Shown: piece after piece, positions 1 to 64,000 of the stretch
Layout of the letters: each line of letters opens with the position of its first letter
Numbering within the stretch: the first letter of the stretch is position 1
Source of the DNA: Fischerella sp. PCC 9431
Lineage (GTDB): Bacteria > Cyanobacteriota > Cyanobacteriia > Cyanobacteriales > Nostocaceae
Direction of reading: 5' to 3'
Assembly: GCF_000447295.1 (NCBI RefSeq)
Contig: NZ_KE650771.1
Coordinates: 6,312,295 to 6,376,294, forward strand
DNA: 64,000 nucleotides
Program-made: the position numbers and the translations under genes
The notes under the pieces: generated by a model
Databases searched by the model: none
Seen by the model: the letters and a program-made list of their open reading frames with translations, nothing else
What the model was told of the DNA's origin: nothing

Positions 1-238
1 TAGCTAAAGATGCACCGACATGTGAACAGAAACGTTCCATAATGACTGCTTTGCGGTCTTTGTCTCGCCATGCAACTAAGGCGCGACCAAATAGCTCAAT
101 TGCTATTGGTTTTTTGTCTAGTTCCACCGATTGCATGGCAATATACCAACTTGCTGGCAGATTTATTCCCTTGCTCTCAATTTGAGCTTCTGATTTTGTG
201 AGTTTTGGCTGTAGGTCGTTTTCAATATAGCTAACCAT
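1..238 (-). CDS. Rieske non-heme iron oxygenase, N-terminal part (runs off window)
   Basis: Only the first ~79 codons are inside the window; the rest lies left of base 1. The start ATG is the complement of 236-238 and begins MVSYIEN. From residue ~25 (NLPASWYIAMQSVEL) the translation is almost identical to the complete Rieske gene next door, up to the first half of the Rieske motif (CSHVGAS). DNA identity with 1276-1440 is nearly perfect, whereas about 25 N-terminal codons differ and the upstream leader (TTCCTTTCTTAAAGACCAG) is again identical. This is a recent tandem duplicate, probably a late tailoring oxygenase of the hapalindole-type cluster (WelO/AmbO family). Substrate and full length cannot be judged. 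Confidence 0.85.
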   Translation of the reverse strand, partial: MVSYIENDLQPKLTKSEAQIESKGINLPASWYIAMQSVELDKKPIAIELFGRALVAWRDKDRKAVIMERFCSHVGASLA

Positions 239-433
239 TAGTTTTTTCCTTTCTTAAAGACCAGAAAATCTAGATTGATAGACCAAAAGCTATTAGTTTT
301 AATCCAACCCAACTGTTGTGTTACAAAAGTAGATAAATACTTGTTTTACATCAGCCAGGGCTAATGATCCATAATTAAAATTTATGTGCGTCTCCACATT
401 AGTTGAAATGATAAGTTTTTAAGTGGCACGATG

Positions 434-1507
434 TTACTGTGCCTTATTAACCCAACTTTGATAAAATTGTCTAAATTTCAATACTGGCTGGTCGGATTTG
501 ATAAATGCTTTGCCTGTATCTGCACTCATAGTGTCGAAGATTTTTGTGTCCTCCAATGCACTAGCTTTGTTTTGCCAACCAAAAACAATGTAGGAAAGTA
601 GATTTAGCCATAAGTTACCAGTTTTGTTTATCATGATCAAATATTGCAATATTGTTTGGTTTTCAGAGATTGGAGTAACACTAACAAATAGCTTCATCTT
701 TTGCTGTTTATTAAATTTGATTGTACTTAAAACTCCACTAGGCCAAGCATCTATTCGTGCTGATATAGTTTCAACATTTAATCCTAAAAACTTAGCGATC
801 GCACCTACCCCAATAAAATTTTTAATTCGAGCATCGAGTTTGCTTCCAATCCAGGCTTCTTTTGCAAGTATTAGTTCGCTAAATTCTGCATCTTTCTCAT
901 CGAGCAAGGTCATTTCAATTTGATCAATTACTGGTAAACCATGTACTGAAACAAAATGATGGTGGTCAAATCCATTTTCAATTGCCCGTCGCACACTAGT
1001 TTCAGTTTGGAAAGAAAAGCGATAAGGCATATATTTATGCTTGTTGCTTTCTGCTGCATCAAACCCAGGTAATTCAAACAAAGGAGTTGCAGTACCATAC
1101 CAAACCCAAATGTAACCATATCTTTCTTCGGTGACATAGGTTTTTTGACGTGCTGTAGATGGAATGTGGTCTGTGTGAGGAGTTGCCACTTTTGGTATAT
1201 GCACGCATACACCAGAACTATCATAGCGCCAGTGATGAAAAGGACATTGAATGCAACCATCTACGACTTCACCTATAGCTAAAGATGCACCGACATGTGA
1301 ACAGAAACGTTCCATAATTACTGCTTTGCGGTCTTTGTCTCGCCATGCAACTAAGGCGCGACCAAATAGCTCAATTGCTATTGGTTTTTTGCCTAGTTCC
1401 ACCGATTGCATGGCAATATACCAACTTGCTGGCAGATTCATGGACTGCTTAATTTGAGTTTCTGGTTCTTTGACTAGATTTACGCTCTTTTCAATATAGC
1501 TAACCAT
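434..1507 (-). CDS. Rieske non-heme iron oxygenase (hapalindole-cluster tailoring type)
   Basis: The 357-residue protein has a Rieske [2Fe-2S] site with Cys69-x-His71 and Cys88-x2-His91. The mononuclear iron site fits N-x2-D-x2-H-x4-H (Asn178, Asp181, His184, His189). This is the architecture of the terminal oxygenase component of aromatic-ring or alkaloid oxygenases; no reductase or ferredoxin is adjacent, so electrons must come from elsewhere. In wel/amb clusters several such Rieske proteins (O1-O4) sit beside the Stig cyclase and modify the polycyclic alkaloid, which is the inferred role here. It lies downstream of the cyclase on the same strand and upstream of a second, partial copy. The start agrees with that of the duplicate. 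Confidence 0.9.
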   Translation of the reverse strand: MVSYIEKSVNLVKEPETQIKQSMNLPASWYIAMQSVELGKKPIAIELFGRALVAWRDKDRKAVIMERFCSHVGASLAIGEVVDGCIQCPFHHWRYDSSGVCVHIPKVATPHTDHIPSTARQKTYVTEERYGYIWVWYGTATPLFELPGFDAAESNKHKYMPYRFSFQTETSVRRAIENGFDHHHFVSVHGLPVIDQIEMTLLDEKDAEFSELILAKEAWIGSKLDARIKNFIGVGAIAKFLGLNVETISARIDAWPSGVLSTIKFNKQQKMKLFVSVTPISENQTILQYLIMINKTGNLWLNLLSYIVFGWQNKASALEDTKIFDTMSADTGKAFIKSDQPVLKFRQFYQSWVNKAQ

Positions 1508-1688
1508 TAGTTTGTTCCTTTCTTAAAGACCAGAAAATCCACATTCATAAATCCTGGTAAAGGGACATATTTCTATAGGACGGATAGTCAAATAATTTTG
1601 TAAAAAACTCCCTTTTTGTGGAATAAAATTATGAATTCTGCTCAGTTCATCAGTTGATACATCACAATTATTACTATGAAAAAATAGT

Positions 1689-2375
1689 TCAAGTTTCAGC
1701 TGGTTCGGCAGTTAAACGGACATTATCAAAATCAACACCTGAGAATTTTCCTTGCAAAGGATTGATGAGTCGAATTCCTAAATGTTGACCCAGATAAGGA
1801 GACTCAGGTGTAGCAGTGAATGTCACTGTTGTAGTTTTAAAATCTTTCTCTTTAATATGGAGGGTATTGTGATCAGCAGCCAAAACTGTATCACCTGCCA
1901 GTAATTCTACACGATAGCCAGGAAAACCATCCAAGGGAAAACCTTGGAAGTTACCTCCCGAATTGCCGATATCAACTGTCAAGGTATATTTTGTGTTAGG
2001 TTTTAACACTGCATCAAGCGTTTGTTCCAGACCAGCAATACCGCTTCCGATTTCTTGAGCAAGATAAACAAATGCTACATTGTGGCCTTCCGGAGCTTTG
2101 TGGTTATAGAACGCTGAGTTTGGACCAGTATACCCAACGCCATTATTTGAAGTTATTCTTGTTCGTTTTGCAGGTACTAGACCATTTGGATCGTATGTTA
2201 TCCAACCAGGAGGGGTATCAATAGTATAATCATCTTCCACTTTCAATCTCGGTTCTTCAAATCCTGCATTTTTGAGAGGAATCGAAACAGCACTTGCTGC
2301 ATTGGCAGAAACATTAATTCCAGAGAAAACGTACACTAACAAAACAATGGCAGCAATGATAAAATTTCGTTTCAT
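1689..2375 (-). CDS. Stig-type hapalindole terpene cyclase (HpiC/FamC/WelU family)
   Basis: This 228-residue protein begins with a basic-hydrophobic signal peptide (MKRNFIIAAIVLLVYVF, likely cleaved near ANAA, residue ~27). The rest is a carbohydrate-binding-module-like beta sandwich: an early NAGFEEP segment, an NTKYTLTVDIGN strand, and a C-terminal GVDFDNVRL motif with Asp215 and Asp217. Established Stig cyclases have this length, leader and fold, are calcium-dependent, and convert the geranylated indolenine isonitrile by Cope rearrangement, 6-exo-trig cyclization and electrophilic substitution. An acidic residue in the terminal DFDN region is catalytic in characterised members. Only one cyclase is visible; producers often carry more, possibly left of the window. 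Which stereoisomer it makes cannot be read from sequence. Confidence 0.88.
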   Translation of the reverse strand: MKRNFIIAAIVLLVYVFSGINVSANAASAVSIPLKNAGFEEPRLKVEDDYTIDTPPGWITYDPNGLVPAKRTRITSNNGVGYTGPNSAFYNHKAPEGHNVAFVYLAQEIGSGIAGLEQTLDAVLKPNTKYTLTVDIGNSGGNFQGFPLDGFPGYRVELLAGDTVLAADHNTLHIKEKDFKTTTVTFTATPESPYLGQHLGIRLINPLQGKFSGVDFDNVRLTAEPAET

Positions 2376-2447
2376 GAGTTTTTTCTCTTGATTAATAAAT
2401 CTCGTGTAGAGTTGATTGTTTTTTACGCAGCAGATTTCAAATTTTTA

Positions 2448-3650
2448 TTATCTAGCTGCTTTAATTTCAAAAATCTTTTCAATAACATTGGAAACGATAT
2501 TATCTGGGGTTGAAGCTCCAGAGGTTATTCCTACCACAATTTGACCAGGTGGTAGCCAATCTTCAACTACTTCTAAGCTGGAATGCAATTTTTTATGCTG
2601 AATCCGATTACCTGGCCCCAAACGTTCTACACTGTCAATGTGATAAGAGGGGATACCGCGCCCCAAGGCGATTTCCTGCAAGTGAGTTGTGTTAGAGGAA
2701 TTAAACCCACCCACCACAACCATCAAATCTATCTTTTCTTCCACAAGTTTGAACATTGCATCCTGGCGCTCTTGGGTTGCATCGCAGATGGTGTTGAAGC
2801 TCAAGAAATGATTATTGATTTGGCTTGGGCTATACTTACGCATAAGAGTACGCTCAAATAGCTTTCCTATTTGCTCGGTTTCCCTTTTGAGCATTGTCGT
2901 TTGATTGGCAATACCTATGCGTTCTAAATCAGTATCTGGATCAAATCCAAAAGAATAGCTTCCAGCAAATTGGCTCAAGAATTCTTCACGGTCTCCACCA
3001 TTGAGAATATAATCGCAGACATACTCTGCCTGTTGTAAATTGAGGATAACTAGATATTTGTCTGCATAAGAACTAGTTGCAATTGTTTCTTCATGCTTAT
3101 ACTTACCGTGGATAATTGAAGTGTAATTATGTTTTTTGTGTTTTTCGACACTATTCCAAACTTTAGAAACCCACGGACAGGTTGTATCTACAATTGTACA
3201 GCCTATGGTATTTAATAGTTGAATTTCCTGAATTGTAGCTCCAAAGGCAGGTAGAATTACTACATCTTCCTCAGTAACAACCGCAAACTCCTTCTGTCCC
3301 TGCTCATTCATTGGAATGAATTCAATCTGCATTTCTGTCAGATTTTGATTAACCGTCGGATTGTGAATAATCTCGTTGGTGATCCAAATTCGCTCAGTAG
3401 GAAATTGCTTACGTGTTTCATAAGTTAGAGCAATCACCCGCTCGACCCCCCAGCAAAATCCGAATGCTTCTGCGAGTCGAATGGTGACATCACCTTGTTG
3501 TAATTTATAGCCGTTGTCTCGGATCTGTTGAATTAAATCACTTTGATACTCAAAATGCAATCTTTCTGTTGCTTCTACTTTGTGTCCAAATCCATTACGG
3601 TAATAGCGATTGGAATTATGGAGCGATCGCTTTAAGGCTTTTGTATCCAT
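2448..3650 (-). CDS. ispH: 4-hydroxy-3-methylbut-2-enyl diphosphate reductase
   Basis: IspH is the last MEP-pathway enzyme, a [4Fe-4S] reductase making IPP and DMAPP. Visible motifs are [11 protein letters not shown] (first cluster Cys), [16 protein letters not shown] (second Cys) and the C-terminal [11 protein letters not shown]. The start chosen is [14 protein letters not shown], the usual N-terminus of cyanobacterial IspH (~400 aa); an in-frame ATG at 3707 would add 19 atypical residues. The gene sits between the Stig cyclase and a prenyl diphosphate synthase on the same strand. It is presumably a pathway-dedicated copy supplying the C5 units for the alkaloid, in addition to a housekeeping gene elsewhere. 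Confidence 0.95.
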
Positions 3651-3743
3651 CTGACTTGAAAGTAGGTGTAGGAGTGACAATAAAACTAGATCTTCATCCA
3701 TATCCATGCTGGTGTCAGCAATTCATGATAACTACTTAGCTAC

Positions 3744-4748
3744 TTAGTGAGTTCTAGTGATAATATAGTCAGCCAAACTTCTGAGAGGAATTGCTTTCTC
3801 CTGAAAAGGAGCGAGTTCTTTCTTGGCTTCCTCAATTAATTTTTGTGCTTGGTATCTAGACTCATTGATTCCTAACAAACTAGGATAAGTTGCTTTCTGT
3901 GCCTTTTCGTCTTTACCTGGGGTTTTACCTAGTTGTTCTTTATTTGCGGTAATATCTAATATATCATCAATAATCTGAAAGGCAAGACCAATATTCCGAG
4001 CATAACGAGAAAGCCTGTGCAAAACCTCATTATTCGCTCCCACTAACAATGCTCCTGAAACAACACAAGCTTCTAATAATGCACCAGTTTTGTGAGAGTG
4101 AATAAAGTTGAGAGTTGCCAGATCAAGATTTTGTAATTTCTCTGATTCAAGATCAGCAACTTGACCACCTGCTAGACCTTTTGCTCCAACCGCATGACTT
4201 AACTTAGCAATGACTTTTAACAAGCGATCGGCTGGGACTCCTTTTGTTTGGACTACTATATATTCAAAGGCATAGGGCAAAAGTGCATCACCAGCCAGTA
4301 TGGCAATATTTTCGCCATAGACTTTATGATTGGTTAACTTACCTCGACGATAGTCGTCATTATCTAAAGCAGGTAAGTCGTCATGCATTAAAGACATCGT
4401 GTGAAGCATCTCCAGCGCACAAGCAGTGGGCATAGCCATTTCTAAAACGCCCCCAGATAATTCACAGCTGGCAAGACATAAGATTGGACGCAGGCGTTTT
4501 CCTCCGGCCATCAAAGAATAGCGCATAGACTCGTATAGCTTTTCTGGATAACCTGAAGTGATTGAGCTTTCAAGTGCTGCTTCAACTTGCTCCCGCCGTT
4601 GTGCAAGATAGTCTGACAAATTAAAAGTAGCTTCTGTAAGATAAGTATTTGTATCTTTCAAAGTTGATGATTGCAAAGAAGTATCTACTGTTTGAGTTAC
4701 ATGACTACTTGCTTGAGTTAGATTGTGGTCGGAAATTTTAGTATTCAT
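3744..4748 (-). CDS. Polyprenyl (geranyl/geranylgeranyl) diphosphate synthase
   Basis: This trans-type prenyltransferase has GGKRLRP, the first aspartate-rich motif in [11 protein letters not shown] and the second in IDDILD, plus a terminal basic tail. It is annotated by similarity with crtE-like GGPP synthases, but in hapalindole clusters the equivalent gene (P2) supplies geranyl diphosphate, the C10 donor for the aromatic prenyltransferase. Chain length cannot be decided by eye. The start at 4748 (MNTKISDHN) is preferred because AAGGA lies about a dozen bases upstream; the longer frame from 4802 adds a poor hydrophobic stretch. The ~50 N-terminal residues before the core are Ser/Thr-rich and unusual. 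It heads the operon with ispH, cyclase and Rieske genes. Confidence 0.9.
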
Positions 4749-4800
4749 TGTCGTTTCATTCCTTATGAGGAGTATGAATATTCGTTTTTTAAATTTAATC

Positions 4801-4828
4801 AATAACTCTTAATTAATAACTCTTAATT
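4801..4828. repeat. Tandem 14-bp repeat, two copies
   Basis: AATAACTCTTAATT is present twice head to tail just upstream of the prenyl diphosphate synthase. It lies in the leader region of the operon; a function is not evident. Confidence 0.7.
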
Positions 4829-6372
4829 AAAGATAGCTAAAAAATTTAATAAACATTCAAGTTTTATCTAAAAAAACTCAATTTATTGATTTTAAAATGA
4901 ACAAATAAGTTAATGATGTTTGATTGTATAGTCTTCACAAATAAGCTCATCAATCTAAACAGTTTCCTGTATTTACATAAAAACAACTTAATCTTGACCT
5001 GAGTTTTGATAATCTACACATTACATACATCGTTTACAAATTTAGCTTTTTGCTAAAAAATTTGTACAGTTACACATGTACTTTTTCATTCAATTGTTAT
5101 CTAAACTTCTTGAGATTATCCTCACTGTACAAGAAAAATTTTTCAGGAAGATTGATGGGGGAGAAGTGTCAAAACTCTAAGAGACTATTGATGATATAGC
5201 AATCTAATTTGATTTGGTGAACTTACCCAAAAGCAAAAAGACAAGCTGGTGGAGCGCTCTTAAAAACACAGGTTTATGCACATTACAAGAATAATTACAT
5301 CCTACTTAAGATATATTCTAGACAAACAAAATGGACTCTTTGCTTGATATTTGCTGCTAGATACATTTATTACCTTTGTAAAATACTTCAATTGCAAAGT
5401 TTGCTTTTTCCAGTATATAAAGATTTCATCATTTAAATGTCATCAAATTTTGACACTACTATAACGTTACTGAGCCAGTAAGTTTAAACATAACTCAGTA
5501 TTTTTTAAATAAATATGTTTTATTTTTTGATAAAAATTGAAATAGAGTCAATAGCGAATATTCAATACATATGATGCCCAAAAACAAAAGCTAGTTGAAA
5601 ATAATATGATTTAGTGAGAATACTTATCAATATCTAGGATAAATAAACAAAAACTAACTTTATTAAAAGTATAAATTAAAACGCTGTATATTTTAGTGTC
5701 AACAATAATACACAGTCTAGTACCATTACGGTTCTGTTTATTACAGAAATATCTAAAAATTTATTTTGTTAGATGTATGTTAAGAGCGGAGTTATAATGC
5801 TTGGTATTAGTCACAGGTTAAAATTAGTTTGATTTTGTCGATTAATGTTACGCTGCAAATGTGGGAAATATGTTTGTAATATGTTTTGAGGGCAAAAAAT
5901 TAATGAAGCGTTTAAATTTTACGCAACACCTTCCCCAAAATAGTGTTTCCTACAACGATTTTAATTAAGTTTTGATTAATAGTTAGTCAATTGACAAAAT
6001 ATTGATTATATCAGCCTGTTACTGATTGCTTTAACCTGTGAGTGTTTTGACATAAAGAGTTTTGAGAAAAAACTTGCCAGTCTAAAGAGAACTTATAGTT
6101 AACTGGCAATTTATGACAGCAGACGCACAATTTCAACTCAAGTGGCTTTGTCTATCAATGATTTATTGATAGCCTATAAAATTCAACAATGTCTTTTTCT
6201 GGGAATTATAAATCAGCCCTACTCACCATAGAGGTAATACATGAATTAAATTTGGCACAGATTCTCTAGTGTTTTTTGCAGTGTCATTCAATAAGTTCCT
6301 TTAAAAAGACTATGGGACACGTCAATTCAACCAAATATTCTCTGACAACTAAATATTAGAAAGGGTATACAG
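4829..6372. other. Long AT-rich non-coding divergent region
   Basis: About 1.5 kb without a convincing gene separates the leftward cyclase/GPP synthase operon from the rightward response regulator. No RNA gene was recognised. It holds the shared AGTTACAC-type motif at 5068-5085 and is otherwise AT-rich with many stops in all frames. The size suggests an extended regulatory region, possibly with an unrecognised small RNA. Confidence 0.6.
5068..5085 (-). promoter_or_regulatory. Shared cluster motif, copy 1 (candidate operator)
   Basis: AGTTACACATGTACTTTT lies about 320 bases upstream of the prenyl diphosphate synthase start. Nearly the same string occurs at 26270 (upstream of I1) and 31062 (upstream of the methyltransferase), always in the same orientation relative to the downstream minus-strand gene. 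It is inferred to be a binding site for a pathway regulator. Confidence 0.45.
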
Positions 6373-7077
6373 ATGGATAAAAATATTCGAGTATTACTTG
6401 CTGATGAACCTTCATTAATAGGAGTAGGTATTCGCGCTACTCTAAGTGTCGAAAAAAATTTAATCATAGTAGGTGAAGCAAACAGTAGTCATAAAATTAG
6501 CAAATTGCATCAAAAGCTTCAACCAGATTTAATAATTATGGATTTAGATTTACCTCAATTCAAATTCCCTGATGCAATAGCTTTTTTACATAGAAATTGT
6601 TCAAAGCTAAAGATATTAGGGCTTATGAGTCATAACAAACTAACCCTCTCCAGTTTAAAAATAAATGGCATAGCAGGCTGTGTACTGAAATCTGAAGAAC
6701 CACAAACATTAATTAATGCTAGTCTTACAGTAGCGCAAGGAAAAACATGGTTTAGTAAAAATCTTGTAGAAGATTACGTTCAATCTAATAAAGGTGAATG
6801 GAATCAAGTTGAAAATGCAAATTTGACACAGCGAGAGCAACAAATTCTGAGGATGATAGCACGAGGTTTAGATAATGCTTGTATTGCTAATGAGCTAAGT
6901 CTAGGTCATCAAACAGTACGCAATTATATTAGCCAAATTTATGCAAAACTAGGACTGAGTTCACGAACTGAAGCAGTTCTATGGGCAATCAAAAATGATG
7001 TATTACAACATAACCATGATGTGTTATCTAGAATGCAATTTAACTCACATAGTTGTCAGAAATTGGCGAGTAAATAA
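6373..7077 (+). CDS. NarL/FixJ-type response regulator
   Basis: The 234-residue protein has an N-terminal receiver domain (ADEPS acidic pocket near residues 10-12, phospho-acceptor Asp57 in IIMDLDLP, conserved Lys in CVLKSEE) and a C-terminal LuxR-type helix-turn-helix (LTQREQQILRMIARGL ... VRNYISQIYAKLGLSSRTEA). The acidic pocket has Ala-Asp-Glu where Asp-Asp or Glu-Asp is commoner, so phosphorylation may be weak. No cognate kinase is directly adjacent, but a receiver-kinase hybrid starts 1.5 kb downstream. Its place beside the alkaloid operons suggests pathway-specific control (WelR/AmbR-like), which is inference. It is the only rightward gene next to the long leader region. Confidence 0.88.
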   Translation: MDKNIRVLLADEPSLIGVGIRATLSVEKNLIIVGEANSSHKISKLHQKLQPDLIIMDLDLPQFKFPDAIAFLHRNCSKLKILGLMSHNKLTLSSLKINGIAGCVLKSEEPQTLINASLTVAQGKTWFSKNLVEDYVQSNKGEWNQVENANLTQREQQILRMIARGLDNACIANELSLGHQTVRNYISQIYAKLGLSSRTEAVLWAIKNDVLQHNHDVLSRMQFNSHSCQKLASK

Positions 7078-7298
7078 AATTAATATGATCTGACAGCAAA
7101 CCTTGTAACTTGTACCTACCTTATATCCCGCCAGACAATATTCTCTGACGGGAAAAAACCGGCGTAAGATATAAGCGTCCAATGATTGCGATCGCACCCT
7201 CCTCCAACGAACAAACTTAGTAAGTTTCTGGAACAAAAGCTAAAAGTTTTGCCATATAAGGGTTATCAAATTTGCAATTTAATTAGATAAAATTAAAA

Positions 7299-8030
7299 TT
7301 AATTGACGTTGCTAAACTGGAAAGAAGAAAGCTTTGCAACCATCTCAGCCCGAGAAGAAACTTCGAGTTTACGAAACATACGTTTTAGAGCTTGCTTGAC
7401 AGAATTTTCTTGAATTCCAAGAGCTTTACCAATTTCAGCATTTGTAAATCCCCGTGCTACAAGTTCAGAAATTTCTACTTCACGTGGAGTTAGAGGTTTA
7501 ACATCAAAAGAATTCAATCTCGTTTGTTCAGATGGCTTCAGAGAAATAGAAATAGTTTGTGAGTTTACTGTTGCAACCCAAGTGGATAGATGTAGACAAA
7601 GGGCACTTAAATCTGCTAAGTTTTGTATGTTAAATGGAGGCATTCCCTTTTCACGGGTCAAAGCTACCATACCTACCAATTTTCCATTGCTTACAATAGG
7701 CCCTGCCATGACATGCCAGTGATCAGTACGCGGACAAATAAGCCTCCATGTTTTGGGGGATACTAACAATCCTTCGTGAACAGGAGCATGACGTTCCACT
7801 AAGTAGCACAAGACTGGATTGTGCTTGGTAGATAATCCCAATTGCAGGGCTTTCTGAAAATTGCTTTTTTGAAAACTGGCATAAATAGAAGGTAGCTGAT
7901 TAAAAAAAAGCAATCTCCACCTTTTAGCAGCGAAATACTCGCCCACCTCCGCAGAAATTTGCGATTTCAACTCCTGTTCGTCTTTAGCCTTAGCAATTAA
8001 CTGGAATAGGGATTGTAACGATTTTGTCAT
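7299..8030 (-). CDS. LuxR-family transcriptional regulator with GAF-like sensor region
   Basis: Residues 1-160 form a GAF-like domain (WHVMAGPIVSNGKLVGMVALTRE is characteristic, spanning the domain centre). The C-terminal ~65 residues are a LuxR-type helix-turn-helix (LTPREVEISELVARGF, then a recognition helix ENSVKQALKRMFRKL). The chosen start MTKSLQSL is the internal Met at 8030; the longer frame from 8063 adds 11 residues. The same domain order is seen in stand-alone LuxR activators near cyanobacterial secondary-metabolite genes. The ligand is unknown. It converges with the NarL-type regulator and is likely part of the cluster's control set. Confidence 0.85.
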   Translation of the reverse strand: MTKSLQSLFQLIAKAKDEQELKSQISAEVGEYFAAKRWRLLFFNQLPSIYASFQKSNFQKALQLGLSTKHNPVLCYLVERHAPVHEGLLVSPKTWRLICPRTDHWHVMAGPIVSNGKLVGMVALTREKGMPPFNIQNLADLSALCLHLSTWVATVNSQTISISLKPSEQTRLNSFDVKPLTPREVEISELVARGFTNAEIGKALGIQENSVKQALKRMFRKLEVSSRAEMVAKLSSFQFSNVN

Positions 8031-8216
8031 TATCGCTTCATTTGATACTTTGTACCCGATCAAGAATTAGGCAAAACCAAATTGTCCATCTTATTTTAGC
8101 TTTAAGGTAACAGTCTAGCTAGTAGGATTTGAGGAAAGGAAAACAGAGACATTACCTTGTAGGGGAGTTTCAAAAAAATCAACTTCTGAATTCAAGTGCG
8201 GAATCCAGGTTCAAAA

Positions 8217-8370
8217 TTAGCACTTGACATAGGCGACTAAGGAAATACCCACAACTACTGCTATGACGCTTGTGATTCGGATTGGACTGGCGCTATATTT
8301 TAGTCAAGCTGATCGCTCCATAATGATCCAAAACAAGGGATGCAATCAGAATGACACTAAGAAAAGGTGA
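8217..8370 (-). pseudogene. Degenerate C-terminal remnant of a DMT/EamA-like transporter
   Basis: Reading the minus strand gives a hydrophobic segment with SVILIASLVLDHYGAI, then a one-base frame change, then VIAVVVGISLVAYV and a stop. This resembles the last two membrane helices and the LASLLxDHxG signature of small DMT (YdcZ/EamA-like) exporters. No N-terminal part and no start are present. Hapalindole clusters can carry DMT-type efflux genes, so this may be a decayed copy. The remaining part of 8064-8597 shows no gene. Confidence 0.45.
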
Positions 8371-8597
8371 TGTTTATTCTCACCCACTCACTTCTTTGTT
8401 AGTCGTAAATCATTTTAGGGAAATATATATTGACGGGAGCATTCCAACTTCCTCAATATAACTACTAAGGGTTAAAATCCTTAGCTCCATAGCACAAGTC
8501 CTATCAAGACGACTTATTGCTATAGAAAAAAGTTGATGTAAAAGCTAAATATGTAAACGGTATAAAAGCAAACATTAAAATATTCGATTACCCTAAA

Positions 8598-9689
8598 ATG
8601 AATAGAATACTGATTATAGAAGATGAACCTCAAATTCGGTCAAATTTAGAGGAAATTCTCCAGCTAGCAGATTTTGAAACTTTGACAGCTCCGAACGGCC
8701 AGATTGGATTGCAAATAGCAAAAACCAAACTCCCAGATTTGATTATCTGTGACATTATGATGCCAGAATTAGACGGTTATGGTGTACTCTCTGCCCTACA
8801 TCAAGATGAAGCAACTACCAATATTCCTGTAATTCTTCTGACTGCAAAAGCAGAACGTTCAGATTTTCGTTACGGAATGCAACTTGGGGCCGATGATTAT
8901 TTGACAAAACCATTTACAACTGAAGAATTACTAAATGCAGTGACTATTAGATTAGAAAAACAAGCTGCTGCTGAACGTCATTCTCAAGCTAAACTAGATG
9001 AACTACGAAATAATATTGCTCATTCATTACCTCATGAACTAAACACTCCTTTGAATGGCATTCTTGGTATGTCACAATTGCTCATAGATAATCATGACTT
9101 AATTGATGAATCTGAAGAAATTAAAATTGCAGAATCAATTTACACGTCTGCTAACCGATTACATAAATTAACTAAAAGATTTTTACTTTACAGTAATCTA
9201 GAATTAATCCTCAAAGATTCCGAAAAGATTCGCTTGAGTAGAGAAAATTCACAGGAAACTCTTACCAAGGAAATAATTAATAATATTTCTCTTAAGACAG
9301 CTAAAAATTTAGACAGAGAGAAAGATTTAAAACTCGATATCCAAGAATCTGTGATCAAAATTCCAGAGTCAAAGTTGAGTAATCTTATTGAAGAACTAAT
9401 AGATAATGCCTTTAAATTTTCTTCACCAGGTAGCGAAGTTAGAGTAGTGAGTAATATGACTGGCAGTAAATTCAATTTATATGTGATTGATCATGGTAGA
9501 GGAATAACAGTTGATGAAATAAAGAGAATAGGAGCTTTTATACAATTTCATCGTAAGTCATACGAACAACAAGGCTCTGGCTTAGGACTTGCGATCGTTC
9601 AATATATAGTTAAATTATATAATGGCGAATTCATAATAGAAAGCAAACCTCAAGAACAAACTACTGTAAGCGTTGTTATACCTTGTTAG
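8598..9689 (+). CDS. Response regulator-histidine kinase hybrid
   Basis: The 363-residue cytosolic protein has an N-terminal receiver (IIEDEPQ pocket, phospho-acceptor Asp52 in IICDIMMPE, switch LLTAK, Lys in YLTKPF) followed by a kinase core. The core has an HisKA H-box with His146 (LPHELNTPLNG), an N-box (LIEELIDNAFKFSSPG) and G-boxes (DHGRGI, GSGLGLAIVQYI). There is no transmembrane or PAS sensor, so input arrives through the receiver, as in many cyanobacterial hybrid kinases. It could phosphorylate the NarL-type regulator upstream, but that pairing is only an inference from proximity. No ribosome-binding site of note is seen. Confidence 0.92.
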   Translation: MNRILIIEDEPQIRSNLEEILQLADFETLTAPNGQIGLQIAKTKLPDLIICDIMMPELDGYGVLSALHQDEATTNIPVILLTAKAERSDFRYGMQLGADDYLTKPFTTEELLNAVTIRLEKQAAAERHSQAKLDELRNNIAHSLPHELNTPLNGILGMSQLLIDNHDLIDESEEIKIAESIYTSANRLHKLTKRFLLYSNLELILKDSEKIRLSRENSQETLTKEIINNISLKTAKNLDREKDLKLDIQESVIKIPESKLSNLIEELIDNAFKFSSPGSEVRVVSNMTGSKFNLYVIDHGRGITVDEIKRIGAFIQFHRKSYEQQGSGLGLAIVQYIVKLYNGEFIIESKPQEQTTVSVVIPC

Positions 9690-9722
9690 GACTCGTCACA
9701 GCAACTTTACATTGTTTGGTTT

Positions 9723-9756
9723 GTAGTGAGTTTATGAACGTTTTAGCGCTCACTAC
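9723..9756. repeat. Palindromic GTAGTGAG/CTCACTAC element between convergent genes
   Basis: An 8-bp inverted repeat encloses 18 bases in the gap between the kinase and the phosphatase. It belongs to the same GTAGTRAG family as elements at 14791, 27568 and 63555, and may also end transcription from both sides. Confidence 0.6.
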
Positions 9757-9796
9757 GAACCCATCATAGCGAGTGTGACAGAGTACTAGTATTTTT

Positions 9797-10441
9797 TCAA
9801 AATGTTGGCAACCAATTTACAGTAGTTAAAGAAGAACTGCTATTAGGGACAATTCCATACCCCTCTAATATCCATTTACCTCCTGTTTTGTAATTGAGTA
9901 AGGTATAAGAGCCTAAACTCGGTAATCGATTATTAGGTAAATTTCCACCTAACAGAGTTTGCGTAATTTCCCGAATGACATAAGCATGTGCAACCAATAT
10001 GAGTATGCCAGAGAAATTATCATTTACCCAGTCAGCCAATGCAGCACGAGTACGCACTATTAAATCTGCCATGCTCTCACCAGAACCTCTAGGAATATCA
10101 CGGCCAGAACGCAACTCGACAACAGCTTTAGGATCTAATACTTCAATCTGCTTCTCGGTTAATCCAGCCCAATTTCCACAATCTAGCTCGCGCAGTCGTG
10201 CATCATAATGAATTTCTAGCATTAGATCCTTAGCTATAATTTCCGCAGTTTGTCGCGCTCTTTGCAAGTCACTACTAACAATTCTTTCTGGATTATACTG
10301 ACGCAGTTCTTTTGTTAAAGCATAAACTTGCTCTAATCCCAGAGAACTCAATGGTACAGGTTGATGTCCCTGATAACGCCCTTGATCACTCCATTCACTA
10401 GCACCGTGACGTACCAAAATCAGTCGGTTTTCAGCAGTCAT
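9797..10441 (-). CDS. Histidine phosphatase (phosphoglycerate mutase-like)
   Basis: The 214-residue protein belongs to the histidine phosphatase superfamily. The phospho-acceptor motif LVRHGASEW is near residue 10, IVSSDLQRARQTAEI supplies the second Arg, RELDCGNWAGL the acid, and LVAHAYVIREI the second catalytic His. It is the last gene of the trp/isonitrile operon, directly after trpD. A true glycolytic mutase is unlikely; it could be a small-molecule phosphatase acting on a prenyl or sugar phosphate. No substrate can be assigned from sequence. Confidence 0.85.
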   Translation of the reverse strand: MTAENRLILVRHGASEWSDQGRYQGHQPVPLSSLGLEQVYALTKELRQYNPERIVSSDLQRARQTAEIIAKDLMLEIHYDARLRELDCGNWAGLTEKQIEVLDPKAVVELRSGRDIPRGSGESMADLIVRTRAALADWVNDNFSGILILVAHAYVIREITQTLLGGNLPNNRLPSLGSYTLLNYKTGGKWILEGYGIVPNSSSSLTTVNWLPTF

Positions 10442-10465
10442 AAAGCAGTCCTTGTTAGAAAGTTT

Positions 10466-11563
10466 TTAGCGGAGAAATTTAACAAGCAGTTGTAACTTTG
10501 TCCAAGCAACGCCGCTTGCAATGACATCTTGAGCAAGAGTCAAAGCTTTTGCAAAGGTAGTGAAATCATCTGCTGTTTCAGGAATTGCTTCACCAACGAA
10601 AAGTGCAAAAGCTGTATTTAAGGCTACTATATCTTGCTGTGCTTGAGTACCTTTACCTTGAAGAACTGCTTGGAGAATTCTGGCATTTTCCTGAACATCC
10701 CCACCCCTGAGTTCAGTAATTGGAGTCGGGTGAATTCCTAGTTTTTCAGGAGCAAGTTCAAGCAAGCGCAAATGTTGGTTTGATACGATCGCCAAGTCAG
10801 TAATATCAGCTAAACCTGCTTCGTCTAATTTCTCCCGTCCGTGAAGCGTGATGGCTTTACGAATTCCGAGTTGATGCAAAACCAGAGCAAAAGTCTCAAT
10901 TAACCTTGGATCATTAACACCTATAACCTGTCCTGTTGGTCGCAATGGATTAATTAGAGGGCCAAGCAAGTTAAAAACTGTACGTACTTTTAGTGTTTTC
11001 CGCAATGGGTAACAAACTTTCAAAGTAGGGTGCCAATCTTGTGCAAATAGAAAAGTTATACCAACTGCATCAACAGCCTCTTGAACTTTCTTACTACTTG
11101 CTTTTAAATTGACCCCTAAAGCTTCCAAAACATCTGCTGAACCGGTTTTACCAGATGCAGAACGATTACCATGTTTTGCAACTTTGACACCAGCAGCAGC
11201 AGTGACAAAAGCCACAGCAGTGGAAATATTAAATGTTGATGCTCCATCTCCACCAGTACCACAGGTATCAATGAGTGGTGAATCGCCCACAACTATATCC
11301 CGCAGTGTTGGTCGTAATGATTGGGAGTACAAAACCTTTACCATACCTAGCAACTCTTGTGCAGACACACCCTTCATCTGAATTGCTGCCAAAATTGCCC
11401 CAGATAAAACAGGAGGAATAGCATCTGTCAGCCAGCCGTACATTAATTCACTAGCTTGCTCAGTTGTCAGCGATTGACGGTCTAACAGCTGCTGCAACAA
11501 CTGACTCCAATTGTCAGAGTTATGAAAAGTTGAATTTGTTTCAACCACAGATGTTGTAACCAT
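10466..11563 (-). CDS. trpD: Anthranilate phosphoribosyltransferase
   Basis: TrpD transfers phosphoribose from PRPP to anthranilate. Signature motifs are the PRPP-binding [35 protein letters not shown], and [12 protein letters not shown] in the expected spacing; 365 residues is normal for cyanobacteria. It sits between trpB and the histidine phosphatase in a run of Trp genes lacking trpF, which must be supplied elsewhere. A pathway-dedicated copy is inferred from its position in the isonitrile cluster. Confidence 0.96.
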
Positions 11564-11587
11564 ATTTCAGTAATAGTATATTCTCAT

Positions 11588-12835
11588 TTAAACAAGGTTT
11601 AAAAATTGGATAGCTGTTTGCACATCTTTATCACCTCGCCCTGAACAGTTAATCACAATTCGGGGACTAGCTGTAAGTTGTGGACAAAGAGTATCGAGAT
11701 ATGCGATCGCATGGGCTGTTTCCAGCGCTGGAATAATTCCTTCGAGTTGTGAAAGAAGTTGAAATGCTTGTAGGGCTTGTTGGTCTGTCACACTGTAATA
11801 TTCAGCACGTCCTATTTGTTTTAAATAACTATGTTCAGGTCCAACTCCGGGATAATCTAACCCAGCACTAATAGAGTGGGCTTCAACAATTTGACCATCT
11901 TCATCTTGCAGTACATAACTCATAGCACCATGTAAAACTCCGACTCTTCCTTTAGTCAAAGTTGCTGCATGTTTATCTGTATTAACACCTTCACCAGCCG
12001 CTTCAACACCAATTAGGCGCACAGAAGGTTCATCCACAAATTCATGAAACAGTCCAATCGCATTGGAACCTCCACCCACACAAGCCAAAAGAATATCCGG
12101 TAGTCCTCCCCATTTCTCAATTGCTTGAGCGCGAGTTTCTTTACCAATTATTGCGTGAAAATCTCGCACCATCATTGGGTAAGGATGGGGTCCGGCAACT
12201 GAACCTAAGATATAGTGGGTTGTTTCGACGTTTGTTACCCAATCGCGAATTGCCTGGGAAGTAGCATCTTTGAGGGTTCCTGTTCCTGCTTCGACAGATC
12301 GAACCTCTGCTCCCATCAACCGCATCCGAAACACATTAAGGGCCTGCCGTTCCATGTCATGGATACCCATGTAAATCACGCATTTTAAGCCAAAACGAGC
12401 GCAAACTGTGGCAGTAGCAACACCGTGTTGACCTGCTCCCGTTTCTGCTACAATACGCCGTTTACCCATGCGCTTGGCTAACAGTACTTGCGCCAGAGCA
12501 TTGTTAATTTTGTGCGCTCCTGTGTGGTTTAAGTCTTCACGTTTAAGATAAATTTGTGGTCCGGTACCATCAGGTTTAGCATAATGCTCAGTTAATCTTT
12601 GAGCAAAGTAAAGGGGAGTAGAACGCCCAACATAATCTCGTAGCAGTGCTTGAAGCTCTTGTTGGAACAGTGGCTCAGTGCGGTATTGCCGAAAGGCAGT
12701 TTCTAATTCACTCAGTGCTGACATTAAAGTTTCAGGTACATACTTACCGCCAAATTGACCAAACCTGCCATTTGGGTCAGGCTGTTGAGTGAGTAATTGA
12801 CTTGCAACTTGATTGTATTGTGTATTTAATAACAT
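11588..12835 (-). CDS. trpB: Tryptophan synthase beta chain
   Basis: This is the PLP enzyme joining indole and serine. Visible are [16 protein letters not shown], the PLP-Lys motif [14 protein letters not shown], the [10 protein letters not shown] loop, the phosphate-binding [10 protein letters not shown] and the C-terminal NCSGRGDKD. The preferred start is the Met at 12835 (MLLNTQYNQ), giving a normal-length N-terminus; the frame is open to 12895 with 20 extra hydrophobic residues. It precedes trpD and follows trpA, with which it forms the alpha2-beta2 channeling complex. Confidence 0.96.
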
Positions 12836-12922
12836 AAGAAATACAGGAAAATACTGTTGTACAATGTTTGAAAATTCAAAAAATAAATTATTCAAATTAT
12901 TGACTCAAAGCAATTTCTTTCA

Positions 12923-12949
12923 CCCTTGTCTCCCTTGTCTCCCTTGTCT
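12923..12949. repeat. Tandem 9-bp repeat CCCTTGTCT x3
   Basis: Three perfect head-to-tail copies lie in the short gap between trpA and trpB. This looks like a slipped-strand microsatellite typical of heterocystous cyanobacteria, with no visible function. Confidence 0.85.
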
Positions 12950-12974
12950 TTTGATGAGACGCCCTTTAATTCTC

Positions 12975-13799
12975 TTATCTTTTGCTTTCTACCTCTTGCC
13001 TTGCGTCTTCGATAGATGTCTGCAAATCACGACAGAAATCTTTAATTGCTTCGAGTCCTTGATATGGTGTACTTGCAGCTAAACGCTCTACAAAAGCACT
13101 ACCAACAATCACAGCATCTGCGCCCCAATTCCTAACTTGACGAGCTTGTTCTGGTTTGGATATGCCAAAACCAACACCAATAGGTTTATCTGTGACACTG
13201 CGGATCTCTTGAAGCACATCCTTAACCCGTGTTTGCAAATAGGAGCGTACACCAGTAACGCCTGTTACACTCACCAAATAAATAAATCCACGAGATTGAC
13301 GAGCGATCGCTTCTATGCGTTCTTTTGAACTTGTAGGAGTCACTAATAAAATAACTTCAATCCCCACAGTATCAGCAACCTCTAACAAATTACTTGCCTC
13401 ATCCAAAGGTAAATCAGGGACCACTAACCCCTTAATTCCTGATGCTGCGGCTTTTTCTAGAAACGAAACTGTGCCTAAATTTAAAATTGGGTTGTAGTAA
13501 GTAAAAAGAATAATAGGCGATCGTAATTTAGGCGTAACTGTTTGAGCCATTTGCAAAACAGTCTCTAAACGAGTTCCCCGTTTTAAAGCACGGGTTGCAG
13601 CTGCTTGAATCACTGGTCCATCAGCCAATGGATCTGAGTAAGGAACTCCCAGTTCAATAAAATCAGCACCATTAGAATCTAAAATTTGTAAGGCTTGTGC
13701 TGTGATTTCCAAATTAGGATCACCAGCTAGTACAAAAGGAATCAAAGCGCACTGATTACTAGCTCGTAAAGATGCAAAGTGATGAGAAATAGAAGTCAT
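12975..13799 (-). CDS. trpA: Tryptophan synthase alpha chain
   Basis: TrpA cleaves indole-3-glycerol phosphate to indole and glyceraldehyde-3-phosphate. Motifs are the catalytic Glu in [27 protein letters not shown]-like strand [18 protein letters not shown] (catalytic Asp region) and [11 protein letters not shown] with [10 protein letters not shown] for phosphate binding. At 274 residues it has normal length. It lies in the order trpC-trpA-trpB-trpD in transcription direction. Confidence 0.96.
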
Positions 13800-13800
13800 T

Positions 13801-13867
13801 CGATTTTGGATTTGAGATTTTGGATTTTAGAGTTTAGATTTGAAATTTTGGATTTGAGATTTGAGAT
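13801..13867. repeat. GATTTTGGATTTGAG-type imperfect tandem repeats
   Basis: The spacer between trpA and trpC is made almost wholly of variants of GATTTGAGATTTTGG. It is a low-complexity tandem array common in cyanobacterial intergenic DNA. Confidence 0.7.
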
Positions 13868-13881
13868 TGACTCCACAGATT

Positions 13882-14745
13882 CTATTTATTCATAAGCTTT
13901 TTTACAGCCTGTTCTAAATCTGTTTGCTTCACCAAAGATTCTCCAATCAAAACTGCTTCAGCTCCTGCTTGTGCAACAAAAGCTAAGTCAGCTGATGTGT
14001 ACAAACCAGACTCACTTACGATAGTGATACCTAAACTACTTAATTGTTCTCGACGCTGTTTCAATAAACGTTGAGTCGTTTCTAACTCAACGCTAAAATC
14101 TTCAAGATTACGGTTATTAATCCCTATTAATTGCACATTTGATAATGCCAGTACCCGATCAAGTTCAACCAGAGTATGCACTTCTACTAAAGCGGTCATA
14201 CCCAAATGGCGAACAATCTGTAGAAAATCCGCAAGAATTTCGTTCGATAAGATAGCAGCAATCAATAATACTGCATCTGCTCCATTGACTCTTGCAAAAT
14301 AAATTTGGTAAGGGTCAATAATAAACTCTTTACATAATAAAGGTAATCCTACACTTTTTCTAATTAACCGTAGATTCTCAAAACTGCCTTGAAAGAATTG
14401 TTGGTCAGTTAGTACTGATAGACAGCTAGCACCACCTTGTTCGTATGCTTGAGCAATCTTAACTGGGTCAAAATCGGCACGAATTACTCCTTTACTCGGT
14501 GAAGCTTTCTTAACTTCAGCAATTAAGCTCGGTTTATTCGGATTTTGCCGTAAAGCATCTAGGAAATTTCGTAAAGGAGGGGCAATACTAACCTGATTTT
14601 GTAAGTCTGCAAAAGACAGTTGCTCACCCATCGATGCAACTTCCTTTTGTTTGTGCCATACAATTTCTTCGAGAATATGGCGCGGTTTCGTTGAGTTTAT
14701 TTCAAGGGTGGAGATACTCTTACGTACATCCATAGGAGATAGCAT
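13882..14745 (-). CDS. trpC: Indole-3-glycerol phosphate synthase
   Basis: This TIM-barrel enzyme closes the indole ring. Motifs are [15 protein letters not shown] (catalytic Lys), [25 protein letters not shown] (second Lys), [12 protein letters not shown] and VSESGLY with AVLIGESLV. At 287 residues with a short N-terminal extension it is standard for cyanobacteria. It is monofunctional: no trpF domain is fused. Confidence 0.96.
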
Positions 14746-14790
14746 TGATCATAAACAACAATTGCATACTTGAAAAAGTTTGGTAGTAAA

Positions 14791-14846
14791 GTTTGTAGTA
14801 AGCACTTTAGTGCTTCAAAATAAGGACTAAAGTCCTTACTACAAAC
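14791..14846. repeat. Composite palindromic dispersed repeat
   Basis: Outer arms GTTTGTAGTAAG and CTTACTACAAAC enclose two small hairpins (GCACTTTAGTGC and AAGGACTAAAGTCCTT). The same modular design occurs at 63555-63610, and a single-hairpin version at 27568. It lies between trpC and trpEG and could fold in the transcript. Confidence 0.8.
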
Positions 14847-14887
14847 CCTAAAGACTAGCTAATTCAAAAGCATATTCAAAAAAATAT

Positions 14888-17092
14888 TTATGCAACGACA
14901 ACTGAAGAGTATTTTTTATTTGTACATCCACTGACTACATTCTTAATAATCTCCAGACCAATTCCTCCAGCTAAAGTCATAATTGATTCTGGGTGAAATT
15001 GAACCCCAATAATCGGCAATGTTTGATGTTCGATACCCATAATTACGCCGTCATCTGACATTGCTGTCACTTTGAATTCTTTGGGAAGAGTCTCAGGTAA
15101 AGCAAATAATGAGTGATATCTACCCACTTGAAATGATTTGGGTAAATTTTTGAAAGTAACAGACTCTGGGTCAGTAACACAAACCCGTGATATCTTACCA
15201 TGCTGAGGATAACTCAGAACTCCGAGTTTACCTGCGAAAGCTTCAACAATAGACTGCAATCCCAAACAAACACCAAAAATGGGAATCTGTCGTTTGATAC
15301 AAGCCTCTACTGTCTGAGCTACATGAAAGTCACTGGGTCTACCAGGACCAGGAGAGAAGACGACAAGATCCGGCTTTTCTATATCAAAGACTGATTCGCA
15401 AAAGCCGTGGCGTAATGTTTTGACGACAGCACCAGTTTGACGAATATAGTTTGCTAAAGTGTGAACAAATGAATCTTCATAGTCAATCAGTAAAATTTGT
15501 TTGTTTTGTTCAGCTTGAGATTTGATAAAGTTTTGATTGATGTCGATGTCGTTGACAATACTATCACTCTTGTGTTGAGTCTGGTAAAGTGTTTGAAACA
15601 GAGCAGCAGCTTTGGTAAGAGTTTCTTGGGCTTCTGCTTGTGGGTCGGAATCATAAAGAACTGTTGCACCCACTCGCACTTCGGCAATTGAGTCCTTAAG
15701 CTGGATTGTTCGCAGAATCAGACCTGTATTCAAATCTCCTTTGAAAGTTAAGTAACCAACTGCTCCACCATACCAACGTCGAGAACTGCGCTCATGCTGT
15801 TCAATAAACTGCATTGCTGACCGTTTTGGCGCTCCTGTGACTGTAACAGCCCACAGATGAGTGAGAAATGCATCTAAAGCATCAAACTCAGGTCTTAGTA
15901 ATCCTTCTACATGATCTACTGTGTGAATTAAATGACTGTATATCTCAATTTGACGACGACCAATTACTTGTACTGAACCTGGTTCACAGATACGCGACTT
16001 ATCATTGCGATCCACATCAGTACACATGGTCAGTTCAGCTTCATCTTTGCCTGAGTTGAGAAGCGTCTGAATTTGAGCAGCATCATCAATTGCATTTTCT
16101 CCCCGGCGGATAGTACCACTAATTGGGCAAGTTTCTACACGTTTGCCTTCAGTTCGCACAAACATTTCTGGGGATGCACCAATCAGATACTCTCCACCTA
16201 AATTCAAAATGAATCCATAGGGGCTAGGATTGATTTGTTGTAAAGTCCGAAATAATTCTGCTGGAGATTGTTGACATTGTCTATAAAAGCTTTGACTCGG
16301 AACAACTTCAAACAAGTCACCACGACGGAAGTAATGAAGTGCTTTACAAACTTGCTGTGCATATTCATCAGGTTCATGATCTGAAGATTGAGCAGGAGTC
16401 AGACATTTACCTCTGTAATCAATGACTTCACCACTGCGAAAAATTCCCTTAGTACTACCATGTTTGGTTTCAAATTCATATTGTAAACAAAATGCACGTT
16501 GTAAATAATAATCAATTATGAATAATTCATCTGGTAAATAAAGTAATAAATCTTGCTGCTCTGTAGAACGCAGGAGCAGTTTTTCCATAGATTCAAATTG
16601 AAAAACCAAATCATAACCGAAAGCACCATAAAGTCCTAAATGCTCATCTTCAGAACTTTCAAAAGCATATAAGATTTCGCGAATGATACTGAAAACTGAT
16701 GGTTGCTTACTTCTTTCTTCTTCTGAAAAGAAACTTTCTTTTGCTTTTATATAACCAGTAATCTGCTGCTCATTCTGGTCAATTTCTTCTAGTTGCTGGT
16801 GCTTCTCTAAAAGCTCTGCCAGATATGAAATTATTACTTTACCTCGTTGATTATGAGCGGTGATTTTGAAAAAACTTTCACGAGTCACAAGTTCTAAGGG
16901 TGGATTCACAAAACCAATTGCCCATCTTTTATATCTTCCTGGATATTCATAGCTGCTTTTGAATAATCCTCCACGTTGAGAATCAATACACGATAAAATA
17001 TGTTCGATCCCAGTCTCTATGAATGTCTCGCTCACAAGGCGAGATACCTTAACTCCACCTTTGGTTTTGTAATTATGATTATTCAAAAACAT
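14888..17092 (-). CDS. trpE: Fused anthranilate synthase (TrpE-TrpG)
   Basis: A single 734-residue chain carries the aminase (TrpE, residues ~1-520) and the glutamine amidotransferase (TrpG, ~545-734). TrpE motifs include RRGDLFEVVPSQ, PSPYGFILNLGG, GASPEMFVR, CPISGTIRRG and VTVTGAPKRSAM. TrpG has GVCLGLQSI (nucleophile Cys) and VQFHPESI (His-Glu). Fused enzymes of this kind occur in cyanobacteria and rhizobia. The N-terminal RGGLFKSSYEYPGRYKRW region corresponds to the Trp-feedback site region, but sensitivity cannot be judged by eye. It makes the anthranilate that feeds trpD, C, A and B downstream. Confidence 0.95.
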   Translation of the reverse strand: MFLNNHNYKTKGGVKVSRLVSETFIETGIEHILSCIDSQRGGLFKSSYEYPGRYKRWAIGFVNPPLELVTRESFFKITAHNQRGKVIISYLAELLEKHQQLEEIDQNEQQITGYIKAKESFFSEEERSKQPSVFSIIREILYAFESSEDEHLGLYGAFGYDLVFQFESMEKLLLRSTEQQDLLLYLPDELFIIDYYLQRAFCLQYEFETKHGSTKGIFRSGEVIDYRGKCLTPAQSSDHEPDEYAQQVCKALHYFRRGDLFEVVPSQSFYRQCQQSPAELFRTLQQINPSPYGFILNLGGEYLIGASPEMFVRTEGKRVETCPISGTIRRGENAIDDAAQIQTLLNSGKDEAELTMCTDVDRNDKSRICEPGSVQVIGRRQIEIYSHLIHTVDHVEGLLRPEFDALDAFLTHLWAVTVTGAPKRSAMQFIEQHERSSRRWYGGAVGYLTFKGDLNTGLILRTIQLKDSIAEVRVGATVLYDSDPQAEAQETLTKAAALFQTLYQTQHKSDSIVNDIDINQNFIKSQAEQNKQILLIDYEDSFVHTLANYIRQTGAVVKTLRHGFCESVFDIEKPDLVVFSPGPGRPSDFHVAQTVEACIKRQIPIFGVCLGLQSIVEAFAGKLGVLSYPQHGKISRVCVTDPESVTFKNLPKSFQVGRYHSLFALPETLPKEFKVTAMSDDGVIMGIEHQTLPIIGVQFHPESIMTLAGGIGLEIIKNVVSGCTNKKYSSVVVA

Positions 17093-17145
17093 TTATTCTT
17101 TTCTCCTATCACTTAAACCAAATTCCTTAATGTCCCCCTTGTATT

Positions 17146-18051
17146 TCATGTGTTGGTAGCATGTATTGATAAAGCAAGATGTCCTGTGGATATAGGATAT
17201 TTTTGAGGACAACGACCAAAAACTTTACTAATTCCAATCATGTCCTGAATTAACTTGCCATATTGCTCTGGCGTTAAAGATTGAGGACCATCAGAAAGCG
17301 CTTTGGCTGGATCAGGGTGGACTTCAATCATCAGCGAATCAGCGCCAGCTGCTATAGCAGCCATAGCCATTGCAGGTACATACTCTGCTCGACCTGTGCC
17401 ATGACTGGGGTCAATTACGATTGGTAAGTGAGTGAGCGATCGCAGTACTGGTATGGCACTTAGATCTAATGTGTTACGTGTATACTGTTGGTCAAATGTA
17501 CGAATTCCTCGCTCGCACAAAATTACATTTGGGTTCCCTGCTGTCAGTATGTACTCAGCTGCCATTAACCATTCTTCAATAGTGGCAGACATACCCCGTT
17601 TCAGCAAAACTGGTTTGTTTATTGCTCCCACTCGCTTTAAAAGTGAGAAATTTTGCATGTTACGCGCACCGATTTGGATAATGTCTGCGACAGAAGCAAC
17701 TTTCTCAAGGTCAGCTGTATCCATGACTTCCGTCACAATACCTAAACCTGTAACTTGACGAGCGATCGCCAACAAACCCAAAGCACTTTCACCATGACCT
17801 TGAAAAGCATAAGGAGAAGTACGAGGCTTAAAAGCTCCACCTCGCAAAAATTTAGCACCAACTGCTTTAACTTGCAAAGCAGTATAAATAATCATTTCTT
17901 CGTTTTCTACAGAACAGGGACCAGCTATTTGAACAATCGGATGGTTTTGACCAAAAGCTACTATTTCATTAGGTGTTGAGACAAAAATTTCACTTGGCTT
18001 TCCATTGTGAAATTCTCGACTAGCAAGTTTAAAAGCTTTATTTATCGACAT
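17146..18051 (-). CDS. 3-deoxy-7-phosphoheptulonate (DAHP) synthase, type I-beta, without regulatory domain
   Basis: This is the first shikimate-pathway enzyme. Motifs [59 protein letters not shown] and IDPSHGTGR place it in the KDO8P-synthase-like subgroup (Thermotoga AroF/Bacillus AroA type). The protein starts at the linker (KLASREFH) just before the barrel. The ~65-residue ferredoxin-like (ACT-like) domain that binds Tyr or Phe in Thermotoga-type enzymes is missing, and no chorismate mutase is fused. A feedback-insensitive enzyme for alkaloid supply is therefore inferred. It is upstream of trpEG in the operon. Confidence 0.93.
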
Positions 18052-18152
18052 AATATTCTCAATATCTCAATATAAGAAGATTGAGGAGACAGGAGAGATT
18101 GGTAAGACAAGGAGGACAAGACAGACAAGCAGAGCAAGGGATAATTTTCCAC

Positions 18153-18187
18153 AATCCCCAATCCCCAATCCCCGATCCCTGATCCCC
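18153..18187. repeat. Heptanucleotide tandem repeat (AATCCCC family) x5
   Basis: Five 7-bp units (AATCCCC three times, then GATCCCT and GATCCCC) follow the ispG stop codon region. The reverse complement of the same unit forms an array at 62724-62758. This is a cyanobacterial STRR-type repeat. Confidence 0.85.
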
Positions 18188-18191
18188 GATT

Positions 18192-19418
18192 TTAAGGATC
18201 AACCCAACGGCCATCAGCTTTGATCAAATTAATCAGTTCTTCAACTCCTTGGGATTCTGGTACTTTTTTGATTTCTTCTCGCCCACGATACAAAGAGATA
18301 TAGCCAGGTTGCTTACCAACATAACCGTAGTCTGCATCTGCCATTTCTCCAGGGCCGTTGACTATGCAGCCCATGACAGCAATGTCCAAACCTGTAAGGT
18401 GTTTCGTAGCTTCTCGCACTTGGTGCAAAACTTCTTCTAAATTAAACAAGGTACGACCACAGGAGGGACAAGCCACATACTCTACCATAGTCTTACGTAA
18501 TCCCAGAGCTTGCAGAATACTGTAGCAAACAGGAATTTCTTTTTCTGGTGCTTCTGTTAGAGAGACGCGGATTGTATCACCAATACCATCGGCTAAAAGA
18601 GTGGCAATTCCAGCCGTGGATTTAATCCGACCATATTCTCCATCACCTGCTTCTGTTACACCAAGGTGTAAGGGGTAATCCATACCCAATTCATCCATCC
18701 GTAGAGCCATCAGACGATAGGCAGCAATCATTACAGGAACTCTGGAGGCTTTCAGGGAAATTACTAAGTTGCGGAAATCGAGAGATTCACAAATACGAAT
18801 AAATTCCAGAGCAGACTGTACCATACCTTCGGGAGTATCACCGTAGGTAAATAACATCCTCTCTGCTAGCGAACCGTGATTGACACCAATCCGCATAGCT
18901 TTTCCCTGGTCGCGTAGAGAGAGGACTAAAGGCTCTAAAGTTTGACGAATTTTATCGCCAATTTCATCAAATTCAGCTTGGGTGTATTCTGTACGATTAG
19001 TGTTGGGCTTTTCAAAGACATACAATCCAGGATTAATCCGTACTTTATCGACATGTTTTGCCACTTCTAAAGCAATTTTCATGCCATTGTGGTGGACATC
19101 AGCAACCAAAGGAACATCTTGGTAGGTTGCTTTGAGCTTTTGCTTGATGTCAGCAACAGCTTTAGCGTGAGCCAGACTGGGTACGGTGACGCGGACAATT
19201 TCACAGCCAATTTCATGCAAGCGACGAATAGCATCTACAGATGCTTCCACATCTAAAGTATCTTCATTAATCATTGACTGGACTACTACCGGGAAACCAC
19301 CACCAACGGTGACATTAGCCACACGCACCGGGCGAGTTTTCCTGCGAGGGATAATGGTATTCGTGAATGTCTCCTGAGAAGGAGAATTGGAGATGATGGG
19401 AGTTGAAAGAGTTTGCAT
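18192..19418 (-). CDS. ispG: 4-hydroxy-3-methylbut-2-en-1-yl diphosphate synthase
   Basis: IspG (GcpE) is the [4Fe-4S] enzyme converting MEcPP to HMBPP. Visible are [58 protein letters not shown] and the cluster-binding [11 protein letters not shown] plus [11 protein letters not shown]. At 408 residues it has the usual bacterial/cyanobacterial length. It is placed between dxs and the DAHP synthase, so isoprenoid and Trp supply genes are interleaved in one transcription direction. Confidence 0.96.
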
Positions 19419-19490
19419 ATATTACTATTTTTGATGTCTACAACAGAAAAGCAGTAAAACTAATTTGTCATTTTTCAAAATTACAAATTA

Positions 19491-21434
19491 CTATGAACGG
19501 GTTTTTTGCTCAAAGGAGCCGTTTTGCAATACTTTTATATCCAAATTGGATTGTTGTTGAAATTCTTTGAGAATGCGATCGGCAATCTTTGGAGGAGTTA
19601 AGCCTAATTCTGATAGAGATTCTTCTGGGGTAGCATGTTCAACTAATTTGTCTGTTACACCCAGACGAATGAGTGGAACAATCACACGGTGTTCAAGTAG
19701 AGCTTCAGCAACAGCTGAACCAAAGCCACCCATTAAACAACCTTCTTCCAAAGTAAAGACTTGACCAATTTGTTTCGCAAGAGGCACGATTAAGTCAATA
19801 TCTAAAGGTTTGGCAAAGCGAGCATTGACTACAGTTGCTTGAATACCATGTTCATTCAAAATAGCAGCAGCTTGCAGCGCTGGATATACCATAGAACCAT
19901 AAGCTACCATCAGCACATCGTCTCCATGACGAAGGATTTCTCCTTTCCCAATTGGTAAGCTTTCCCAGCCTTCTGACATTAGGGGAACTCCCTGACCTTC
20001 ACCACGAGGATATCGCATAGCAATAGGGCCATCGGTGTAGTTGACGCCAGTGGTCAGCATTTGCTGGAGTTCGGCTTCATCTTTAGGAGCCATCAACACC
20101 ATATTTGGAATGCAACGCAAATAGGCGATGTCGTACATTCCTTGATGGGTGGGGCCATCTGCTCCAACCACACCGGATCGATCCATGCAGAAGAAGACAG
20201 GTAAATTTTGAATGCAGACATCATGGATGATTTGATCATATGCTCGTTGCAAGAAGGTCGAGTAGATGGCAACCACAGGACGCATACCCTCACATGCTAG
20301 ACCTGCTGCTAGTGTTACTCCATGCTGCTCGGCAATTCCTACATCAATATATTGTTCAGGTAAATTTTTTTGTAAAATATCTAACTTTGTCCCGGTGGAC
20401 ATGGCTGCGGTGATACCGATGACTTTGGAGTTACCTTTGGCAATTTTGGTGAGAGTTTCACCAAAGACCTTAGAATAACTTGGTGGTTTGGGTTTGCTAG
20501 AGGTGATTGCTTTGCCTGTTGCTAAATTGAATTTAGATTGGGCATGATAGCCAACTCTCTCTTGTTCAGCAAATTCATAGCCTTTGCCTTTGATCGTTGC
20601 TACATGCACTAATACTGGGCCAGTTTGTTGATGTGCTTGGTCAAAACTAGCTATCAGTTCTAGCAAATTATGACCATCAATTGGGCCCATGTAGGTAAAG
20701 CCTAATTCTTCAAATACCGCCCCTACTTTTGGCACTGCTAGACGTTTTATACCTTGCTTAATCCGGTTTAATTCTGGTGCGAGGAAATTACCTACAGGTG
20801 ATAGATGCTCAAACTGTTCTTCCAGTTGTTTGAGCAACTGGACTGGCGAACTAAATCGCAGTTGATTGAGGTGAGAAGAAAGCGCCCCGACGTTTGGAGA
20901 AATCGACATCTCATTGTCGTTGAGTACAACTAACAATTTAGTTTTGGGCAAGTAACCAGCATGATTAATTGCTTCTAGGGCCATACCTCCTGTCAATGCA
21001 CCATCACCGATGACTGCAACGACTTTGAAATTTTCTCCTTTCATATCTCTGGCAAGAGCCATCCCTAAAGCCGCAGAGATACTAGTAGAAGCATGACCAG
21101 CACCAAAATGGTCAAACTGGCTTTCGCAGCGTTTGAGATAACCTGCAATACCATTTTTTTGTCGCAAAGTATGAAAGCGATCGCACCGTCCAGTTATTAA
21201 CTTATGTGGATAAGCTTGATGACCCACATCCCAAATAACTTTATCTCGATTAAGATCTAAAGTCTGGTAAAGTCCCAACGTCAGTTCAACCACACCTAGA
21301 CCTGGACCAAGATGACCTCCACTAGTAGATACTGTTTGTAGGTGCTTTTCTCGAATTTGACGTGCAATTTCTTCCAATTGCGGAATTGACAATCCATGTA
21401 ATTGATTTGGATGAGTAATTTGGTTCAGTTTCAT
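19491..21434 (-). CDS. dxs: 1-deoxy-D-xylulose-5-phosphate synthase
   Basis: Dxs is the thiamine-diphosphate enzyme that commits pyruvate and glyceraldehyde-3-phosphate to the MEP pathway. Motifs are [25 protein letters not shown], the ThDP motif [15 protein letters not shown] ... [12 protein letters not shown], and [15 protein letters not shown]. The start [16 protein letters not shown] at 21434 fits cyanobacterial Dxs; four extra residues from 21446 are also possible. It is the rate-limiting step, so its presence in the cluster suggests dedicated precursor supply. Confidence 0.96.
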
Positions 21435-21577
21435 AATAATAGTCACGTTATAAGTAAAATAATCAGCTATGAGCTTTAGATGTGATCCATAAACTTACTC
21501 GTAAAGACTCTGAATCAAAACTCTTAACAGGGAACAAGTAATAGAAAGTTTACTAAATTTTTTCAACAATCAAAGTA

Positions 21578-21601
21578 GTGGGTGAGCTTTTATTGACCCA
21601 C
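21578..21601 (-). terminator. Hairpin between prenyltransferase and dxs (weak terminator or processing site)
   Basis: GTGGGT and ACCCAC form a 6-bp stem with a 12-base loop, 87 bases after the prenyltransferase stop. There is no clear U tract, so it may attenuate or stabilise the transcript rather than end it. Confidence 0.3.
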
Positions 21602-21687
21602 CCATAAACTTGAACTTAAGTGTATTCAATTCCTCTTTTTTATCTTTAGCAAAGAGTAGTTTTACCCTGATTTATACACTTAATTTA

Positions 21688-22617
<930 letters not shown>

Positions 22618-22691
22618 CTACTTACCTCAATTTCAACTTAGATAATCATGAACTGTGTTGAGAGCAGACGGATTTTAAGCTGTTGCTCTAG

Positions 22692-22765
22692 CGTGGGGAC
22701 TAGGATTTGAACCCAGAATTTTTGGTTTTGGAGACCAATGTGTTACCTAGTTACACTATCCCCAC
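22692..22765 (-). tRNA. trnW: tRNA-Trp (CCA), copy 1
   Basis: The minus strand folds as a tRNA: acceptor GTGGGGA/TCCCCAC, D arm GTGT/ACAC with GG in the loop, anticodon stem TTGGT/ACCAA around CTCCAAA (anticodon CCA, Trp), T arm CTGGG/CCTAG with TTCAAAT, and discriminator G73, the bacterial Trp identity base. CCA is not encoded. It lies between I3 and the prenyltransferase in the operon's orientation, so it may be released from the same transcript. Confidence 0.9.
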
Positions 22766-22930
22766 ATACTTGATTGAGAGTTGCGGGAATTACTGAAGTG
22801 AACATTTCAGTAAATTACCCGCACTAACACTACTTTTTCCTATCTCTGCGTTTTTACTTCTTTTCGTCAGCCTCAATGATCAATGTTTAAACGGAGATGT
22901 CTATTAATCGAAGAGCATTGCTGTCAAAAT

Positions 22931-23752
22931 TTATAAAATATGTACCCGTTGCAAATGTCTCTGGGAATTGAAAAGAAATGGGTTACGACCATGAAGCAGT
23001 GCATGATTATCAGCTATCAAAAAATCTCCTTCTTGCCATTCGTGTGCAAAACAGTTTTGCGGTAGGTAAAGGTTTTCTATTAACTCATTAAGAAAGGGGT
23101 TTTGTTCTTCGGTTGGTAGGTTACAAACTTCAACATACAAGGGGTTGAGATGTACACTTGCATCATTTAATGGTTCCGCAAAACGAAGTGTTGAAAGACC
23201 AGTTATCGGATGCTTAGTCACAAGAGATTTGGTAATCTCTCCACCATAGTGAGCAACTTTCTCAGTTTTGTAATTAATCTCAGTTTTTTGCCAAATTTCG
23301 CGTTGTTCAGGGCTGACATTTTGCAAAATCCTTACTGTATCGCAAAATAAGCTTTCACCACCACTTCCTGCTTCTGGTGCTTTTAGACATTGAAAGAATA
23401 GAAAGCGTGGTACAGCTTCAGCAAAAGCTCCATCCCAATGAAACGGTACATTTCCATTTGTAAATAAATAGTTCTCAGGATTTTGGTGAACAATCAAATC
23501 AAGAACCGTACCAAAATTCCAAACTAATAGCTCACCCCAGCGCTGACAGTACGTTGATAATTCTTCACGCTCTAAAAGTGAAAAACCGCGCAGAACAATC
23601 AACCGATGTTCCCAAGTTAATTGACATAACTGTTCAATGGACAGTTGCTGAATATCTGAGTGGTCTTCATTTGCTTCAAGCAATGCACCAAAAGGAGTTA
23701 ATGATTTGACGCTAAATTGCGTTGATTGTTCAACAGAAGTAGAAACCATCAT
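22931..23752 (-). CDS. ambI3: Fe(II)/2-oxoglutarate-dependent oxygenase, isonitrile vinyl-forming (I3 type)
   Basis: The TauD/PvcB-like protein of 273 residues has the iron facial triad His105-x-Asp107 (FHWDG) and His254 (NHALLHGR), with an Arg-rich tail for 2-oxoglutarate. In hapalindole clusters I3 desaturates and decarboxylates the isonitrile of Trp to the indole vinyl isonitrile. The intact Asp argues against a halogenase (where Asp is replaced by Gly/Ala). Its start overlaps the end of I2 by four bases (ATGA-type coupling), so the two are co-translated. Confidence 0.92.
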   Translation of the reverse strand: MMVSTSVEQSTQFSVKSLTPFGALLEANEDHSDIQQLSIEQLCQLTWEHRLIVLRGFSLLEREELSTYCQRWGELLVWNFGTVLDLIVHQNPENYLFTNGNVPFHWDGAFAEAVPRFLFFQCLKAPEAGSGGESLFCDTVRILQNVSPEQREIWQKTEINYKTEKVAHYGGEITKSLVTKHPITGLSTLRFAEPLNDASVHLNPLYVEVCNLPTEEQNPFLNELIENLYLPQNCFAHEWQEGDFLIADNHALLHGRNPFLFNSQRHLQRVHIL

Positions 23753-24744
23753 TGAATAGCCTCCTGAACGTTAATATGAGTCTCTAATGGCTGTTCAGTC
23801 CAAGCAAAATGACTAGGATAACCATTTTGGCAAACTAAGGTAGCACCCATACTTTCTAGATGGCTTCGCTTCATGAGCATGAATTCTTTTCCATCAAAGA
23901 CTGTAGCATTGTGCCATGGAGTCCCCCATTGATCTAAGGTTTTGATCATGTGGATACCAATTTTTTCTGAATGGTAATGTTGAGGATGAATAGATAAGCG
24001 TACTGAGTGAGGATAAAGTTCTGAAATTAATACACTCCAAGCATTACTGCGTTGAATCACCTCATAAGCTCTTGCTTTACATTCAAGTCGAATTTTGTTA
24101 CGACTTTTATGAGCTTCCAATACTTGATAATCTTCAACCAGAAAACGATGAATACCGTTGAACATTTGACACTGATGCTCATTGTTTTTCACAGCATCTT
24201 TGATAGCTTCGATGCTTTGGCCATAGAGCTTGACAAGTTTGTGTCTCATCTGGTCAAAGCTGAGGTCAGTATACATATCTTCTAGATTGAAGACATCGAT
24301 CGCATCTGCTTTCATTTCCTTCAGCAGTGTTAGAATTATTTGACCATATAAAGTCACATTTTCATCTGTAACACCGACGAGATCACTAAATACCCGACCA
24401 TCAGAACAAATTGTTAATTTAGCTCCAGGAGCATATATTTCACTGATCTGATCACAAAGAGATTGAAGAAATTTAAGTGAAACTTGTTCTCCCATATCTG
24501 GCATAGTGCCAAGAACTTTTTGAGTATTAGGTGATTTTGCAGGGAATGCTGGGAGAATAAAATGAATTGGCTCATTATTTTCAACAAAATATTGAACCTT
24601 GTCAAGATGAGGAGCTAGACACAATGAACAGGGTTGATGTACACAAGGCTCCGTATCTGAAATTAAACGGCGATGACGAAATACATGCTTGAGAATCTGT
24701 TCACTAATCACCTTTGATTGAGTGATATTGATAATTTGAGTCAT
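23749..24744 (-). CDS. ambI2: Isonitrile synthase (I2 type, PvcA/DIT1 family)
   Basis: The 331-residue protein shows DIT1/PvcA-family signatures: HFILPAFPAKSPN, KVLGTMPDMGEQ, LTICSDGRVFSDLVGV and the C-terminal SIHPQHYHSEKIGIHM. PvcA-type enzymes use ribulose-5-phosphate to convert the Trp amine to an isonitrile. A near paralogue (I1) lies upstream, and both are present in amb/wel clusters. A cysteine pair CSLCLAPH near residue 40 is shared with I1 and could bind metal. It is coupled to I3 by overlap. The assignment I1 versus I2 follows gene order in known clusters. Confidence 0.9.
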   Translation of the reverse strand: MTQIINITQSKVISEQILKHVFRHRRLISDTEPCVHQPCSLCLAPHLDKVQYFVENNEPIHFILPAFPAKSPNTQKVLGTMPDMGEQVSLKFLQSLCDQISEIYAPGAKLTICSDGRVFSDLVGVTDENVTLYGQIILTLLKEMKADAIDVFNLEDMYTDLSFDQMRHKLVKLYGQSIEAIKDAVKNNEHQCQMFNGIHRFLVEDYQVLEAHKSRNKIRLECKARAYEVIQRSNAWSVLISELYPHSVRLSIHPQHYHSEKIGIHMIKTLDQWGTPWHNATVFDGKEFMLMKRSHLESMGATLVCQNGYPSHFAWTEQPLETHINVQEAIQ

Positions 24745-24989
24745 TTTAAACCTATGCTTTGTGACTAGTACTTAAATTGAGCAAAAATCTCTGCATTGCA
24801 AAAGTATCATTGCACTAGTTCCTAGTTTCATTGGTAGAGTAAAGGGAAAAGAAATTTTATCCCTTGTTTTTTCTCTTTAATCTTTATTCTGGCTGCACCC
24901 ATCAATTTTCAGTTGGTGAAACACTATTGAAAGATTTATGCATTTATGATTTAGAACTGGTGGTGTTAGTGAGCAACCTCATGCTCTAG

Positions 24990-25063
24990 CGTGGGGACTA
25001 GGATTTGAACCTAGATTCTTTGGTTTTGGAGACCAATATGTTACTCAGTTACACTATCCCCAC
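24990..25063 (-). tRNA. trnW: tRNA-Trp (CCA), copy 2
   Basis: This is a second complete cloverleaf with the same acceptor stem, anticodon loop CTCCAAA, a perfect T stem CTAGG/CCTAG and G73. It differs from copy 1 in the D arm: the loop reads AACTGAGTA, so the invariant GG pair is not intact, and the D stem closes with a G-T pair. It may be less stable or specialised. It lies between I1 and I2 in operon orientation. Confidence 0.85.
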
Positions 25064-25151
25064 ATATTTTTATTGCCAATGCTTGAGGTTGTTCAATGTT
25101 TAGATTAATTTATAGTACCTACGACTAAAGCCGAGTAACCTAATGCTCTAT

Positions 25152-26123
25152 CTAACTCTTGCTGTCAAAAGTTATCAAAGCTGGGGATACTTGTTTAGAT
25201 AAGATGTAATGACTAGGATAATCATTATGCCAAACTAATGAAGCACCCATATCTTCAATATGCTTGCGTTTCATTAGCAAAAACTCTTGACCATTAAACA
25301 GTGGAGCATTATGCCACGGAGTTCCCCATTGGTCTGAAGTTTTAATCATATGAATACCAATCTTATTTGAGTGATAATCTTGAGGATGAATGGATAAACG
25401 TAAAGATTGAGGAAAATGTTGTCCAACCAATGTAGTCCAAGCATTACTTCGTTGGATTACCTCATAAGCTCGTACGTTACATTCAATTTCAATTTGCTCA
25501 CGAGATTTATCAGGATATAAAACGAGATAATCGTCAAATAACAAGTGATAAATACCATTGAAAAATTGACGATGCTTATCTTCACTGTTTACTCGCTCTT
25601 GAATACTTTCAATAGGTTGAGCATATTGTTCGACAAGTGTTTTTCTCATCTGATCAAAGCTCATTCCTGTGAAAACGTTTTCAAGACAGAAGGTATCAAT
25701 CGTATCTGCATTGATTTCATTGAGCAGTCGTCCAATTCCTTGACGGTACAGACTTACATTCTCATCTGTGATAGCAACTAAATCGGTAAATACTCGACCA
25801 TCAGAACAAATAGTTATTTTTGCTCCGGGAGCATATATTTGTGATATATGATTGCACAAGTTCTGAAGAAATTGAAGTGCAACTCGTTCTCCCATATCCG
25901 GCATTGGGCCTAAAACTTTTTGAGGATTAGGAGATTTTGCAGGAAATGCTGGGAGAATAAAATGAATTGGCTCATTGCTTTCAATAAATGATTGTATTTT
26001 TGGAATATGAGGAGCCAGACACATTGAACAAGGTTCTTTGGCACAAGGTTCTGTATCTGATAATAAACGGCGATATTGGAAGATATCTCTGAGAATTTTT
26101 TCACTAATCATTTTTAATTTCAT
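25152..26123 (-). CDS. ambI1: Isonitrile synthase (I1 type, PvcA/DIT1 family)
   Basis: The 323-residue paralogue of I2 has the same motifs in the same order: CSMCLAPH, HFILPAFPAKSPN, KVLGPMPDMGER, ITICSDGRVFTDLVAI and LSIHPQDYHSNKIGIHM. It is the first gene of the isonitrile operon, 147 bases downstream of the shared AGTTACAC motif. Start MKLKMISEK has only a weak ribosome-binding site; the inner Met at residue 5 is an alternative. Two isonitrile synthases in one cluster is the arrangement in amb and wel clusters; whether both are needed is not evident from sequence. Confidence 0.9.
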   Translation of the reverse strand: MKLKMISEKILRDIFQYRRLLSDTEPCAKEPCSMCLAPHIPKIQSFIESNEPIHFILPAFPAKSPNPQKVLGPMPDMGERVALQFLQNLCNHISQIYAPGAKITICSDGRVFTDLVAITDENVSLYRQGIGRLLNEINADTIDTFCLENVFTGMSFDQMRKTLVEQYAQPIESIQERVNSEDKHRQFFNGIYHLLFDDYLVLYPDKSREQIEIECNVRAYEVIQRSNAWTTLVGQHFPQSLRLSIHPQDYHSNKIGIHMIKTSDQWGTPWHNAPLFNGQEFLLMKRKHIEDMGASLVWHNDYPSHYILSKQVSPALITFDSKS

Positions 26124-26269
26124 ACCATATATTATTGAGTTTAATTTAATTAAATCTCACATATATCTTTGCTACTTAAAGCATGAAAAAATGATTTTTT
26201 AGATATTTAAAAATGAAGCAATTACTGCTATTACATTACTCAATTTAACTTGATGTTACAGAATATGAT

Positions 26270-26288
26270 AGTTACACAAGTACTTTTT
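26270..26288 (-). promoter_or_regulatory. Shared cluster motif, copy 2 (candidate operator)
   Basis: AGTTACACAAGTACTTTTT lies 147 bases upstream of the I1 start. It is the best-preserved copy together with 31062. Its nearness to the IS element's left end (26345) means the insertion lies just upstream of the promoter region of the isonitrile operon. Confidence 0.5.
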
Positions 26289-26344
26289 TAAAAATATTTA
26301 AAATTATATTTAAAATAGTTATGTTATTTATCATAAACAGACTT

Positions 26345-27475
26345 ATACCAATTTTATATAAAGCTGCATATAATAGAGAAAACAAACTCGATAAATTAAA
26401 AGAACAATGAGCCGCCCTTTTAAGATTGAAATCGCAGAGAGCGAAGAAGAACTTAAAAAACGTCTACAAACAGCTAACTTAGGGAATCAGAAAGAAAAAC
26501 TACAGATGCTGTGGTGGATAAAAAGCGGGCAGGTTAAAGAGCAGCAAGACATTGGAAAACGCTTGGCAAAAGATACTTCAACGGTCACGAGATGGTTGCA
26601 GAAGTATAGAACTGATGGGATATCAGGCTTATTAGAAATCAAAAAGGCACCAGGAGCAAAACGGAAAATCGATGATGCTGCGATCGCAGCACTTGAGGAG
26701 GAGTTAAAAACAGGAAAAGGCTTTAGTAGCTATGGTGCAATAGTTGAGTGGTTAAAAGAAGAACATGGACAACATATAGAGTATGCAACGGTTTATGCCT
26801 GGGTTCGATATCGATTAGGGGCAAAACTAAAAGTGCCTCGCCCTCAAAGCCATAACCAAGACGAGAAATTGGTATCTGAATTTAAAAAAAACTCGGAATC
26901 ATTCTTAATTGTCTAGAAAAACATCTAGCACCCGGCAAGTATGTTCGCTACCTGTGTCAGGATGAAACTAGGGTTGGACTGAAAACTCTAACAGGAAAAG
27001 TGATTACAGCTTCAGGAGTCAAGCCCACGGTTGAGGTGAAATGGCCACGGGAAAACTTTTGGATTTATGGTGCAATTGAACCATTGACTGGAGACCATTT
27101 CCTTTACGAGTATCCGAAATTGAATGGCGAGTGTTTTCAACAGTTTTTGGACTGGCTATCTCAACAATTAGGTGGAGATTACGCTATTTTACAGGTTGAC
27201 CAAGCACCTGCTCATACAAGTTCAGCGATTCGTTGGCCAGAAAATATTATTCCTCTGTTTCAACCACCTTCAGCTCCTGAACTCAATCCCATTGAAAGGC
27301 TTTGGCAGCTCCTCAAGAAACCACTCAAAAATCAACTTTTCTCTTCTTTACAGACTTTACGTGATCGCATCCAAGTAATATTTGACCAACTTACACTTGA
27401 GCAGGTAATATCTGTCTCTTCTTATAACTTTATTTTAGAAGCTCTTTTCTATGCAGCTTCATATTAAATTGGTAT
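26345..27475 (+). mobile_element. IS630-type insertion sequence with 26-bp terminal inverted repeats
   Basis: Imperfect 26-bp inverted repeats (24 of 26 matching, ATACCAATTT...AAGCTGCATA) at 26345-26370 and 27450-27475 bound a transposase in two overlapping frames. The total length of 1.13 kb is typical of IS630/Tc1-like elements. A clean TA target duplication is not obvious at the two ends. It separates the isonitrile operon from dxr. Confidence 0.85.
26407..27467 (+). CDS. IS630-family transposase made by -1 frameshifting
   Basis: The first frame (26407-26916) encodes the helix-turn-helix half (DIGKRLAKDTSTVTRWLQKY and a winged second HTH). The second frame, open from the A-rich tract to 27467, encodes the DDE catalytic half: QDETRVGL (Asp), ILQVDQAPAH (Asp) and ELNPIERLW (Glu). 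The two overlap at 26884-26892, where TTT AAA AAA AAC gives a slippery A-AAA-AAC heptamer. A -1 slip joins them into ~353 residues, the usual size. All catalytic residues are present, so the element may still be active. A simple inactivating frameshift is the alternative. Confidence 0.85.
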
Positions 27476-27567
27476 TACACAAAATAATCAAAAAACATAG
27501 ACACGTAAGTAGAACGATTTGAAGAAAAAACTATGTGAAGTAGTATAAAATGATTAGAATCTAGTTT

Positions 27568-27593
27568 GTAGTAAGGACTTTAGTCCTTACTAC
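27568..27593. repeat. Palindrome GTAGTAAGGACT / AGTCCTTACTAC
   Basis: A 12-bp inverted repeat with a two-base centre lies between the IS and dxr. It is the simple form of the dispersed family seen at 14791 and 63555. Confidence 0.8.
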
Positions 27594-27728
27594 GAACCTT
27601 TAATTATTTACAGGTAGGAATAATACTTTCAAAGAGCCATTGCATAAGTCCTATTTAAGTAAAATTTTGCTGTTAGCCGGAAAATTTATTTCTGGCTGGG
27701 TTACGGTAAGAATGAAACAGCCATGTAT

Positions 27729-28949
27729 TTAGGTAAGGGTTAAAGTTTTTTGTTTTGATGAAACTTCAGTGATAGTCAAACGCTCTAAAAGTTGGCTTGC
27801 TTTTATGAGTTCTTGTCTAGCCCATTGATCTGCTGCAATGATGTCTTCAAGGGTTGGGCTAGAACAGTTGTGGATAACGTAGCGATCGCAGATTTGTTCA
27901 ATCAAACGAGGAATATCAAGAAATTGAATTTTTTCTTCTAGAAATAAAGCTACAGCTTGCTCATTAGCTGCATTTAGTACTGCTGGCATACAACCGCCTG
28001 CTTGACCTGCTGCATAAGCTAATTGCATACAAGGATACTTTTGATGGTCTGGGGCGTAAAAAGTTAATTCTTTGAGCTTGACTAAATCTAACTGTCGCCA
28101 ATCTGTGTAAATTCGCTCTGGCCAAGATAAAGCATACAGTAGTGGTAGGCGCATATCAGGCCAGCCTAATTGTGCTAAGACAGAAGTATCTTGTAGCTCG
28201 ATTAATGAATGGATAATGCTTTGAGGGTGGATGACAATATCAATATGGTCATAGTCAATACCAAAAAGCCAGTGAGCCTCAATGACTTCTAATCCCTTAT
28301 TCATTAAGGTGGCAGAATCAATGGTAATTTTACGACCCATTGACCAGTTGGGGTGCTTCAAAGCATCATCTACAGTAATATTAGATAATTTTTCAACTGG
28401 CCAATCACGGAAAGCACCCCCAGAAGCCGTCAGTATAATTCGTCGCAATCCTTGATTGGGTACTCCCTGCAAACATTGAAAAATTGCGGAATGTTCGGAA
28501 TCAGCAGGTAACAGTTTTACTCCATATTCACGTACTAAAGGTAATACAACTGGTCCGCCAGCAATAAGAGTTTCTTTATTGGCTAAAGCAATATCTTTGC
28601 CTGCTTTGATTGCAGCAATTGTAGGTAATAAACCTGCACAACCGACAATACCTGTAACTACAATCTCAGCATTGCTGAACCGAGCAACCTCGATGACTCC
28701 TGATTCACCTGCAAGTAAAATAGGTTGGGGTTTAACATCAGCGATCGCAGCTTGTAATTCTGGTAATTTTTGTGAATCACCGATAGCTGCGATCGCTGGT
28801 TGAAATTTGCGGATCTGTTGAGCTAGTAATTCTACATTTTTGAGAGCTGCTAATCCCACAACCTGAAACTGATTAGGATACTGGGTAACAATATCCAGAG
28901 TTTGAGTACCAATAGAACCTGTCGATCCAAGAATAGAAATTGGTTTCAC
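27729..28949 (-). CDS. dxr: 1-deoxy-D-xylulose-5-phosphate reductoisomerase
   Basis: Dxr catalyses the second MEP step. Motifs are the NADPH-binding [41 protein letters not shown], the catalytic loop [21 protein letters not shown] region and [11 protein letters not shown]. At 406 residues it is slightly longer at the C-terminus than the E. coli enzyme, as usual in cyanobacteria. With dxs, ispG and ispH it gives four of the seven MEP enzymes in the cluster. It follows the P-loop kinase gene on the same strand, separated from I1 by the IS. Confidence 0.96.
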
Positions 28950-29013
28950 GTTAGTAAAATTCCTACAAATTATCTAGATTTATTTGATTTAATAAAATGT
29001 TCAACCTGTTCTG

Positions 29014-29592
29014 TTAATTACTACAGATGTTCAAAGAAGAATTATGCAATATTTCTGTTAAGAAAATTTCTATTTTTTGATTTAGTTGCTCTTGCGTTCC
29101 ATCATTGACTATAGTTAAATCTGCCATAGCAATTGGCCCTCCCTTTTCAATTTTCTCAATCTCCATGCAATCTCTTAACTCCGCTTCTTCTCGTGTCAAA
29201 GGTCTAGTTTTTCTAAAAAAGAGTCGTTCGTATCTCAGAGCTTTAGGAGTGAAAATAGCTACCACTAATAATTCATGACCGAAGTTTTTTTTGAGAGTTT
29301 TATATTCACTAAAGCTATAAAGACCATCAATAATAACTAATGGATAGTTCAATAACTTTTCTTGAATAAGTGGTAAAGCCATTTGCACACATACATCCAT
29401 TCCATGTTTAGCTCTAATTTCTTCTCTAACAATCTGCTCATTTTGTGGCGTAAGCATTAAACCTCTTTTTTCAACCTCAGATATAATAATTTCACCTAAC
29501 CAAATTATAGGTAAACCCTGATTTTTCAAGTGACTAGCAACTACACTCTTACCGGAACCAGGCATACCAACAATAGCAATAATTCTAATCAT
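29014..29592 (-). CDS. P-loop nucleotide kinase-like protein (dephospho-CoA/adenylate kinase-like)
   Basis: The 192-residue protein begins with a Walker A motif GMPGSGKSVVA, has a Walker B-like VIIDGLYSFSEY strand and an Arg-rich lid region (RYERLFFRKTRPLTREEAELRD). This pattern resembles archaeal-type UPF0200/dephospho-CoA-kinase-like or adenylate-kinase-fold enzymes. It is not a canonical CoaE. The substrate is unknown; proximity to dxr suggests co-regulation only. Confidence 0.7.
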   Translation of the reverse strand: MIRIIAIVGMPGSGKSVVASHLKNQGLPIIWLGEIIISEVEKRGLMLTPQNEQIVREEIRAKHGMDVCVQMALPLIQEKLLNYPLVIIDGLYSFSEYKTLKKNFGHELLVVAIFTPKALRYERLFFRKTRPLTREEAELRDCMEIEKIEKGGPIAMADLTIVNDGTQEQLNQKIEIFLTEILHNSSLNICSN

Positions 29593-29730
29593 AAATACTT
29601 ATCTATAAAGATGAAAAGTTTACTTATTGTATTTTCACAAATAAAGAATTTGAAATTTTGGACACAGTAAAGGAGTCCACATCAATGGACTAATAAATTT
29701 TAGCTGGGATTCTGATATATTTAGTAGGAG

Positions 29731-29760
29731 AAAAATCCGAAAATTTATATCAGGATTTTT
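29731..29760 (-). terminator. Intrinsic terminator after the methyltransferase gene
   Basis: AAAAATCC and GGATTTTT form an AT-rich inverted repeat with a 14-base loop, about 220 bases beyond the methyltransferase stop. The stem itself ends in a T-run on either strand, so it could act both ways. The rest of 29593-29978 has no gene. Confidence 0.45.
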
Positions 29761-29978
29761 ATGAAATTGTCTAAACAAAGAATCTTATTCTTTTACTAAT
29801 CTGCACTGATATTTATGAACACATCTGTACATCTCTGTGTCTGTTAATAATGCAATATCGAAATAAAATATTTATGATTTATTCAATATATTATTTAAAT
29901 GTTGTCAAAAGTTTTCAAAATTTTCAAAAATATATATCCAGCAATAATTTATCTTTCTATTGCATGGTTTTTATTTAA

Positions 29979-30749
29979 TCAATCGAGTAACTTACCACAC
30001 CAAAAGCTGCCTGAAATATCATGATCATTGTCTACTTTTGGTTTTACTGCCCTTAACTGATAATTATAATGTTGCTTTGTCCCACTCATGACTAAAAGTG
30101 GAGTTCCTAAAATTCTGTGGGGAGCATCTTTATTAATCAAAGGCAAAGTACTCCATAATTCTTGAGCATCATCTAAATTAATAGACCGATTCTCTATATA
30201 TATTTGATAGTAAATTTCGAGAATAGGCTTTATTGGAAGCAGCACATGATTTTGATTTATCCAGTTAAAAGCATCTTGATAGTAGTAGCTTTGGTCAACT
30301 TCTATGATAAAAATTTTGCCTCCTGGCTTTAGCACGCGCAGACATTCTGTAATACTTTTTTCCTGATTCTTCCAATATTTTACAGAATTTATAGTGTATA
30401 CGTAATCGAAATTTACCTCATTAAAAGGTAACTCTAATGTCATACTCTCGATAAATTTAACTTGTTTCTCCAAGCCTAATTCACGCATCATTATTTGGGC
30501 TTGCTTGACTTTTTCTGGTGATGAATCTAGAGCGGTAACATGGAGGTCTGGTCGATTTTGTACAATATTGATAGCACATTGACTGCCACCACAACCCATC
30601 CCTAAAAGATGAGAATGCAAGGGGATCGATTGCAAAAATTTTTTTTGAAATTCTTTCCATGAATCTTCTAACGATATTACACTTAGAAAATAATCATAGA
30701 AACTAGAGAAAAGCGGAGTATGGGGTGTCAATATTGGAAATACAGACAT
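29979..30749 (-). CDS. Class I SAM-dependent methyltransferase
   Basis: The 256-residue protein has SAM motifs HLLGMGCGGSQCAIN (motif I), VTALDSSPEKVKQA (acid of motif II), FDYVYTINSVKYW (motif IV) and RVLKPGGKIFIIE (motif V). It resembles UbiE/sarcosine-type small-molecule methyltransferases, the group that contains the N-methyltransferase WelM of welwitindolinone pathways. Whether it is a WelM orthologue cannot be shown by eye. A shared AGTTACAC motif 313 bases upstream supports cluster membership. Confidence 0.78.
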   Translation of the reverse strand: MSVFPILTPHTPLFSSFYDYFLSVISLEDSWKEFQKKFLQSIPLHSHLLGMGCGGSQCAINIVQNRPDLHVTALDSSPEKVKQAQIMMRELGLEKQVKFIESMTLELPFNEVNFDYVYTINSVKYWKNQEKSITECLRVLKPGGKIFIIEVDQSYYYQDAFNWINQNHVLLPIKPILEIYYQIYIENRSINLDDAQELWSTLPLINKDAPHRILGTPLLVMSGTKQHYNYQLRAVKPKVDNDHDISGSFWCGKLLD

Positions 30750-31061
30750 ATTTAATACTGGCTCCTCTCTGTTTTACATAACGTCAGTTTTTAAAATTAT
30801 GCCCACCTTTGCTTGACCAACATATTTTATCGTTGACGTTCTTTAGAGAACTTATCAATGGTTAGGCAAAATTAAATTTATTAGTGGAGATCAGGGAACA
30901 GGGAATAGGAAACAGCTTGAAGAATGTGTAAGTAATTTTGTAATGGTACTTATTTCAAGAGTATAGATACCAAATTTATTCAAGCGGTAAAGTTGAGAGT
31001 AAATAGAGAACACTATATCGGATTACATGTCAAACTTATCTCAGTGTCCTAAGATTTGTAT

Positions 31062-31080
31062 AGTTACACAAGTACCTTGT
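31062..31080 (-). promoter_or_regulatory. Shared cluster motif, copy 3 (candidate operator)
   Basis: AGTTACACAAGTACCTTGT lies 313 bases upstream of the methyltransferase start, in the same orientation as copies 1 and 2. The 30750-31138 gap holds no gene. Confidence 0.45.
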
Positions 31081-31138
31081 TTGCTTTTAATAAACTTTCT
31101 TTAGGGGGTGCTGATCACCTGGGTTATAGTGTCTGGTG

Positions 31139-32218
31139 TTAATCTCCCAAATAAATGCCTAAACCACGAGCAGTTTTGACTAAAGTATCGTCTGGGTTGA
31201 CAGCTCTATACTGAGCGATCGCCTCAGCAATTGGTACACTGATAACTTGACGGTTTTGCCATGTCACCATGTAGTCATATTTTTCTTCGGCAATCAGATC
31301 AACCGCAGCTACACCAAAAGCAGCAGCTACTAGTCGATCTAGTGGTGAAGCTGTTCCACCGCGTTGGATGTGTCCTAAGACTGTGACTCTAGTTTCTGCA
31401 CCAATGCGATCGCTAATTTGATCGGCTAAGTATTGGCCAATACCACCATACCGAGATTGACCTAAACGATTTGTCATTGTGAGAGTTTCACCCTCTTGAG
31501 TACGAACGGCCTCAGAAACAATTATTAAACAATAATTTTTCCCTTTCTCTTGGCGCTGTTTAATTTTGTAGCAAATGTCGTCGATTGTGTAGAGAATTTC
31601 TGGAATTAAAATCACATCTGCTCCCCCAGCAATTCCCGCAGCAATTGCAATGTGTCCTGCATCACGACCCATCACTTCTAAAATCATGACTCGACTGTGA
31701 GAAGCTGCGGTAAAATGTAAGCGATCAAGGGCTTCTGTGGCAATATTAACTGCTGTGTCAAAACCAATAGCGTGTTCGGTAATGCCAATATCATTGTCAA
31801 TCGTTTTGGGAATACCTACTAAATTGATACCACCTTGTTGTGCCAGTCGGCGGAGAATAGCCAAACTACCATCACCGCCAATTCCAATCAAAGCATCTAA
31901 ACCTAGTTGATGGTAGCCTGCAATAATTTCTTGTGAGCGATCGCATACACTACCATCAGCCATCGGAAAAGCAAAAGGATCGCCTTTGTTTGTGGTTCCT
32001 AACATTGTTCCACCAGAAGTTAAAAATGGGTCAACTTGATCAATTTCCAATTTTGTGTATTCTGGTGGACGTGCCATTAATCCCAAAGTTGCTTGACGAA
32101 TTCCTAGTACTTCCCAACCTTTTCCGGAAGCACAATGGACAACAGCTCTGATCACTGCATTCAAACCAGAGCAATCTCCTCCACTAGTAAGAATGCCAAT
32201 ACGCTTAGATTTTTTCAT
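31139..32218 (-). CDS. pfkA: ATP-dependent 6-phosphofructokinase
   Basis: PfkA motifs are GILTSGGDCSGLNAVIRAV, the PEP/PPi-discriminating GTTNKGDPF, GGDGSLAILRRL, the catalytic PKTIDNDI, MGRDAGHIAIAAGIAGGADVILIPE and HIQRGGTASPLDR. The Met at 32218 (MKKSKRIGIL) is preferred to the frame start at 32290, which adds 24 unusual residues. GGDGS favours ATP over pyrophosphate use. It is a housekeeping-type glycolytic gene and probably marks the right edge of the alkaloid cluster. Confidence 0.95.
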   Translation of the reverse strand: MKKSKRIGILTSGGDCSGLNAVIRAVVHCASGKGWEVLGIRQATLGLMARPPEYTKLEIDQVDPFLTSGGTMLGTTNKGDPFAFPMADGSVCDRSQEIIAGYHQLGLDALIGIGGDGSLAILRRLAQQGGINLVGIPKTIDNDIGITEHAIGFDTAVNIATEALDRLHFTAASHSRVMILEVMGRDAGHIAIAAGIAGGADVILIPEILYTIDDICYKIKQRQEKGKNYCLIIVSEAVRTQEGETLTMTNRLGQSRYGGIGQYLADQISDRIGAETRVTVLGHIQRGGTASPLDRLVAAAFGVAAVDLIAEEKYDYMVTWQNRQVISVPIAEAIAQYRAVNPDDTLVKTARGLGIYLGD

Positions 32219-32459
32219 ATGGGTTTCAAAATTTCCAATGCGAAATATATGTATGTTGTAGATTAAACGATTAGCAGTATTTACTAGCAAAAATTCAGAG
32301 TGATTTTATCATAAGTTGATGAGCGCAAGTTGCAGAAGACCAGGATTTCTCAAGGGAGGCGCAAAATTTCTTTTTGTGTATTTATACTTACAAAATAAAT
32401 TAACATTTTATTAACCAGCAGATAGATTCATGATTTTATTTAAAAAGAGGATAATGCTT

Positions 32460-32537
32460 GATTAGAGGTGGTTAGTCAATCTAAACCTAACTATTACTGC
32501 TGCTGTCGTGGATGTGCTGTCCGTGACAGTTTTTTTT
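32460..32537 (+). ncRNA. Candidate small RNA ending in an intrinsic terminator
   Basis: A 9-bp stem (CTGTCGTGG/CCGTGACAG with two G-U pairs, 32503-32529) is followed by eight T. A smaller hairpin (GGTTAG/CTAAACC) sits at ~32470-32487. No plus-strand gene lies upstream that would need this terminator, so a short independent RNA is possible. No known family was recognised; it is not Yfr1-like in its loop. The remaining 32291-32711 gap appears non-coding. Confidence 0.35.
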
Positions 32538-32711
32538 ATTTTAATGCGATCGCCGACGAATATTATCTTTAATGCAACAGTGAGTATAGATTTTTATCTA
32601 AATAGTATAAATAACAAAAAAATACTGACAACTATCTATCTAGTCAAGTTGTCAGCAGTTTAAATACTAACCAATGTTGTCTAATATTACTTGGGTAGCA
32701 CTCACAGTGGA

Positions 32712-32882
32712 TTATGCAGTTGGTGGTAATTTAGCTTCCGGTATTTCAGGTAAATGTCGAATTAGTTCTCTGATAATGTCTGTTAGTGGTCTTCCGGTTT
32801 CTTGGCTATATTTTTCAAGTTTTTCGATTTCGCTCGATGTCAAGTTTACAGTGATTCGCTTGACTGCCCATTTTTTACTCAT
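32712..32882 (-). CDS. Small ribbon-helix-helix (CopG/Arc-like) protein
   Basis: A 56-residue protein on the minus strand begins MSKKWAVKRITVNLTSSE. It has the RHH pattern: a basic beta strand (VKRITVNL), helix one (SSEIEKLEKYSQETG), a turn at GRP, and helix two (LTDIIRELIRHL). Such proteins are antitoxins or autoregulators, but no toxin gene is adjacent and there is plus-strand glucosidase beyond it. An orphan antitoxin or a plasmid-type regulator is possible. The 343-base gap to 33226 shows no other gene. Confidence 0.65.
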   Translation of the reverse strand: MSKKWAVKRITVNLTSSEIEKLEKYSQETGRPLTDIIRELIRHLPEIPEAKLPPTA

Positions 32883-33225
32883 TCTTAGTTTACGATAATG
32901 CTAGTAACCATTTTTATATACTGCAAATAGCTTACTTTTGGGTCAGTTTTGTTACAGTTTGAATTAATCGCGATCGCACTAGAACACCTGACTTTTCCCA
33001 GAGGTAGTTGGCGATGCGCTGTGCGACTTTGGCAAAACAGCAGATTCCGGGATTGGACTTAGACCTCAACCGTGCCGAAACTTTGAAAAAATTAACATGA
33101 ATTTTTCCTGAGTTTATTCTAGATTTTTACTTACCAATCTTTCGATCAAATTTAATCACAACCTCAGCTATACCTTGGATAAAAGCCGGATACTCCAGAT
33201 AGCAAATCTATGAAAGCAGAATTCT

Positions 33226-35937
33226 ATGATGATCAATCTTACACAAGAAGAAATTAGAATACAAGCAGCCTTGGATCATGTAGCTCATTGGCGCAGATGG
33301 GGTCCGTATTTGAGCGATCGCCAATGGGGAACAGTACGCGAAGATTATAGCCACAACGGTACAGCATGGGACTATTTCACTCATGATCAAGCTCGTTCTC
33401 GCGCATACCGTTGGGGTGAAGATGGGATTTTTGGCATTTGTGATAATCATCAACGGCTTTGTTTTGCGATCGCTCTGTGGAATGGTGAAGATGCTATTCT
33501 CAAAGAACGGTTTTTTGGTCTGACTGGTAATGAAGGTAATCACGGTGAGGATGTTAAGGAATATTACTTTTATTTAGACAGTACACCGACTCATTCTTAC
33601 ATGAAAGCTCTGTACAAATATCCACAAGCAGCCTTTCCTTATTCCCAATTAGTTGCAGAAAATCAACGTCGTGACCGTCAAGAACTAGAATTTGAATTAC
33701 TAGACACAGGCGTATTTGATGATGATAAATACTTTGACGTATTTATTGAATATGCCAAAAATCATGCTGAAGATATTCTCATACAAATTAAAGTAATTAA
33801 CCGAGGTGCAGAAACTAAAAAGCTCAATGTATTACCTACTCTCTGGTTTCGCAATACTTGGTCTTGGAATGGCGATAAAACTAAACCTGTTTTGCAAGAG
33901 ATAATTTCAGATGATGATTTTCAAACCATAGCAGCGTTTCATGAAACATTAGGTAAAAGATGGTTGTATTGTCAGCGACCTCATGAAATTCTATTTACAG
34001 AAAATGAAACGAATCGAGAGCGATTGTTTGGCTCTTTGAATCAATCACCCTATGTCAAAGATGGAATTAATGATTATATTGTCAATGGTCAAAAATCAGC
34101 AGTAAATCCTGACCAGATTGGTACAAAAGCATCTGCTAATTATGTATTAACAATTGGTGCTGGCGAAACACAGGTTATCAAATTGCGACTTTGTGATTTA
34201 CCTAATTTAGTGGAACCATTTGGTCAAAATTTTGATGTGATTTTCACTCAACGCCAGAGAGAAGCAGATGAATTTTATCAGCGCATTACTCCATTTAACT
34301 TAAATACAGACATGCTTCAGGTGCAGCGACAAGCATTTGCAGGGATGCTGTGGAGTAAGCAATTTTATCATTACATTGTTGAAGATTGGCTCAAAGGAGA
34401 TACCCAGACACCAACCCCACCCCCAGAACGGCAAAATGGTAGAAATAAAGAATGGTTTCATCTTTATAATGAAGATATTCTCTCTATGCCTGATAAATGG
34501 GAATATCCCTGGTTTGCTGCTTGGGACTTAGCATTTCATACCATTCCTTTGGCAATGATTGACCCGGATTTTGCTAAATACCAATTAGATGTATTAACAA
34601 GAGAATGGTATATGCACCCGAACGGGCAAATTCCTGCCTATGAATGGGCTTTTGGTGATGTGAATCCCCCGGTTCACGCTTGGGCAACTTGGCGGATTTA
34701 TAAGATTGAGCAAAAAATGTATGGTAGAGCAGATACACAGTTTTTAGAAAGAGTATTTCAAAAGCTAATGCTCAATTTTACCTGGTGGGTAAATCGGAAA
34801 GATGCTGAGGGAAATAACGTTTTTCAAGGGGGATTTTTAGGATTAGATAATATTGGCGTATTTGACAGAAGTGCAGCTTTACCGACAGGTGGACATATTG
34901 ACCAATCTGACGGTACAAGTTGGATGGGAATGTATTGTTTAAATATGTTAGCCATCGCTTTAGAATTAGCTAAGACTAATCCTGTTTATGAAGATATCGC
35001 CACTAAATTCTTTGAGCATTTTTTATATATTGCTGATGCGATGAATAAAATTGGCAAAATTGAAGCTAGTTTATGGAATGAAACAGACGGTTTTTACTAC
35101 GATGTGTTGCATTTATCAGAACGGCAAATTACCTTAAAAGTGCGGTCAATGGTGGGATTAATTCCTTTATTTGCGATTGAAAGCATTGAACCAGAGACAT
35201 TAAAAATACTTCCTGGATTTAAAAAACGACTGGAATGGTTTATCAAAAACCGCCCAGATTTGCGACAGAATGTAGCTTGTATGGAAACAAAAGGAGTTGG
35301 TGCAAGGAGGTTGCTGGCAATAGTTTCACGGGATAAGTTAAGAAGTATTCTGCAAAAAATGCTCGATGAAAGTGAGTTTTTTAGTCCTTACGGTATTCGC
35401 GCCGTTTCAAAATTTCATGCTGAACATCCCTATATTTTTGATGTCAACGGTTCTCAATTTCGTGTAGATTATGAGCCTGCTGAATCTAGTAGTGGTTTAT
35501 TTGGTGGTAATTCTAATTGGCGGGGACCTATTTGGTTTCCGGTGAATTTTCTGCTAATTGAATCTCTACAAAAGTTTCATTACTACTTGGGGGATGATTT
35601 CCAAGTGGAATGTCCTACGGGTTCTGGTCAAATGATGAATCTTTGGGAAGTAGCATCAGAATTATCTCAAAGGTTAACGAGAATTTTCTTGAAAGATTCC
35701 TCTGGTAAACGTCCTGTTTATGGCGGTATGCAGAAGTTTCAAAATGATCCACATTGGCAAGATTTAATTCTATTCAATGAATATTTTCATGGTGATAATG
35801 GAGCGGGTATTGGTGCAAGTCATCAAACAGGATGGACAGGTTTGGTAGCTAAATTAATCCAGCAATATGGTGAGTATGAAATACAGCATCAACAGCCGGA
35901 TATTGAACAGAATCAAGAGGTGAACGCTATAACGTGA
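33226..35937 (+). CDS. Glycoside hydrolase family 63-like glucosidase
   Basis: The 903-residue protein lacks a signal peptide and begins with a sandwich domain ([43 protein letters not shown]). A C-terminal (alpha/alpha)6 barrel follows, with [38 protein letters not shown], and [15 protein letters not shown] near the end. This matches bacterial GH63/MGH1-like enzymes acting on alpha-glucosides such as glucosylglycerate-type solutes. It is not linked by context to either alkaloid locus and is likely a housekeeping compatible-solute or glycogen-related hydrolase. Start at MMINLTQEE; the second Met is equally plausible. Confidence 0.85.
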
Positions 35938-35976
35938 AATAAGGCAAAAAGCATAATTAGTTAATTATGATAATGA

Positions 35977-36014
35977 GTTGGGTTGAGCAATAGCAAAACC
36001 CAACAAATTTTTTA
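35977..36014 (+). terminator. Intrinsic terminator of the glucosidase gene
   Basis: GTTGGGTT and AACCCAAC form an 8-bp stem followed shortly by six T, 40 bases after the stop codon. Confidence 0.7.
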
Positions 36015-36092
36015 TTAACATAGTTATCAGGTTCCCAGAAGCCTCTGTTTAAGGTGTAGGGAGGTATTTTACTGTCAGCAAGCGTCGCGCTG

Positions 36093-37721
36093 CTAAACAG
36101 CGTCTAAAAGGTTTTCGTTAAGATACTCTGATTGCTCTTGAGATTTCATAACATAGGTCAAATACTCATACTGAGATGGCAATGTAGAATTTAACAACTC
36201 GGTCTTCTCCTTAATTGAACGAAATTGTGCTGTAGCCTTGTGATCGTCCATATATTCCATAATAGGTAAACTGTTTTCAGGTACATGATTAAGACCAAGC
36301 ATCATTACGGAATATGAGTAAGTCTCAAAGCCATGAAAATAGGGATTGATATTCTTTTTATTAGGTAATCTCTTTTTCCACAACTTAAATCTTTGAGATA
36401 GTTCGTCCGGAAGCTGAATATCGTGCTTGGTTGCTTTCCAGAAGGGTGTATCGGTTCTATCGCTAGCATGGTAGTGGAGAATCAAAAAGTCTCGAACACC
36501 ATCTATACACTTAGCGATCGCCTGATTATAGCTCTTGATCAACTCCTCATTCAATGAATTGCTTGGAAAATGACTGACTAATTCTTCAATTCCATGTTGA
36601 ATAAAGAAAATACCAGTAGACTCTAAGGGTTCGACAAATCCACTAGAAAGACCAATCGCTACACAGTTTTTCACCCATGAGTTTCTGTTGCGTCCAATCC
36701 TCATTTTGATATGTGATGCTTGCTGATGCTGACAAACTGGTCCTAGATGCTGTCTAAATTCCTGTTCGGCATCTTCTTTAGAGATAAAAGCACTGGAATA
36801 GACATAGCCTGCACCATTTCTACCATATAAAGGTATTTCCCATACCCAACCAGACGAAAGTGCTGTTGCTTTAGTGTAAGGGTTAATCCCATCTTTTTTA
36901 ATATTGGTTGGTACTTGCATAGCGATGGCGCTGTCGCACAACAGCGACTCGGAAAAAGAAATAAATGGCTCACTAAGGGCTTTATTGATGAGTAGACCAC
37001 GAAAACCTGTACAGTCTACGAATAAGTCTCCAGTAATGCTACGGTTTCCTTTTGTGTGAACACAATCTATACTGCCTTCTGTTGTTAATTTCACATCTAT
37101 AACGTCATCAACAATCTGCTTTACACCTCTTTGCATGGCATAATCTTTTAAAAACTTAGCAATCAGATTTGCGTCAAAATGATATGCGTAAGGGTACTGT
37201 CCTTCTGCATCAGCAAGTGTGATCAATCTTTTCTCAGAAAAATGCTCATCAGAAAATAATTGTTTTACCCTACTATCAAAAACTTCACCATTGAGATATC
37301 GAGGGGATCTCTGCGAATCGCACAGCGTTGGTGCAGCAAAGCAAGAGTAATCGAATGGTTCACTATGTTTTTTAAGTTTCATCCACCATTCAGAAATACT
37401 AAACCCATCTACAATGTCTAATCTTTCAAAAGGATGAAAGAAATGCTTTTTGTTTGTATTCCAATTAACAAACTTTATTGCCATCTTATATGTAGCATTG
37501 CACTTTGGCATCCATTCATGTTCTTGCAAACCAAGAAAATCGAAAAACGATTTTATACTACTAAAAGTAGCCTCACCAACTCCAATTTTTGTAATATTAG
37601 ATGACTCGATTAGAGTAATAGAAACATTTTTCTGTAAGGCTTTGCTTAAATATGATGCAGTCATCCAACCAGCAGTACCGCCACCAACGATTACGACATT
37701 TGTTGTGTTTTGTGTCAACAT
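36093..37721 (-). CDS. Flavin-dependent tryptophan-type halogenase
   Basis: The 542-residue protein matches PrnA/RebH in length and plan. Its FAD motif is GGGTAGW (13-19), the catalytic Lys is at position 79 (NATYKMAIKFVNW), the halogenase motif WVWEIP is at 292-297, and SSGFVEPLESTG at 359-370 carries the Glu/Ser-Thr of the chloride site. Known enzymes use FADH2, O2 and chloride to chlorinate Trp. The region corresponding to the Trp-binding FWxNGxYYC stretch is altered (FETYSYSVMML), so regiochemistry or even the substrate may differ. No flavin reductase is adjacent. It is the last gene of a minus-strand run with methyltransferase, exporter, SDR and IDO genes. Confidence 0.93.
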   Translation of the reverse strand: MLTQNTTNVVIVGGGTAGWMTASYLSKALQKNVSITLIESSNITKIGVGEATFSSIKSFFDFLGLQEHEWMPKCNATYKMAIKFVNWNTNKKHFFHPFERLDIVDGFSISEWWMKLKKHSEPFDYSCFAAPTLCDSQRSPRYLNGEVFDSRVKQLFSDEHFSEKRLITLADAEGQYPYAYHFDANLIAKFLKDYAMQRGVKQIVDDVIDVKLTTEGSIDCVHTKGNRSITGDLFVDCTGFRGLLINKALSEPFISFSESLLCDSAIAMQVPTNIKKDGINPYTKATALSSGWVWEIPLYGRNGAGYVYSSAFISKEDAEQEFRQHLGPVCQHQQASHIKMRIGRNRNSWVKNCVAIGLSSGFVEPLESTGIFFIQHGIEELVSHFPSNSLNEELIKSYNQAIAKCIDGVRDFLILHYHASDRTDTPFWKATKHDIQLPDELSQRFKLWKKRLPNKKNINPYFHGFETYSYSVMMLGLNHVPENSLPIMEYMDDHKATAQFRSIKEKTELLNSTLPSQYEYLTYVMKSQEQSEYLNENLLDAV

Positions 37722-37797
37722 GATTTAGTTTTTACCTCAAAAAATACTGATGATATTTAATCTTCTAACCCTCAACTTCTACATCGCACTGCTACTT

Positions 37798-38637
37798 TTA
37801 CCCCTGTTTAGGAATAACCATCGTCGCCGCAGGCATAGGTACTAGTTTACATCCGTCTTGTTCAATCACTTTGGATACTAATATCTGTAAAATTTCTTGG
37901 CGTTGTTCAGGTGAAAGTTGACTTGAGTCAGCCTGACAGAAGAAATCCATCAGTACTTTTCCTGCCGGGGAATTTTCTTCAAAACAAAGTTTAACATCGA
38001 TATATTCTGGATAACTTTCTAATGTATACGACAACCCAAGCCCTTCAACTATCGCCTGCATTTCTTGCATTTGCAGCATTTCTGTAAAGCCTTGTCCTGT
38101 GAGAGCAGTATGCTTGAAGATGGTGTCAAATATCACCGCGTCGATAGTATCAAGAGTGATGATCAAAAAGCCATCATTTTTAAGCATCTCCATTGCCTGT
38201 TGCACAAGCCACTTCTCTTGACCAGGCATGTGATACATCGAATGGGTATAATGAACGATATCGAACTTTTCATCTGTCTGAAACTCGTCAATTTTTTCCG
38301 AGTAAACCTTCAAGTTAACATCAGCAAACTCTGTTGCATTAATTTTTTGCTCATAGCGCTGCCGATGTAGATGATTTGGCTCAACAGCCACGTAACGAAG
38401 TGTTAATTCTTTTGGTAGTTGCTGCTTGAGAGTACGTATTACTTGTACATCAAAATCACCTGGTCCAGCCCCTACACTTAATACCGCTACTTGTGGGGGC
38501 TGCGGTTTTAGGTATTGTTGCATGAAATCGAGGGCTACTTGACGATTTACCTGCCAGTTTTCCAGGAAAACTTGGTAGCCTGCATCATAGATTTCATACA
38601 TCTTGATTTCGAGTTCTGTAGGGTAAGTCGCAACCAT
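37798..38637 (-). CDS. HNMT-like SAM-dependent methyltransferase
   Basis: The protein has motif I LSVGAGPGDFDVQV, an acidic VAVEPNH, FDIVHYTHSMYHM and a KNDGFLIITLDT strand, the order of histamine-N-methyltransferase-like enzymes. Many of these methylate amines of small metabolites. The start at 38637 (MVATYPTELE) has AGGA just upstream; the longer frame uses TTG at 38706 and overlaps the SMR gene. It lies between the halogenase and the exporter and probably methylates the product or an intermediate of this locus. Confidence 0.85.
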   Translation of the reverse strand: MVATYPTELEIKMYEIYDAGYQVFLENWQVNRQVALDFMQQYLKPQPPQVAVLSVGAGPGDFDVQVIRTLKQQLPKELTLRYVAVEPNHLHRQRYEQKINATEFADVNLKVYSEKIDEFQTDEKFDIVHYTHSMYHMPGQEKWLVQQAMEMLKNDGFLIITLDTIDAVIFDTIFKHTALTGQGFTEMLQMQEMQAIVEGLGLSYTLESYPEYIDVKLCFEENSPAGKVLMDFFCQADSSQLSPEQRQEILQILVSKVIEQDGCKLVPMPAATMVIPKQG

Positions 38638-38695
38638 TTTCCTAATACTTCTATTGATAATGAGGTGATGTCCAAAGATTCTCAGCGTTAATTTT

Positions 38696-39013
38696 CTAAG
38701 ATTCAATTAGATTTAATCCAATTACTCCCACAAAAATTAAGCCAATAAATAAAGCTTTCGCTGGTCTGAAATTTTCCTGAAAGATAATTGAACCCAATAA
38801 GGATGTCCCAACAATTCCGATTCCAGACCAGATAGCATACCCAATACTAACTTCAATATGTTTCAGAGAAAATCCAAAGAAGCTAAATGCTAAAGGATAG
38901 CCGACAACTGCACCCATTAAATAAATGGGTTGTGAAAAGACATTTGCTAACTTGAGAGAAGTTGTTCCAAATATTTCACAAGCAATTGCCAGAAATAGAA
39001 AAAACCAAGCCAT
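38696..39013 (-). CDS. Small multidrug resistance (SMR/EmrE-type) transporter
   Basis: The 105-residue protein has four membrane helices. The conserved proton/substrate Glu is in ACEIFGTTSLKLA (residue ~13), helix 2 has LMGAVVGYPLAFSFFGF, helix 3 IEVSIGYAIWSGIGIVGTSLLG, and helix 4 ends GLIFVGVIGLNL. EmrE-like SMR dimers export lipophilic cations. In this context export of, or self-protection from, a methylated amine product is a sensible inference. Confidence 0.93.
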   Translation of the reverse strand: MAWFFLFLAIACEIFGTTSLKLANVFSQPIYLMGAVVGYPLAFSFFGFSLKHIEVSIGYAIWSGIGIVGTSLLGSIIFQENFRPAKALFIGLIFVGVIGLNLIES

Positions 39014-39060
39014 TAATTTAATTCCTAATTCATGATTAAGAACTTAACACCAATAAAGGA

Positions 39061-39471
39061 CTAACTCTGCAATTGTTTTTTTAATGTTTCTGGATTCCAA
39101 TATGCTAATAGAGTTTGGATTTTGCCTGAATCATTAATATGGAAAACATCAATCCCCTCACATTGAAACTGACGACCAGTCTTGGTAACACCAGTCGCAG
39201 CCCATTTAACTGCTGCTTGATTCTCAACTACAAACATACTTTCTTTAGTGACTTCGACATTTTGAAATTGACCAAACATGTTTTGAAAAAACTGAGTTAA
39301 TGCAGCATGTCCTTGAATTGATGGAGTACCAACAGGATCGTAGCTCTGACCATCTTGAGCAAATGTTGCTACCCATGCATCTAAATCAAGAGCATGAATT
39401 GCCGCGTAATGGTCTTCTATAGTTTTTTGAGTTACTTCTGGTAAAATTGGCATGATGTTTTGATTTGACAT
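39061..39471 (-). CDS. SnoaL/NTF2-like small protein
   Basis: The 136-residue protein has the cone-shaped NTF2-like pattern: an N-terminal helix EDHYAAIHALDLDAWVATFAQDG region, SYDPVGTPSIQGHAALTQFF, and beta strands including AVKWAATGVTKTGRQF and GIDVFHINDSGKI. Such folds serve as isomerases, cyclases or binding proteins. It carries no diagnostic catalytic dyad that can be assigned. Placement between SDR and SMR genes suggests a pathway role. Confidence 0.85.
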   Translation of the reverse strand: MSNQNIMPILPEVTQKTIEDHYAAIHALDLDAWVATFAQDGQSYDPVGTPSIQGHAALTQFFQNMFGQFQNVEVTKESMFVVENQAAVKWAATGVTKTGRQFQCEGIDVFHINDSGKIQTLLAYWNPETLKKQLQS

Positions 39472-39564
39472 AGTATCAACTACTATTTTTCAATTTGTTT
39501 TCAGTGAATTTGTGAAGTTAGGCGTACGGATGCTGAGGTTCTGATATCAACTCATGAGAAGTTG

Positions 39565-40323
39565 TCACTGCACCGTGAATCCACCATCAACTGTCAACGA
39601 CTGTCCGATGGTAAATCCTGCACCTTCTGAGCAAAGCCACAGGACTGCACTTGCAATTTCTTCAGGTGTTCCTGCACGCCCAATCGGATGCATTGCCATG
39701 ATCTGTTCTTTCATCTGCGGATCTTTCCCAAGAGAACGCTCAAACAAATCGGTGATCACCGTTCCGGGGCTAATCGCATTAATGCGAATCCCCGATTTGG
39801 CATATTCGATCGCAGCTGCTTTTGTTAACCCTAAAACTGCATGTTTGCTCGCTATATAAATCGGGATGCCTGGAAATCCGATTAAACCACCGATTGATGC
39901 AGTGTTGACAATTGCACCCCCACCTGTTTTCAACATCTGGGGAATTTCGTATTTCATTGCCAGCCACACGCCTTTGAGATTGATATTGATTAGTTGATCA
40001 AATGTTTCTTCGGTTTGTTCGGGTAGTGGCGTGGGAATTTGATCGATACCTGCATTATTGAATCCGTAATCAAGCCGACCATAGATTTCAATGGTTTTTT
40101 CAACCATTGTTTTGACATCAGCTTCTTGAGAGACATCAGTTTTAACGAAAAAAGCCTCACCTCCGACATTGCGAATTAGTTCGACAGTTTCTTGACTCTC
40201 CTGAATACGGCGGCTGGCGACAACAACTTTAGCTCCTTGTTTAGCAAATGCGATCGCAGTTGCCCGCCCGATACCTGAACTACCACCTGTAATGATCGCA
40301 ACTTTTCTGGCAAACATTGTCAT
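39565..40323 (-). CDS. Short-chain dehydrogenase/reductase
   Basis: This classical SDR has the cofactor motif TGGSSGIG, NNAGI, the Ser of NTASIGG and the catalytic YIASK. An Arg-Arg pair after the second strand (VVASRRIQ) hints at NADPH use. The start MTMFARKV at 40323 is preferred over the frame start at 40362. It ends SLTVDGGFTVQ, usual for the family. It could reduce or oxidise a ketone or alcohol of the locus's product; the substrate is unknown. Confidence 0.93.
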   Translation of the reverse strand: MTMFARKVAIITGGSSGIGRATAIAFAKQGAKVVVASRRIQESQETVELIRNVGGEAFFVKTDVSQEADVKTMVEKTIEIYGRLDYGFNNAGIDQIPTPLPEQTEETFDQLININLKGVWLAMKYEIPQMLKTGGGAIVNTASIGGLIGFPGIPIYIASKHAVLGLTKAAAIEYAKSGIRINAISPGTVITDLFERSLGKDPQMKEQIMAMHPIGRAGTPEEIASAVLWLCSEGAGFTIGQSLTVDGGFTVQ

Positions 40324-40423
40324 GATAAATCTCTTGCGCTCAATGAAAATCTTTAGTCCCAACTTCCTTGGCTTAATAATGCGTCTTAAGTTCGGTTTAG
40401 CTAGAAAAATGACGATAGAGCAA

Positions 40424-41572
40424 TCAAGAAATTAAATGTGCGGTTGTCTGTTGTTTAACTTTTCTTAAGAAATGGGCAAAGTTTGTACTACCTGTACCTT
40501 GTTTATGCTGGGGTGCCTGCTTGGTTATGTAATGGACCGCAATTTCCATATGCTGCTTTCTAAAATGCTCGATCGCCTGCACGCATTCGTTGTAATGTTG
40601 CCGCAACATCGGATAATTTTCTTGATTGTTGAGTACAAATTCTCGAATTGATGGTCCCATCTCCAACGCTTCAAGAAATCGGCGATGCGCTACGGGCATA
40701 TACACACGTATCTGCCGCAAATATGATTCGTGTTTTTCTCGGTCGTGTTTGATTCCTAAACCTGCATCCAAGGACTGGAGAAGCGAACTTTGTGCTGCAC
40801 TTCCTCCTACAAACATTTGTGGAGTATCGCTGACTCCCTGATAAATTACACCCGGTTCTTGCCAGCTGCCAACAAATGGACGTACACGATGATAAAAAAT
40901 GTATGGGTCACATTTGTTAGTTATTTCTTTAAATATCGCCTGCATTCTAGCAATAACCGCAACAATTTTTTGCAAATGCATACTCACTAGTGCAGTATTA
41001 TCGAGGTTGACAAATTTTTGTGCTTGTACAAGTGATATCAGAGCAGGCGCTCCTTTGGCTTCAATTACGATTGCTGTTGCGTAAAACCAATATTCATCAA
41101 TTCCGCCAAGGAAAAGCTGGAGTGGAGCAATATTATCTAATTCAATTGGTTGAGTTTTATCGATTCTTCTCCAGTTATCCAACACCATCGAACTGAACGC
41201 AACTATTGGCGGGCGATCAAGTATGTTTGCGAGCTTACACAACGGTATGGCCAGCGAATGTGGAATTACTGTTGCAGGTATCTCTCCACCCCATACATAT
41301 GCATTACCAAAGATTGACATGAGAAGAAATGCACGCTTGATTTGCCGTTCAGTTTCTAATTGGGAAATATCAGGAAATTGTACTTTATCAATTACATGTC
41401 TGTATTGACCTGTAATTAAAAGTGCAGACAAGTTTGTAGCAATATTTTCTATGATTTCAAATTGATCTGGTAATCTTTCAAGTGGATCTTCTTTCGGTAA
41501 AAAACCTCGTTCAAAATCTACTTGATAGGCTTCTAAATTATCAATTACTGGTTGTTTTAATTGTGAAAACAT
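40424..41572 (-). CDS. Indoleamine 2,3-dioxygenase homologue (heme)
   Basis: The 382-residue protein aligns end to end with animal/fungal IDO rather than with bacterial tryptophan 2,3-dioxygenase. Shared features are AYVWGGE, IPLCKLANILDRPPIVAFSS, the substrate-binding Phe226/Tyr227/Arg231 in FYHRVRPFVGSW, the FVGGSAAQSS loop, YMPVAHRRFL, and His341 in RKQHMEI as the likely proximal heme ligand. IDO cleaves the 2,3-bond of indoleamines to give N-formylkynurenine-type products. The enzyme is rare in bacteria. Paired with a halogenase and a formamidase-like gene it suggests a halo-kynurenine pathway. Confidence 0.9.
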   Translation of the reverse strand: MFSQLKQPVIDNLEAYQVDFERGFLPKEDPLERLPDQFEIIENIATNLSALLITGQYRHVIDKVQFPDISQLETERQIKRAFLLMSIFGNAYVWGGEIPATVIPHSLAIPLCKLANILDRPPIVAFSSMVLDNWRRIDKTQPIELDNIAPLQLFLGGIDEYWFYATAIVIEAKGAPALISLVQAQKFVNLDNTALVSMHLQKIVAVIARMQAIFKEITNKCDPYIFYHRVRPFVGSWQEPGVIYQGVSDTPQMFVGGSAAQSSLLQSLDAGLGIKHDREKHESYLRQIRVYMPVAHRRFLEALEMGPSIREFVLNNQENYPMLRQHYNECVQAIEHFRKQHMEIAVHYITKQAPQHKQGTGSTNFAHFLRKVKQQTTAHLIS

Positions 41573-41892
41573 TGTCTAGATTGACTGAAGTGTATTAGAA
41601 AATAGTGAACAAATTTCTTTGTAACACTTAGGTTTTGAACAGTTATTAATTATTTTTTATAACTGTTCAAAATTTCTTGTGTTTCATCACCAACCACAAT
41701 TTTGATAAATCTTAATTAGTCACTGGTTGAAGAAATATCATCCTAAACAAAACAGACAAACAGCATCATCTAGCTTCCTGAACATTCAGAAATTTCGGAA
41801 GTAACTCAAGTTCATGAAAAGCGAGACTTTGTTCGTAAGAAACAAAAATATGGCTATGGACAGCAGTGAATAAAAGCTCTCCATGTACTTTA

Positions 41893-42082
41893 GAGCTTAT
41901 TTATAAAGTAAATATTAAGTTAAGTAGGGGAGGCAAAAAGCGGCGTGGATGTTCCTCCCGCTTTATTGCCGTTGTGTTACGGCTATGCAAGGATTAGCCG
42001 CAGGACACCATCTTTCTCGGTGCGTTAAGCGTTGCTATAACGCACCCTACAATTTAAGGTTTACTTTATAAATCGTCTCTTA
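41893..42082. mobile_element. MITE-like element with terminal inverted repeats
   Basis: The 14-bp core ATTTATAAAGTAAA at 41899-41912 is repeated in inverted orientation at 42060-42073, with partial matches on both sides. Between them is a 9-bp hairpin GGTGCGTTA/TAACGCACC (42019-42046) and no coding capacity. The ~190-bp size fits a miniature inverted-repeat transposable element. The rest of 41573-42205 holds no gene. Confidence 0.7.
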
Positions 42083-42205
42083 ACCGCTTGTTTAGGAAAC
42101 CACAGTGCTAAAACATTTCAAAAGCTGTGGAGAATAATCTGTTGGGACAACTATCCTAAGTACAGATTGTACCAATCAAACCGTTATCATCTAATTTGAA
42201 TGCAA

Positions 42206-42919
42206 TCATGTAACATTTAGCTTGTGTGCAATTGGATGATTTTCCGCATACTTGACTAATTCATCCAAGAACTCTTCGACGATTGTGAAAATCTTTTCGA
42301 CAATATCAATTGCATGTATTGATTGCCTCTGGGAAAGTTGTATGCTTCTGAGGAAATCTTCCATATCTGTAGCTCCGATCGCATGACCCGTTTCAACATT
42401 AGAGTGCGAATCGCCAAAGAAGTAACATTTCTGATTAGTAATTTGTTGCAGTTCGCGTGCGACTTGCCTGGTATGAGTGAAGATTATGTGTGCGGTTGCC
42501 TCAATTGCTTCGATCGCAACAAGAACGATAGCTGGATCTGCGTTTGCAGTCATTGTTGCAATCTGGGTACAGGTGAGACGAATTTTTTGAGTTTCTTCTC
42601 CCCAAAGGAACTTCAAGGTATCGCTCAACGGCTGTGGTTGGTCAAATTCTAATGCCTGAAGGTCATGCAAAAACCAAACATAGTGTGTTGCTTCTTCATA
42701 GGTCTGCTTGTTGATAATTTCTTGAATCTCGCTATTTGTAGGCTCTTTTCGCAGAAAGTATTTATTCAAGTCTGCAAATGACATTGCTAGGGGAGCGTAG
42801 CAAGGAACCCAAGCCATTCGTTGCCGAGGATGTATATTTTTATCTTGCAGAAACTGAAAGAATTTTGCCTTGGTCAAATCTTTCTTCTTCGCGTCAATCC
42901 GCGCAAGTATTGCTTGCAT
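42206..42919 (-). CDS. Heme-oxygenase-like diiron oxidase (HDO) family protein
   Basis: This all-helical 237-residue protein has the HDO ligand pattern: Glu75/Glu76 and His79 or His85 in YEEATHYVWFLH, Glu140 (EAIEATAH), and His172-x3-Glu176-x2-His179 (HSNVETGH). Spacing of Glu140 to His172 is 32 residues, as in CADD-type members, with Glu replacing the usual Asp. HDOs cleave C-C bonds, hydroxylate nitrogens or make nitriles and alkenes from amino acids. The neighbouring IDO and halogenase suggest a Trp- or kynurenine-derived substrate; the reaction is not predictable. Separated from IDO by the MITE. Confidence 0.8.
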   Translation of the reverse strand: MQAILARIDAKKKDLTKAKFFQFLQDKNIHPRQRMAWVPCYAPLAMSFADLNKYFLRKEPTNSEIQEIINKQTYEEATHYVWFLHDLQALEFDQPQPLSDTLKFLWGEETQKIRLTCTQIATMTANADPAIVLVAIEAIEATAHIIFTHTRQVARELQQITNQKCYFFGDSHSNVETGHAIGATDMEDFLRSIQLSQRQSIHAIDIVEKIFTIVEEFLDELVKYAENHPIAHKLNVT

Positions 42920-43270
42920 TATTTTTAGTTGAGTTTGATTACTATTAGGTATTAAGTTTAGATACTTTGAGTACGCTAATTGCTCGCCGCATTTTTATAT
43001 ATCTTCCACCTACTCTTTGATATTTATCAAACATCTCTAAACAAAGAATATAAAAGCCTCATATAGTCAGGCTTGATATCCAATGTCTAAAGATGTCTAT
43101 TGAATAAGCTTTGAGACTTTTTGCGCTCATTTATCTAAGCAATGTTTAATTATTAAATTTTTATTAAAAAATAGTCTACCGTATTTTTACGTAATTAATT
43201 ATTGAGTTCTGCTCAAAAAATACTCTGTAAACTAGACAATTAAATAATATGTATATATATAAATTTTATG

Positions 43271-43323
43271 TTTGATATGTAAACAAAATAGACAATATGT
43301 CAAATTTATATTTGATATGTAAA
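43271..43323. promoter_or_regulatory. Two direct repeats TTTGATATGTAAA, 40 bp apart
   Basis: Copies at 43271-43283 and 43311-43323 lie in the 554-base divergent gap between the diiron oxidase and the formamidase-like gene. The spacing is close to four helical turns, as expected for a dimeric or paired regulator site. No regulator gene is nearby. The gap holds no other gene. Confidence 0.4.
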
Positions 43324-43473
43324 GAAAAGTAAGAAATTTGTTCTTATGAACCGTAGATCAAGAATTGCGTAACTACTAGCTAGCTGTACGTGCTTATCAC
43401 TATTTGCTTATTAACGAAGAAAGATTAAGATCTTAAAATAGAATTATTTCTAATTTTTCCAATTAGGTAGTCA

Positions 43474-44307
43474 ATGAAATTGAAGATTGTATTAAACTCT
43501 GGAACGTATTCTGTAGAAACACAAACCCCTATAGATATTTCCATTCCACTGCAATTTAATGCTACACATCCAGTTTTCTGGGACGCTCCACAGGCTAGTG
43601 CCAGCACTTATATAGTGGGAGAATTTATTGGTGATACCCGTAGAGGCGGTAGTACTAATGTGGAGGAATATCGCTTCATTCCCCATTGTCATGGTACGCA
43701 TACAGAATGCGTAGGGCATATTTCTAATCAAAGAATTTCCATACACAACGTATTGAAAGACGCTTTCATCCCATCTACTTTGATCACTGTAAAACCACAA
43801 CTGGCGTTGGAAATAGAAGATAGATATCTGCCATCTAAACAACCAGAAGATTGGATGATTTCTCAACAGACATTAATTGACAAGCTCAAGGGGGAAAACT
43901 CGGATTTTATCATGGGGCTAATTATACGAACATTACCCAATGATGAGTCTAAAAAATCACGGGATTATCAGAAACAACCCCCACCCTTTTTATCCTTAAA
44001 TAGTATAGACTATATTATCAGTCTAGGAGTAAAACATCTTCTAGTGGATATACCCTCTGTAGACCGACCTTATGATCAGGGTTACTTGGGTGTGCATCGG
44101 AAATTCTGGAATGTTTTACCAGGAGAACATAATATAGAATCCAATCAATGCTCTTTGAAAACCATATCGGAAATGGTATATGTATCGGATGAAATAGAGG
44201 ATGGACGCTACTTGTTGAATCTTCAAATACCAGCTTTTGTTGCAGACGCAGCTCCATGTCGTCCTTTACTCTACAAATTTATCAAAGCTGATTGTGCGTC
44301 GGATTAG
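43474..44307 (+). CDS. Cyclase-family protein (kynurenine formamidase-like)
   Basis: The 277-residue protein begins with a TYSVETQTPIDISIPL strand and has the metal-binding motif HCHGTHTECVGH (residues 71-82). This is a variant of the HxGTHxDxPxH of KynB-type formamidases in the PF04199 cyclase family. KynB hydrolyses N-formylkynurenine to kynurenine and formate, the step after IDO. It is divergent to the IDO/diiron oxidase genes. Because the Asp-Pro part of the motif is replaced by Glu-Cys-Val, the exact substrate may differ. Confidence 0.8.
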   Translation: MKLKIVLNSGTYSVETQTPIDISIPLQFNATHPVFWDAPQASASTYIVGEFIGDTRRGGSTNVEEYRFIPHCHGTHTECVGHISNQRISIHNVLKDAFIPSTLITVKPQLALEIEDRYLPSKQPEDWMISQQTLIDKLKGENSDFIMGLIIRTLPNDESKKSRDYQKQPPPFLSLNSIDYIISLGVKHLLVDIPSVDRPYDQGYLGVHRKFWNVLPGEHNIESNQCSLKTISEMVYVSDEIEDGRYLLNLQIPAFVADAAPCRPLLYKFIKADCASD

Positions 44308-44501
44308 ATATGAATGATTTTGAATGAATTGAATAAATTGTACATTTTCAGTTAAATATTTTAAATAGGGTCTGCTAAATAACTTTAAAACTCTTATCTT
44401 ATAAGCAATTCGCGGCTATTTTTGGAGAAAAAGTGCAAGAGAATCGGGATATAAGGCTTAAAATCCTTGCATTTCCAATTTATTGAAATCCAAAAAATTG
44501 C

Positions 44502-44530
44502 TGAGGGGTTGACAAAATAGCCCCCTCAGC
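44502..44530 (-). terminator. Intrinsic terminator of the GMC oxidoreductase operon
   Basis: GCTGAGGGG and CCCCTCAGC form a 9-bp stem. On the minus strand six T follow, about 50 bases after the GMC gene's stop. It may also stop the convergent formamidase-like transcript. Confidence 0.7.
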
Positions 44531-44578
44531 TTTAGCCCACATCAATAAAGTAGGAAGTGGCTGGCAACGGCTTGAGTA

Positions 44579-46135
44579 TTAAGCCATACGTTCAATTAAA
44601 TGTTCGCCTACCCGTAAAGCATTAGCAATAATTGTGAGGGTTGGATTAACAGCAGCACTGGAACGGAAGAAACTACCATCTACTACATACAAATTATCAA
44701 CGTCATGAGTACAGCAATTGATATCCAATACAGACGTTTTAGAATCTTCCCCAAAGCGACAAGTACCGCACTGATGCGCCACACCTTGCAGTGGTAGTTT
44801 TTTACGGAAATAGAAAGAGGCGGGAATAATCCTTTCACCACAACCAATTTTTTTCAATACCTGTGTCCAGCGATTGACAAGACGATTGTAGGCTTCGGTG
44901 TTGTTCTCAGTGTAATGCAATTGGATAGAATCACCTCTAAGAGTGACGCGATTATTGGAATCCGGCAAATCTTCCGCAGTCAACCACCAGTCTACTGAGT
45001 GAGTGGCGATCGCTTCAAAAGTATTTCTTTCCTTAAATGATAATCCTAAAACCGATGGAGACTCTTGAGCAATCATATCTGCATTCACTTTACCCAATAA
45101 CTGCACATGACCCATTGGATAATCAAAATCTGCATCACCCCAGTAAAAATCGTTGATTGCTAAAGTTTTTTGAAATGCTGTCAAATTGGATTTCAAACTC
45201 ACCCCAATCATCGCTCCATTCTGATGCTTCATTAAGTTTCGTCCCACCAGATCAGAACTATTGGCTAATCCATTAGGATGCTGCTCATTAGCAGAACGTA
45301 ACAATAAAGCAGCTGAATTAATTGCCCCACAAGCAATCACTACAATATCACTAGAAAAAAAATGAATTTCTCTATCAATTTCGACTTCTACACTAGTAAC
45401 TTCTCGCCCAGTATGACTAGTATGTAACCGTTTTACCTTAGCTTCAGTCATCAGCGTAACATTATCATATTGCTCGGCTGGACGCACACAGTTAACATCA
45501 GCATCGGCTTTTGCATCCACTAGACAAGGAAAACCATCACAAGTATTACAACGAATACAACTACTCAAACGCCGATTCACCTCATTTAACTTGATAGCAA
45601 GAGGCAGATAAAACGGATGATAACCTTCGTCTAATAAAGAGTCATGAATTTCTTGAATACGCGGTTCATGACGAATCGCAGGATAAGGATAATCTTCAGT
45701 TGCAACTGGTTCAGTCGGATCTAGACCCCGTTTACCATGAACTTCATACAGTTTTTCTGCTTGGGTGTAGTAAGGTTCAAAATCGCGGTACTTCAAAGGC
45801 CATTCGGGCGAAATACCACCTTTGTGAATCACCTGATTAAAATCTTGTTCTCGCCAACGAAACAGCGCTCCGCCATAAACTTTAGTGTTACCACCCACAA
45901 AGTAACCTGTACCGGGATGAATAGCTTGTCCTTTTTGGTCGTACCAAACTTCATTGGTATGATAACGGTCTTTCTGTACTACTTCCACGGTATCCCAGTT
46001 AGCTTTCTCACGAGCTAAAAAAGAACCACGTTCTAAAATCAGAATTTTCTTACCAGTGGAAGCAAGTTTATAAGCCAGCGTACCACCACCCGCCCCAGTA
46101 CCAATAATGATTAAATCGTAGTGTGCAGTAGTCAT
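44579..46135 (-). CDS. GMC-family FAD oxidoreductase
   Basis: The 518-residue flavoprotein has the Rossmann motif IIGTGAGGGTLAYKL with acid at ILERGS, the GMC signature GGNTKVYGGALFRW, a cysteine-rich SSCIRCNTCDGFPC segment, and the C-terminal catalytic area HQCGTCRFG ... VDGSFFRSSAAVNPTLTIIANALR. It resembles bacterial glucose-methanol-choline enzymes and cholesterol-oxidase-like dehydrogenases. The Cys-rich motif may bind an iron-sulfur cluster or disulfides. It is the last gene of an operon with a DoxX-like protein and NDH-2, suggesting electrons pass from the alcohol substrate to the quinone pool. Substrate unknown. Confidence 0.88.
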   Translation of the reverse strand: MTTAHYDLIIIGTGAGGGTLAYKLASTGKKILILERGSFLAREKANWDTVEVVQKDRYHTNEVWYDQKGQAIHPGTGYFVGGNTKVYGGALFRWREQDFNQVIHKGGISPEWPLKYRDFEPYYTQAEKLYEVHGKRGLDPTEPVATEDYPYPAIRHEPRIQEIHDSLLDEGYHPFYLPLAIKLNEVNRRLSSCIRCNTCDGFPCLVDAKADADVNCVRPAEQYDNVTLMTEAKVKRLHTSHTGREVTSVEVEIDREIHFFSSDIVVIACGAINSAALLLRSANEQHPNGLANSSDLVGRNLMKHQNGAMIGVSLKSNLTAFQKTLAINDFYWGDADFDYPMGHVQLLGKVNADMIAQESPSVLGLSFKERNTFEAIATHSVDWWLTAEDLPDSNNRVTLRGDSIQLHYTENNTEAYNRLVNRWTQVLKKIGCGERIIPASFYFRKKLPLQGVAHQCGTCRFGEDSKTSVLDINCCTHDVDNLYVVDGSFFRSSAAVNPTLTIIANALRVGEHLIERMA

Positions 46136-46178
46136 TGAAGCTTCTCCAAATATTGGGATTAGTCGTGAAGTACTCTTT

Positions 46179-46694
46179 TTACATATCGTCGTCAGAAACT
46201 GTAACAGTATAATTAGCCATTGCTTGACTACGACGACGGCTCATTTTCTGTTCGTAAGCATCGTAGGCAATACAGATCCAGATTAAAGATATGAAGAGGA
46301 TGTTTTTGTTAAAACTTTCTGCACCGTTGGGAAACAGGCTACCTGCGGGGATAATACCAAATGCCAGAATGATGCTAAATGTCATGATAATCAATAGTAA
46401 CCCTGTCCACCGCACCCAATAATTGAGGGTAAATAACGCACCGAGAACGATTTCTGCTAAAGGTAACAACCAAGCATAGGGAACGGCAATCAGCCAAGGT
46501 AGTGGCCCCACGCCTTCCCATCCTGGTGGAATTCCAGGGCCAATGATTTGCAGTTTTTGAGTTATTACCGTTTGATAAAAACCGTTAGGAACACTGAAAT
46601 TTAAGTAGTTGGCGATACCAGAGAGGAAGAAGAAAAAGCCAATGGTGATGCGATTAACGGTAACGGCTGTGCGGAGGTTGAGTAGGGATTTCAT
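46179..46694 (-). CDS. DoxX-like membrane protein
   Basis: The ~171-residue protein has four hydrophobic helices: ITIGFFFFLSGIANYL, WLLPLAEIVLGALFTL, WTGLLLIIMTFSIILAFG and ILFISLIWICIAY. This is the DoxX/DoxD-like pattern with the typical E-x-x-x-G in helix 2. The start MKSLLNLRT at 46694 has AGGAG five bases upstream and is preferred. Its neighbours are NDH-2 and a GMC oxidoreductase, consistent with a membrane quinone-linked redox role. Confidence 0.8.
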   Translation of the reverse strand: MKSLLNLRTAVTVNRITIGFFFFLSGIANYLNFSVPNGFYQTVITQKLQIIGPGIPPGWEGVGPLPWLIAVPYAWLLPLAEIVLGALFTLNYWVRWTGLLLIIMTFSIILAFGIIPAGSLFPNGAESFNKNILFISLIWICIAYDAYEQKMSRRRSQAMANYTVTVSDDDM

Positions 46695-46755
46695 GATTAC
46701 TCCTAAGCAATTCAAAATTCAAAATTTAAAAATTAAAACCACAGCGAGAAAAACT

Positions 46756-48171
46756 TTATCGAGAGGGGGGTGCAAGGTGATCGAGTAATGTGGGAACACC
46801 TGTCCAAATGAGGCTTCGTTGAAATTGCATCGGTTGGGCTGCCCGCCAAACAAGAGGGGTTGCTAAAATTAGGGCAGCTGCGGCAGTTGCTACTCCAGAC
46901 AACCACGGTGTTTGTCCTAACTGCATAGGGGTAACGGAACGATGACGCTGAAATAATTCGTCTGTTAACCACTCAGTGGTGATTTTGCGGTTATGGACAG
47001 AGTTTGGCAATAGTTGTAAATATGTTCCTTCCCGAATCAGATGTCCGGGTTGTCCTTTGATTTGCACTTTGTTGAACAGGTTAGCAACACCTTCGTTGAG
47101 TCCTAATTTCATCAAAGTACCGCGCATTTGGATTTGTACAGGAATAGTTGGTTTGCTTTGCTTGATGAGTTGAAGATTTTGCGCGATCGCAATTCCTTGT
47201 TGATAGGCTACTTGGGCTGTGGGTGGTTGGGGATGATCGCTAGCAGTAGCACAGTCTCCGGCTGCAAAGACTTCGGGAAAATCAGGAAGTTGCAATGTCG
47301 GTGTCACCAGTAACCGCCCTCGGTTTTGGGAAACAGGTAACTCCATCAACAAAGGATGAGGTGTAGTACCAGCAGTCCAAACGATCGTTCCTGCCTGTAA
47401 CATCTGTGTTTGGTCGTATCGCTGATACTCTACACCGTTAGATGTAATTTTAGTGACAGCCGCATCAAATAAAAAGTCTACGGGAATTACACGATTTTTC
47501 ATCGCACGCTGGGCGGTGCAGCGCAAATGGGTATTAACATCGCCTTTGAGGATTTCTCGACTGCGGTTGACTAGGACAATGCGAATTTCGCTACCATCAC
47601 CACCTAACTCGTCATACCAAATAGGCAGTAAATCGGCTAATGTACAAGCCAGTTCGATACCAGCCGGACCAGCACCAATGACCGCAACACTCAGCAGTAA
47701 GCGACGATGTTCTGAGTTTGGTGTTTGGATAGCTTGATGTAGCCTATGGCGTAAGTGTTTTCGTAGTGCGATCGCCTCTTCGCCGGAAGTAAACGGCATT
47801 GTATATTCTGTTGCACCCGCAGTATTAAAGTAAGTGGTTTTGCTACCCAGTGCTAATACCAAGTTGCTGTAGTCGAAAACCTGACCAGAGGCTGTATTAA
47901 CTCTGCGTTCATTTAAATTAATTGATTGCACTGTATCCTGTACAAAGCTGACCTTGCTACCGGCTAACAATTCTTTATAGCGAGGATACACTTGTTCACT
48001 GTGCAGTTCGCCGCTCAGTAGTTCATACAACAATGGTTTGAAACTAAAGCGATCGCGCTGTTCAATTAAAATAATCGGATGAGAGTAATTTTGCTGGCTT
48101 AAGTGCAAAGCTGTAAATAGTCCAGCAAAGCCACCACCCAGGATGACTGTAGGATGAGACACTTGCTGCAT
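46756..48171 (-). CDS. Type II NAD(P)H:quinone oxidoreductase
   Basis: This is a 471-residue single-chain NDH-2. FAD binding is shown by VILGGGFAGLFTALHL, NAD binding by VAVIGAGPAGIELACTLADLL, and further motifs are YSNLVLALGSKTTYF, TIVWTAGTTPHPL, and VFAAGDCA. A C-terminal hydrophobic segment (WLSGVATAAAALILATPLVW) likely anchors it to the membrane. Such enzymes regulate redox state of the plastoquinone pool in cyanobacteria. It is the first gene of the operon. Confidence 0.93.
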   Translation of the reverse strand: MQQVSHPTVILGGGFAGLFTALHLSQQNYSHPIILIEQRDRFSFKPLLYELLSGELHSEQVYPRYKELLAGSKVSFVQDTVQSINLNERRVNTASGQVFDYSNLVLALGSKTTYFNTAGATEYTMPFTSGEEAIALRKHLRHRLHQAIQTPNSEHRRLLLSVAVIGAGPAGIELACTLADLLPIWYDELGGDGSEIRIVLVNRSREILKGDVNTHLRCTAQRAMKNRVIPVDFLFDAAVTKITSNGVEYQRYDQTQMLQAGTIVWTAGTTPHPLLMELPVSQNRGRLLVTPTLQLPDFPEVFAAGDCATASDHPQPPTAQVAYQQGIAIAQNLQLIKQSKPTIPVQIQMRGTLMKLGLNEGVANLFNKVQIKGQPGHLIREGTYLQLLPNSVHNRKITTEWLTDELFQRHRSVTPMQLGQTPWLSGVATAAAALILATPLVWRAAQPMQFQRSLIWTGVPTLLDHLAPPSR

Positions 48172-48433
48172 AGATGTATAAGTTGCTTTAGTGAACTGTT
48201 CTTAGTATCGCGGTACTTAACAACTTATAACTGATGTCAGAATAAAACTTGGCTGAGAAATTCAAAGGAATTTACGACATATTTTTCACCACTTTCTCAG
48301 CAATAATTTAGATTAGCCTGAGTTCGGGATAAGCACAAACCTTGATTCTGTCGTTGGTTTTGAAAGCCTGAAACCCTTATTTTCTCGTTCCAGAGAGCAA
48401 AATTGAGTCCTGAACCCGAACTGAGGTTGAGTA

Positions 48434-50317
48434 CTAAAGTTTCATGATCAAAGCTAATGCATAGTAAGACGGTCTATTTTCATGAGCTTGATTTCCACCT
48501 GTAGAACCGATGCTTACAGCATGGCTATGATTACCAGCCGGGTTAGTTTCAGCTAAAAAGTTAGCAAGAACATTTGTTTGCAAAGGATCTCTTGTTTTCG
48601 CCATATTCCCGCCACCAAAGTCGCCTCCACCACCAGTATCAAATTTCATGGCGTGGCTGTGATTACCTGCATCAAAAGTTGAACCAGAATGACTATGGCT
48701 AGGGATTTGATTGATATTTAGGGTTACAGTATCAGCACCACCTCGATCGCCAACACCATATTGCCGTCCAGATGCTACAATAAATCGATCTCTAAGATCT
48801 GGAGTGCCATTGCGTCCATCACACAATGCCCAGCCAGCAGGGATATTGTTGGCTTGTCCAGACCACATAAGAATCATACCTGTGACTACAGCACCATCAC
48901 CTACTAGCTTGCTAGCCATAACTATTCCAGCCTTGAGATCAGCTTCTCTTCCTCGGTTTAAGTCCCAAAATACAAACTCACCAGTGCTGTTTTGGGCTGT
49001 GCCATGATAGCCTAACCATCCCCAGTATTGATTGCTTTGATGAAAGCGAATTTTAGTATATTGCCTAAAATCATTAGTATTAGGGGAAAAGATTTCGAGA
49101 TGATAATCATTTGTGCTTTCTGGAATTGCTGCTTTATGTACACTCAGCGACCCAGCAAAACGACTATTGCCACCCTCAACATTAAGTGTATAGTTATCTA
49201 AATCGGTTGTGCCAATGCCAAGGTTACGGTCAATGGTTAAGGAGCCAGTAGTATGCACAGCAGCATCAATCTGTAGCGCACCAGAGGAATGACTTGAGCG
49301 TACAATACCATGCATTGTAATTACATCATTGTCATTGTCCCCCAAAGAGATATTACCAGCCATGTGTTCAGTATCACGGGCAATGACATCGCCTTGAACT
49401 TCTAAATTACCAGAAACACTAAGATTCCCAACAATGCCTGCGTTACCTGTTACCTCCAATTGATCTCGGACGCTCAGTGAGCCTGTGACACTCAAAGCAG
49501 AATTAGTGGCGATCGCACCTTCTACTTGCAAGTTTTGAGCAATGTTAATATTGCCCCGGAAGTTACTTTGATCAGCACGTACCTCAAACTGAGAAAAGTT
49601 ATTGCCATCATCCTGAGATAGCAACACTTCGTTTGCTGTATCAGAAACGCTTAGTTGCAAACCATTGTCAATGGAGGCAATTTTCCCCGCCCTTACTTGT
49701 TCAACTTGTTCTCCTACAATTTGGGGACGACGTAACAGGAGTTCTTGCAACGTTTTGCTCACCAAACGTCTTCCCTGGGCCTGTAAATCGGTGAGTTCGC
49801 CACTACTATTAATTGTGATTCTTGCCAGTACAATTGAAGTACCATCTTCAAGATAACTAGTTACAGGCTGCAAACGTATCCAGGGTACATATTCATATCT
49901 TCCCAAAGGACCCTCATCAAAGCGGAGAATTTGAGAAAATTGAATCGTAATCAAATAAGAAATATCTTCTGTTTGGGCATAACGCCTCAATTCTAGGACT
50001 ACCGGGACACTCACTTCCTCGTGTTCTTCATTAGGGGGATTGTTGCCAATGTCACCTCTGCCAGTGGAAGCAAGAGAAATCAGTTGTCCTTGAATATCAA
50101 CAGCGACTCCTGGTGCAATGATGACGGTAGTACCGCCAATCCTACCATTAACTTCGAGTCCTTGAGCCACACCCCACTCTTGGAAGTTGGCAAGTTGCAT
50201 TCGGTTTAAGGGTAGGTGAAATTCATTGAAGTCTTCATCAAAGTTCCTAGCAGAAAAATCGCCTTCAGTAAAAGGTGGTTCGGAATAACGATTTCTTTTA
50301 AGGGGTTCGTATTGCAT
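48434..50317 (-). CDS. eCIS tail fibre with collar domain (paralogue 1)
   Basis: The 627-residue protein starts with a conserved fibre N-terminus (KRNRYSEPPFTEGDFSARN, LNRMQLANFQEWG) shared with its neighbour at 50629. A repetitive beta-rich shaft follows (LSVTGSLSVRDQLEVTGNAG). A phage tail-collar domain ends the chain (MWSGQANNIPAGWALCDG, TPDLRDRFIVASGR, IPSHSHSGS, NRPSYYALALIMKL). Collar proteins bind surfaces or receptors; this is probably the contractile injection system's target-recognition fibre. It is the last gene of the operon. Confidence 0.88.
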   Translation of the reverse strand: MQYEPLKRNRYSEPPFTEGDFSARNFDEDFNEFHLPLNRMQLANFQEWGVAQGLEVNGRIGGTTVIIAPGVAVDIQGQLISLASTGRGDIGNNPPNEEHEEVSVPVVLELRRYAQTEDISYLITIQFSQILRFDEGPLGRYEYVPWIRLQPVTSYLEDGTSIVLARITINSSGELTDLQAQGRRLVSKTLQELLLRRPQIVGEQVEQVRAGKIASIDNGLQLSVSDTANEVLLSQDDGNNFSQFEVRADQSNFRGNINIAQNLQVEGAIATNSALSVTGSLSVRDQLEVTGNAGIVGNLSVSGNLEVQGDVIARDTEHMAGNISLGDNDNDVITMHGIVRSSHSSGALQIDAAVHTTGSLTIDRNLGIGTTDLDNYTLNVEGGNSRFAGSLSVHKAAIPESTNDYHLEIFSPNTNDFRQYTKIRFHQSNQYWGWLGYHGTAQNSTGEFVFWDLNRGREADLKAGIVMASKLVGDGAVVTGMILMWSGQANNIPAGWALCDGRNGTPDLRDRFIVASGRQYGVGDRGGADTVTLNINQIPSHSHSGSTFDAGNHSHAMKFDTGGGGDFGGGNMAKTRDPLQTNVLANFLAETNPAGNHSHAVSIGSTGGNQAHENRPSYYALALIMKL

Positions 50318-50339
50318 AATTTTCGATTTAAGCAGTTAA

Positions 50340-50582
50340 TTAAGTTTTGTTTTCCATCAATTCTTGAGGAATGACACCGTTGCTGTCTCCAGCGAGATTT
50401 TCTGTCTCCTGTTGTGCTTCTGTTGCTGCTAGTAGTTCTTCGAGTATTTGAATTGCACCACTAATGCGTAATAGAGTATTTTGTAGGTTGAGTTGTTTTG
50501 TCTCTAAGTCTGCGAGCATTTTTTGACCAGATGCGAATTCAGTCTTGAGGGATTGGAGGCGTTGTTCGAGTTGTTGTTTCAT
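50340..50582 (-). CDS. Small coiled-coil protein of the eCIS fibre region
   Basis: The 80-residue protein is nearly all heptad-like helix (EQRLQSLKTEFASGQKMLAD, then LETKQLNLQNTLLRISGAIQ). Proteins of this size occur beside phage-like tail fibre genes and may chaperone or trimerise them. No enzyme motif is present. It is sandwiched between the two fibre genes. Confidence 0.75.
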   Translation of the reverse strand: MKQQLEQRLQSLKTEFASGQKMLADLETKQLNLQNTLLRISGAIQILEELLAATEAQQETENLAGDSNGVIPQELMENKT

Positions 50583-50628
50583 TTTGAAATTGAGTGAAGA
50601 ATAATCTGTTTATTTATAAAAACAGTCG

Positions 50629-52761
50629 TCAACCTACGAGTTCTTTCCTAATAAATAACACCCATACATTCCAATATTCGTGATGATTGTGGCTTCGGAA
50701 GTCCGCATAAATCGACCATTGATTGCCATTGATATAAGGGTAGATTTGAATTATGTTACCTTTGTCGTTTTCGTTAATGTCTCCTTCCAGGGCTTGGAAA
50801 CCAGCAATTGTTGCTTCCCAATCACGGGCTAAAATCCCAGTATTGTAGTCTCCACGAAAGCCTTCGTATTTTCTGACCATAAAAGGCTTACTACCTTTTA
50901 TTCTGATATCGCCATTTACATCCAAGGTTCCGCTCGGATTAGTCGTGCCGATGCCAACATTACCTTGTTGATCGATTAGCATTCTTGTACCCTGAGTAAC
51001 ATCGTGGAACATAAGTTTGCCAGCACCTTCAGAATTTTCTGCTCCCGATGCAATAATGCTCCAGTTACGAGCACCGTTTGATGTATTATGAAGCCTGACC
51101 CAAGTCCCTCCAATTGAAGGACTCTCAACAATTAAATGGGCAAATTGCTTCTGATTGTTATCAACAATATGTAACTTGGCACCAGGATTGGTTGTACCGA
51201 TGCCAACATTATTCCCAACCGAGTTAATTGCTAATGGCTTATTTCCGTGAGATTGAATCCAGCTATAGTCTTGATGATAGCCCAGTCTAAGATTGGACTG
51301 ATTTGTCGGACCAATAATGAATGCATTACCATGAGCATCCTGCTTTTGATGAATAATATTTAGTTTCGCCCCTGGATTAGTTGTGCCGATGCCAACATTA
51401 CCATCATTTTGTACAGTCAGTTGCCATGCATCTCCATTCCAAAAGCCTAGTTTATTAGTATCATGACCTCCGACAAAACGATCAGAAGCAACCCAAAGAC
51501 CCCCATCATTGTTGTTCGACTGTAAACGACCCTTAACAATAAAATCGACATTTTGACCCCCACTACCATTCACCTCTAGCTTCGCTCCTGGATTCGTTGT
51601 TCCAATGCCAAGGCTACCCTCAATGGTTAAATTTTCAGTTGTGTGCAAAGCATCATCTACCCGTAGTGTCCCTGATGAATGCCCTGATCGCAACACGCCT
51701 GCAATTTTCACTTCATCATTGTCTGCATCACCCAAGGATACATTACCAGAGACATGCTCGACATCTCGTGCTGTCACATCTCCCTGTACCTCTAGATTAC
51801 CAGAGATTTTCAGGTTCCCAGCAATGTTGGCGTTGCTGGTGACAGCAAGTTCACTGGTATTTAAAGTCGCAGTTGCGATCGCACCTGTGACCTGTAAATC
51901 TTGTGTAATATCACAGTTGCCAGTTACACTTAAACTACTAGAGGCGATCGCACCTGTAACTTGCAAATCTTGATTAACATTCAGCTTGCCAGTGAAATTA
52001 CTGGTATCGGTACGCACCTCTAGCCGAGCAAAGTTATTACCATTCTCCTGAGATAGCAAGACTTCGTTGCCAGCATCAGGGACACTCAATTGCAAACCCT
52101 GATCTGTAGCCGCAAGTTTCCCTGCACTAACTTGTTTGACTTGTTTGACTTGTTCCCCTACTATCTGTGAACGACGCAACAGTAGTTCTTGCACTGTTTT
52201 ACTTACCAAACGCCGTCCCTGTGCTTTTAACTCTGTCAGTTCCCCATTACTTCTAACTACTACTCTTGCCAGTACAACAGAAGTACCATCGTCCACAAAG
52301 CCATTCACAGGCTGTAAACGTAGCCAAGGTGCATGTTCGTATCTACCCAGAGGTCCTTCATCGAAACGGAGAATTTGGGAAAACTGAATCGTGAGATAAA
52401 GGGGTTTATCAGGTGTTTGAGTGTAGCGCTTCAGATCTAGTACGACCGGGACTTTTACTTCTTCGTGGTCTTCGCTTGGGGGGTTTTTACCAATATCACC
52501 CTTGCCCTTACTAGAAAGAGAAATCAGTTGTCCTTGGCGATCAACAGCAACTCCTGGTGCAACGGTGAGGCTTGTACCACCAATACTACCACTTACTTCT
52601 AATCCTTGAGCAACTCCCCATTGCTGGAAATTAGCCAGTTGCATCCGATTTAAAGGGAGATGAAATTCAGTAAAATCTTCATCAAAGTTTCTGGCAGAAA
52701 AATTACCTTCATTTCGAGGAGGTTCAGAATAGCGATTGCGTTTAATGGGTTCGGATGACAT
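50629..52761 (-). CDS. eCIS tail fibre with GIGTTNP repeats (paralogue 2)
   Basis: The protein of ~710 residues shares its N-terminus (KRNRYSEPPRNEGNFSARN) with the collar fibre at 48434. Its distal half instead has four VGIGTTNPGAKL-type repeats, a trimeric fibre/intramolecular-chaperone-like pattern, and a different tip. The start MSSEPIKRN at 52761 has AAGGA eight bases upstream; the frame extends to 52902 but overlaps the preceding gene. Two fibres with a common base and different tips suggest alternative or combined target recognition. Confidence 0.85.
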   Translation of the reverse strand: MSSEPIKRNRYSEPPRNEGNFSARNFDEDFTEFHLPLNRMQLANFQQWGVAQGLEVSGSIGGTSLTVAPGVAVDRQGQLISLSSKGKGDIGKNPPSEDHEEVKVPVVLDLKRYTQTPDKPLYLTIQFSQILRFDEGPLGRYEHAPWLRLQPVNGFVDDGTSVVLARVVVRSNGELTELKAQGRRLVSKTVQELLLRRSQIVGEQVKQVKQVSAGKLAATDQGLQLSVPDAGNEVLLSQENGNNFARLEVRTDTSNFTGKLNVNQDLQVTGAIASSSLSVTGNCDITQDLQVTGAIATATLNTSELAVTSNANIAGNLKISGNLEVQGDVTARDVEHVSGNVSLGDADNDEVKIAGVLRSGHSSGTLRVDDALHTTENLTIEGSLGIGTTNPGAKLEVNGSGGQNVDFIVKGRLQSNNNDGGLWVASDRFVGGHDTNKLGFWNGDAWQLTVQNDGNVGIGTTNPGAKLNIIHQKQDAHGNAFIIGPTNQSNLRLGYHQDYSWIQSHGNKPLAINSVGNNVGIGTTNPGAKLHIVDNNQKQFAHLIVESPSIGGTWVRLHNTSNGARNWSIIASGAENSEGAGKLMFHDVTQGTRMLIDQQGNVGIGTTNPSGTLDVNGDIRIKGSKPFMVRKYEGFRGDYNTGILARDWEATIAGFQALEGDINENDKGNIIQIYPYINGNQWSIYADFRSHNHHEYWNVWVLFIRKELVG

Positions 52762-52823
52762 AGTTGTTTCCTTGATTTGATTTAGTGGATAAGCTAAGTC
52801 GGCACAAATGTAGGATGTTAAAT

Positions 52824-52851
52824 GATAACTGATAACTGATAACTGATAACT
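52824..52851. repeat. Heptanucleotide tandem repeat GATAACT x4
   Basis: Four perfect 7-bp copies lie in the gap between the fibre and tail-protein genes. It is another STRR-type array. Confidence 0.85.
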
Positions 52852-52852
52852 T

Positions 52853-54667
52853 TTAAAGCGATCGCATCCACCAGAAAGTATGTCCTGGTTTCTGCTGATC
52901 AATCACATTGGCAATTTCAAAGCGAATTTTGTTACGCTGATCTCTTGAAGTTGGACGCTGCTGAGAAAACAGAACCACGACACCAAATTCATTAGCTCTA
53001 GCACGCCATTCTCTTTCTTGGCCTTGAATGTTATAAGCTGAACCTCGGTCAGTAACTAGCAAATAGCCTTGACGATCAATTGCAATCTTAGTGGGATGGA
53101 CAAGTTTTCTCTGGTTGGTGATTTGGGTGATTTTTGGTGGTGTTTGCGACAAATCCACACGATATATAGCTGCTGGTTCAGCACGGTGTCGATTGCTATT
53201 ATCATCAACGATTCTTTCTCGTACTCCCGTATCGCAAATCAACAAAGATTGGGGACTTTCCCAAACTAAGCCTGTGGGAAAAATGAGTGGGTTTTGTTCA
53301 AGAGTCAGGTTTCCCAACAGTGAAGTCACTGACCAATTATTATTAGGATCAACCCTGAGTAGATCCGCAGCGCTGAAGGGGGAATTGCTTCTGGATGGTT
53401 CTTTCGCATCAGCAATAATTAACTGTCCTGTCATCACATCTCTAGCTAAAGCAGTGGGTTCGACTACTGTAGTTAAAATATGTTCTTCCACTGCTAAAGG
53501 ATCTGTACTGACAACAATGATTTTTGTGGCCGAACTACCCCGATGGCTGCCACGATCTAAAACTATAAATTGTTTGGATGTCTGCGTTTCAGTACCCAGC
53601 ACCATATCCACAGGATTAATAGCTGGTAGAGTGGGTGTCGTGCTTTGGTTAATCACAGCATTAATACTTCCAGGGGAAGCACTAAATGAGGAAATTGCTG
53701 AACCAGGACGGGAAGTGCGATCGCCAACACTTAAAAGATAGTAACGGTTCTGTTGATCGACAACCACTGCTGTCGGATTTTTGATTTCGTCTCCAGAATA
53801 AATGGGTTGAGGAACTGGTAAAGGATTACTTGATTGATAAGTAATTTCTCCTGTACTGGAAATTTTCCACAGTGCTGGTTTCCATTGATCTTGGTTTTCA
53901 ACTTCCCCACCTTGGTCAGCAATGATATAGTTGTTGTCACGGTCAACTGCGATCGCAGTTGGATGCAATAGCATCGCTACATTACCAACCACCCGGCTAT
54001 AAGCAACTGTTTTGAGTTGCACTGCGCCATCAGTCGTCAATTTTGCCCGCAACACTGCTTCCCCGTCATCAATGACAATGCGTGGTTTTTCTCCTGTAGC
54101 AGCATAAATATCCAAGTAAGTCAGTAAACCTGGTTTTAAGCCACGCTGCTGATAAATCAACAAAATCTCAGAAATAAATTTACGTTGTTGATATTCACTC
54201 CACTCTGGCTGAAATTCTAGTGCTAACCAAGAAGCTAACCAAGGTAAAAATTCTGGGGGAGTGCGCCAAGGATTAAAAAGTTGCGGGATTTTCTCAATAG
54301 TTTTAGCTAAAGAATTGTCAGCATTCAGGCGCAATTTTCCTTCGCTGTAGCTACTTTTGAGAGAATTAGTTAAGAAAATTTCTGTGTTACTAATACTTTT
54401 AACCCATACCTGTTCCTTAGTACCAACAATATTCAGCAAATCTCCAGACTGGAACTGATTAGCCTCCATCGCGCTACTAACTTCAATACGATTTTGACTT
54501 GCACTGACGATAGTAGCTTGGGCTTGCATGGCTTCAGCATCAGCAGGAATACCAGTCAGAATATGTTCAAAGATACGCAATGTGCGTGCTAGAAATAAAC
54601 TTGGGTCAGTTTCCGGCGACCAAAGGACAGAGGGAAGATATTTTGTATAGGTACTAATGTTGGTCAT
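52853..54667 (-). CDS. eCIS tail protein (gpI/Afp12-like) with beta-propeller-like region
   Basis: The N-terminal ~200 residues (YLPSVLWSPETDPSLFLARTLRIFEHILTG is the start region, later PPEFLPWLASWLALE, RGLKPGLLTYLDIYAATGEKP) match P2 gpI-type baseplate wedge proteins. The remaining ~400 residues contain NHL-like blades (HPTAIAVDRDNNYIIADQGG, NPTAVVVDQQNRYYLL, HPTKIAIDRQGYLLVTDRG), predicting a beta propeller. The fusion is unusual; the propeller may dock the fibres or bind a partner. It is placed between baseplate J and the fibres, as expected for Afp12. Confidence 0.82.
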   Translation of the reverse strand: MTNISTYTKYLPSVLWSPETDPSLFLARTLRIFEHILTGIPADAEAMQAQATIVSASQNRIEVSSAMEANQFQSGDLLNIVGTKEQVWVKSISNTEIFLTNSLKSSYSEGKLRLNADNSLAKTIEKIPQLFNPWRTPPEFLPWLASWLALEFQPEWSEYQQRKFISEILLIYQQRGLKPGLLTYLDIYAATGEKPRIVIDDGEAVLRAKLTTDGAVQLKTVAYSRVVGNVAMLLHPTAIAVDRDNNYIIADQGGEVENQDQWKPALWKISSTGEITYQSSNPLPVPQPIYSGDEIKNPTAVVVDQQNRYYLLSVGDRTSRPGSAISSFSASPGSINAVINQSTTPTLPAINPVDMVLGTETQTSKQFIVLDRGSHRGSSATKIIVVSTDPLAVEEHILTTVVEPTALARDVMTGQLIIADAKEPSRSNSPFSAADLLRVDPNNNWSVTSLLGNLTLEQNPLIFPTGLVWESPQSLLICDTGVRERIVDDNSNRHRAEPAAIYRVDLSQTPPKITQITNQRKLVHPTKIAIDRQGYLLVTDRGSAYNIQGQEREWRARANEFGVVVLFSQQRPTSRDQRNKIRFEIANVIDQQKPGHTFWWMRSL

Positions 54668-54679
54668 ATTATTTAGCTA

Positions 54680-56797
54680 TTACCTCAAGCGTTCAACGTT
54701 AATCTGATGATTTGTACCAGCACAAATAATTTCATAATCTGCGACTGGTACACGCACGAGGGGTTGATTAATGCTTTCAGGTCGATCAATTGGTTGATAA
54801 AATGGTTCCCCGGCTGATAATTTCAAATCAGCAATAAAACCAATCTCTGGATCTGGCTGAATGACTTCAAACAAGCTAGAAATATTGATTTCTTGTCCCA
54901 CTTCCCAGCCATGACCCTCCACACCACCCCAAATCGGATCGAGAAAACGACTGATTTTGCTCACAATTTTATTCTTCACCTGTTGTTGATAGTCTGCCTG
55001 TAGTAAACCGTTGTCAAACGCTCTTTGCCAAACCCTAATTTCTGCGATGACGTTAATTGGTAAATAACGAGGTGAGGTAACGTGTAACTGAGTGGTTACA
55101 GGACGCCGTTGTTCAAGGTAATCAGAAACTTCCCGCAGTAATTCTTCTGAAGGCATTGGTCTGGGGTTAGGATTACTCAAAGGAGCTTGGGGAATGATAA
55201 TTACGTTGACAGTGCCGATACTGCGATCAATTCCACCATAAGTCCAAGCATCACCAATTTCTGCTCCAGTTGGTCGTCTGTCATATTGCGTAAATTGTCT
55301 AGGTGCTAGACAGCGTACTTTTTTAACTTCGGTAGAAGCTTCCCTGGCTAAATACTCGTAATCCTCGACGGTGACAGCACGATAGCGGTTACGCAGCACT
55401 TCCGGAGCGCGTTGTTTGGTATCTTCAATTGATTCCTCGTCTGCACCATCAATAGCTGCACCTAAATTGGTAACTCCTGTCAGATTACCAATTGGTATCC
55501 GAATTACTTGAATACTATTAGCAGGGACATTCCCTTGTACACCGCCAACAACATAACGATAGGTCAAAGCACGAATCTCACTTCCCTGTGGGGGAATTGT
55601 CCCGTGACCATCAGGTGAAATTGTTGGATGATAATTACCAAAGGTAATTGTCCCTGTTACTGGGTTGAGGCGATAGTAATTTCCTGCACCTTTGGGTAAA
55701 TCTGCTTGGTAACTCCAAGTTGTCCATTCTGTAAAATCGCCATTATCTAAGGCTTCTCGTACTTGAATAATCAAATGTTCATAAGGGTCTTGCACCCTAG
55801 GTTGCTTAAACAGAGGTTGATATCGCAACTCAAAAAACTGGAAGGGTTCACCACTGCTAACTCCTAGTAGTTCCGGTTGGCTGATAGTCAGAGCATTGGT
55901 AGCGGGGACACTGTTGAAGAGGATATTATCGATACCAATTTCTACTGGTTGGGGAGTTTCACTTGTTGCTGTAGTGTTGGTAATACGAACGCCTAACCAA
56001 AAACGGGGCTGTTTGATTTCTTCAGCAATCTCTGCTTCCGACCAGTTGTCTGGATTTTGAACTGTCCAATCACTGGGAACTTGCACAGAGATAATACCAT
56101 TACTTTGCATTCCTTCTGTACCATCATTTACAGAAGTAATTGCTGACCAATTTTCTGGGGTGTTATTACCAGAAGAATAGTTCCAAGTTATGTTTATTTT
56201 ATTTTCTTTGACAGGTTCGGCAAAACGAAATACTAATTCAATTCTTTCTGTACTAGCAGCATCAAAACCAAGGACAAGCAGAATAGATTGGTTTGCTGCA
56301 ATAGTTATTTTGTTTCCTGTCAAAGGTGAACCAACTAAAGCAGAGGTTACATCTTCAATTTGAGTTTGATTAATAGATAAAGCTGTCGTTAAATTAATAG
56401 GTAAAACTGTTATTTCTTGATCTGTTTCAAAAACAATTCCCTCTTCTATTTCTGTTTGTGGTGTCGAAACTTGATGACCTTTAGGAATGCTCACTGGACT
56501 ACTACTTGTAGGTGCTATTTTATAGGTTAAAAAGGTAGAGGCGGGTGTAGCAGGATCACGGTTGATTCCTAGTAAGTTCAAAAATTCGATAAAGTTTTTT
56601 TCTGGTACACGATTGAGGCGGTAGATCATACTTTCCGCAATCCAGGCAAATAGCTCAATTAAAGCAATACCTAAATCACTGGGATTATGGTCAGTCCATT
56701 CCGGTGCATAGCGAGGAATTAACGCCCTGGTTTGTTCAACTATTTCTCGCCAGGTACGATCATCTAAATTCGGTGGGTCTACTCTACCTCTTGCCAT
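54680..56797 (-). CDS. Baseplate J-like protein (Afp11 type)
   Basis: The 705-residue protein has an N-terminal DRTWREIVEQTRALIPRYAPEWTDHNPSDLGIALIELFAW pattern (first halves quoted by motif: PEWTDHNPSDLG), the GGVQGNVPANSIQVI strand and the RAVTVEDYEYLAREAS motif typical of gpJ-like baseplate wedge proteins. It forms the baseplate wedge that triggers sheath contraction. It is between gp25 and the gpI-like protein, the standard eCIS order. Confidence 0.9.
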   Translation of the reverse strand: MARGRVDPPNLDDRTWREIVEQTRALIPRYAPEWTDHNPSDLGIALIELFAWIAESMIYRLNRVPEKNFIEFLNLLGINRDPATPASTFLTYKIAPTSSSPVSIPKGHQVSTPQTEIEEGIVFETDQEITVLPINLTTALSINQTQIEDVTSALVGSPLTGNKITIAANQSILLVLGFDAASTERIELVFRFAEPVKENKINITWNYSSGNNTPENWSAITSVNDGTEGMQSNGIISVQVPSDWTVQNPDNWSEAEIAEEIKQPRFWLGVRITNTTATSETPQPVEIGIDNILFNSVPATNALTISQPELLGVSSGEPFQFFELRYQPLFKQPRVQDPYEHLIIQVREALDNGDFTEWTTWSYQADLPKGAGNYYRLNPVTGTITFGNYHPTISPDGHGTIPPQGSEIRALTYRYVVGGVQGNVPANSIQVIRIPIGNLTGVTNLGAAIDGADEESIEDTKQRAPEVLRNRYRAVTVEDYEYLAREASTEVKKVRCLAPRQFTQYDRRPTGAEIGDAWTYGGIDRSIGTVNVIIIPQAPLSNPNPRPMPSEELLREVSDYLEQRRPVTTQLHVTSPRYLPINVIAEIRVWQRAFDNGLLQADYQQQVKNKIVSKISRFLDPIWGGVEGHGWEVGQEINISSLFEVIQPDPEIGFIADLKLSAGEPFYQPIDRPESINQPLVRVPVADYEIICAGTNHQINVERLR

Positions 56798-56811
56798 TTT
56801 GATTAGTTCCT

Positions 56812-57201
56812 TTATTGTGATTCTAGATAGAAAGGATAAATTAAATTTTGTAATTCGTATGTTGATTTTATCCGATAAGAAACTTTGATTATCAAACAGT
56901 TATGATCGTAATCATTATCAATTACTATTTCTTCAACAATAATTCTTGGCTCCCAAATTTTTAAAGCTTCTTCAACATAATAATGGGCAAGGTTTGCTGT
57001 CGCTCGGTTATTAGGTGCAAATAATAGGCTATTTAAGTTACAACCAAAGTTTGGTCGCATCACCCGCTCGTTATATTGAGTTCCTAAAATAAAGCGAATC
57101 GAATCTTGAATTTTTTGCTGCTGTTGGGATTGAGCAATACCACCACGAGCATTAATTTTTAAAGGAAAAGCGAAACCTTTACCGAGAAAATCAGCATTCA
57201 T
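56812..57201 (-). CDS. GPW/gp25 baseplate wedge protein (Afp9 type)
   Basis: The 129-residue protein matches gp25: GKGFAFPLKINARGGIAQSQ, IRFILGTQYNERVMRPNFGC and HYVEEALKIWEPRIIVEEI. It initiates sheath polymerisation at the baseplate. The conserved EPRI near residue 90 fits the family. It is directly upstream of baseplate J. Confidence 0.93.
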   Translation of the reverse strand: MNADFLGKGFAFPLKINARGGIAQSQQQQKIQDSIRFILGTQYNERVMRPNFGCNLNSLLFAPNNRATANLAHYYVEEALKIWEPRIIVEEIVIDNDYDHNCLIIKVSYRIKSTYELQNLIYPFYLESQ

Positions 57202-57206
57202 AGTCC

Positions 57207-57599
57207 TTAATCTCCTACCAAAACATTAGGAATACCACCTAAAACTATGCCTACTGCATTACCATTGTTTTGTTGTGTTGTATCAAACTGCCGCACAACA
57301 TTACCACTTTCTGCTCTAACTGTTTGGCTAAATGTGACAAACTCTACTCGACCTTTGACTGTACCACTCCTAATACCACCCCCGGAACCAGCTTCATCAC
57401 CAGTAGTCGTGGGAATCTGACTATTACTGGTAACTACTGGTTGACCGCCAACTCGCACGCTACTAGCTGTCTGTACAGTGCTACTAAGCTGTCCGATATT
57501 AGGATAAGCAACAGGAACTTGCCCGGTGGGACTGGGTGTATTGCACACATCAGGAAAGGCAAAACAAATGCCTTGAGTTGTTGTAATCGGTTTACCCAT
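57207..57599 (-). CDS. PAAR-like tip protein (DUF4150)
   Basis: The 130-residue protein begins MGKPITTTQGICFAFPDVC and contains YPNIGQLSSTVQTAS, VRVGGQPVVTSNSQIPTTTGDEAG and a terminal DTTQQNNGNAVG. These are hallmarks of DUF4150, a PAAR-like cap on VgrG/spike proteins in type VI secretion and eCIS loci. The start at 57599 is preferred over 57653, which runs into the preceding gene. It would sharpen the tip of the injection spike. Confidence 0.88.
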   Translation of the reverse strand: MGKPITTTQGICFAFPDVCNTPSPTGQVPVAYPNIGQLSSTVQTASSVRVGGQPVVTSNSQIPTTTGDEAGSGGGIRSGTVKGRVEFVTFSQTVRAESGNVVRQFDTTQQNNGNAVGIVLGGIPNVLVGD

Positions 57600-57601
57600 A
57601 A

Positions 57602-58408
57602 TTAACTTACCTCCAGTGTTGCATTTGGTTCGTTTGCTAGACGATCTTCCCAATTAAAAATTGCACGCCAGGTAATCAGAAATTTTCCTGATTGCTCAGG
57701 ATTTTGAGCTAGAAAGTCATAGACTACTGTATCAACACCAAGGTTGATAGATACTGGCGGTGAAATAGGCGAACCATTGATTTTAATTGCTAGATTAGGA
57801 TTAGCGGGGATGGTGAGCAAGAAAACTTGATGGCGATCGCTATTGTTTTCTTCTTGATACTGGTACTCAACGATATCTCCAGTTTGTAAATGAGGAAGAT
57901 TATCTAAATGACTACCATTAAAAAATTGGTTTTGAAATCCTTCTGGTAAAGCAAAAGGTTGATTGGGGTTTGCCTGAAAGTTGACCACATCGCCGATTAG
58001 TTCGCTACGGGGAGCTTCTGAGCGACTGCGCCAACCGTAATTTAATGTCATTGTTTCTCCGAAATTGTTTTCTGATTGGCGTTTTATTCGTACTGTGCCA
58101 AAATGACCAGGTTGACTAGTGTCGCGAACGGCAACTAGGTCTAACGTGGGTTTAATTGCTACTAAATCGCTTTCTAAATGAATGGCTAAGGGTGGTTCCT
58201 CCGATTCTATTTCAGACTTTTCATATTCCATATCACTCATCAAAATTTCTTCTTGTTTTTCGGCCATGCTCCCATCTGTAAGTACGGTTTGTTTGGCAAT
58301 TAATACTCCTAATGGTTGTACAGGTGGTGCTTGTTTGTCTGCTGCACGGCTGGCGAGTATAAATTGTGTCGGGTATGGAAAACTAATTGGATTAACATCT
58401 AAGAACAT
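57602..58408 (-). CDS. DUF2169-like protein of the eCIS spike region
   Basis: The 268-residue protein has no enzyme motif. The middle resembles DUF2169: HLESDLVAIKPTLDLVAVRDTS, GTVRIKR, GWRSRSEAPRSE and QNQFFNGSHLDNLPHLQTGD. DUF2169 proteins accompany DUF4150 tips and VgrG in type VI loci and are thought to help load effectors. It lies between the VgrG-like protein and the PAAR-like tip, which supports that. The similarity is by eye only. Confidence 0.6.
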   Translation of the reverse strand: MFLDVNPISFPYPTQFILASRAADKQAPPVQPLGVLIAKQTVLTDGSMAEKQEEILMSDMEYEKSEIESEEPPLAIHLESDLVAIKPTLDLVAVRDTSQPGHFGTVRIKRQSENNFGETMTLNYGWRSRSEAPRSELIGDVVNFQANPNQPFALPEGFQNQFFNGSHLDNLPHLQTGDIVEYQYQEENNSDRHQVFLLTIPANPNLAIKINGSPISPPVSINLGVDTVVYDFLAQNPEQSGKFLITWRAIFNWEDRLANEPNATLEVS

Positions 58409-58410
58409 AG

Positions 58411-60102
58411 CTAATTAAGATTAATTTGAGTCCCTCGAACTGTCACCGGACCTGCACTTTGAATTGTGATTCCACTGGCGTTGATTTCAATAGAATTACC
58501 ACCAACTGTCAACTTAATATTCGTAGGACTGTTGATATTAATTCCCTGGGGAGAAACATGAATTGAGTTATCAAGAGGGTCTTGAATTGTGATACCTTGA
58601 GTGTCTGATAAATTAACAGTTAAACCTGCAAGTGTCTCTAAACTCAAACTTTCCTGACCTGGTGTTTCATCAAACATCAGCGTCAAGCCTGTTTTAGTTT
58701 GAATCATTTTTCTAGAATTGAGTCCCGTGTTGAATTCTGGTGGTCTAGCTAGTCCGTTCCACAAACCACCGACAATTACAGGACTATTAATATCTCCTTT
58801 TTCAAAAGATACGAGAACTTCATCATCAATATCTGGTAAAAAGTAGCTACCTTCATTCGCACCCGCCATCATTGTGGCAATCCGCGCCCAAGGACTAATA
58901 TTAAGATCGCTCAGATGTGGAAATGAAACCTGTATTCTGCCAAGTTGCATTGGGTCAAGGTTATTCACCACTTTACCCACAAAAACACCACTTATTTTTT
59001 CTTGTTTATTGGGTGAGGGGCTTTCGGCAATTTTCTTGCGTAAGCTTTTGAGAATACTACTGGTAAATTGTTGAGATACTTCAAACTGAGTACGATAACC
59101 ACTACCATCAATGGTATGTCTGACTTTGCTGAGGGTATATTGTCCACTAAAACGCTTACCAACGCCGCGAATTTCTACTGTATCTCTTGCCCGTAACTCT
59201 GGGATGCCAATACAATTACCAGAGGCTTCATACAATCCTTGTAGTAGCTGTAAGAGAATGGATTTTGCCAGTGCTGCTGCATTTAAGTAATTTGTGACTG
59301 GTTGGTTGCGAATTACATGTCTGCCCAATTGCAAAAGTTGATCAATAAATGTATTTCCCAGTCGCTCGATAATATTGTCTAGGTTGGTGGGGTCGAGAGC
59401 AACTAATGGCAAAATAGCCACTATATTCTGTGCTAGCTGATAGTCATAGCCGCGAATAATTTGAATCCCATATTGTCCAGAGGTTGATAAACGAGGATTA
59501 AAGCTACTGAGGTTTTTACCCCACTCTAAAACCACTTGTTCGGTTTGGGGTCGCGGAAAGCGGAAATAAAGTTTATCCCAAAACACATATACCCAAAAAA
59601 AGTTGCGATCGGCCAATTCTTTGAGCAACGTCCAGTCACTACCTGTTTGTTGCACTGAATCCCAAATTGGAGGGGTAGGATCAACAACTGGAATCAGCAA
59701 ATTTTCGGCAGCAATCTGACTAGCAATGAGAAAATCAGGGGTTTTTGTAAAGGTAAAGCGACTGGGCGAGTTGTGCCGCATCCGATGAGATAAATCGTAG
59801 CCTGTAATAGTAATTGTGGGCGCTCCACTTTCAGGAAAAGAAGGACTCACAGCCACAATTTCACCTAAAATCATTGGTTGCAAATTACCCACATAACCCA
59901 TGTAAATTTCGACTCTTTTACCGACCTCAAATAATGCTGAGTCTGTAAAGCGCAAGTCAGCATTGTTGAACTGTATGCTAAACATATCTGCCATGTCAAT
60001 GTGACTTTCTACAGTCAAACTAATGACGGCATTTGTAATATCAGCCCCTAGTGTTATACCTGTTATTTTGACTAGGAAATCAGGAACGTAATATGGCTGC
60101 AT
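58411..60102 (-). CDS. VgrG-like spike protein (Afp8 type)
   Basis: The 563-residue protein joins a gpD-like N-terminal region (late-control D fold, with RMRHNSPSRFTFTKTPDFL and VLEWGKNLSSFNPRLS) to a gp5-type OB domain (GVFVGKVVNNLDPMQLGRIQVSFP, LPDIDDEVLVSFEKGD, SPVIVGGLWNG) and a C-terminal beta helix. This is the central spike that pierces the target membrane. No effector domain is visible at the C-terminus. Confidence 0.93.
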   Translation of the reverse strand: MQPYYVPDFLVKITGITLGADITNAVISLTVESHIDMADMFSIQFNNADLRFTDSALFEVGKRVEIYMGYVGNLQPMILGEIVAVSPSFPESGAPTITITGYDLSHRMRHNSPSRFTFTKTPDFLIASQIAAENLLIPVVDPTPPIWDSVQQTGSDWTLLKELADRNFFWVYVFWDKLYFRFPRPQTEQVVLEWGKNLSSFNPRLSTSGQYGIQIIRGYDYQLAQNIVAILPLVALDPTNLDNIIERLGNTFIDQLLQLGRHVIRNQPVTNYLNAAALAKSILLQLLQGLYEASGNCIGIPELRARDTVEIRGVGKRFSGQYTLSKVRHTIDGSGYRTQFEVSQQFTSSILKSLRKKIAESPSPNKQEKISGVFVGKVVNNLDPMQLGRIQVSFPHLSDLNISPWARIATMMAGANEGSYFLPDIDDEVLVSFEKGDINSPVIVGGLWNGLARPPEFNTGLNSRKMIQTKTGLTLMFDETPGQESLSLETLAGLTVNLSDTQGITIQDPLDNSIHVSPQGININSPTNIKLTVGGNSIEINASGITIQSAGPVTVRGTQINLN

Positions 60103-60156
60103 GGGTAATTGCTAATAAGTTATTTAGTTATTAGTTGTTTTTGCAATATTAGTTGA

Positions 60157-60903
60157 TTACTGATCGATTCTCCTTGCTAACGGTAGCCGACTCAAGTATG
60201 TCAGAGTGGGGACAAATAATTCAGTTCCTGGTTCTAAATTCAAGGGATCGTCAATATTGTTAGCTTCTGCGATTTCTCGCCAAGCTTCTGGATCTCCTCT
60301 GACAGCACCAGCAATTAGACTTAGGGTTTCTCCTTCCACAACTTGGTGAATTCTACCTTCGACAAAATTACGTACTTCTGCGGTAATGCGATCGCGTGTA
60401 TTTTGAGGAATCAAGTTAACTGCTGCTGAAACAGTATTACGAATAGTAGGAGGTCCAAAAAAGAAGCCTCTTTGAATCTCAATATTCACTGCTTCATATT
60501 CGCGAAAACTAACTGATAAAGTTGCCCTGACAGGTGTACCATCTTCGATGAACATGGTAAAACTTTGTCCCACACTTTCTAAGACACACCGAAAGTTAAA
60601 ACCTCCCCAAGAAAAAATGAGAATAGGAGGTGCTTGAGTTGCTGGATTTTGATTTAATAAAGATGTAATTTGTTCAGTTAATCGCCTGACATCACGTCTT
60701 AATTCAAAGGTATCAAAAAATAAATCCATTTTCAGAATCCGACTGTTTCCACGTACATACTGAATAGGTGGAGTTTTGAGTCCTGGAATTCCAATTTCAG
60801 CAAAGGTGTTTCCGACATCTAATGAGTACTCTTCCGGGTTAAACATTACCGGAATTCGCTCATTAGTTTCTATGACAATAATAGTTGCCTTTTCTAATGC
60901 CAT
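60157..60903 (-). CDS. LysM-containing baseplate hub protein (Afp7 type)
   Basis: The 248-residue protein begins EKATIIVIETNERIPVMFNPEEY, a contractile-injection N-terminal motif, and ends with a LysM-like segment HQVVEGETLSLIAGAVRGDPEAWREIAEANNI region (VVEGETLSLIAG is the LysM start). Afp7-type proteins connect the tube to the spike hub. It is directly upstream of the VgrG-like gene. Confidence 0.9.
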   Translation of the reverse strand: MALEKATIIVIETNERIPVMFNPEEYSLDVGNTFAEIGIPGLKTPPIQYVRGNSRILKMDLFFDTFELRRDVRRLTEQITSLLNQNPATQAPPILIFSWGGFNFRCVLESVGQSFTMFIEDGTPVRATLSVSFREYEAVNIEIQRGFFFGPPTIRNTVSAAVNLIPQNTRDRITAEVRNFVEGRIHQVVEGETLSLIAGAVRGDPEAWREIAEANNIDDPLNLEPGTELFVPTLTYLSRLPLARRIDQ

Positions 60904-60909
60904 TTAATC

Positions 60910-62181
60910 CTAACCCCCGCGTTCAAAATCTTCTTGAATATGCTTGTATATTTTTGTATAAACTATCGGTTCAACTTGCTCTGCAATCCTATGAATCTGC
61001 ATATCTGATAGCTCGAAAGTAGGTGAAGATGTCTCCGTTTTAGATCCATTCAGTCTACCTTCTGGTGCTGTTTTAGGAGTTGAACTCGAAGCCTGGTTAA
61101 AATTACTAGAAGAACTGATATTACTAATAGGAATGGATGGTTGTGGAGAACTAATAGTTGCTCCTGGTAAAGAAAAATAATTTAGTACTTTTTTTTCATT
61201 AATTAAAGCTGCTTGCTCCTCTGCTGCGTTGCTGTGAGGAGATCGGTAACTTTGTCTTTGAGGAGTTAAGTTAGCAGCATGGGTAATTTCGTGACCAATC
61301 AGAGCAATGCTTTCTGGTTTTTGCGGATTATACTTACCAGTTTTCAACAATACTTTATCTTCATAAGTTATCGCGTCAGCATTGAATTTTTTGGCATAAT
61401 TATTAGCCGCTTGATTACTATAAACTTTGACATTAGGAACTCGCAAATTCAAAATATTGCCAAGGAAGCTACGGAGTTGCTGACTTATATTTGAATAGCT
61501 ACTTTGTTCAATTTGATTTTTTAGTTCTTCTTGTGCAATTTGCTGATTTATAATATTTGAAGATTCAGCAGATGAAATAACTGATTTTTTTTGTTTCAAT
61601 AGATTGGTTTCAGGCTGATAATTAACTCGGCTATATTTATGATTAATATCTTTAACTAATTGTGATGGTTTTTGGTTGAGAATAATTTGGCGGTTAATAG
61701 TAGTTAAAGATGGTTGAGATTGGCTAGAAATGGTTGTTTTTTGTAGACGTTTAACGATTGGAGATTGCTGAGGTGGAGAAACGTATTGTTCACTGCTTTC
61801 TCCTAATCTTTGTCCCGATAAAATTGATTGATTAAATTGTGGTAATGGCGATGAAAGCAAGTCAACATCTAACCACCATTCTTGATTATCTATTGTTTCT
61901 TCTAATAAATTTGGCTGATGCTGTTGACGTTGAAATTTATTCAAGTGAGTCAAATATTTTTGCTGGATCTGAGTAGCGAATTGAGATTGTAAAGGCGGTA
62001 AATCTAAATTGGTATCAATCTGCCATTTATGCAGCAAATTTGTGACCTTTTTGAGCAAATTTTCCCTGAATAAGAATGATTGCTGTTGAGGTTGGTGCTG
62101 TTGTAATTTGGAAGTAGCAAAACTTTGCCACTTTTCACCTAAAGTAGCGATCGCTTTGCGAGATTGTTTTGCTTGCGCCAT
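60910..62181 (-). CDS. DUF4157-containing protein of the eCIS (zinc-protease-like)
   Basis: The 423-residue protein is Gln- and Ser-rich with low-complexity stretches. It contains a DUF4157 domain at residues ~235-325 with NVKVYSNQAANNYAKKFNAD and the metal motif GHEITHAAN (HEITH, an HExxH zinc site). In eCIS loci DUF4157 proteins are frequent cargo or cargo-processing proteins. The disordered N-terminal half is unusual and may be the part recognised by or packed into the tube lumen. No other toxin domain is recognised. Confidence 0.82.
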   Translation of the reverse strand: MAQAKQSRKAIATLGEKWQSFATSKLQQHQPQQQSFLFRENLLKKVTNLLHKWQIDTNLDLPPLQSQFATQIQQKYLTHLNKFQRQQHQPNLLEETIDNQEWWLDVDLLSSPLPQFNQSILSGQRLGESSEQYVSPPQQSPIVKRLQKTTISSQSQPSLTTINRQIILNQKPSQLVKDINHKYSRVNYQPETNLLKQKKSVISSAESSNIINQQIAQEELKNQIEQSSYSNISQQLRSFLGNILNLRVPNVKVYSNQAANNYAKKFNADAITYEDKVLLKTGKYNPQKPESIALIGHEITHAANLTPQRQSYRSPHSNAAEEQAALINEKKVLNYFSLPGATISSPQPSIPISNISSSSNFNQASSSTPKTAPEGRLNGSKTETSSPTFELSDMQIHRIAEQVEPIVYTKIYKHIQEDFERGG

Positions 62182-62323
62182 AACTCATTTGTTCATTCTT
62201 AACTGCTAACTGATTAATAATTTCTTGCACCCATTCCTTTCGCTCTCGGTGTTCCATATTCATAATTTGCTCGTAAGACCAATGAAAATGGAATGCAATA
62301 CAGGCTACCTCCTGACGGAGCAA
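62135..62323 (-). CDS. Small eCIS protein (DUF6760-like)
   Basis: The 62-residue protein has LRQEVACIAFHFHWSYEQI and NMEHRERKEWVQEI, the compact helical pattern of DUF6760 in cyanobacterial and actinobacterial injection loci. It starts at a TTG (complement of 62321-62323) 12 bases after the stop of the gene upstream and overlaps the DUF4157 gene by 47 bases, so translation is probably coupled. The role is likely in tube/tape assembly. Confidence 0.72.
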   Translation of the reverse strand: MLRQEVACIAFHFHWSYEQIMNMEHRERKEWVQEIINQLAVKNEQMSYGASKTISQSDRYFR

Positions 62324-62337
62324 ATCCAGAGGGTAGC

Positions 62338-62703
62338 CTAGAATTCCCCCAAGGCTTGGATCTCAACAGTAAACTCTTGGTTGCAGTGGGGACAAATTGC
62401 AGCTTGCGATCGCACCCCATTGGCATTAATCTCGTTGTATAACTCCTGCAAGTAGGTCAAATCCGAAGCAAACAAACCTTCGATTATTTTCGGATTAATT
62501 GCTTCCAAGGAACCCAATCTTACAATTACCCGTGACATCAAAATCACAACGAGATAAGCAGGATTTGACTGCACGCGAGGATCTTTGAGGGGAACAATTT
62601 CATCAGCTGTCGTCGCTAAGCGCATTACCCCTTGGCGATGCAAATTTCCTTCCTTGTCTACATAACCTTTTGGTAATGTAAATTCATACTCAGTTTGGAA
62701 CAT
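62338..62703 (-). CDS. eCIS tail assembly protein with CPHC motif
   Basis: The 121-residue protein begins FQTEYEFTLPKGYVDKEGN and has helix-rich YLQELYNEINANG and a C-terminal CPHCNQEF motif, a single CxxC that may be half of a zinc knuckle. It resembles phage tail assembly chaperone-like proteins preceding the DUF6760 gene. A zinc site would need dimerisation. Confidence 0.7.
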   Translation of the reverse strand: MFQTEYEFTLPKGYVDKEGNLHRQGVMRLATTADEIVPLKDPRVQSNPAYLVVILMSRVIVRLGSLEAINPKIIEGLFASDLTYLQELYNEINANGVRSQAAICPHCNQEFTVEIQALGEF

Positions 62704-62723
62704 GTTTCATTGGTTGTTTAGTA

Positions 62724-62758
62724 GATTGGGGATTGGGGATCGGGGATTGGGGATTGGG
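62724..62758. repeat. Heptanucleotide tandem repeat GATTGGG x5
   Basis: Five 7-bp units (one with T to C) lie upstream of the assembly protein gene. They are the same heptamer, on the other strand, as 18153-18187. Confidence 0.85.
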
Positions 62759-62949
62759 GATAAAGTTCAGTAGCAAACCCATAACCCAATCAATGTTTAT
62801 TTATGTTTATCTGTATGCATCTGCGATTGAGGTTTCATGATCTCGTTGTGTGATTTATCACATGGGGTTTTAGCTTCAAAACAGATGCACCAGACTTAGA
62901 TTTTCATCGCAAGGTTCATGGGATTTTTCCATGAGTGATTCGTGAATAA

Positions 62950-63381
62950 TTAAGCTGCTGCTCTTTCTAATCTTTCACAGCAAATTGTAATGCTATCAAT
63001 GGCAACATCGTTTCCCTTAGCATCTAAGCTAGGCGCTTCGTACTGACTAGGCCAAGCGTAGAAGAAATTCCAACGCACCTTTTCCTGTCCTGCATCGTCG
63101 AGAATAATAATTGAGCCATTCCGGCGCTGCACTTCGCCATCCACTGCTGCTTTATGCCAATCGTAGAGTTCGCGGGAGTCGGTTAAGCCCCATTTGAGGG
63201 AGATTTCTGGGTAACTCACTAATCCCCGCAACTTGCGTACAGTGGTTAAGTCACCACCTTCACGGTATTCTACTACTTCGACACTGGAACCAAAGCCACT
63301 GCACTCATAGAATCCTGCTTGCACAATACCGTCAATTTCAACGAGAAAGCGAAAGTTGCGGTATGGATCTACTCTAGGCAT
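62950..63381 (-). CDS. eCIS inner tube protein (gp19/Afp1-Afp5 type)
   Basis: The 143-residue protein is a typical gp19-like tube subunit: DPYRNFRFLVEIDGIVQAGF, ECSGFGSSVEVVEYREGGD and the C-terminal DAKGNDVAIDSITICCERLE region. It polymerises as stacked hexamers inside the sheath. Only one tube gene is seen; others may lie upstream of the window edge. Confidence 0.93.
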   Translation of the reverse strand: MPRVDPYRNFRFLVEIDGIVQAGFYECSGFGSSVEVVEYREGGDLTTVRKLRGLVSYPEISLKWGLTDSRELYDWHKAAVDGEVQRRNGSIIILDDAGQEKVRWNFFYAWPSQYEAPSLDAKGNDVAIDSITICCERLERAAA

Positions 63382-63554
63382 AGCACTAAATCCTTTAATG
63401 ATTAGTTGTTTGTTGTTTGTGATTTGGTTATTACTCTCAAGAAATTCTGTCTCTACCTAGCACCTACAGTTCTCAAAGATTTAAGCACGCTTGGTGCTTA
63501 CTACAAACCTATCAACATTAATGAGACAGACTACTGTAGTTCATGTCAGTTAAA

Positions 63555-63610
63555 GTTCGTAGTAAGGGCTTTAGCCCTTGCAATTGAGCGATAAATCGCT
63601 CACTACAAAC
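63555..63610. repeat. Composite palindromic dispersed repeat
   Basis: Arms GTTCGTAGTAAG and CTCACTACAAAC enclose hairpins AGGGCTTTAGCCCT and GAGCGATAAATCGCTC. The layout equals that of 14791-14846. A partial copy (GTGCTTACTACAAAC) lies near 63493. Confidence 0.75.
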
Positions 63611-63635
63611 CCCTCATAATTAATGACATAGACCA

Positions 63636-64000
63636 CTAGCCTCCGGTGGTTTGCTGAATGCGGAAGATGACAAATTCGGCAGGTTTGACAATGGCGACAC
63701 CAATTTCAGTGACGACTTGACCTAATTCCCTGACTTCTGGCGGATTGGTTTCCGCATCACATTTGACGAAAAAGGCTTGTGCTGGAGTCTCGCCAAACAA
63801 CGCGCCATCACGCCACTGATTAAGCAGAAAATCACCTACTGACCGCTTGATACGTTGCCACAGTCCCGGATTGTTGGGTTCAAAGACGACGAATTGAGTA
63901 CCTGCATCAATCGACTCTCGCAAGAAGTTTAAGTAGCGTCTGGTGCTAATGTAGCGGATGTCATTGTTATCTCCACCTAGAGTACGCGCACCCCAAATTC
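63636..64000 (-). CDS. eCIS contractile sheath protein, C-terminal part (runs off window)
   Basis: The frame is open to the right edge. It reads GARTLGGDNN and DIRYISTRRYLNFLRESI, then GTQFVVFEPNNPGLWQRIKRS, a GALFGETPAQAFFVKCD strand and VKPAEFVIFRIQQTTGG at the end. These are the conserved C-terminal features of tail sheath proteins (Afp2-4, T4 gp18-like). The N-terminal part is outside the window. Confidence 0.93.
   Translation of the reverse strand, partial: IWGARTLGGDNNDIRYISTRRYLNFLRESIDAGTQFVVFEPNNPGLWQRIKRSVGDFLLNQWRDGALFGETPAQAFFVKCDAETNPPEVRELGQVVTEIGVAIVKPAEFVIFRIQQTTGG

Follow-up and report, generated by a model that had tools for sequence, protein, structure and literature searches.

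A predicted tryptophan 5-halogenase, an indoleamine 2,3-dioxygenase and an AetD-family diiron oxidase in one gene cluster of Fischerella sp. PCC 9431

Examination of the window, a stretch of 64,000 nucleotides from Fischerella sp. PCC 9431, confirmed the set of eight genes reported at 36093..44307 in the preliminary description, with every open reading frame present where it had been placed:

36093..37721, (-) strand: tryptophan halogenase, predicted C5-selective (PF04820, FET triad, K79, WVWEIP)
37798..38706, (-) strand: HNMT-like methyltransferase (MT), probably not pathway-specific
38696..39013, (-) strand: SMR-type small exporter (PF00893, 4e-25), conserved neighbour of the MT, probably not pathway-specific
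39061..39471, (-) strand: SnoaL/NTF2-like protein (SnoaL_2, 6e-21)
39565..40362, (-) strand: short-chain dehydrogenase (SDR; E 2e-67), adjoining an IDO in genome G084 too
40424..41572, (-) strand: indoleamine 2,3-dioxygenase (IDO; PF01231)
42206..42919, (-) strand: AetD-family heme-oxygenase-like diiron oxidase (HDO), of the IDO-linked clade
43474..44307, (+) strand: hydrolase of the PF04199 cyclase family and candidate formylkynurenine formamidase, its gene oriented divergently to that of the HDO

The hapalindole-type cluster also announced nearby lies at about 0.4-29.6 kb of the window and encodes a HpiC1-like cyclase, a Rieske protein, two DIT1_PvcA proteins, a TauD protein and an aromatic prenyltransferase. 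The proposed co-occurrence of IDO, HDO and halogenase was borne out in part: HDO and IDO (634 bp apart in the window) occur together in three genomes and HDO with halogenase in many, but the complete eight-gene set was found in this genome only among the genomes searched. Part of the set exceeds chance, with HDO-IDO neighbours in three genera and IDO-SDR neighbours in two of these. No near-identical DNA was matched in plasmid records, and a promoter/terminator scan gave 25 and 4 sites, no more than the means of 28.9 and 5.7 for shuffled sequence. When same-genus genomes were compared to look for an empty site, the flank at MGH proved 74-81% conserved, and the same-genus flanks compared there carried no other window gene except a 33% SDR. 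The cluster is a new variant assembled from known enzyme kinds.

The halogenase is of the PrnA/RebH type, as first described, matching PF04820 with an E value of 4e-149 and carrying WVWEIP at 292 and LESTG at 366. GxGxxG, WxWxIP and the catalytic Lys, which we take to be the motifs of flavin-dependent tryptophan halogenases, are all present. The nearest PDB chains are the Trp 5-halogenase 8fov and the Trp 6-halogenase 5hy5, the latter presumably SttH. The FET triad at residues 465-467 is of the 5-halogenase type found in PyrH and differs from the LPP of SttH, as described in excerpts of PMC5071727. According to the same excerpts, moving the triad into SttH yielded only 32% 5-chloro-Trp, so that FET is not full proof of C5 selectivity. 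The window protein is a predicted Trp 5-halogenase: it resembles PyrH/AbeH-type enzymes in its whole-length match and PyrH in its triad, with the caveat that 5hy5 scores almost equally against it. It is 77% identical to HDO-adjacent halogenases, and in a tree of 24 loci at 70-77% identity, plus locus L100 and the window, an HDO lies less than 1.5 kb away from 17 of the 24 close relatives.

The call of a true IDO homologue with heme His341 and Arg231 likewise stands. PF01231 matches over the whole length (2e-104), and on alignment with human IDO1 the window residues H341 and R231 correspond to H346 and R231 in what we take to be the human numbering; with the proximal His and Arg231 in place, Trp dioxygenation is the predicted activity. 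Human S167 and Y126 are replaced by Ala and Phe, and at the S167 position each of the three HDO-linked IDOs has a different residue (A, N, H). Arg231, which presumably binds the substrate carboxylate, is kept in 15 of 15 IDOs compared and therefore says little about step order; as decisive evidence on that point it was rejected. The window IDO is the sole PF01231 match of its genome. IDO matches occur in 12 of 217 family genomes and in 5 of 388 genomes of a class-wide sample, own genome included, while a genome-contig scan with the window IDO returned one locus, an Acidobacteria MAG. Since the genome gave no TDO (PF03301) match and no kynureninase above cut-off, the IDO would hardly serve ordinary Trp breakdown through those enzymes.

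The SDR adjoining the G084 IDO is 77% identical to that of the window. Halogenase and cyclase are absent from the IDO loci of G061 and of G084, whose contig ends 0.3 kb past the SDR. The window HDO pairs with that of G061 in the HDO tree, and by identity the window IDO is closer to that of G084. The IDO tree, of 15 rows, omits a split copy in G034 (L013, L015-L017), a fused copy in G215 (L014, <60 bits) and the G219 copy (L128); it leaves the order of G061, G084 and the window open and places in the same group the Acidobacteria IDO, which has no HDO nearby.

A search of the PDB upheld the assignment of the third enzyme as an HDO-type diiron oxidase, AetD matching at 2e-44 over the whole chain and well above other HDOs; in Pfam the sole match was PF14518 at 6e-4, below its cut-off. 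Judged by its sequence, the window HDO is a member of the AetD/SktA family. Compared with AetD, the nitrile synthase of the aetokthonotoxin pathway (PDB 8ji2-8ji7, 8twn, 8twt, 8tww, 8zvg, 8zvh), it shares the whole-chain fold at 33-34% identity, F48 and all six metal ligand positions, with three His and three carboxylates in AetD spacing (E76, H79, E140, H172, E176, H179). It lacks the AetD-proper pocket: M139, A142, S214 and Y167 of AetD are I139, T142, V214 and F167, D76 and F44 are E76 and L44, and its partner gene is an IDO. In aetokthonotoxin-type clusters AetD is accompanied by a second halogenase, a tryptophanase and a P450, none of which was found among the ten proteins scanned at 36093-46715. 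SktA is reportedly a skatole synthase (Adak et al. 2025, doi 10.1021/jacs.4c14573, as cited in PMC13108848). The comparison with it was made through the residues described for SktA: the ligand set is alike, and of the pocket residues T139, T142 and F214 (excerpts of PMC13108848) the window HDO agrees only at T142, having I139 and V214, and an IDO in its cluster. The putative amino-acid-binding diiron site is intact, and the ring pocket is altered.

HDO matches were found in 140 of 217 family genomes. A survey of 38 HDOs, chosen from the best and the halogenase-linked matches and not a random draw from these 140 genomes, found V214 in 3/3 IDO-linked HDOs and in 0/35 others; two HDOs that lack an IDO partner, L109 and L112, combine E76, F167 and I44. 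The IDO-linked HDOs form one clade (support 99/97). In the Nostocaceae-type family, AetD-type HDOs often adjoin a tryptophan halogenase or a flavin monooxygenase (FMO), and those beside halogenase plus FMO carry SktA-like T142 and F214 in 15/15 and T139 in 10/15. The pairing with an IDO shows a third arrangement for HDOs of this family.

The cyclase had been described as divergent and KynB-like. Its family holds (PF04199, 6e-11, 43 bits against a cut-off of 23), but the arylformamidase model TIGR03035 gives only 24 bits against a cut-off of 223. The reported GTHTE metal motif is there, within HCHGTHTE from residue 71. The sole close relative, 81% identical, lies in G083. At this single locus a true kynureninase (TIGR01814, 441 bits; cut-off 246) follows it after 44 bp, a neighbourhood with kynurenine enzymes as expected for a KynB; G083 gave no IDO or TDO match. 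Neither a single sequence nor a two-sequence profile found a PDB relative, and an AF2 model from two sequences reached pLDDT 35.4. The protein is a candidate formylkynurenine formamidase.

Gene identities, catalytic residues, the AetD fold, the HDO-IDO neighbourhood, the HDO clade and the halogenase triad form the computed basis of the pathway that we propose, in which all enzyme activities, the sequence of steps, the halide used and the end product are inferred and to which we give a probability of about 40%. It would couple ring opening of the kynurenine type with a side-chain excision of the kind carried out by AetD and SktA. The halogenase would place Cl or Br onto C5 of Trp; the IDO would cleave indole C2-C3, giving 5-halo-N-formylkynurenine; the PF04199 protein would take off the formyl group, giving 5-halokynurenine; and the HDO would excise the amino-acid end, yielding 5-halo-2-aminoacetophenone and cyanide if SktA-like, or a 2-aminobenzoyl nitrile if AetD-like. 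The SDR may then work on the ketone. Several of the observations above tell against this pathway: the variable S167 position of the HDO-linked IDOs, the E76/F167/I44 combination in HDOs lacking an IDO, the differing affinities of the window HDO (to G061) and IDO (to G084), the Acidobacteria IDO in the same group, the missing halogenase and cyclase at the G061 and G084 loci, the low arylformamidase score of the cyclase and its lack of a PDB relative, the absence of IDO and TDO matches in G083, and the 634-bp gap. The earlier sequence of halogenation, ring opening and deformylation agrees with the genes, but its tailoring part changes, the HDO being of the AetD/SktA family and the MT weak evidence. 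As characterised AetD/SktA members act on Trp and remove its alanyl side chain (excerpts of PMC13108848, among other sources), chlorokynurenine more plausibly serves as an intermediate than as the end product. We consider it unlikely that an AetD-family clade with its partner IDO has switched from Trp to (halo)kynurenine and makes (5-halo)-2-aminoacetophenone plus cyanide, a cyanobacterial halogenated signal or defence compound.

Known systems share parts of this design. Taromycin/gausemycin halokynurenine cassettes also combine a Trp halogenase with a ring-opening dioxygenase, but there a TDO makes 4-chlorokynurenine, whereas the window enzyme falls outside the TDO family, 5-halo products are predicted, an AetD-family enzyme is present and the window holds no NRPS. 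Pyrrolnitrin PrnA/PrnB likewise unites a halogenase with an IDO-superfamily heme enzyme on halo-Trp; PrnB has <20% identity to IDO according to excerpts of PMC11791213, whereas the window enzyme is a true PF01231 IDO. Among the literature matches listed, with subscription papers mostly outside their scope, no AetD-family enzyme was described as accompanied by an IDO or active on kynurenine (excerpts of PMC11611611, PMC10654658, PMC13108848, PMC12471526, PMC4849077, PMC11791213 and PMC5071727).

The same genes could act in reverse order, a doubtful course in which the HDO would first convert 5-halo-Trp to 5-halo-skatole (or 5-halo-indole-3-carbonitrile) before the IDO opened the indole and the cyclase deformylated it; the skatole case would end in 5-halo-2-aminoacetophenone, as in the proposed pathway. 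The Trp substrate of characterised members and T142, shared with SktA, speak for this order, as does the older HDO substrate, probably Trp or halo-Trp because HDOs occur in 140 but IDOs in only 12 of the 217 family genomes. The ring pocket, however, is changed in IDO-linked HDOs, and skatole and nitrile lack the carboxylate presumably bound by Arg231, yet Arg231 is kept. That two unrelated functions merely lie side by side, halogenase and HDO making a compound of the skatole or nitrile type and IDO and cyclase supplying kynurenine for other use, seems improbable: halogenase-HDO pairs without IDO are common and the cyclase pairs elsewhere with a kynureninase without IDO, but HDO and IDO adjoin in three genera whose HDOs make up a single clade, and no kynureninase exceeds the cut-off in the own genome.

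A halogenated kynurenine as product or building block, as the preliminary description had it, with the HDO tailoring by other chemistry such as N-oxygenation, we judge very unlikely, even though chlorokynurenine arises in taromycin/gausemycin-type clusters through a halogenase and a Trp dioxygenase (excerpts of PMC12471526) and the HDO superfamily includes N-oxygenases (excerpts of PMC13108848). Hardly credible is an IDO that opens the hapalindole indole ring to fontonamide/hapalonamide-type products. The hapalindole-type cluster is about 7-36 kb away and ring-opened hapalindoles are known, but fontonamides arise by singlet-oxygen oxidation (both from excerpts of PMC4849077), Trp-binding residues are kept in the IDO, and the HDO-IDO pair recurs in other genera, in a comparison of which hapalindole genes were not part.

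From its sequence, the cluster may direct the synthesis of a hitherto undescribed halogenated small molecule, a predicted class of cyanobacterial compounds with cyanide as a possible by-product. AetD and SktA dismantle the tryptophan side chain with one diiron fold in quite different ways, and a natural HDO clade with a changed pocket and a travelling ring-opening dioxygenase offers a ready test of what controls substrate and outcome in this family, for which the cluster suggests specific enzymes and substrates to assay. A switch to kynurenine, if true, would mean that one enzyme gives access to the aminoacetophenone class under aerobic conditions.

The remaining genes are less specific. Of the 217 family genomes, 105 have SnoaL relatives, the best of them at 46-48%, and SnoaL was rejected as a cluster marker. 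The MT is HNMT-like, as proposed, with weak generic MT matches and histamine N-methyltransferase as nearest PDB chain (E 2.6e-7); judging from relatives, its true start is probably near 38637. MT and SMR genes are neighbours in 7/7 other loci examined, and were accordingly rejected as pathway parts by position alone. Three of these loci are in same-genus genomes, where IDO, HDO and cyclase were all without a match and the halogenase had no more than one, a very weak one (G173, E 5e-4), so that the pair is weak evidence for the pathway. As the MT occurs once in its own genome, inside the cluster, both may still have been recruited to it.

The window corresponds to G000:C1:6312295-6376294 in the 7.17 Mb genome of Fischerella sp. 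PCC 9431. Eight genes lie at 36.1-44.3 kb. Seven are minus-strand genes, arranged as HDO, IDO, SDR, SnoaL, SMR, MT and halogenase; the eighth, the cyclase gene, is divergent from HDO.

36093..37721, minus strand, halogenase
37798..39013, minus strand, HNMT-like methyltransferase (MT) and SMR exporter
40424..41572, minus strand, indoleamine 2,3-dioxygenase (IDO)
42206..42919, minus strand, AetD-family diiron oxidase (HDO)
43474..44307, plus strand, PF04199 hydrolase (cyclase)

The protein families were confirmed with Pfam and NCBIfam; no PF01231 match other than this IDO occurs in the genome. At about 0.4-29.6 kb there is a hapalindole-type cluster that includes its own genes for tryptophan and isoprenoid supply, followed by phosphofructokinase-like and MGH-like genes (named by eye) that separate the two clusters. 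The 634 bp gap between IDO and HDO (41573-42205) appears by eye to contain a G+C-richer, repeat-like stretch.

Among 217 same-family genomes, own genome included, matches were found in 140 for HDO, 55 for the halogenase (any strength), 12 for IDO and two for the cyclase. The ORFs of 43 loci including the window, picked non-randomly among the best matches, were fetched and clustered. HDO was accompanied by a halogenase and an FMO at 15 of 38 surveyed HDOs, by a different FMO at 12 and by IDO at three. The halogenase-linked HDOs all carry T142 and F214, and ten of the 15 carry T139, residues given for the skatole synthase SktA in a review (PMC13108848); going by these described residues, this arrangement is therefore taken as putatively of the skatole type. 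A very large Pkinase-AAA-GAF-HisKA sensor kinase, present at 29/38 HDO loci and absent from the window, may sense or control the HDO-module product. These kinases (e.g. L020:3453-8861) have about 1,600-1,900 aa, and the same type lies by an HDO module on Calothrix NIES-4101 plasmid4 (L179). A distant AetD-like domain (about 23-27% identity) occurs in 328 plasmid records, including 262 from Escherichia, 36 from Piscirickettsia and 22 from Salmonella; in the one examined (L180:4977-6479) it forms the first part of a hypothetical protein of about 500 aa.

The HDO-IDO neighbourhood occurs in three genera: in the window, in G084 (HDO-FMO-IDO-SDR, among the 12 with the different FMO, 0.3 kb short of the contig end) and in G061 (HDO-MT-IDO, with the large sensor kinase next). 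The three HDOs form a single clade (support 99/97). All three have V214, where the 35 others have F, as well as F167 (2/35 others), E76 (3/35) and a non-Phe residue 44 (5/35). In AetD, the nitrile synthase of the aetokthonotoxin pathway, F44 clamps the indole, Y167 bonds the carboxylate and S214 touches the C7 bromine; these are among the positions altered here. Since the six metal-ligand positions and F48 are retained, the amino-acid end should still be bound at Fe1. We infer a substrate that keeps this kind of amino-acid handle but carries a different ring, a description that kynurenine would fit. These changes should not be over-read: two HDOs without IDO (L109, L112) also have E76, I44 and F167, and the three HDO-linked IDOs differ from one another near human S167.

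The best halogenase matches are tryptophan 5-/6-halogenases (8fov, 614 bits; 5hy5, 610 bits; 2wet, 590 bits), scores so nearly alike that family score alone leaves the ring position unsettled. According to PMC5071727, a triad tells PyrH (F451 E452 T453) from SttH (L460 P461 P462). The window halogenase shares FET with PyrH, and 22 compared relatives have FET or FES; 5-halogenation is thus predicted. The same source reports C5 chlorination of kynurenine by SttH as well, so the same 5-halokynurenine would result whether the halogen is added before ring opening or after it.

The best-supported scheme from these comparisons would be 5-halogenation, ring opening by IDO, deformylation, and side-chain excision by HDO. 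SktA-like action would give 5-halo-2-aminoacetophenone regardless of IDO/HDO order; AetD-like action would give a benzoyl nitrile, which would hydrolyse easily. Plain tryptophan breakdown is disfavoured because searches of the own genome returned no match for TDO and no kynureninase above cut-off. For deformylation, the cyclase matches PF04199 yet scores far below the arylformamidase cut-off. Its one relative in the 217 genomes (G083, 81% identical) lies 44 bp upstream of a kynureninase scoring 441 bits, and this one locus supports formylkynurenine deformylation as its role; no IDO or TDO match was found in that genome. The one other PF04199 match in the own genome is stronger (134.5 bits), so a different protein could also serve as formamidase.

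The preliminary description made MT a pathway modifier; the gene is present, but its membership, like that of SMR and SnoaL, is not certain. SMR and MT adjoin in 7/7 other loci examined, including same-genus G172, G173 and G174, which have no IDO, HDO or cyclase match and, for the halogenase, no match (G172, G174) or a very weak one (G173). SnoaL relatives occur in 105/217 family genomes. The conserved MT-SMR unit would be a methylate-and-export pair, perhaps for quaternary amines. No evidence in this analysis ties the downstream GMC, DoxX and NDH genes to the pathway.

AetD/SktA HDOs, tryptophan halogenases, IDO, kynurenine formamidases and halogenase-plus-TDO cassettes are known kinds; no description of an AetD-family HDO clade linked with IDO was found in the openly licensed literature searched. 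A kynurenine-cutting HDO, if true, would be more striking than the linkage alone.

At 48434-62181, a minus-strand gene run with Baseplate J, gp25, Phage_base_V, CIS_tube and eCIS_core domains is, by domain content, an extracellular contractile-injection-type locus; PADLOC gave no match for seven of its proteins. A second IDO lineage, about 30-39% identical to the window IDO, occurs in seven loci (L023, L025, L026, L027, L029, L030, L130) in a run of HPPD, homogentisate dioxygenase-like (both named by eye), TenA/HDO-like, AMP-ligase and IDO genes. Finally, L021:6718-10164 encodes a 1148 aa fusion protein that combines an IDO domain with FAD/NAD reductase and cytochrome b5 domains; another IDO lies about 8 kb away in the same genome.
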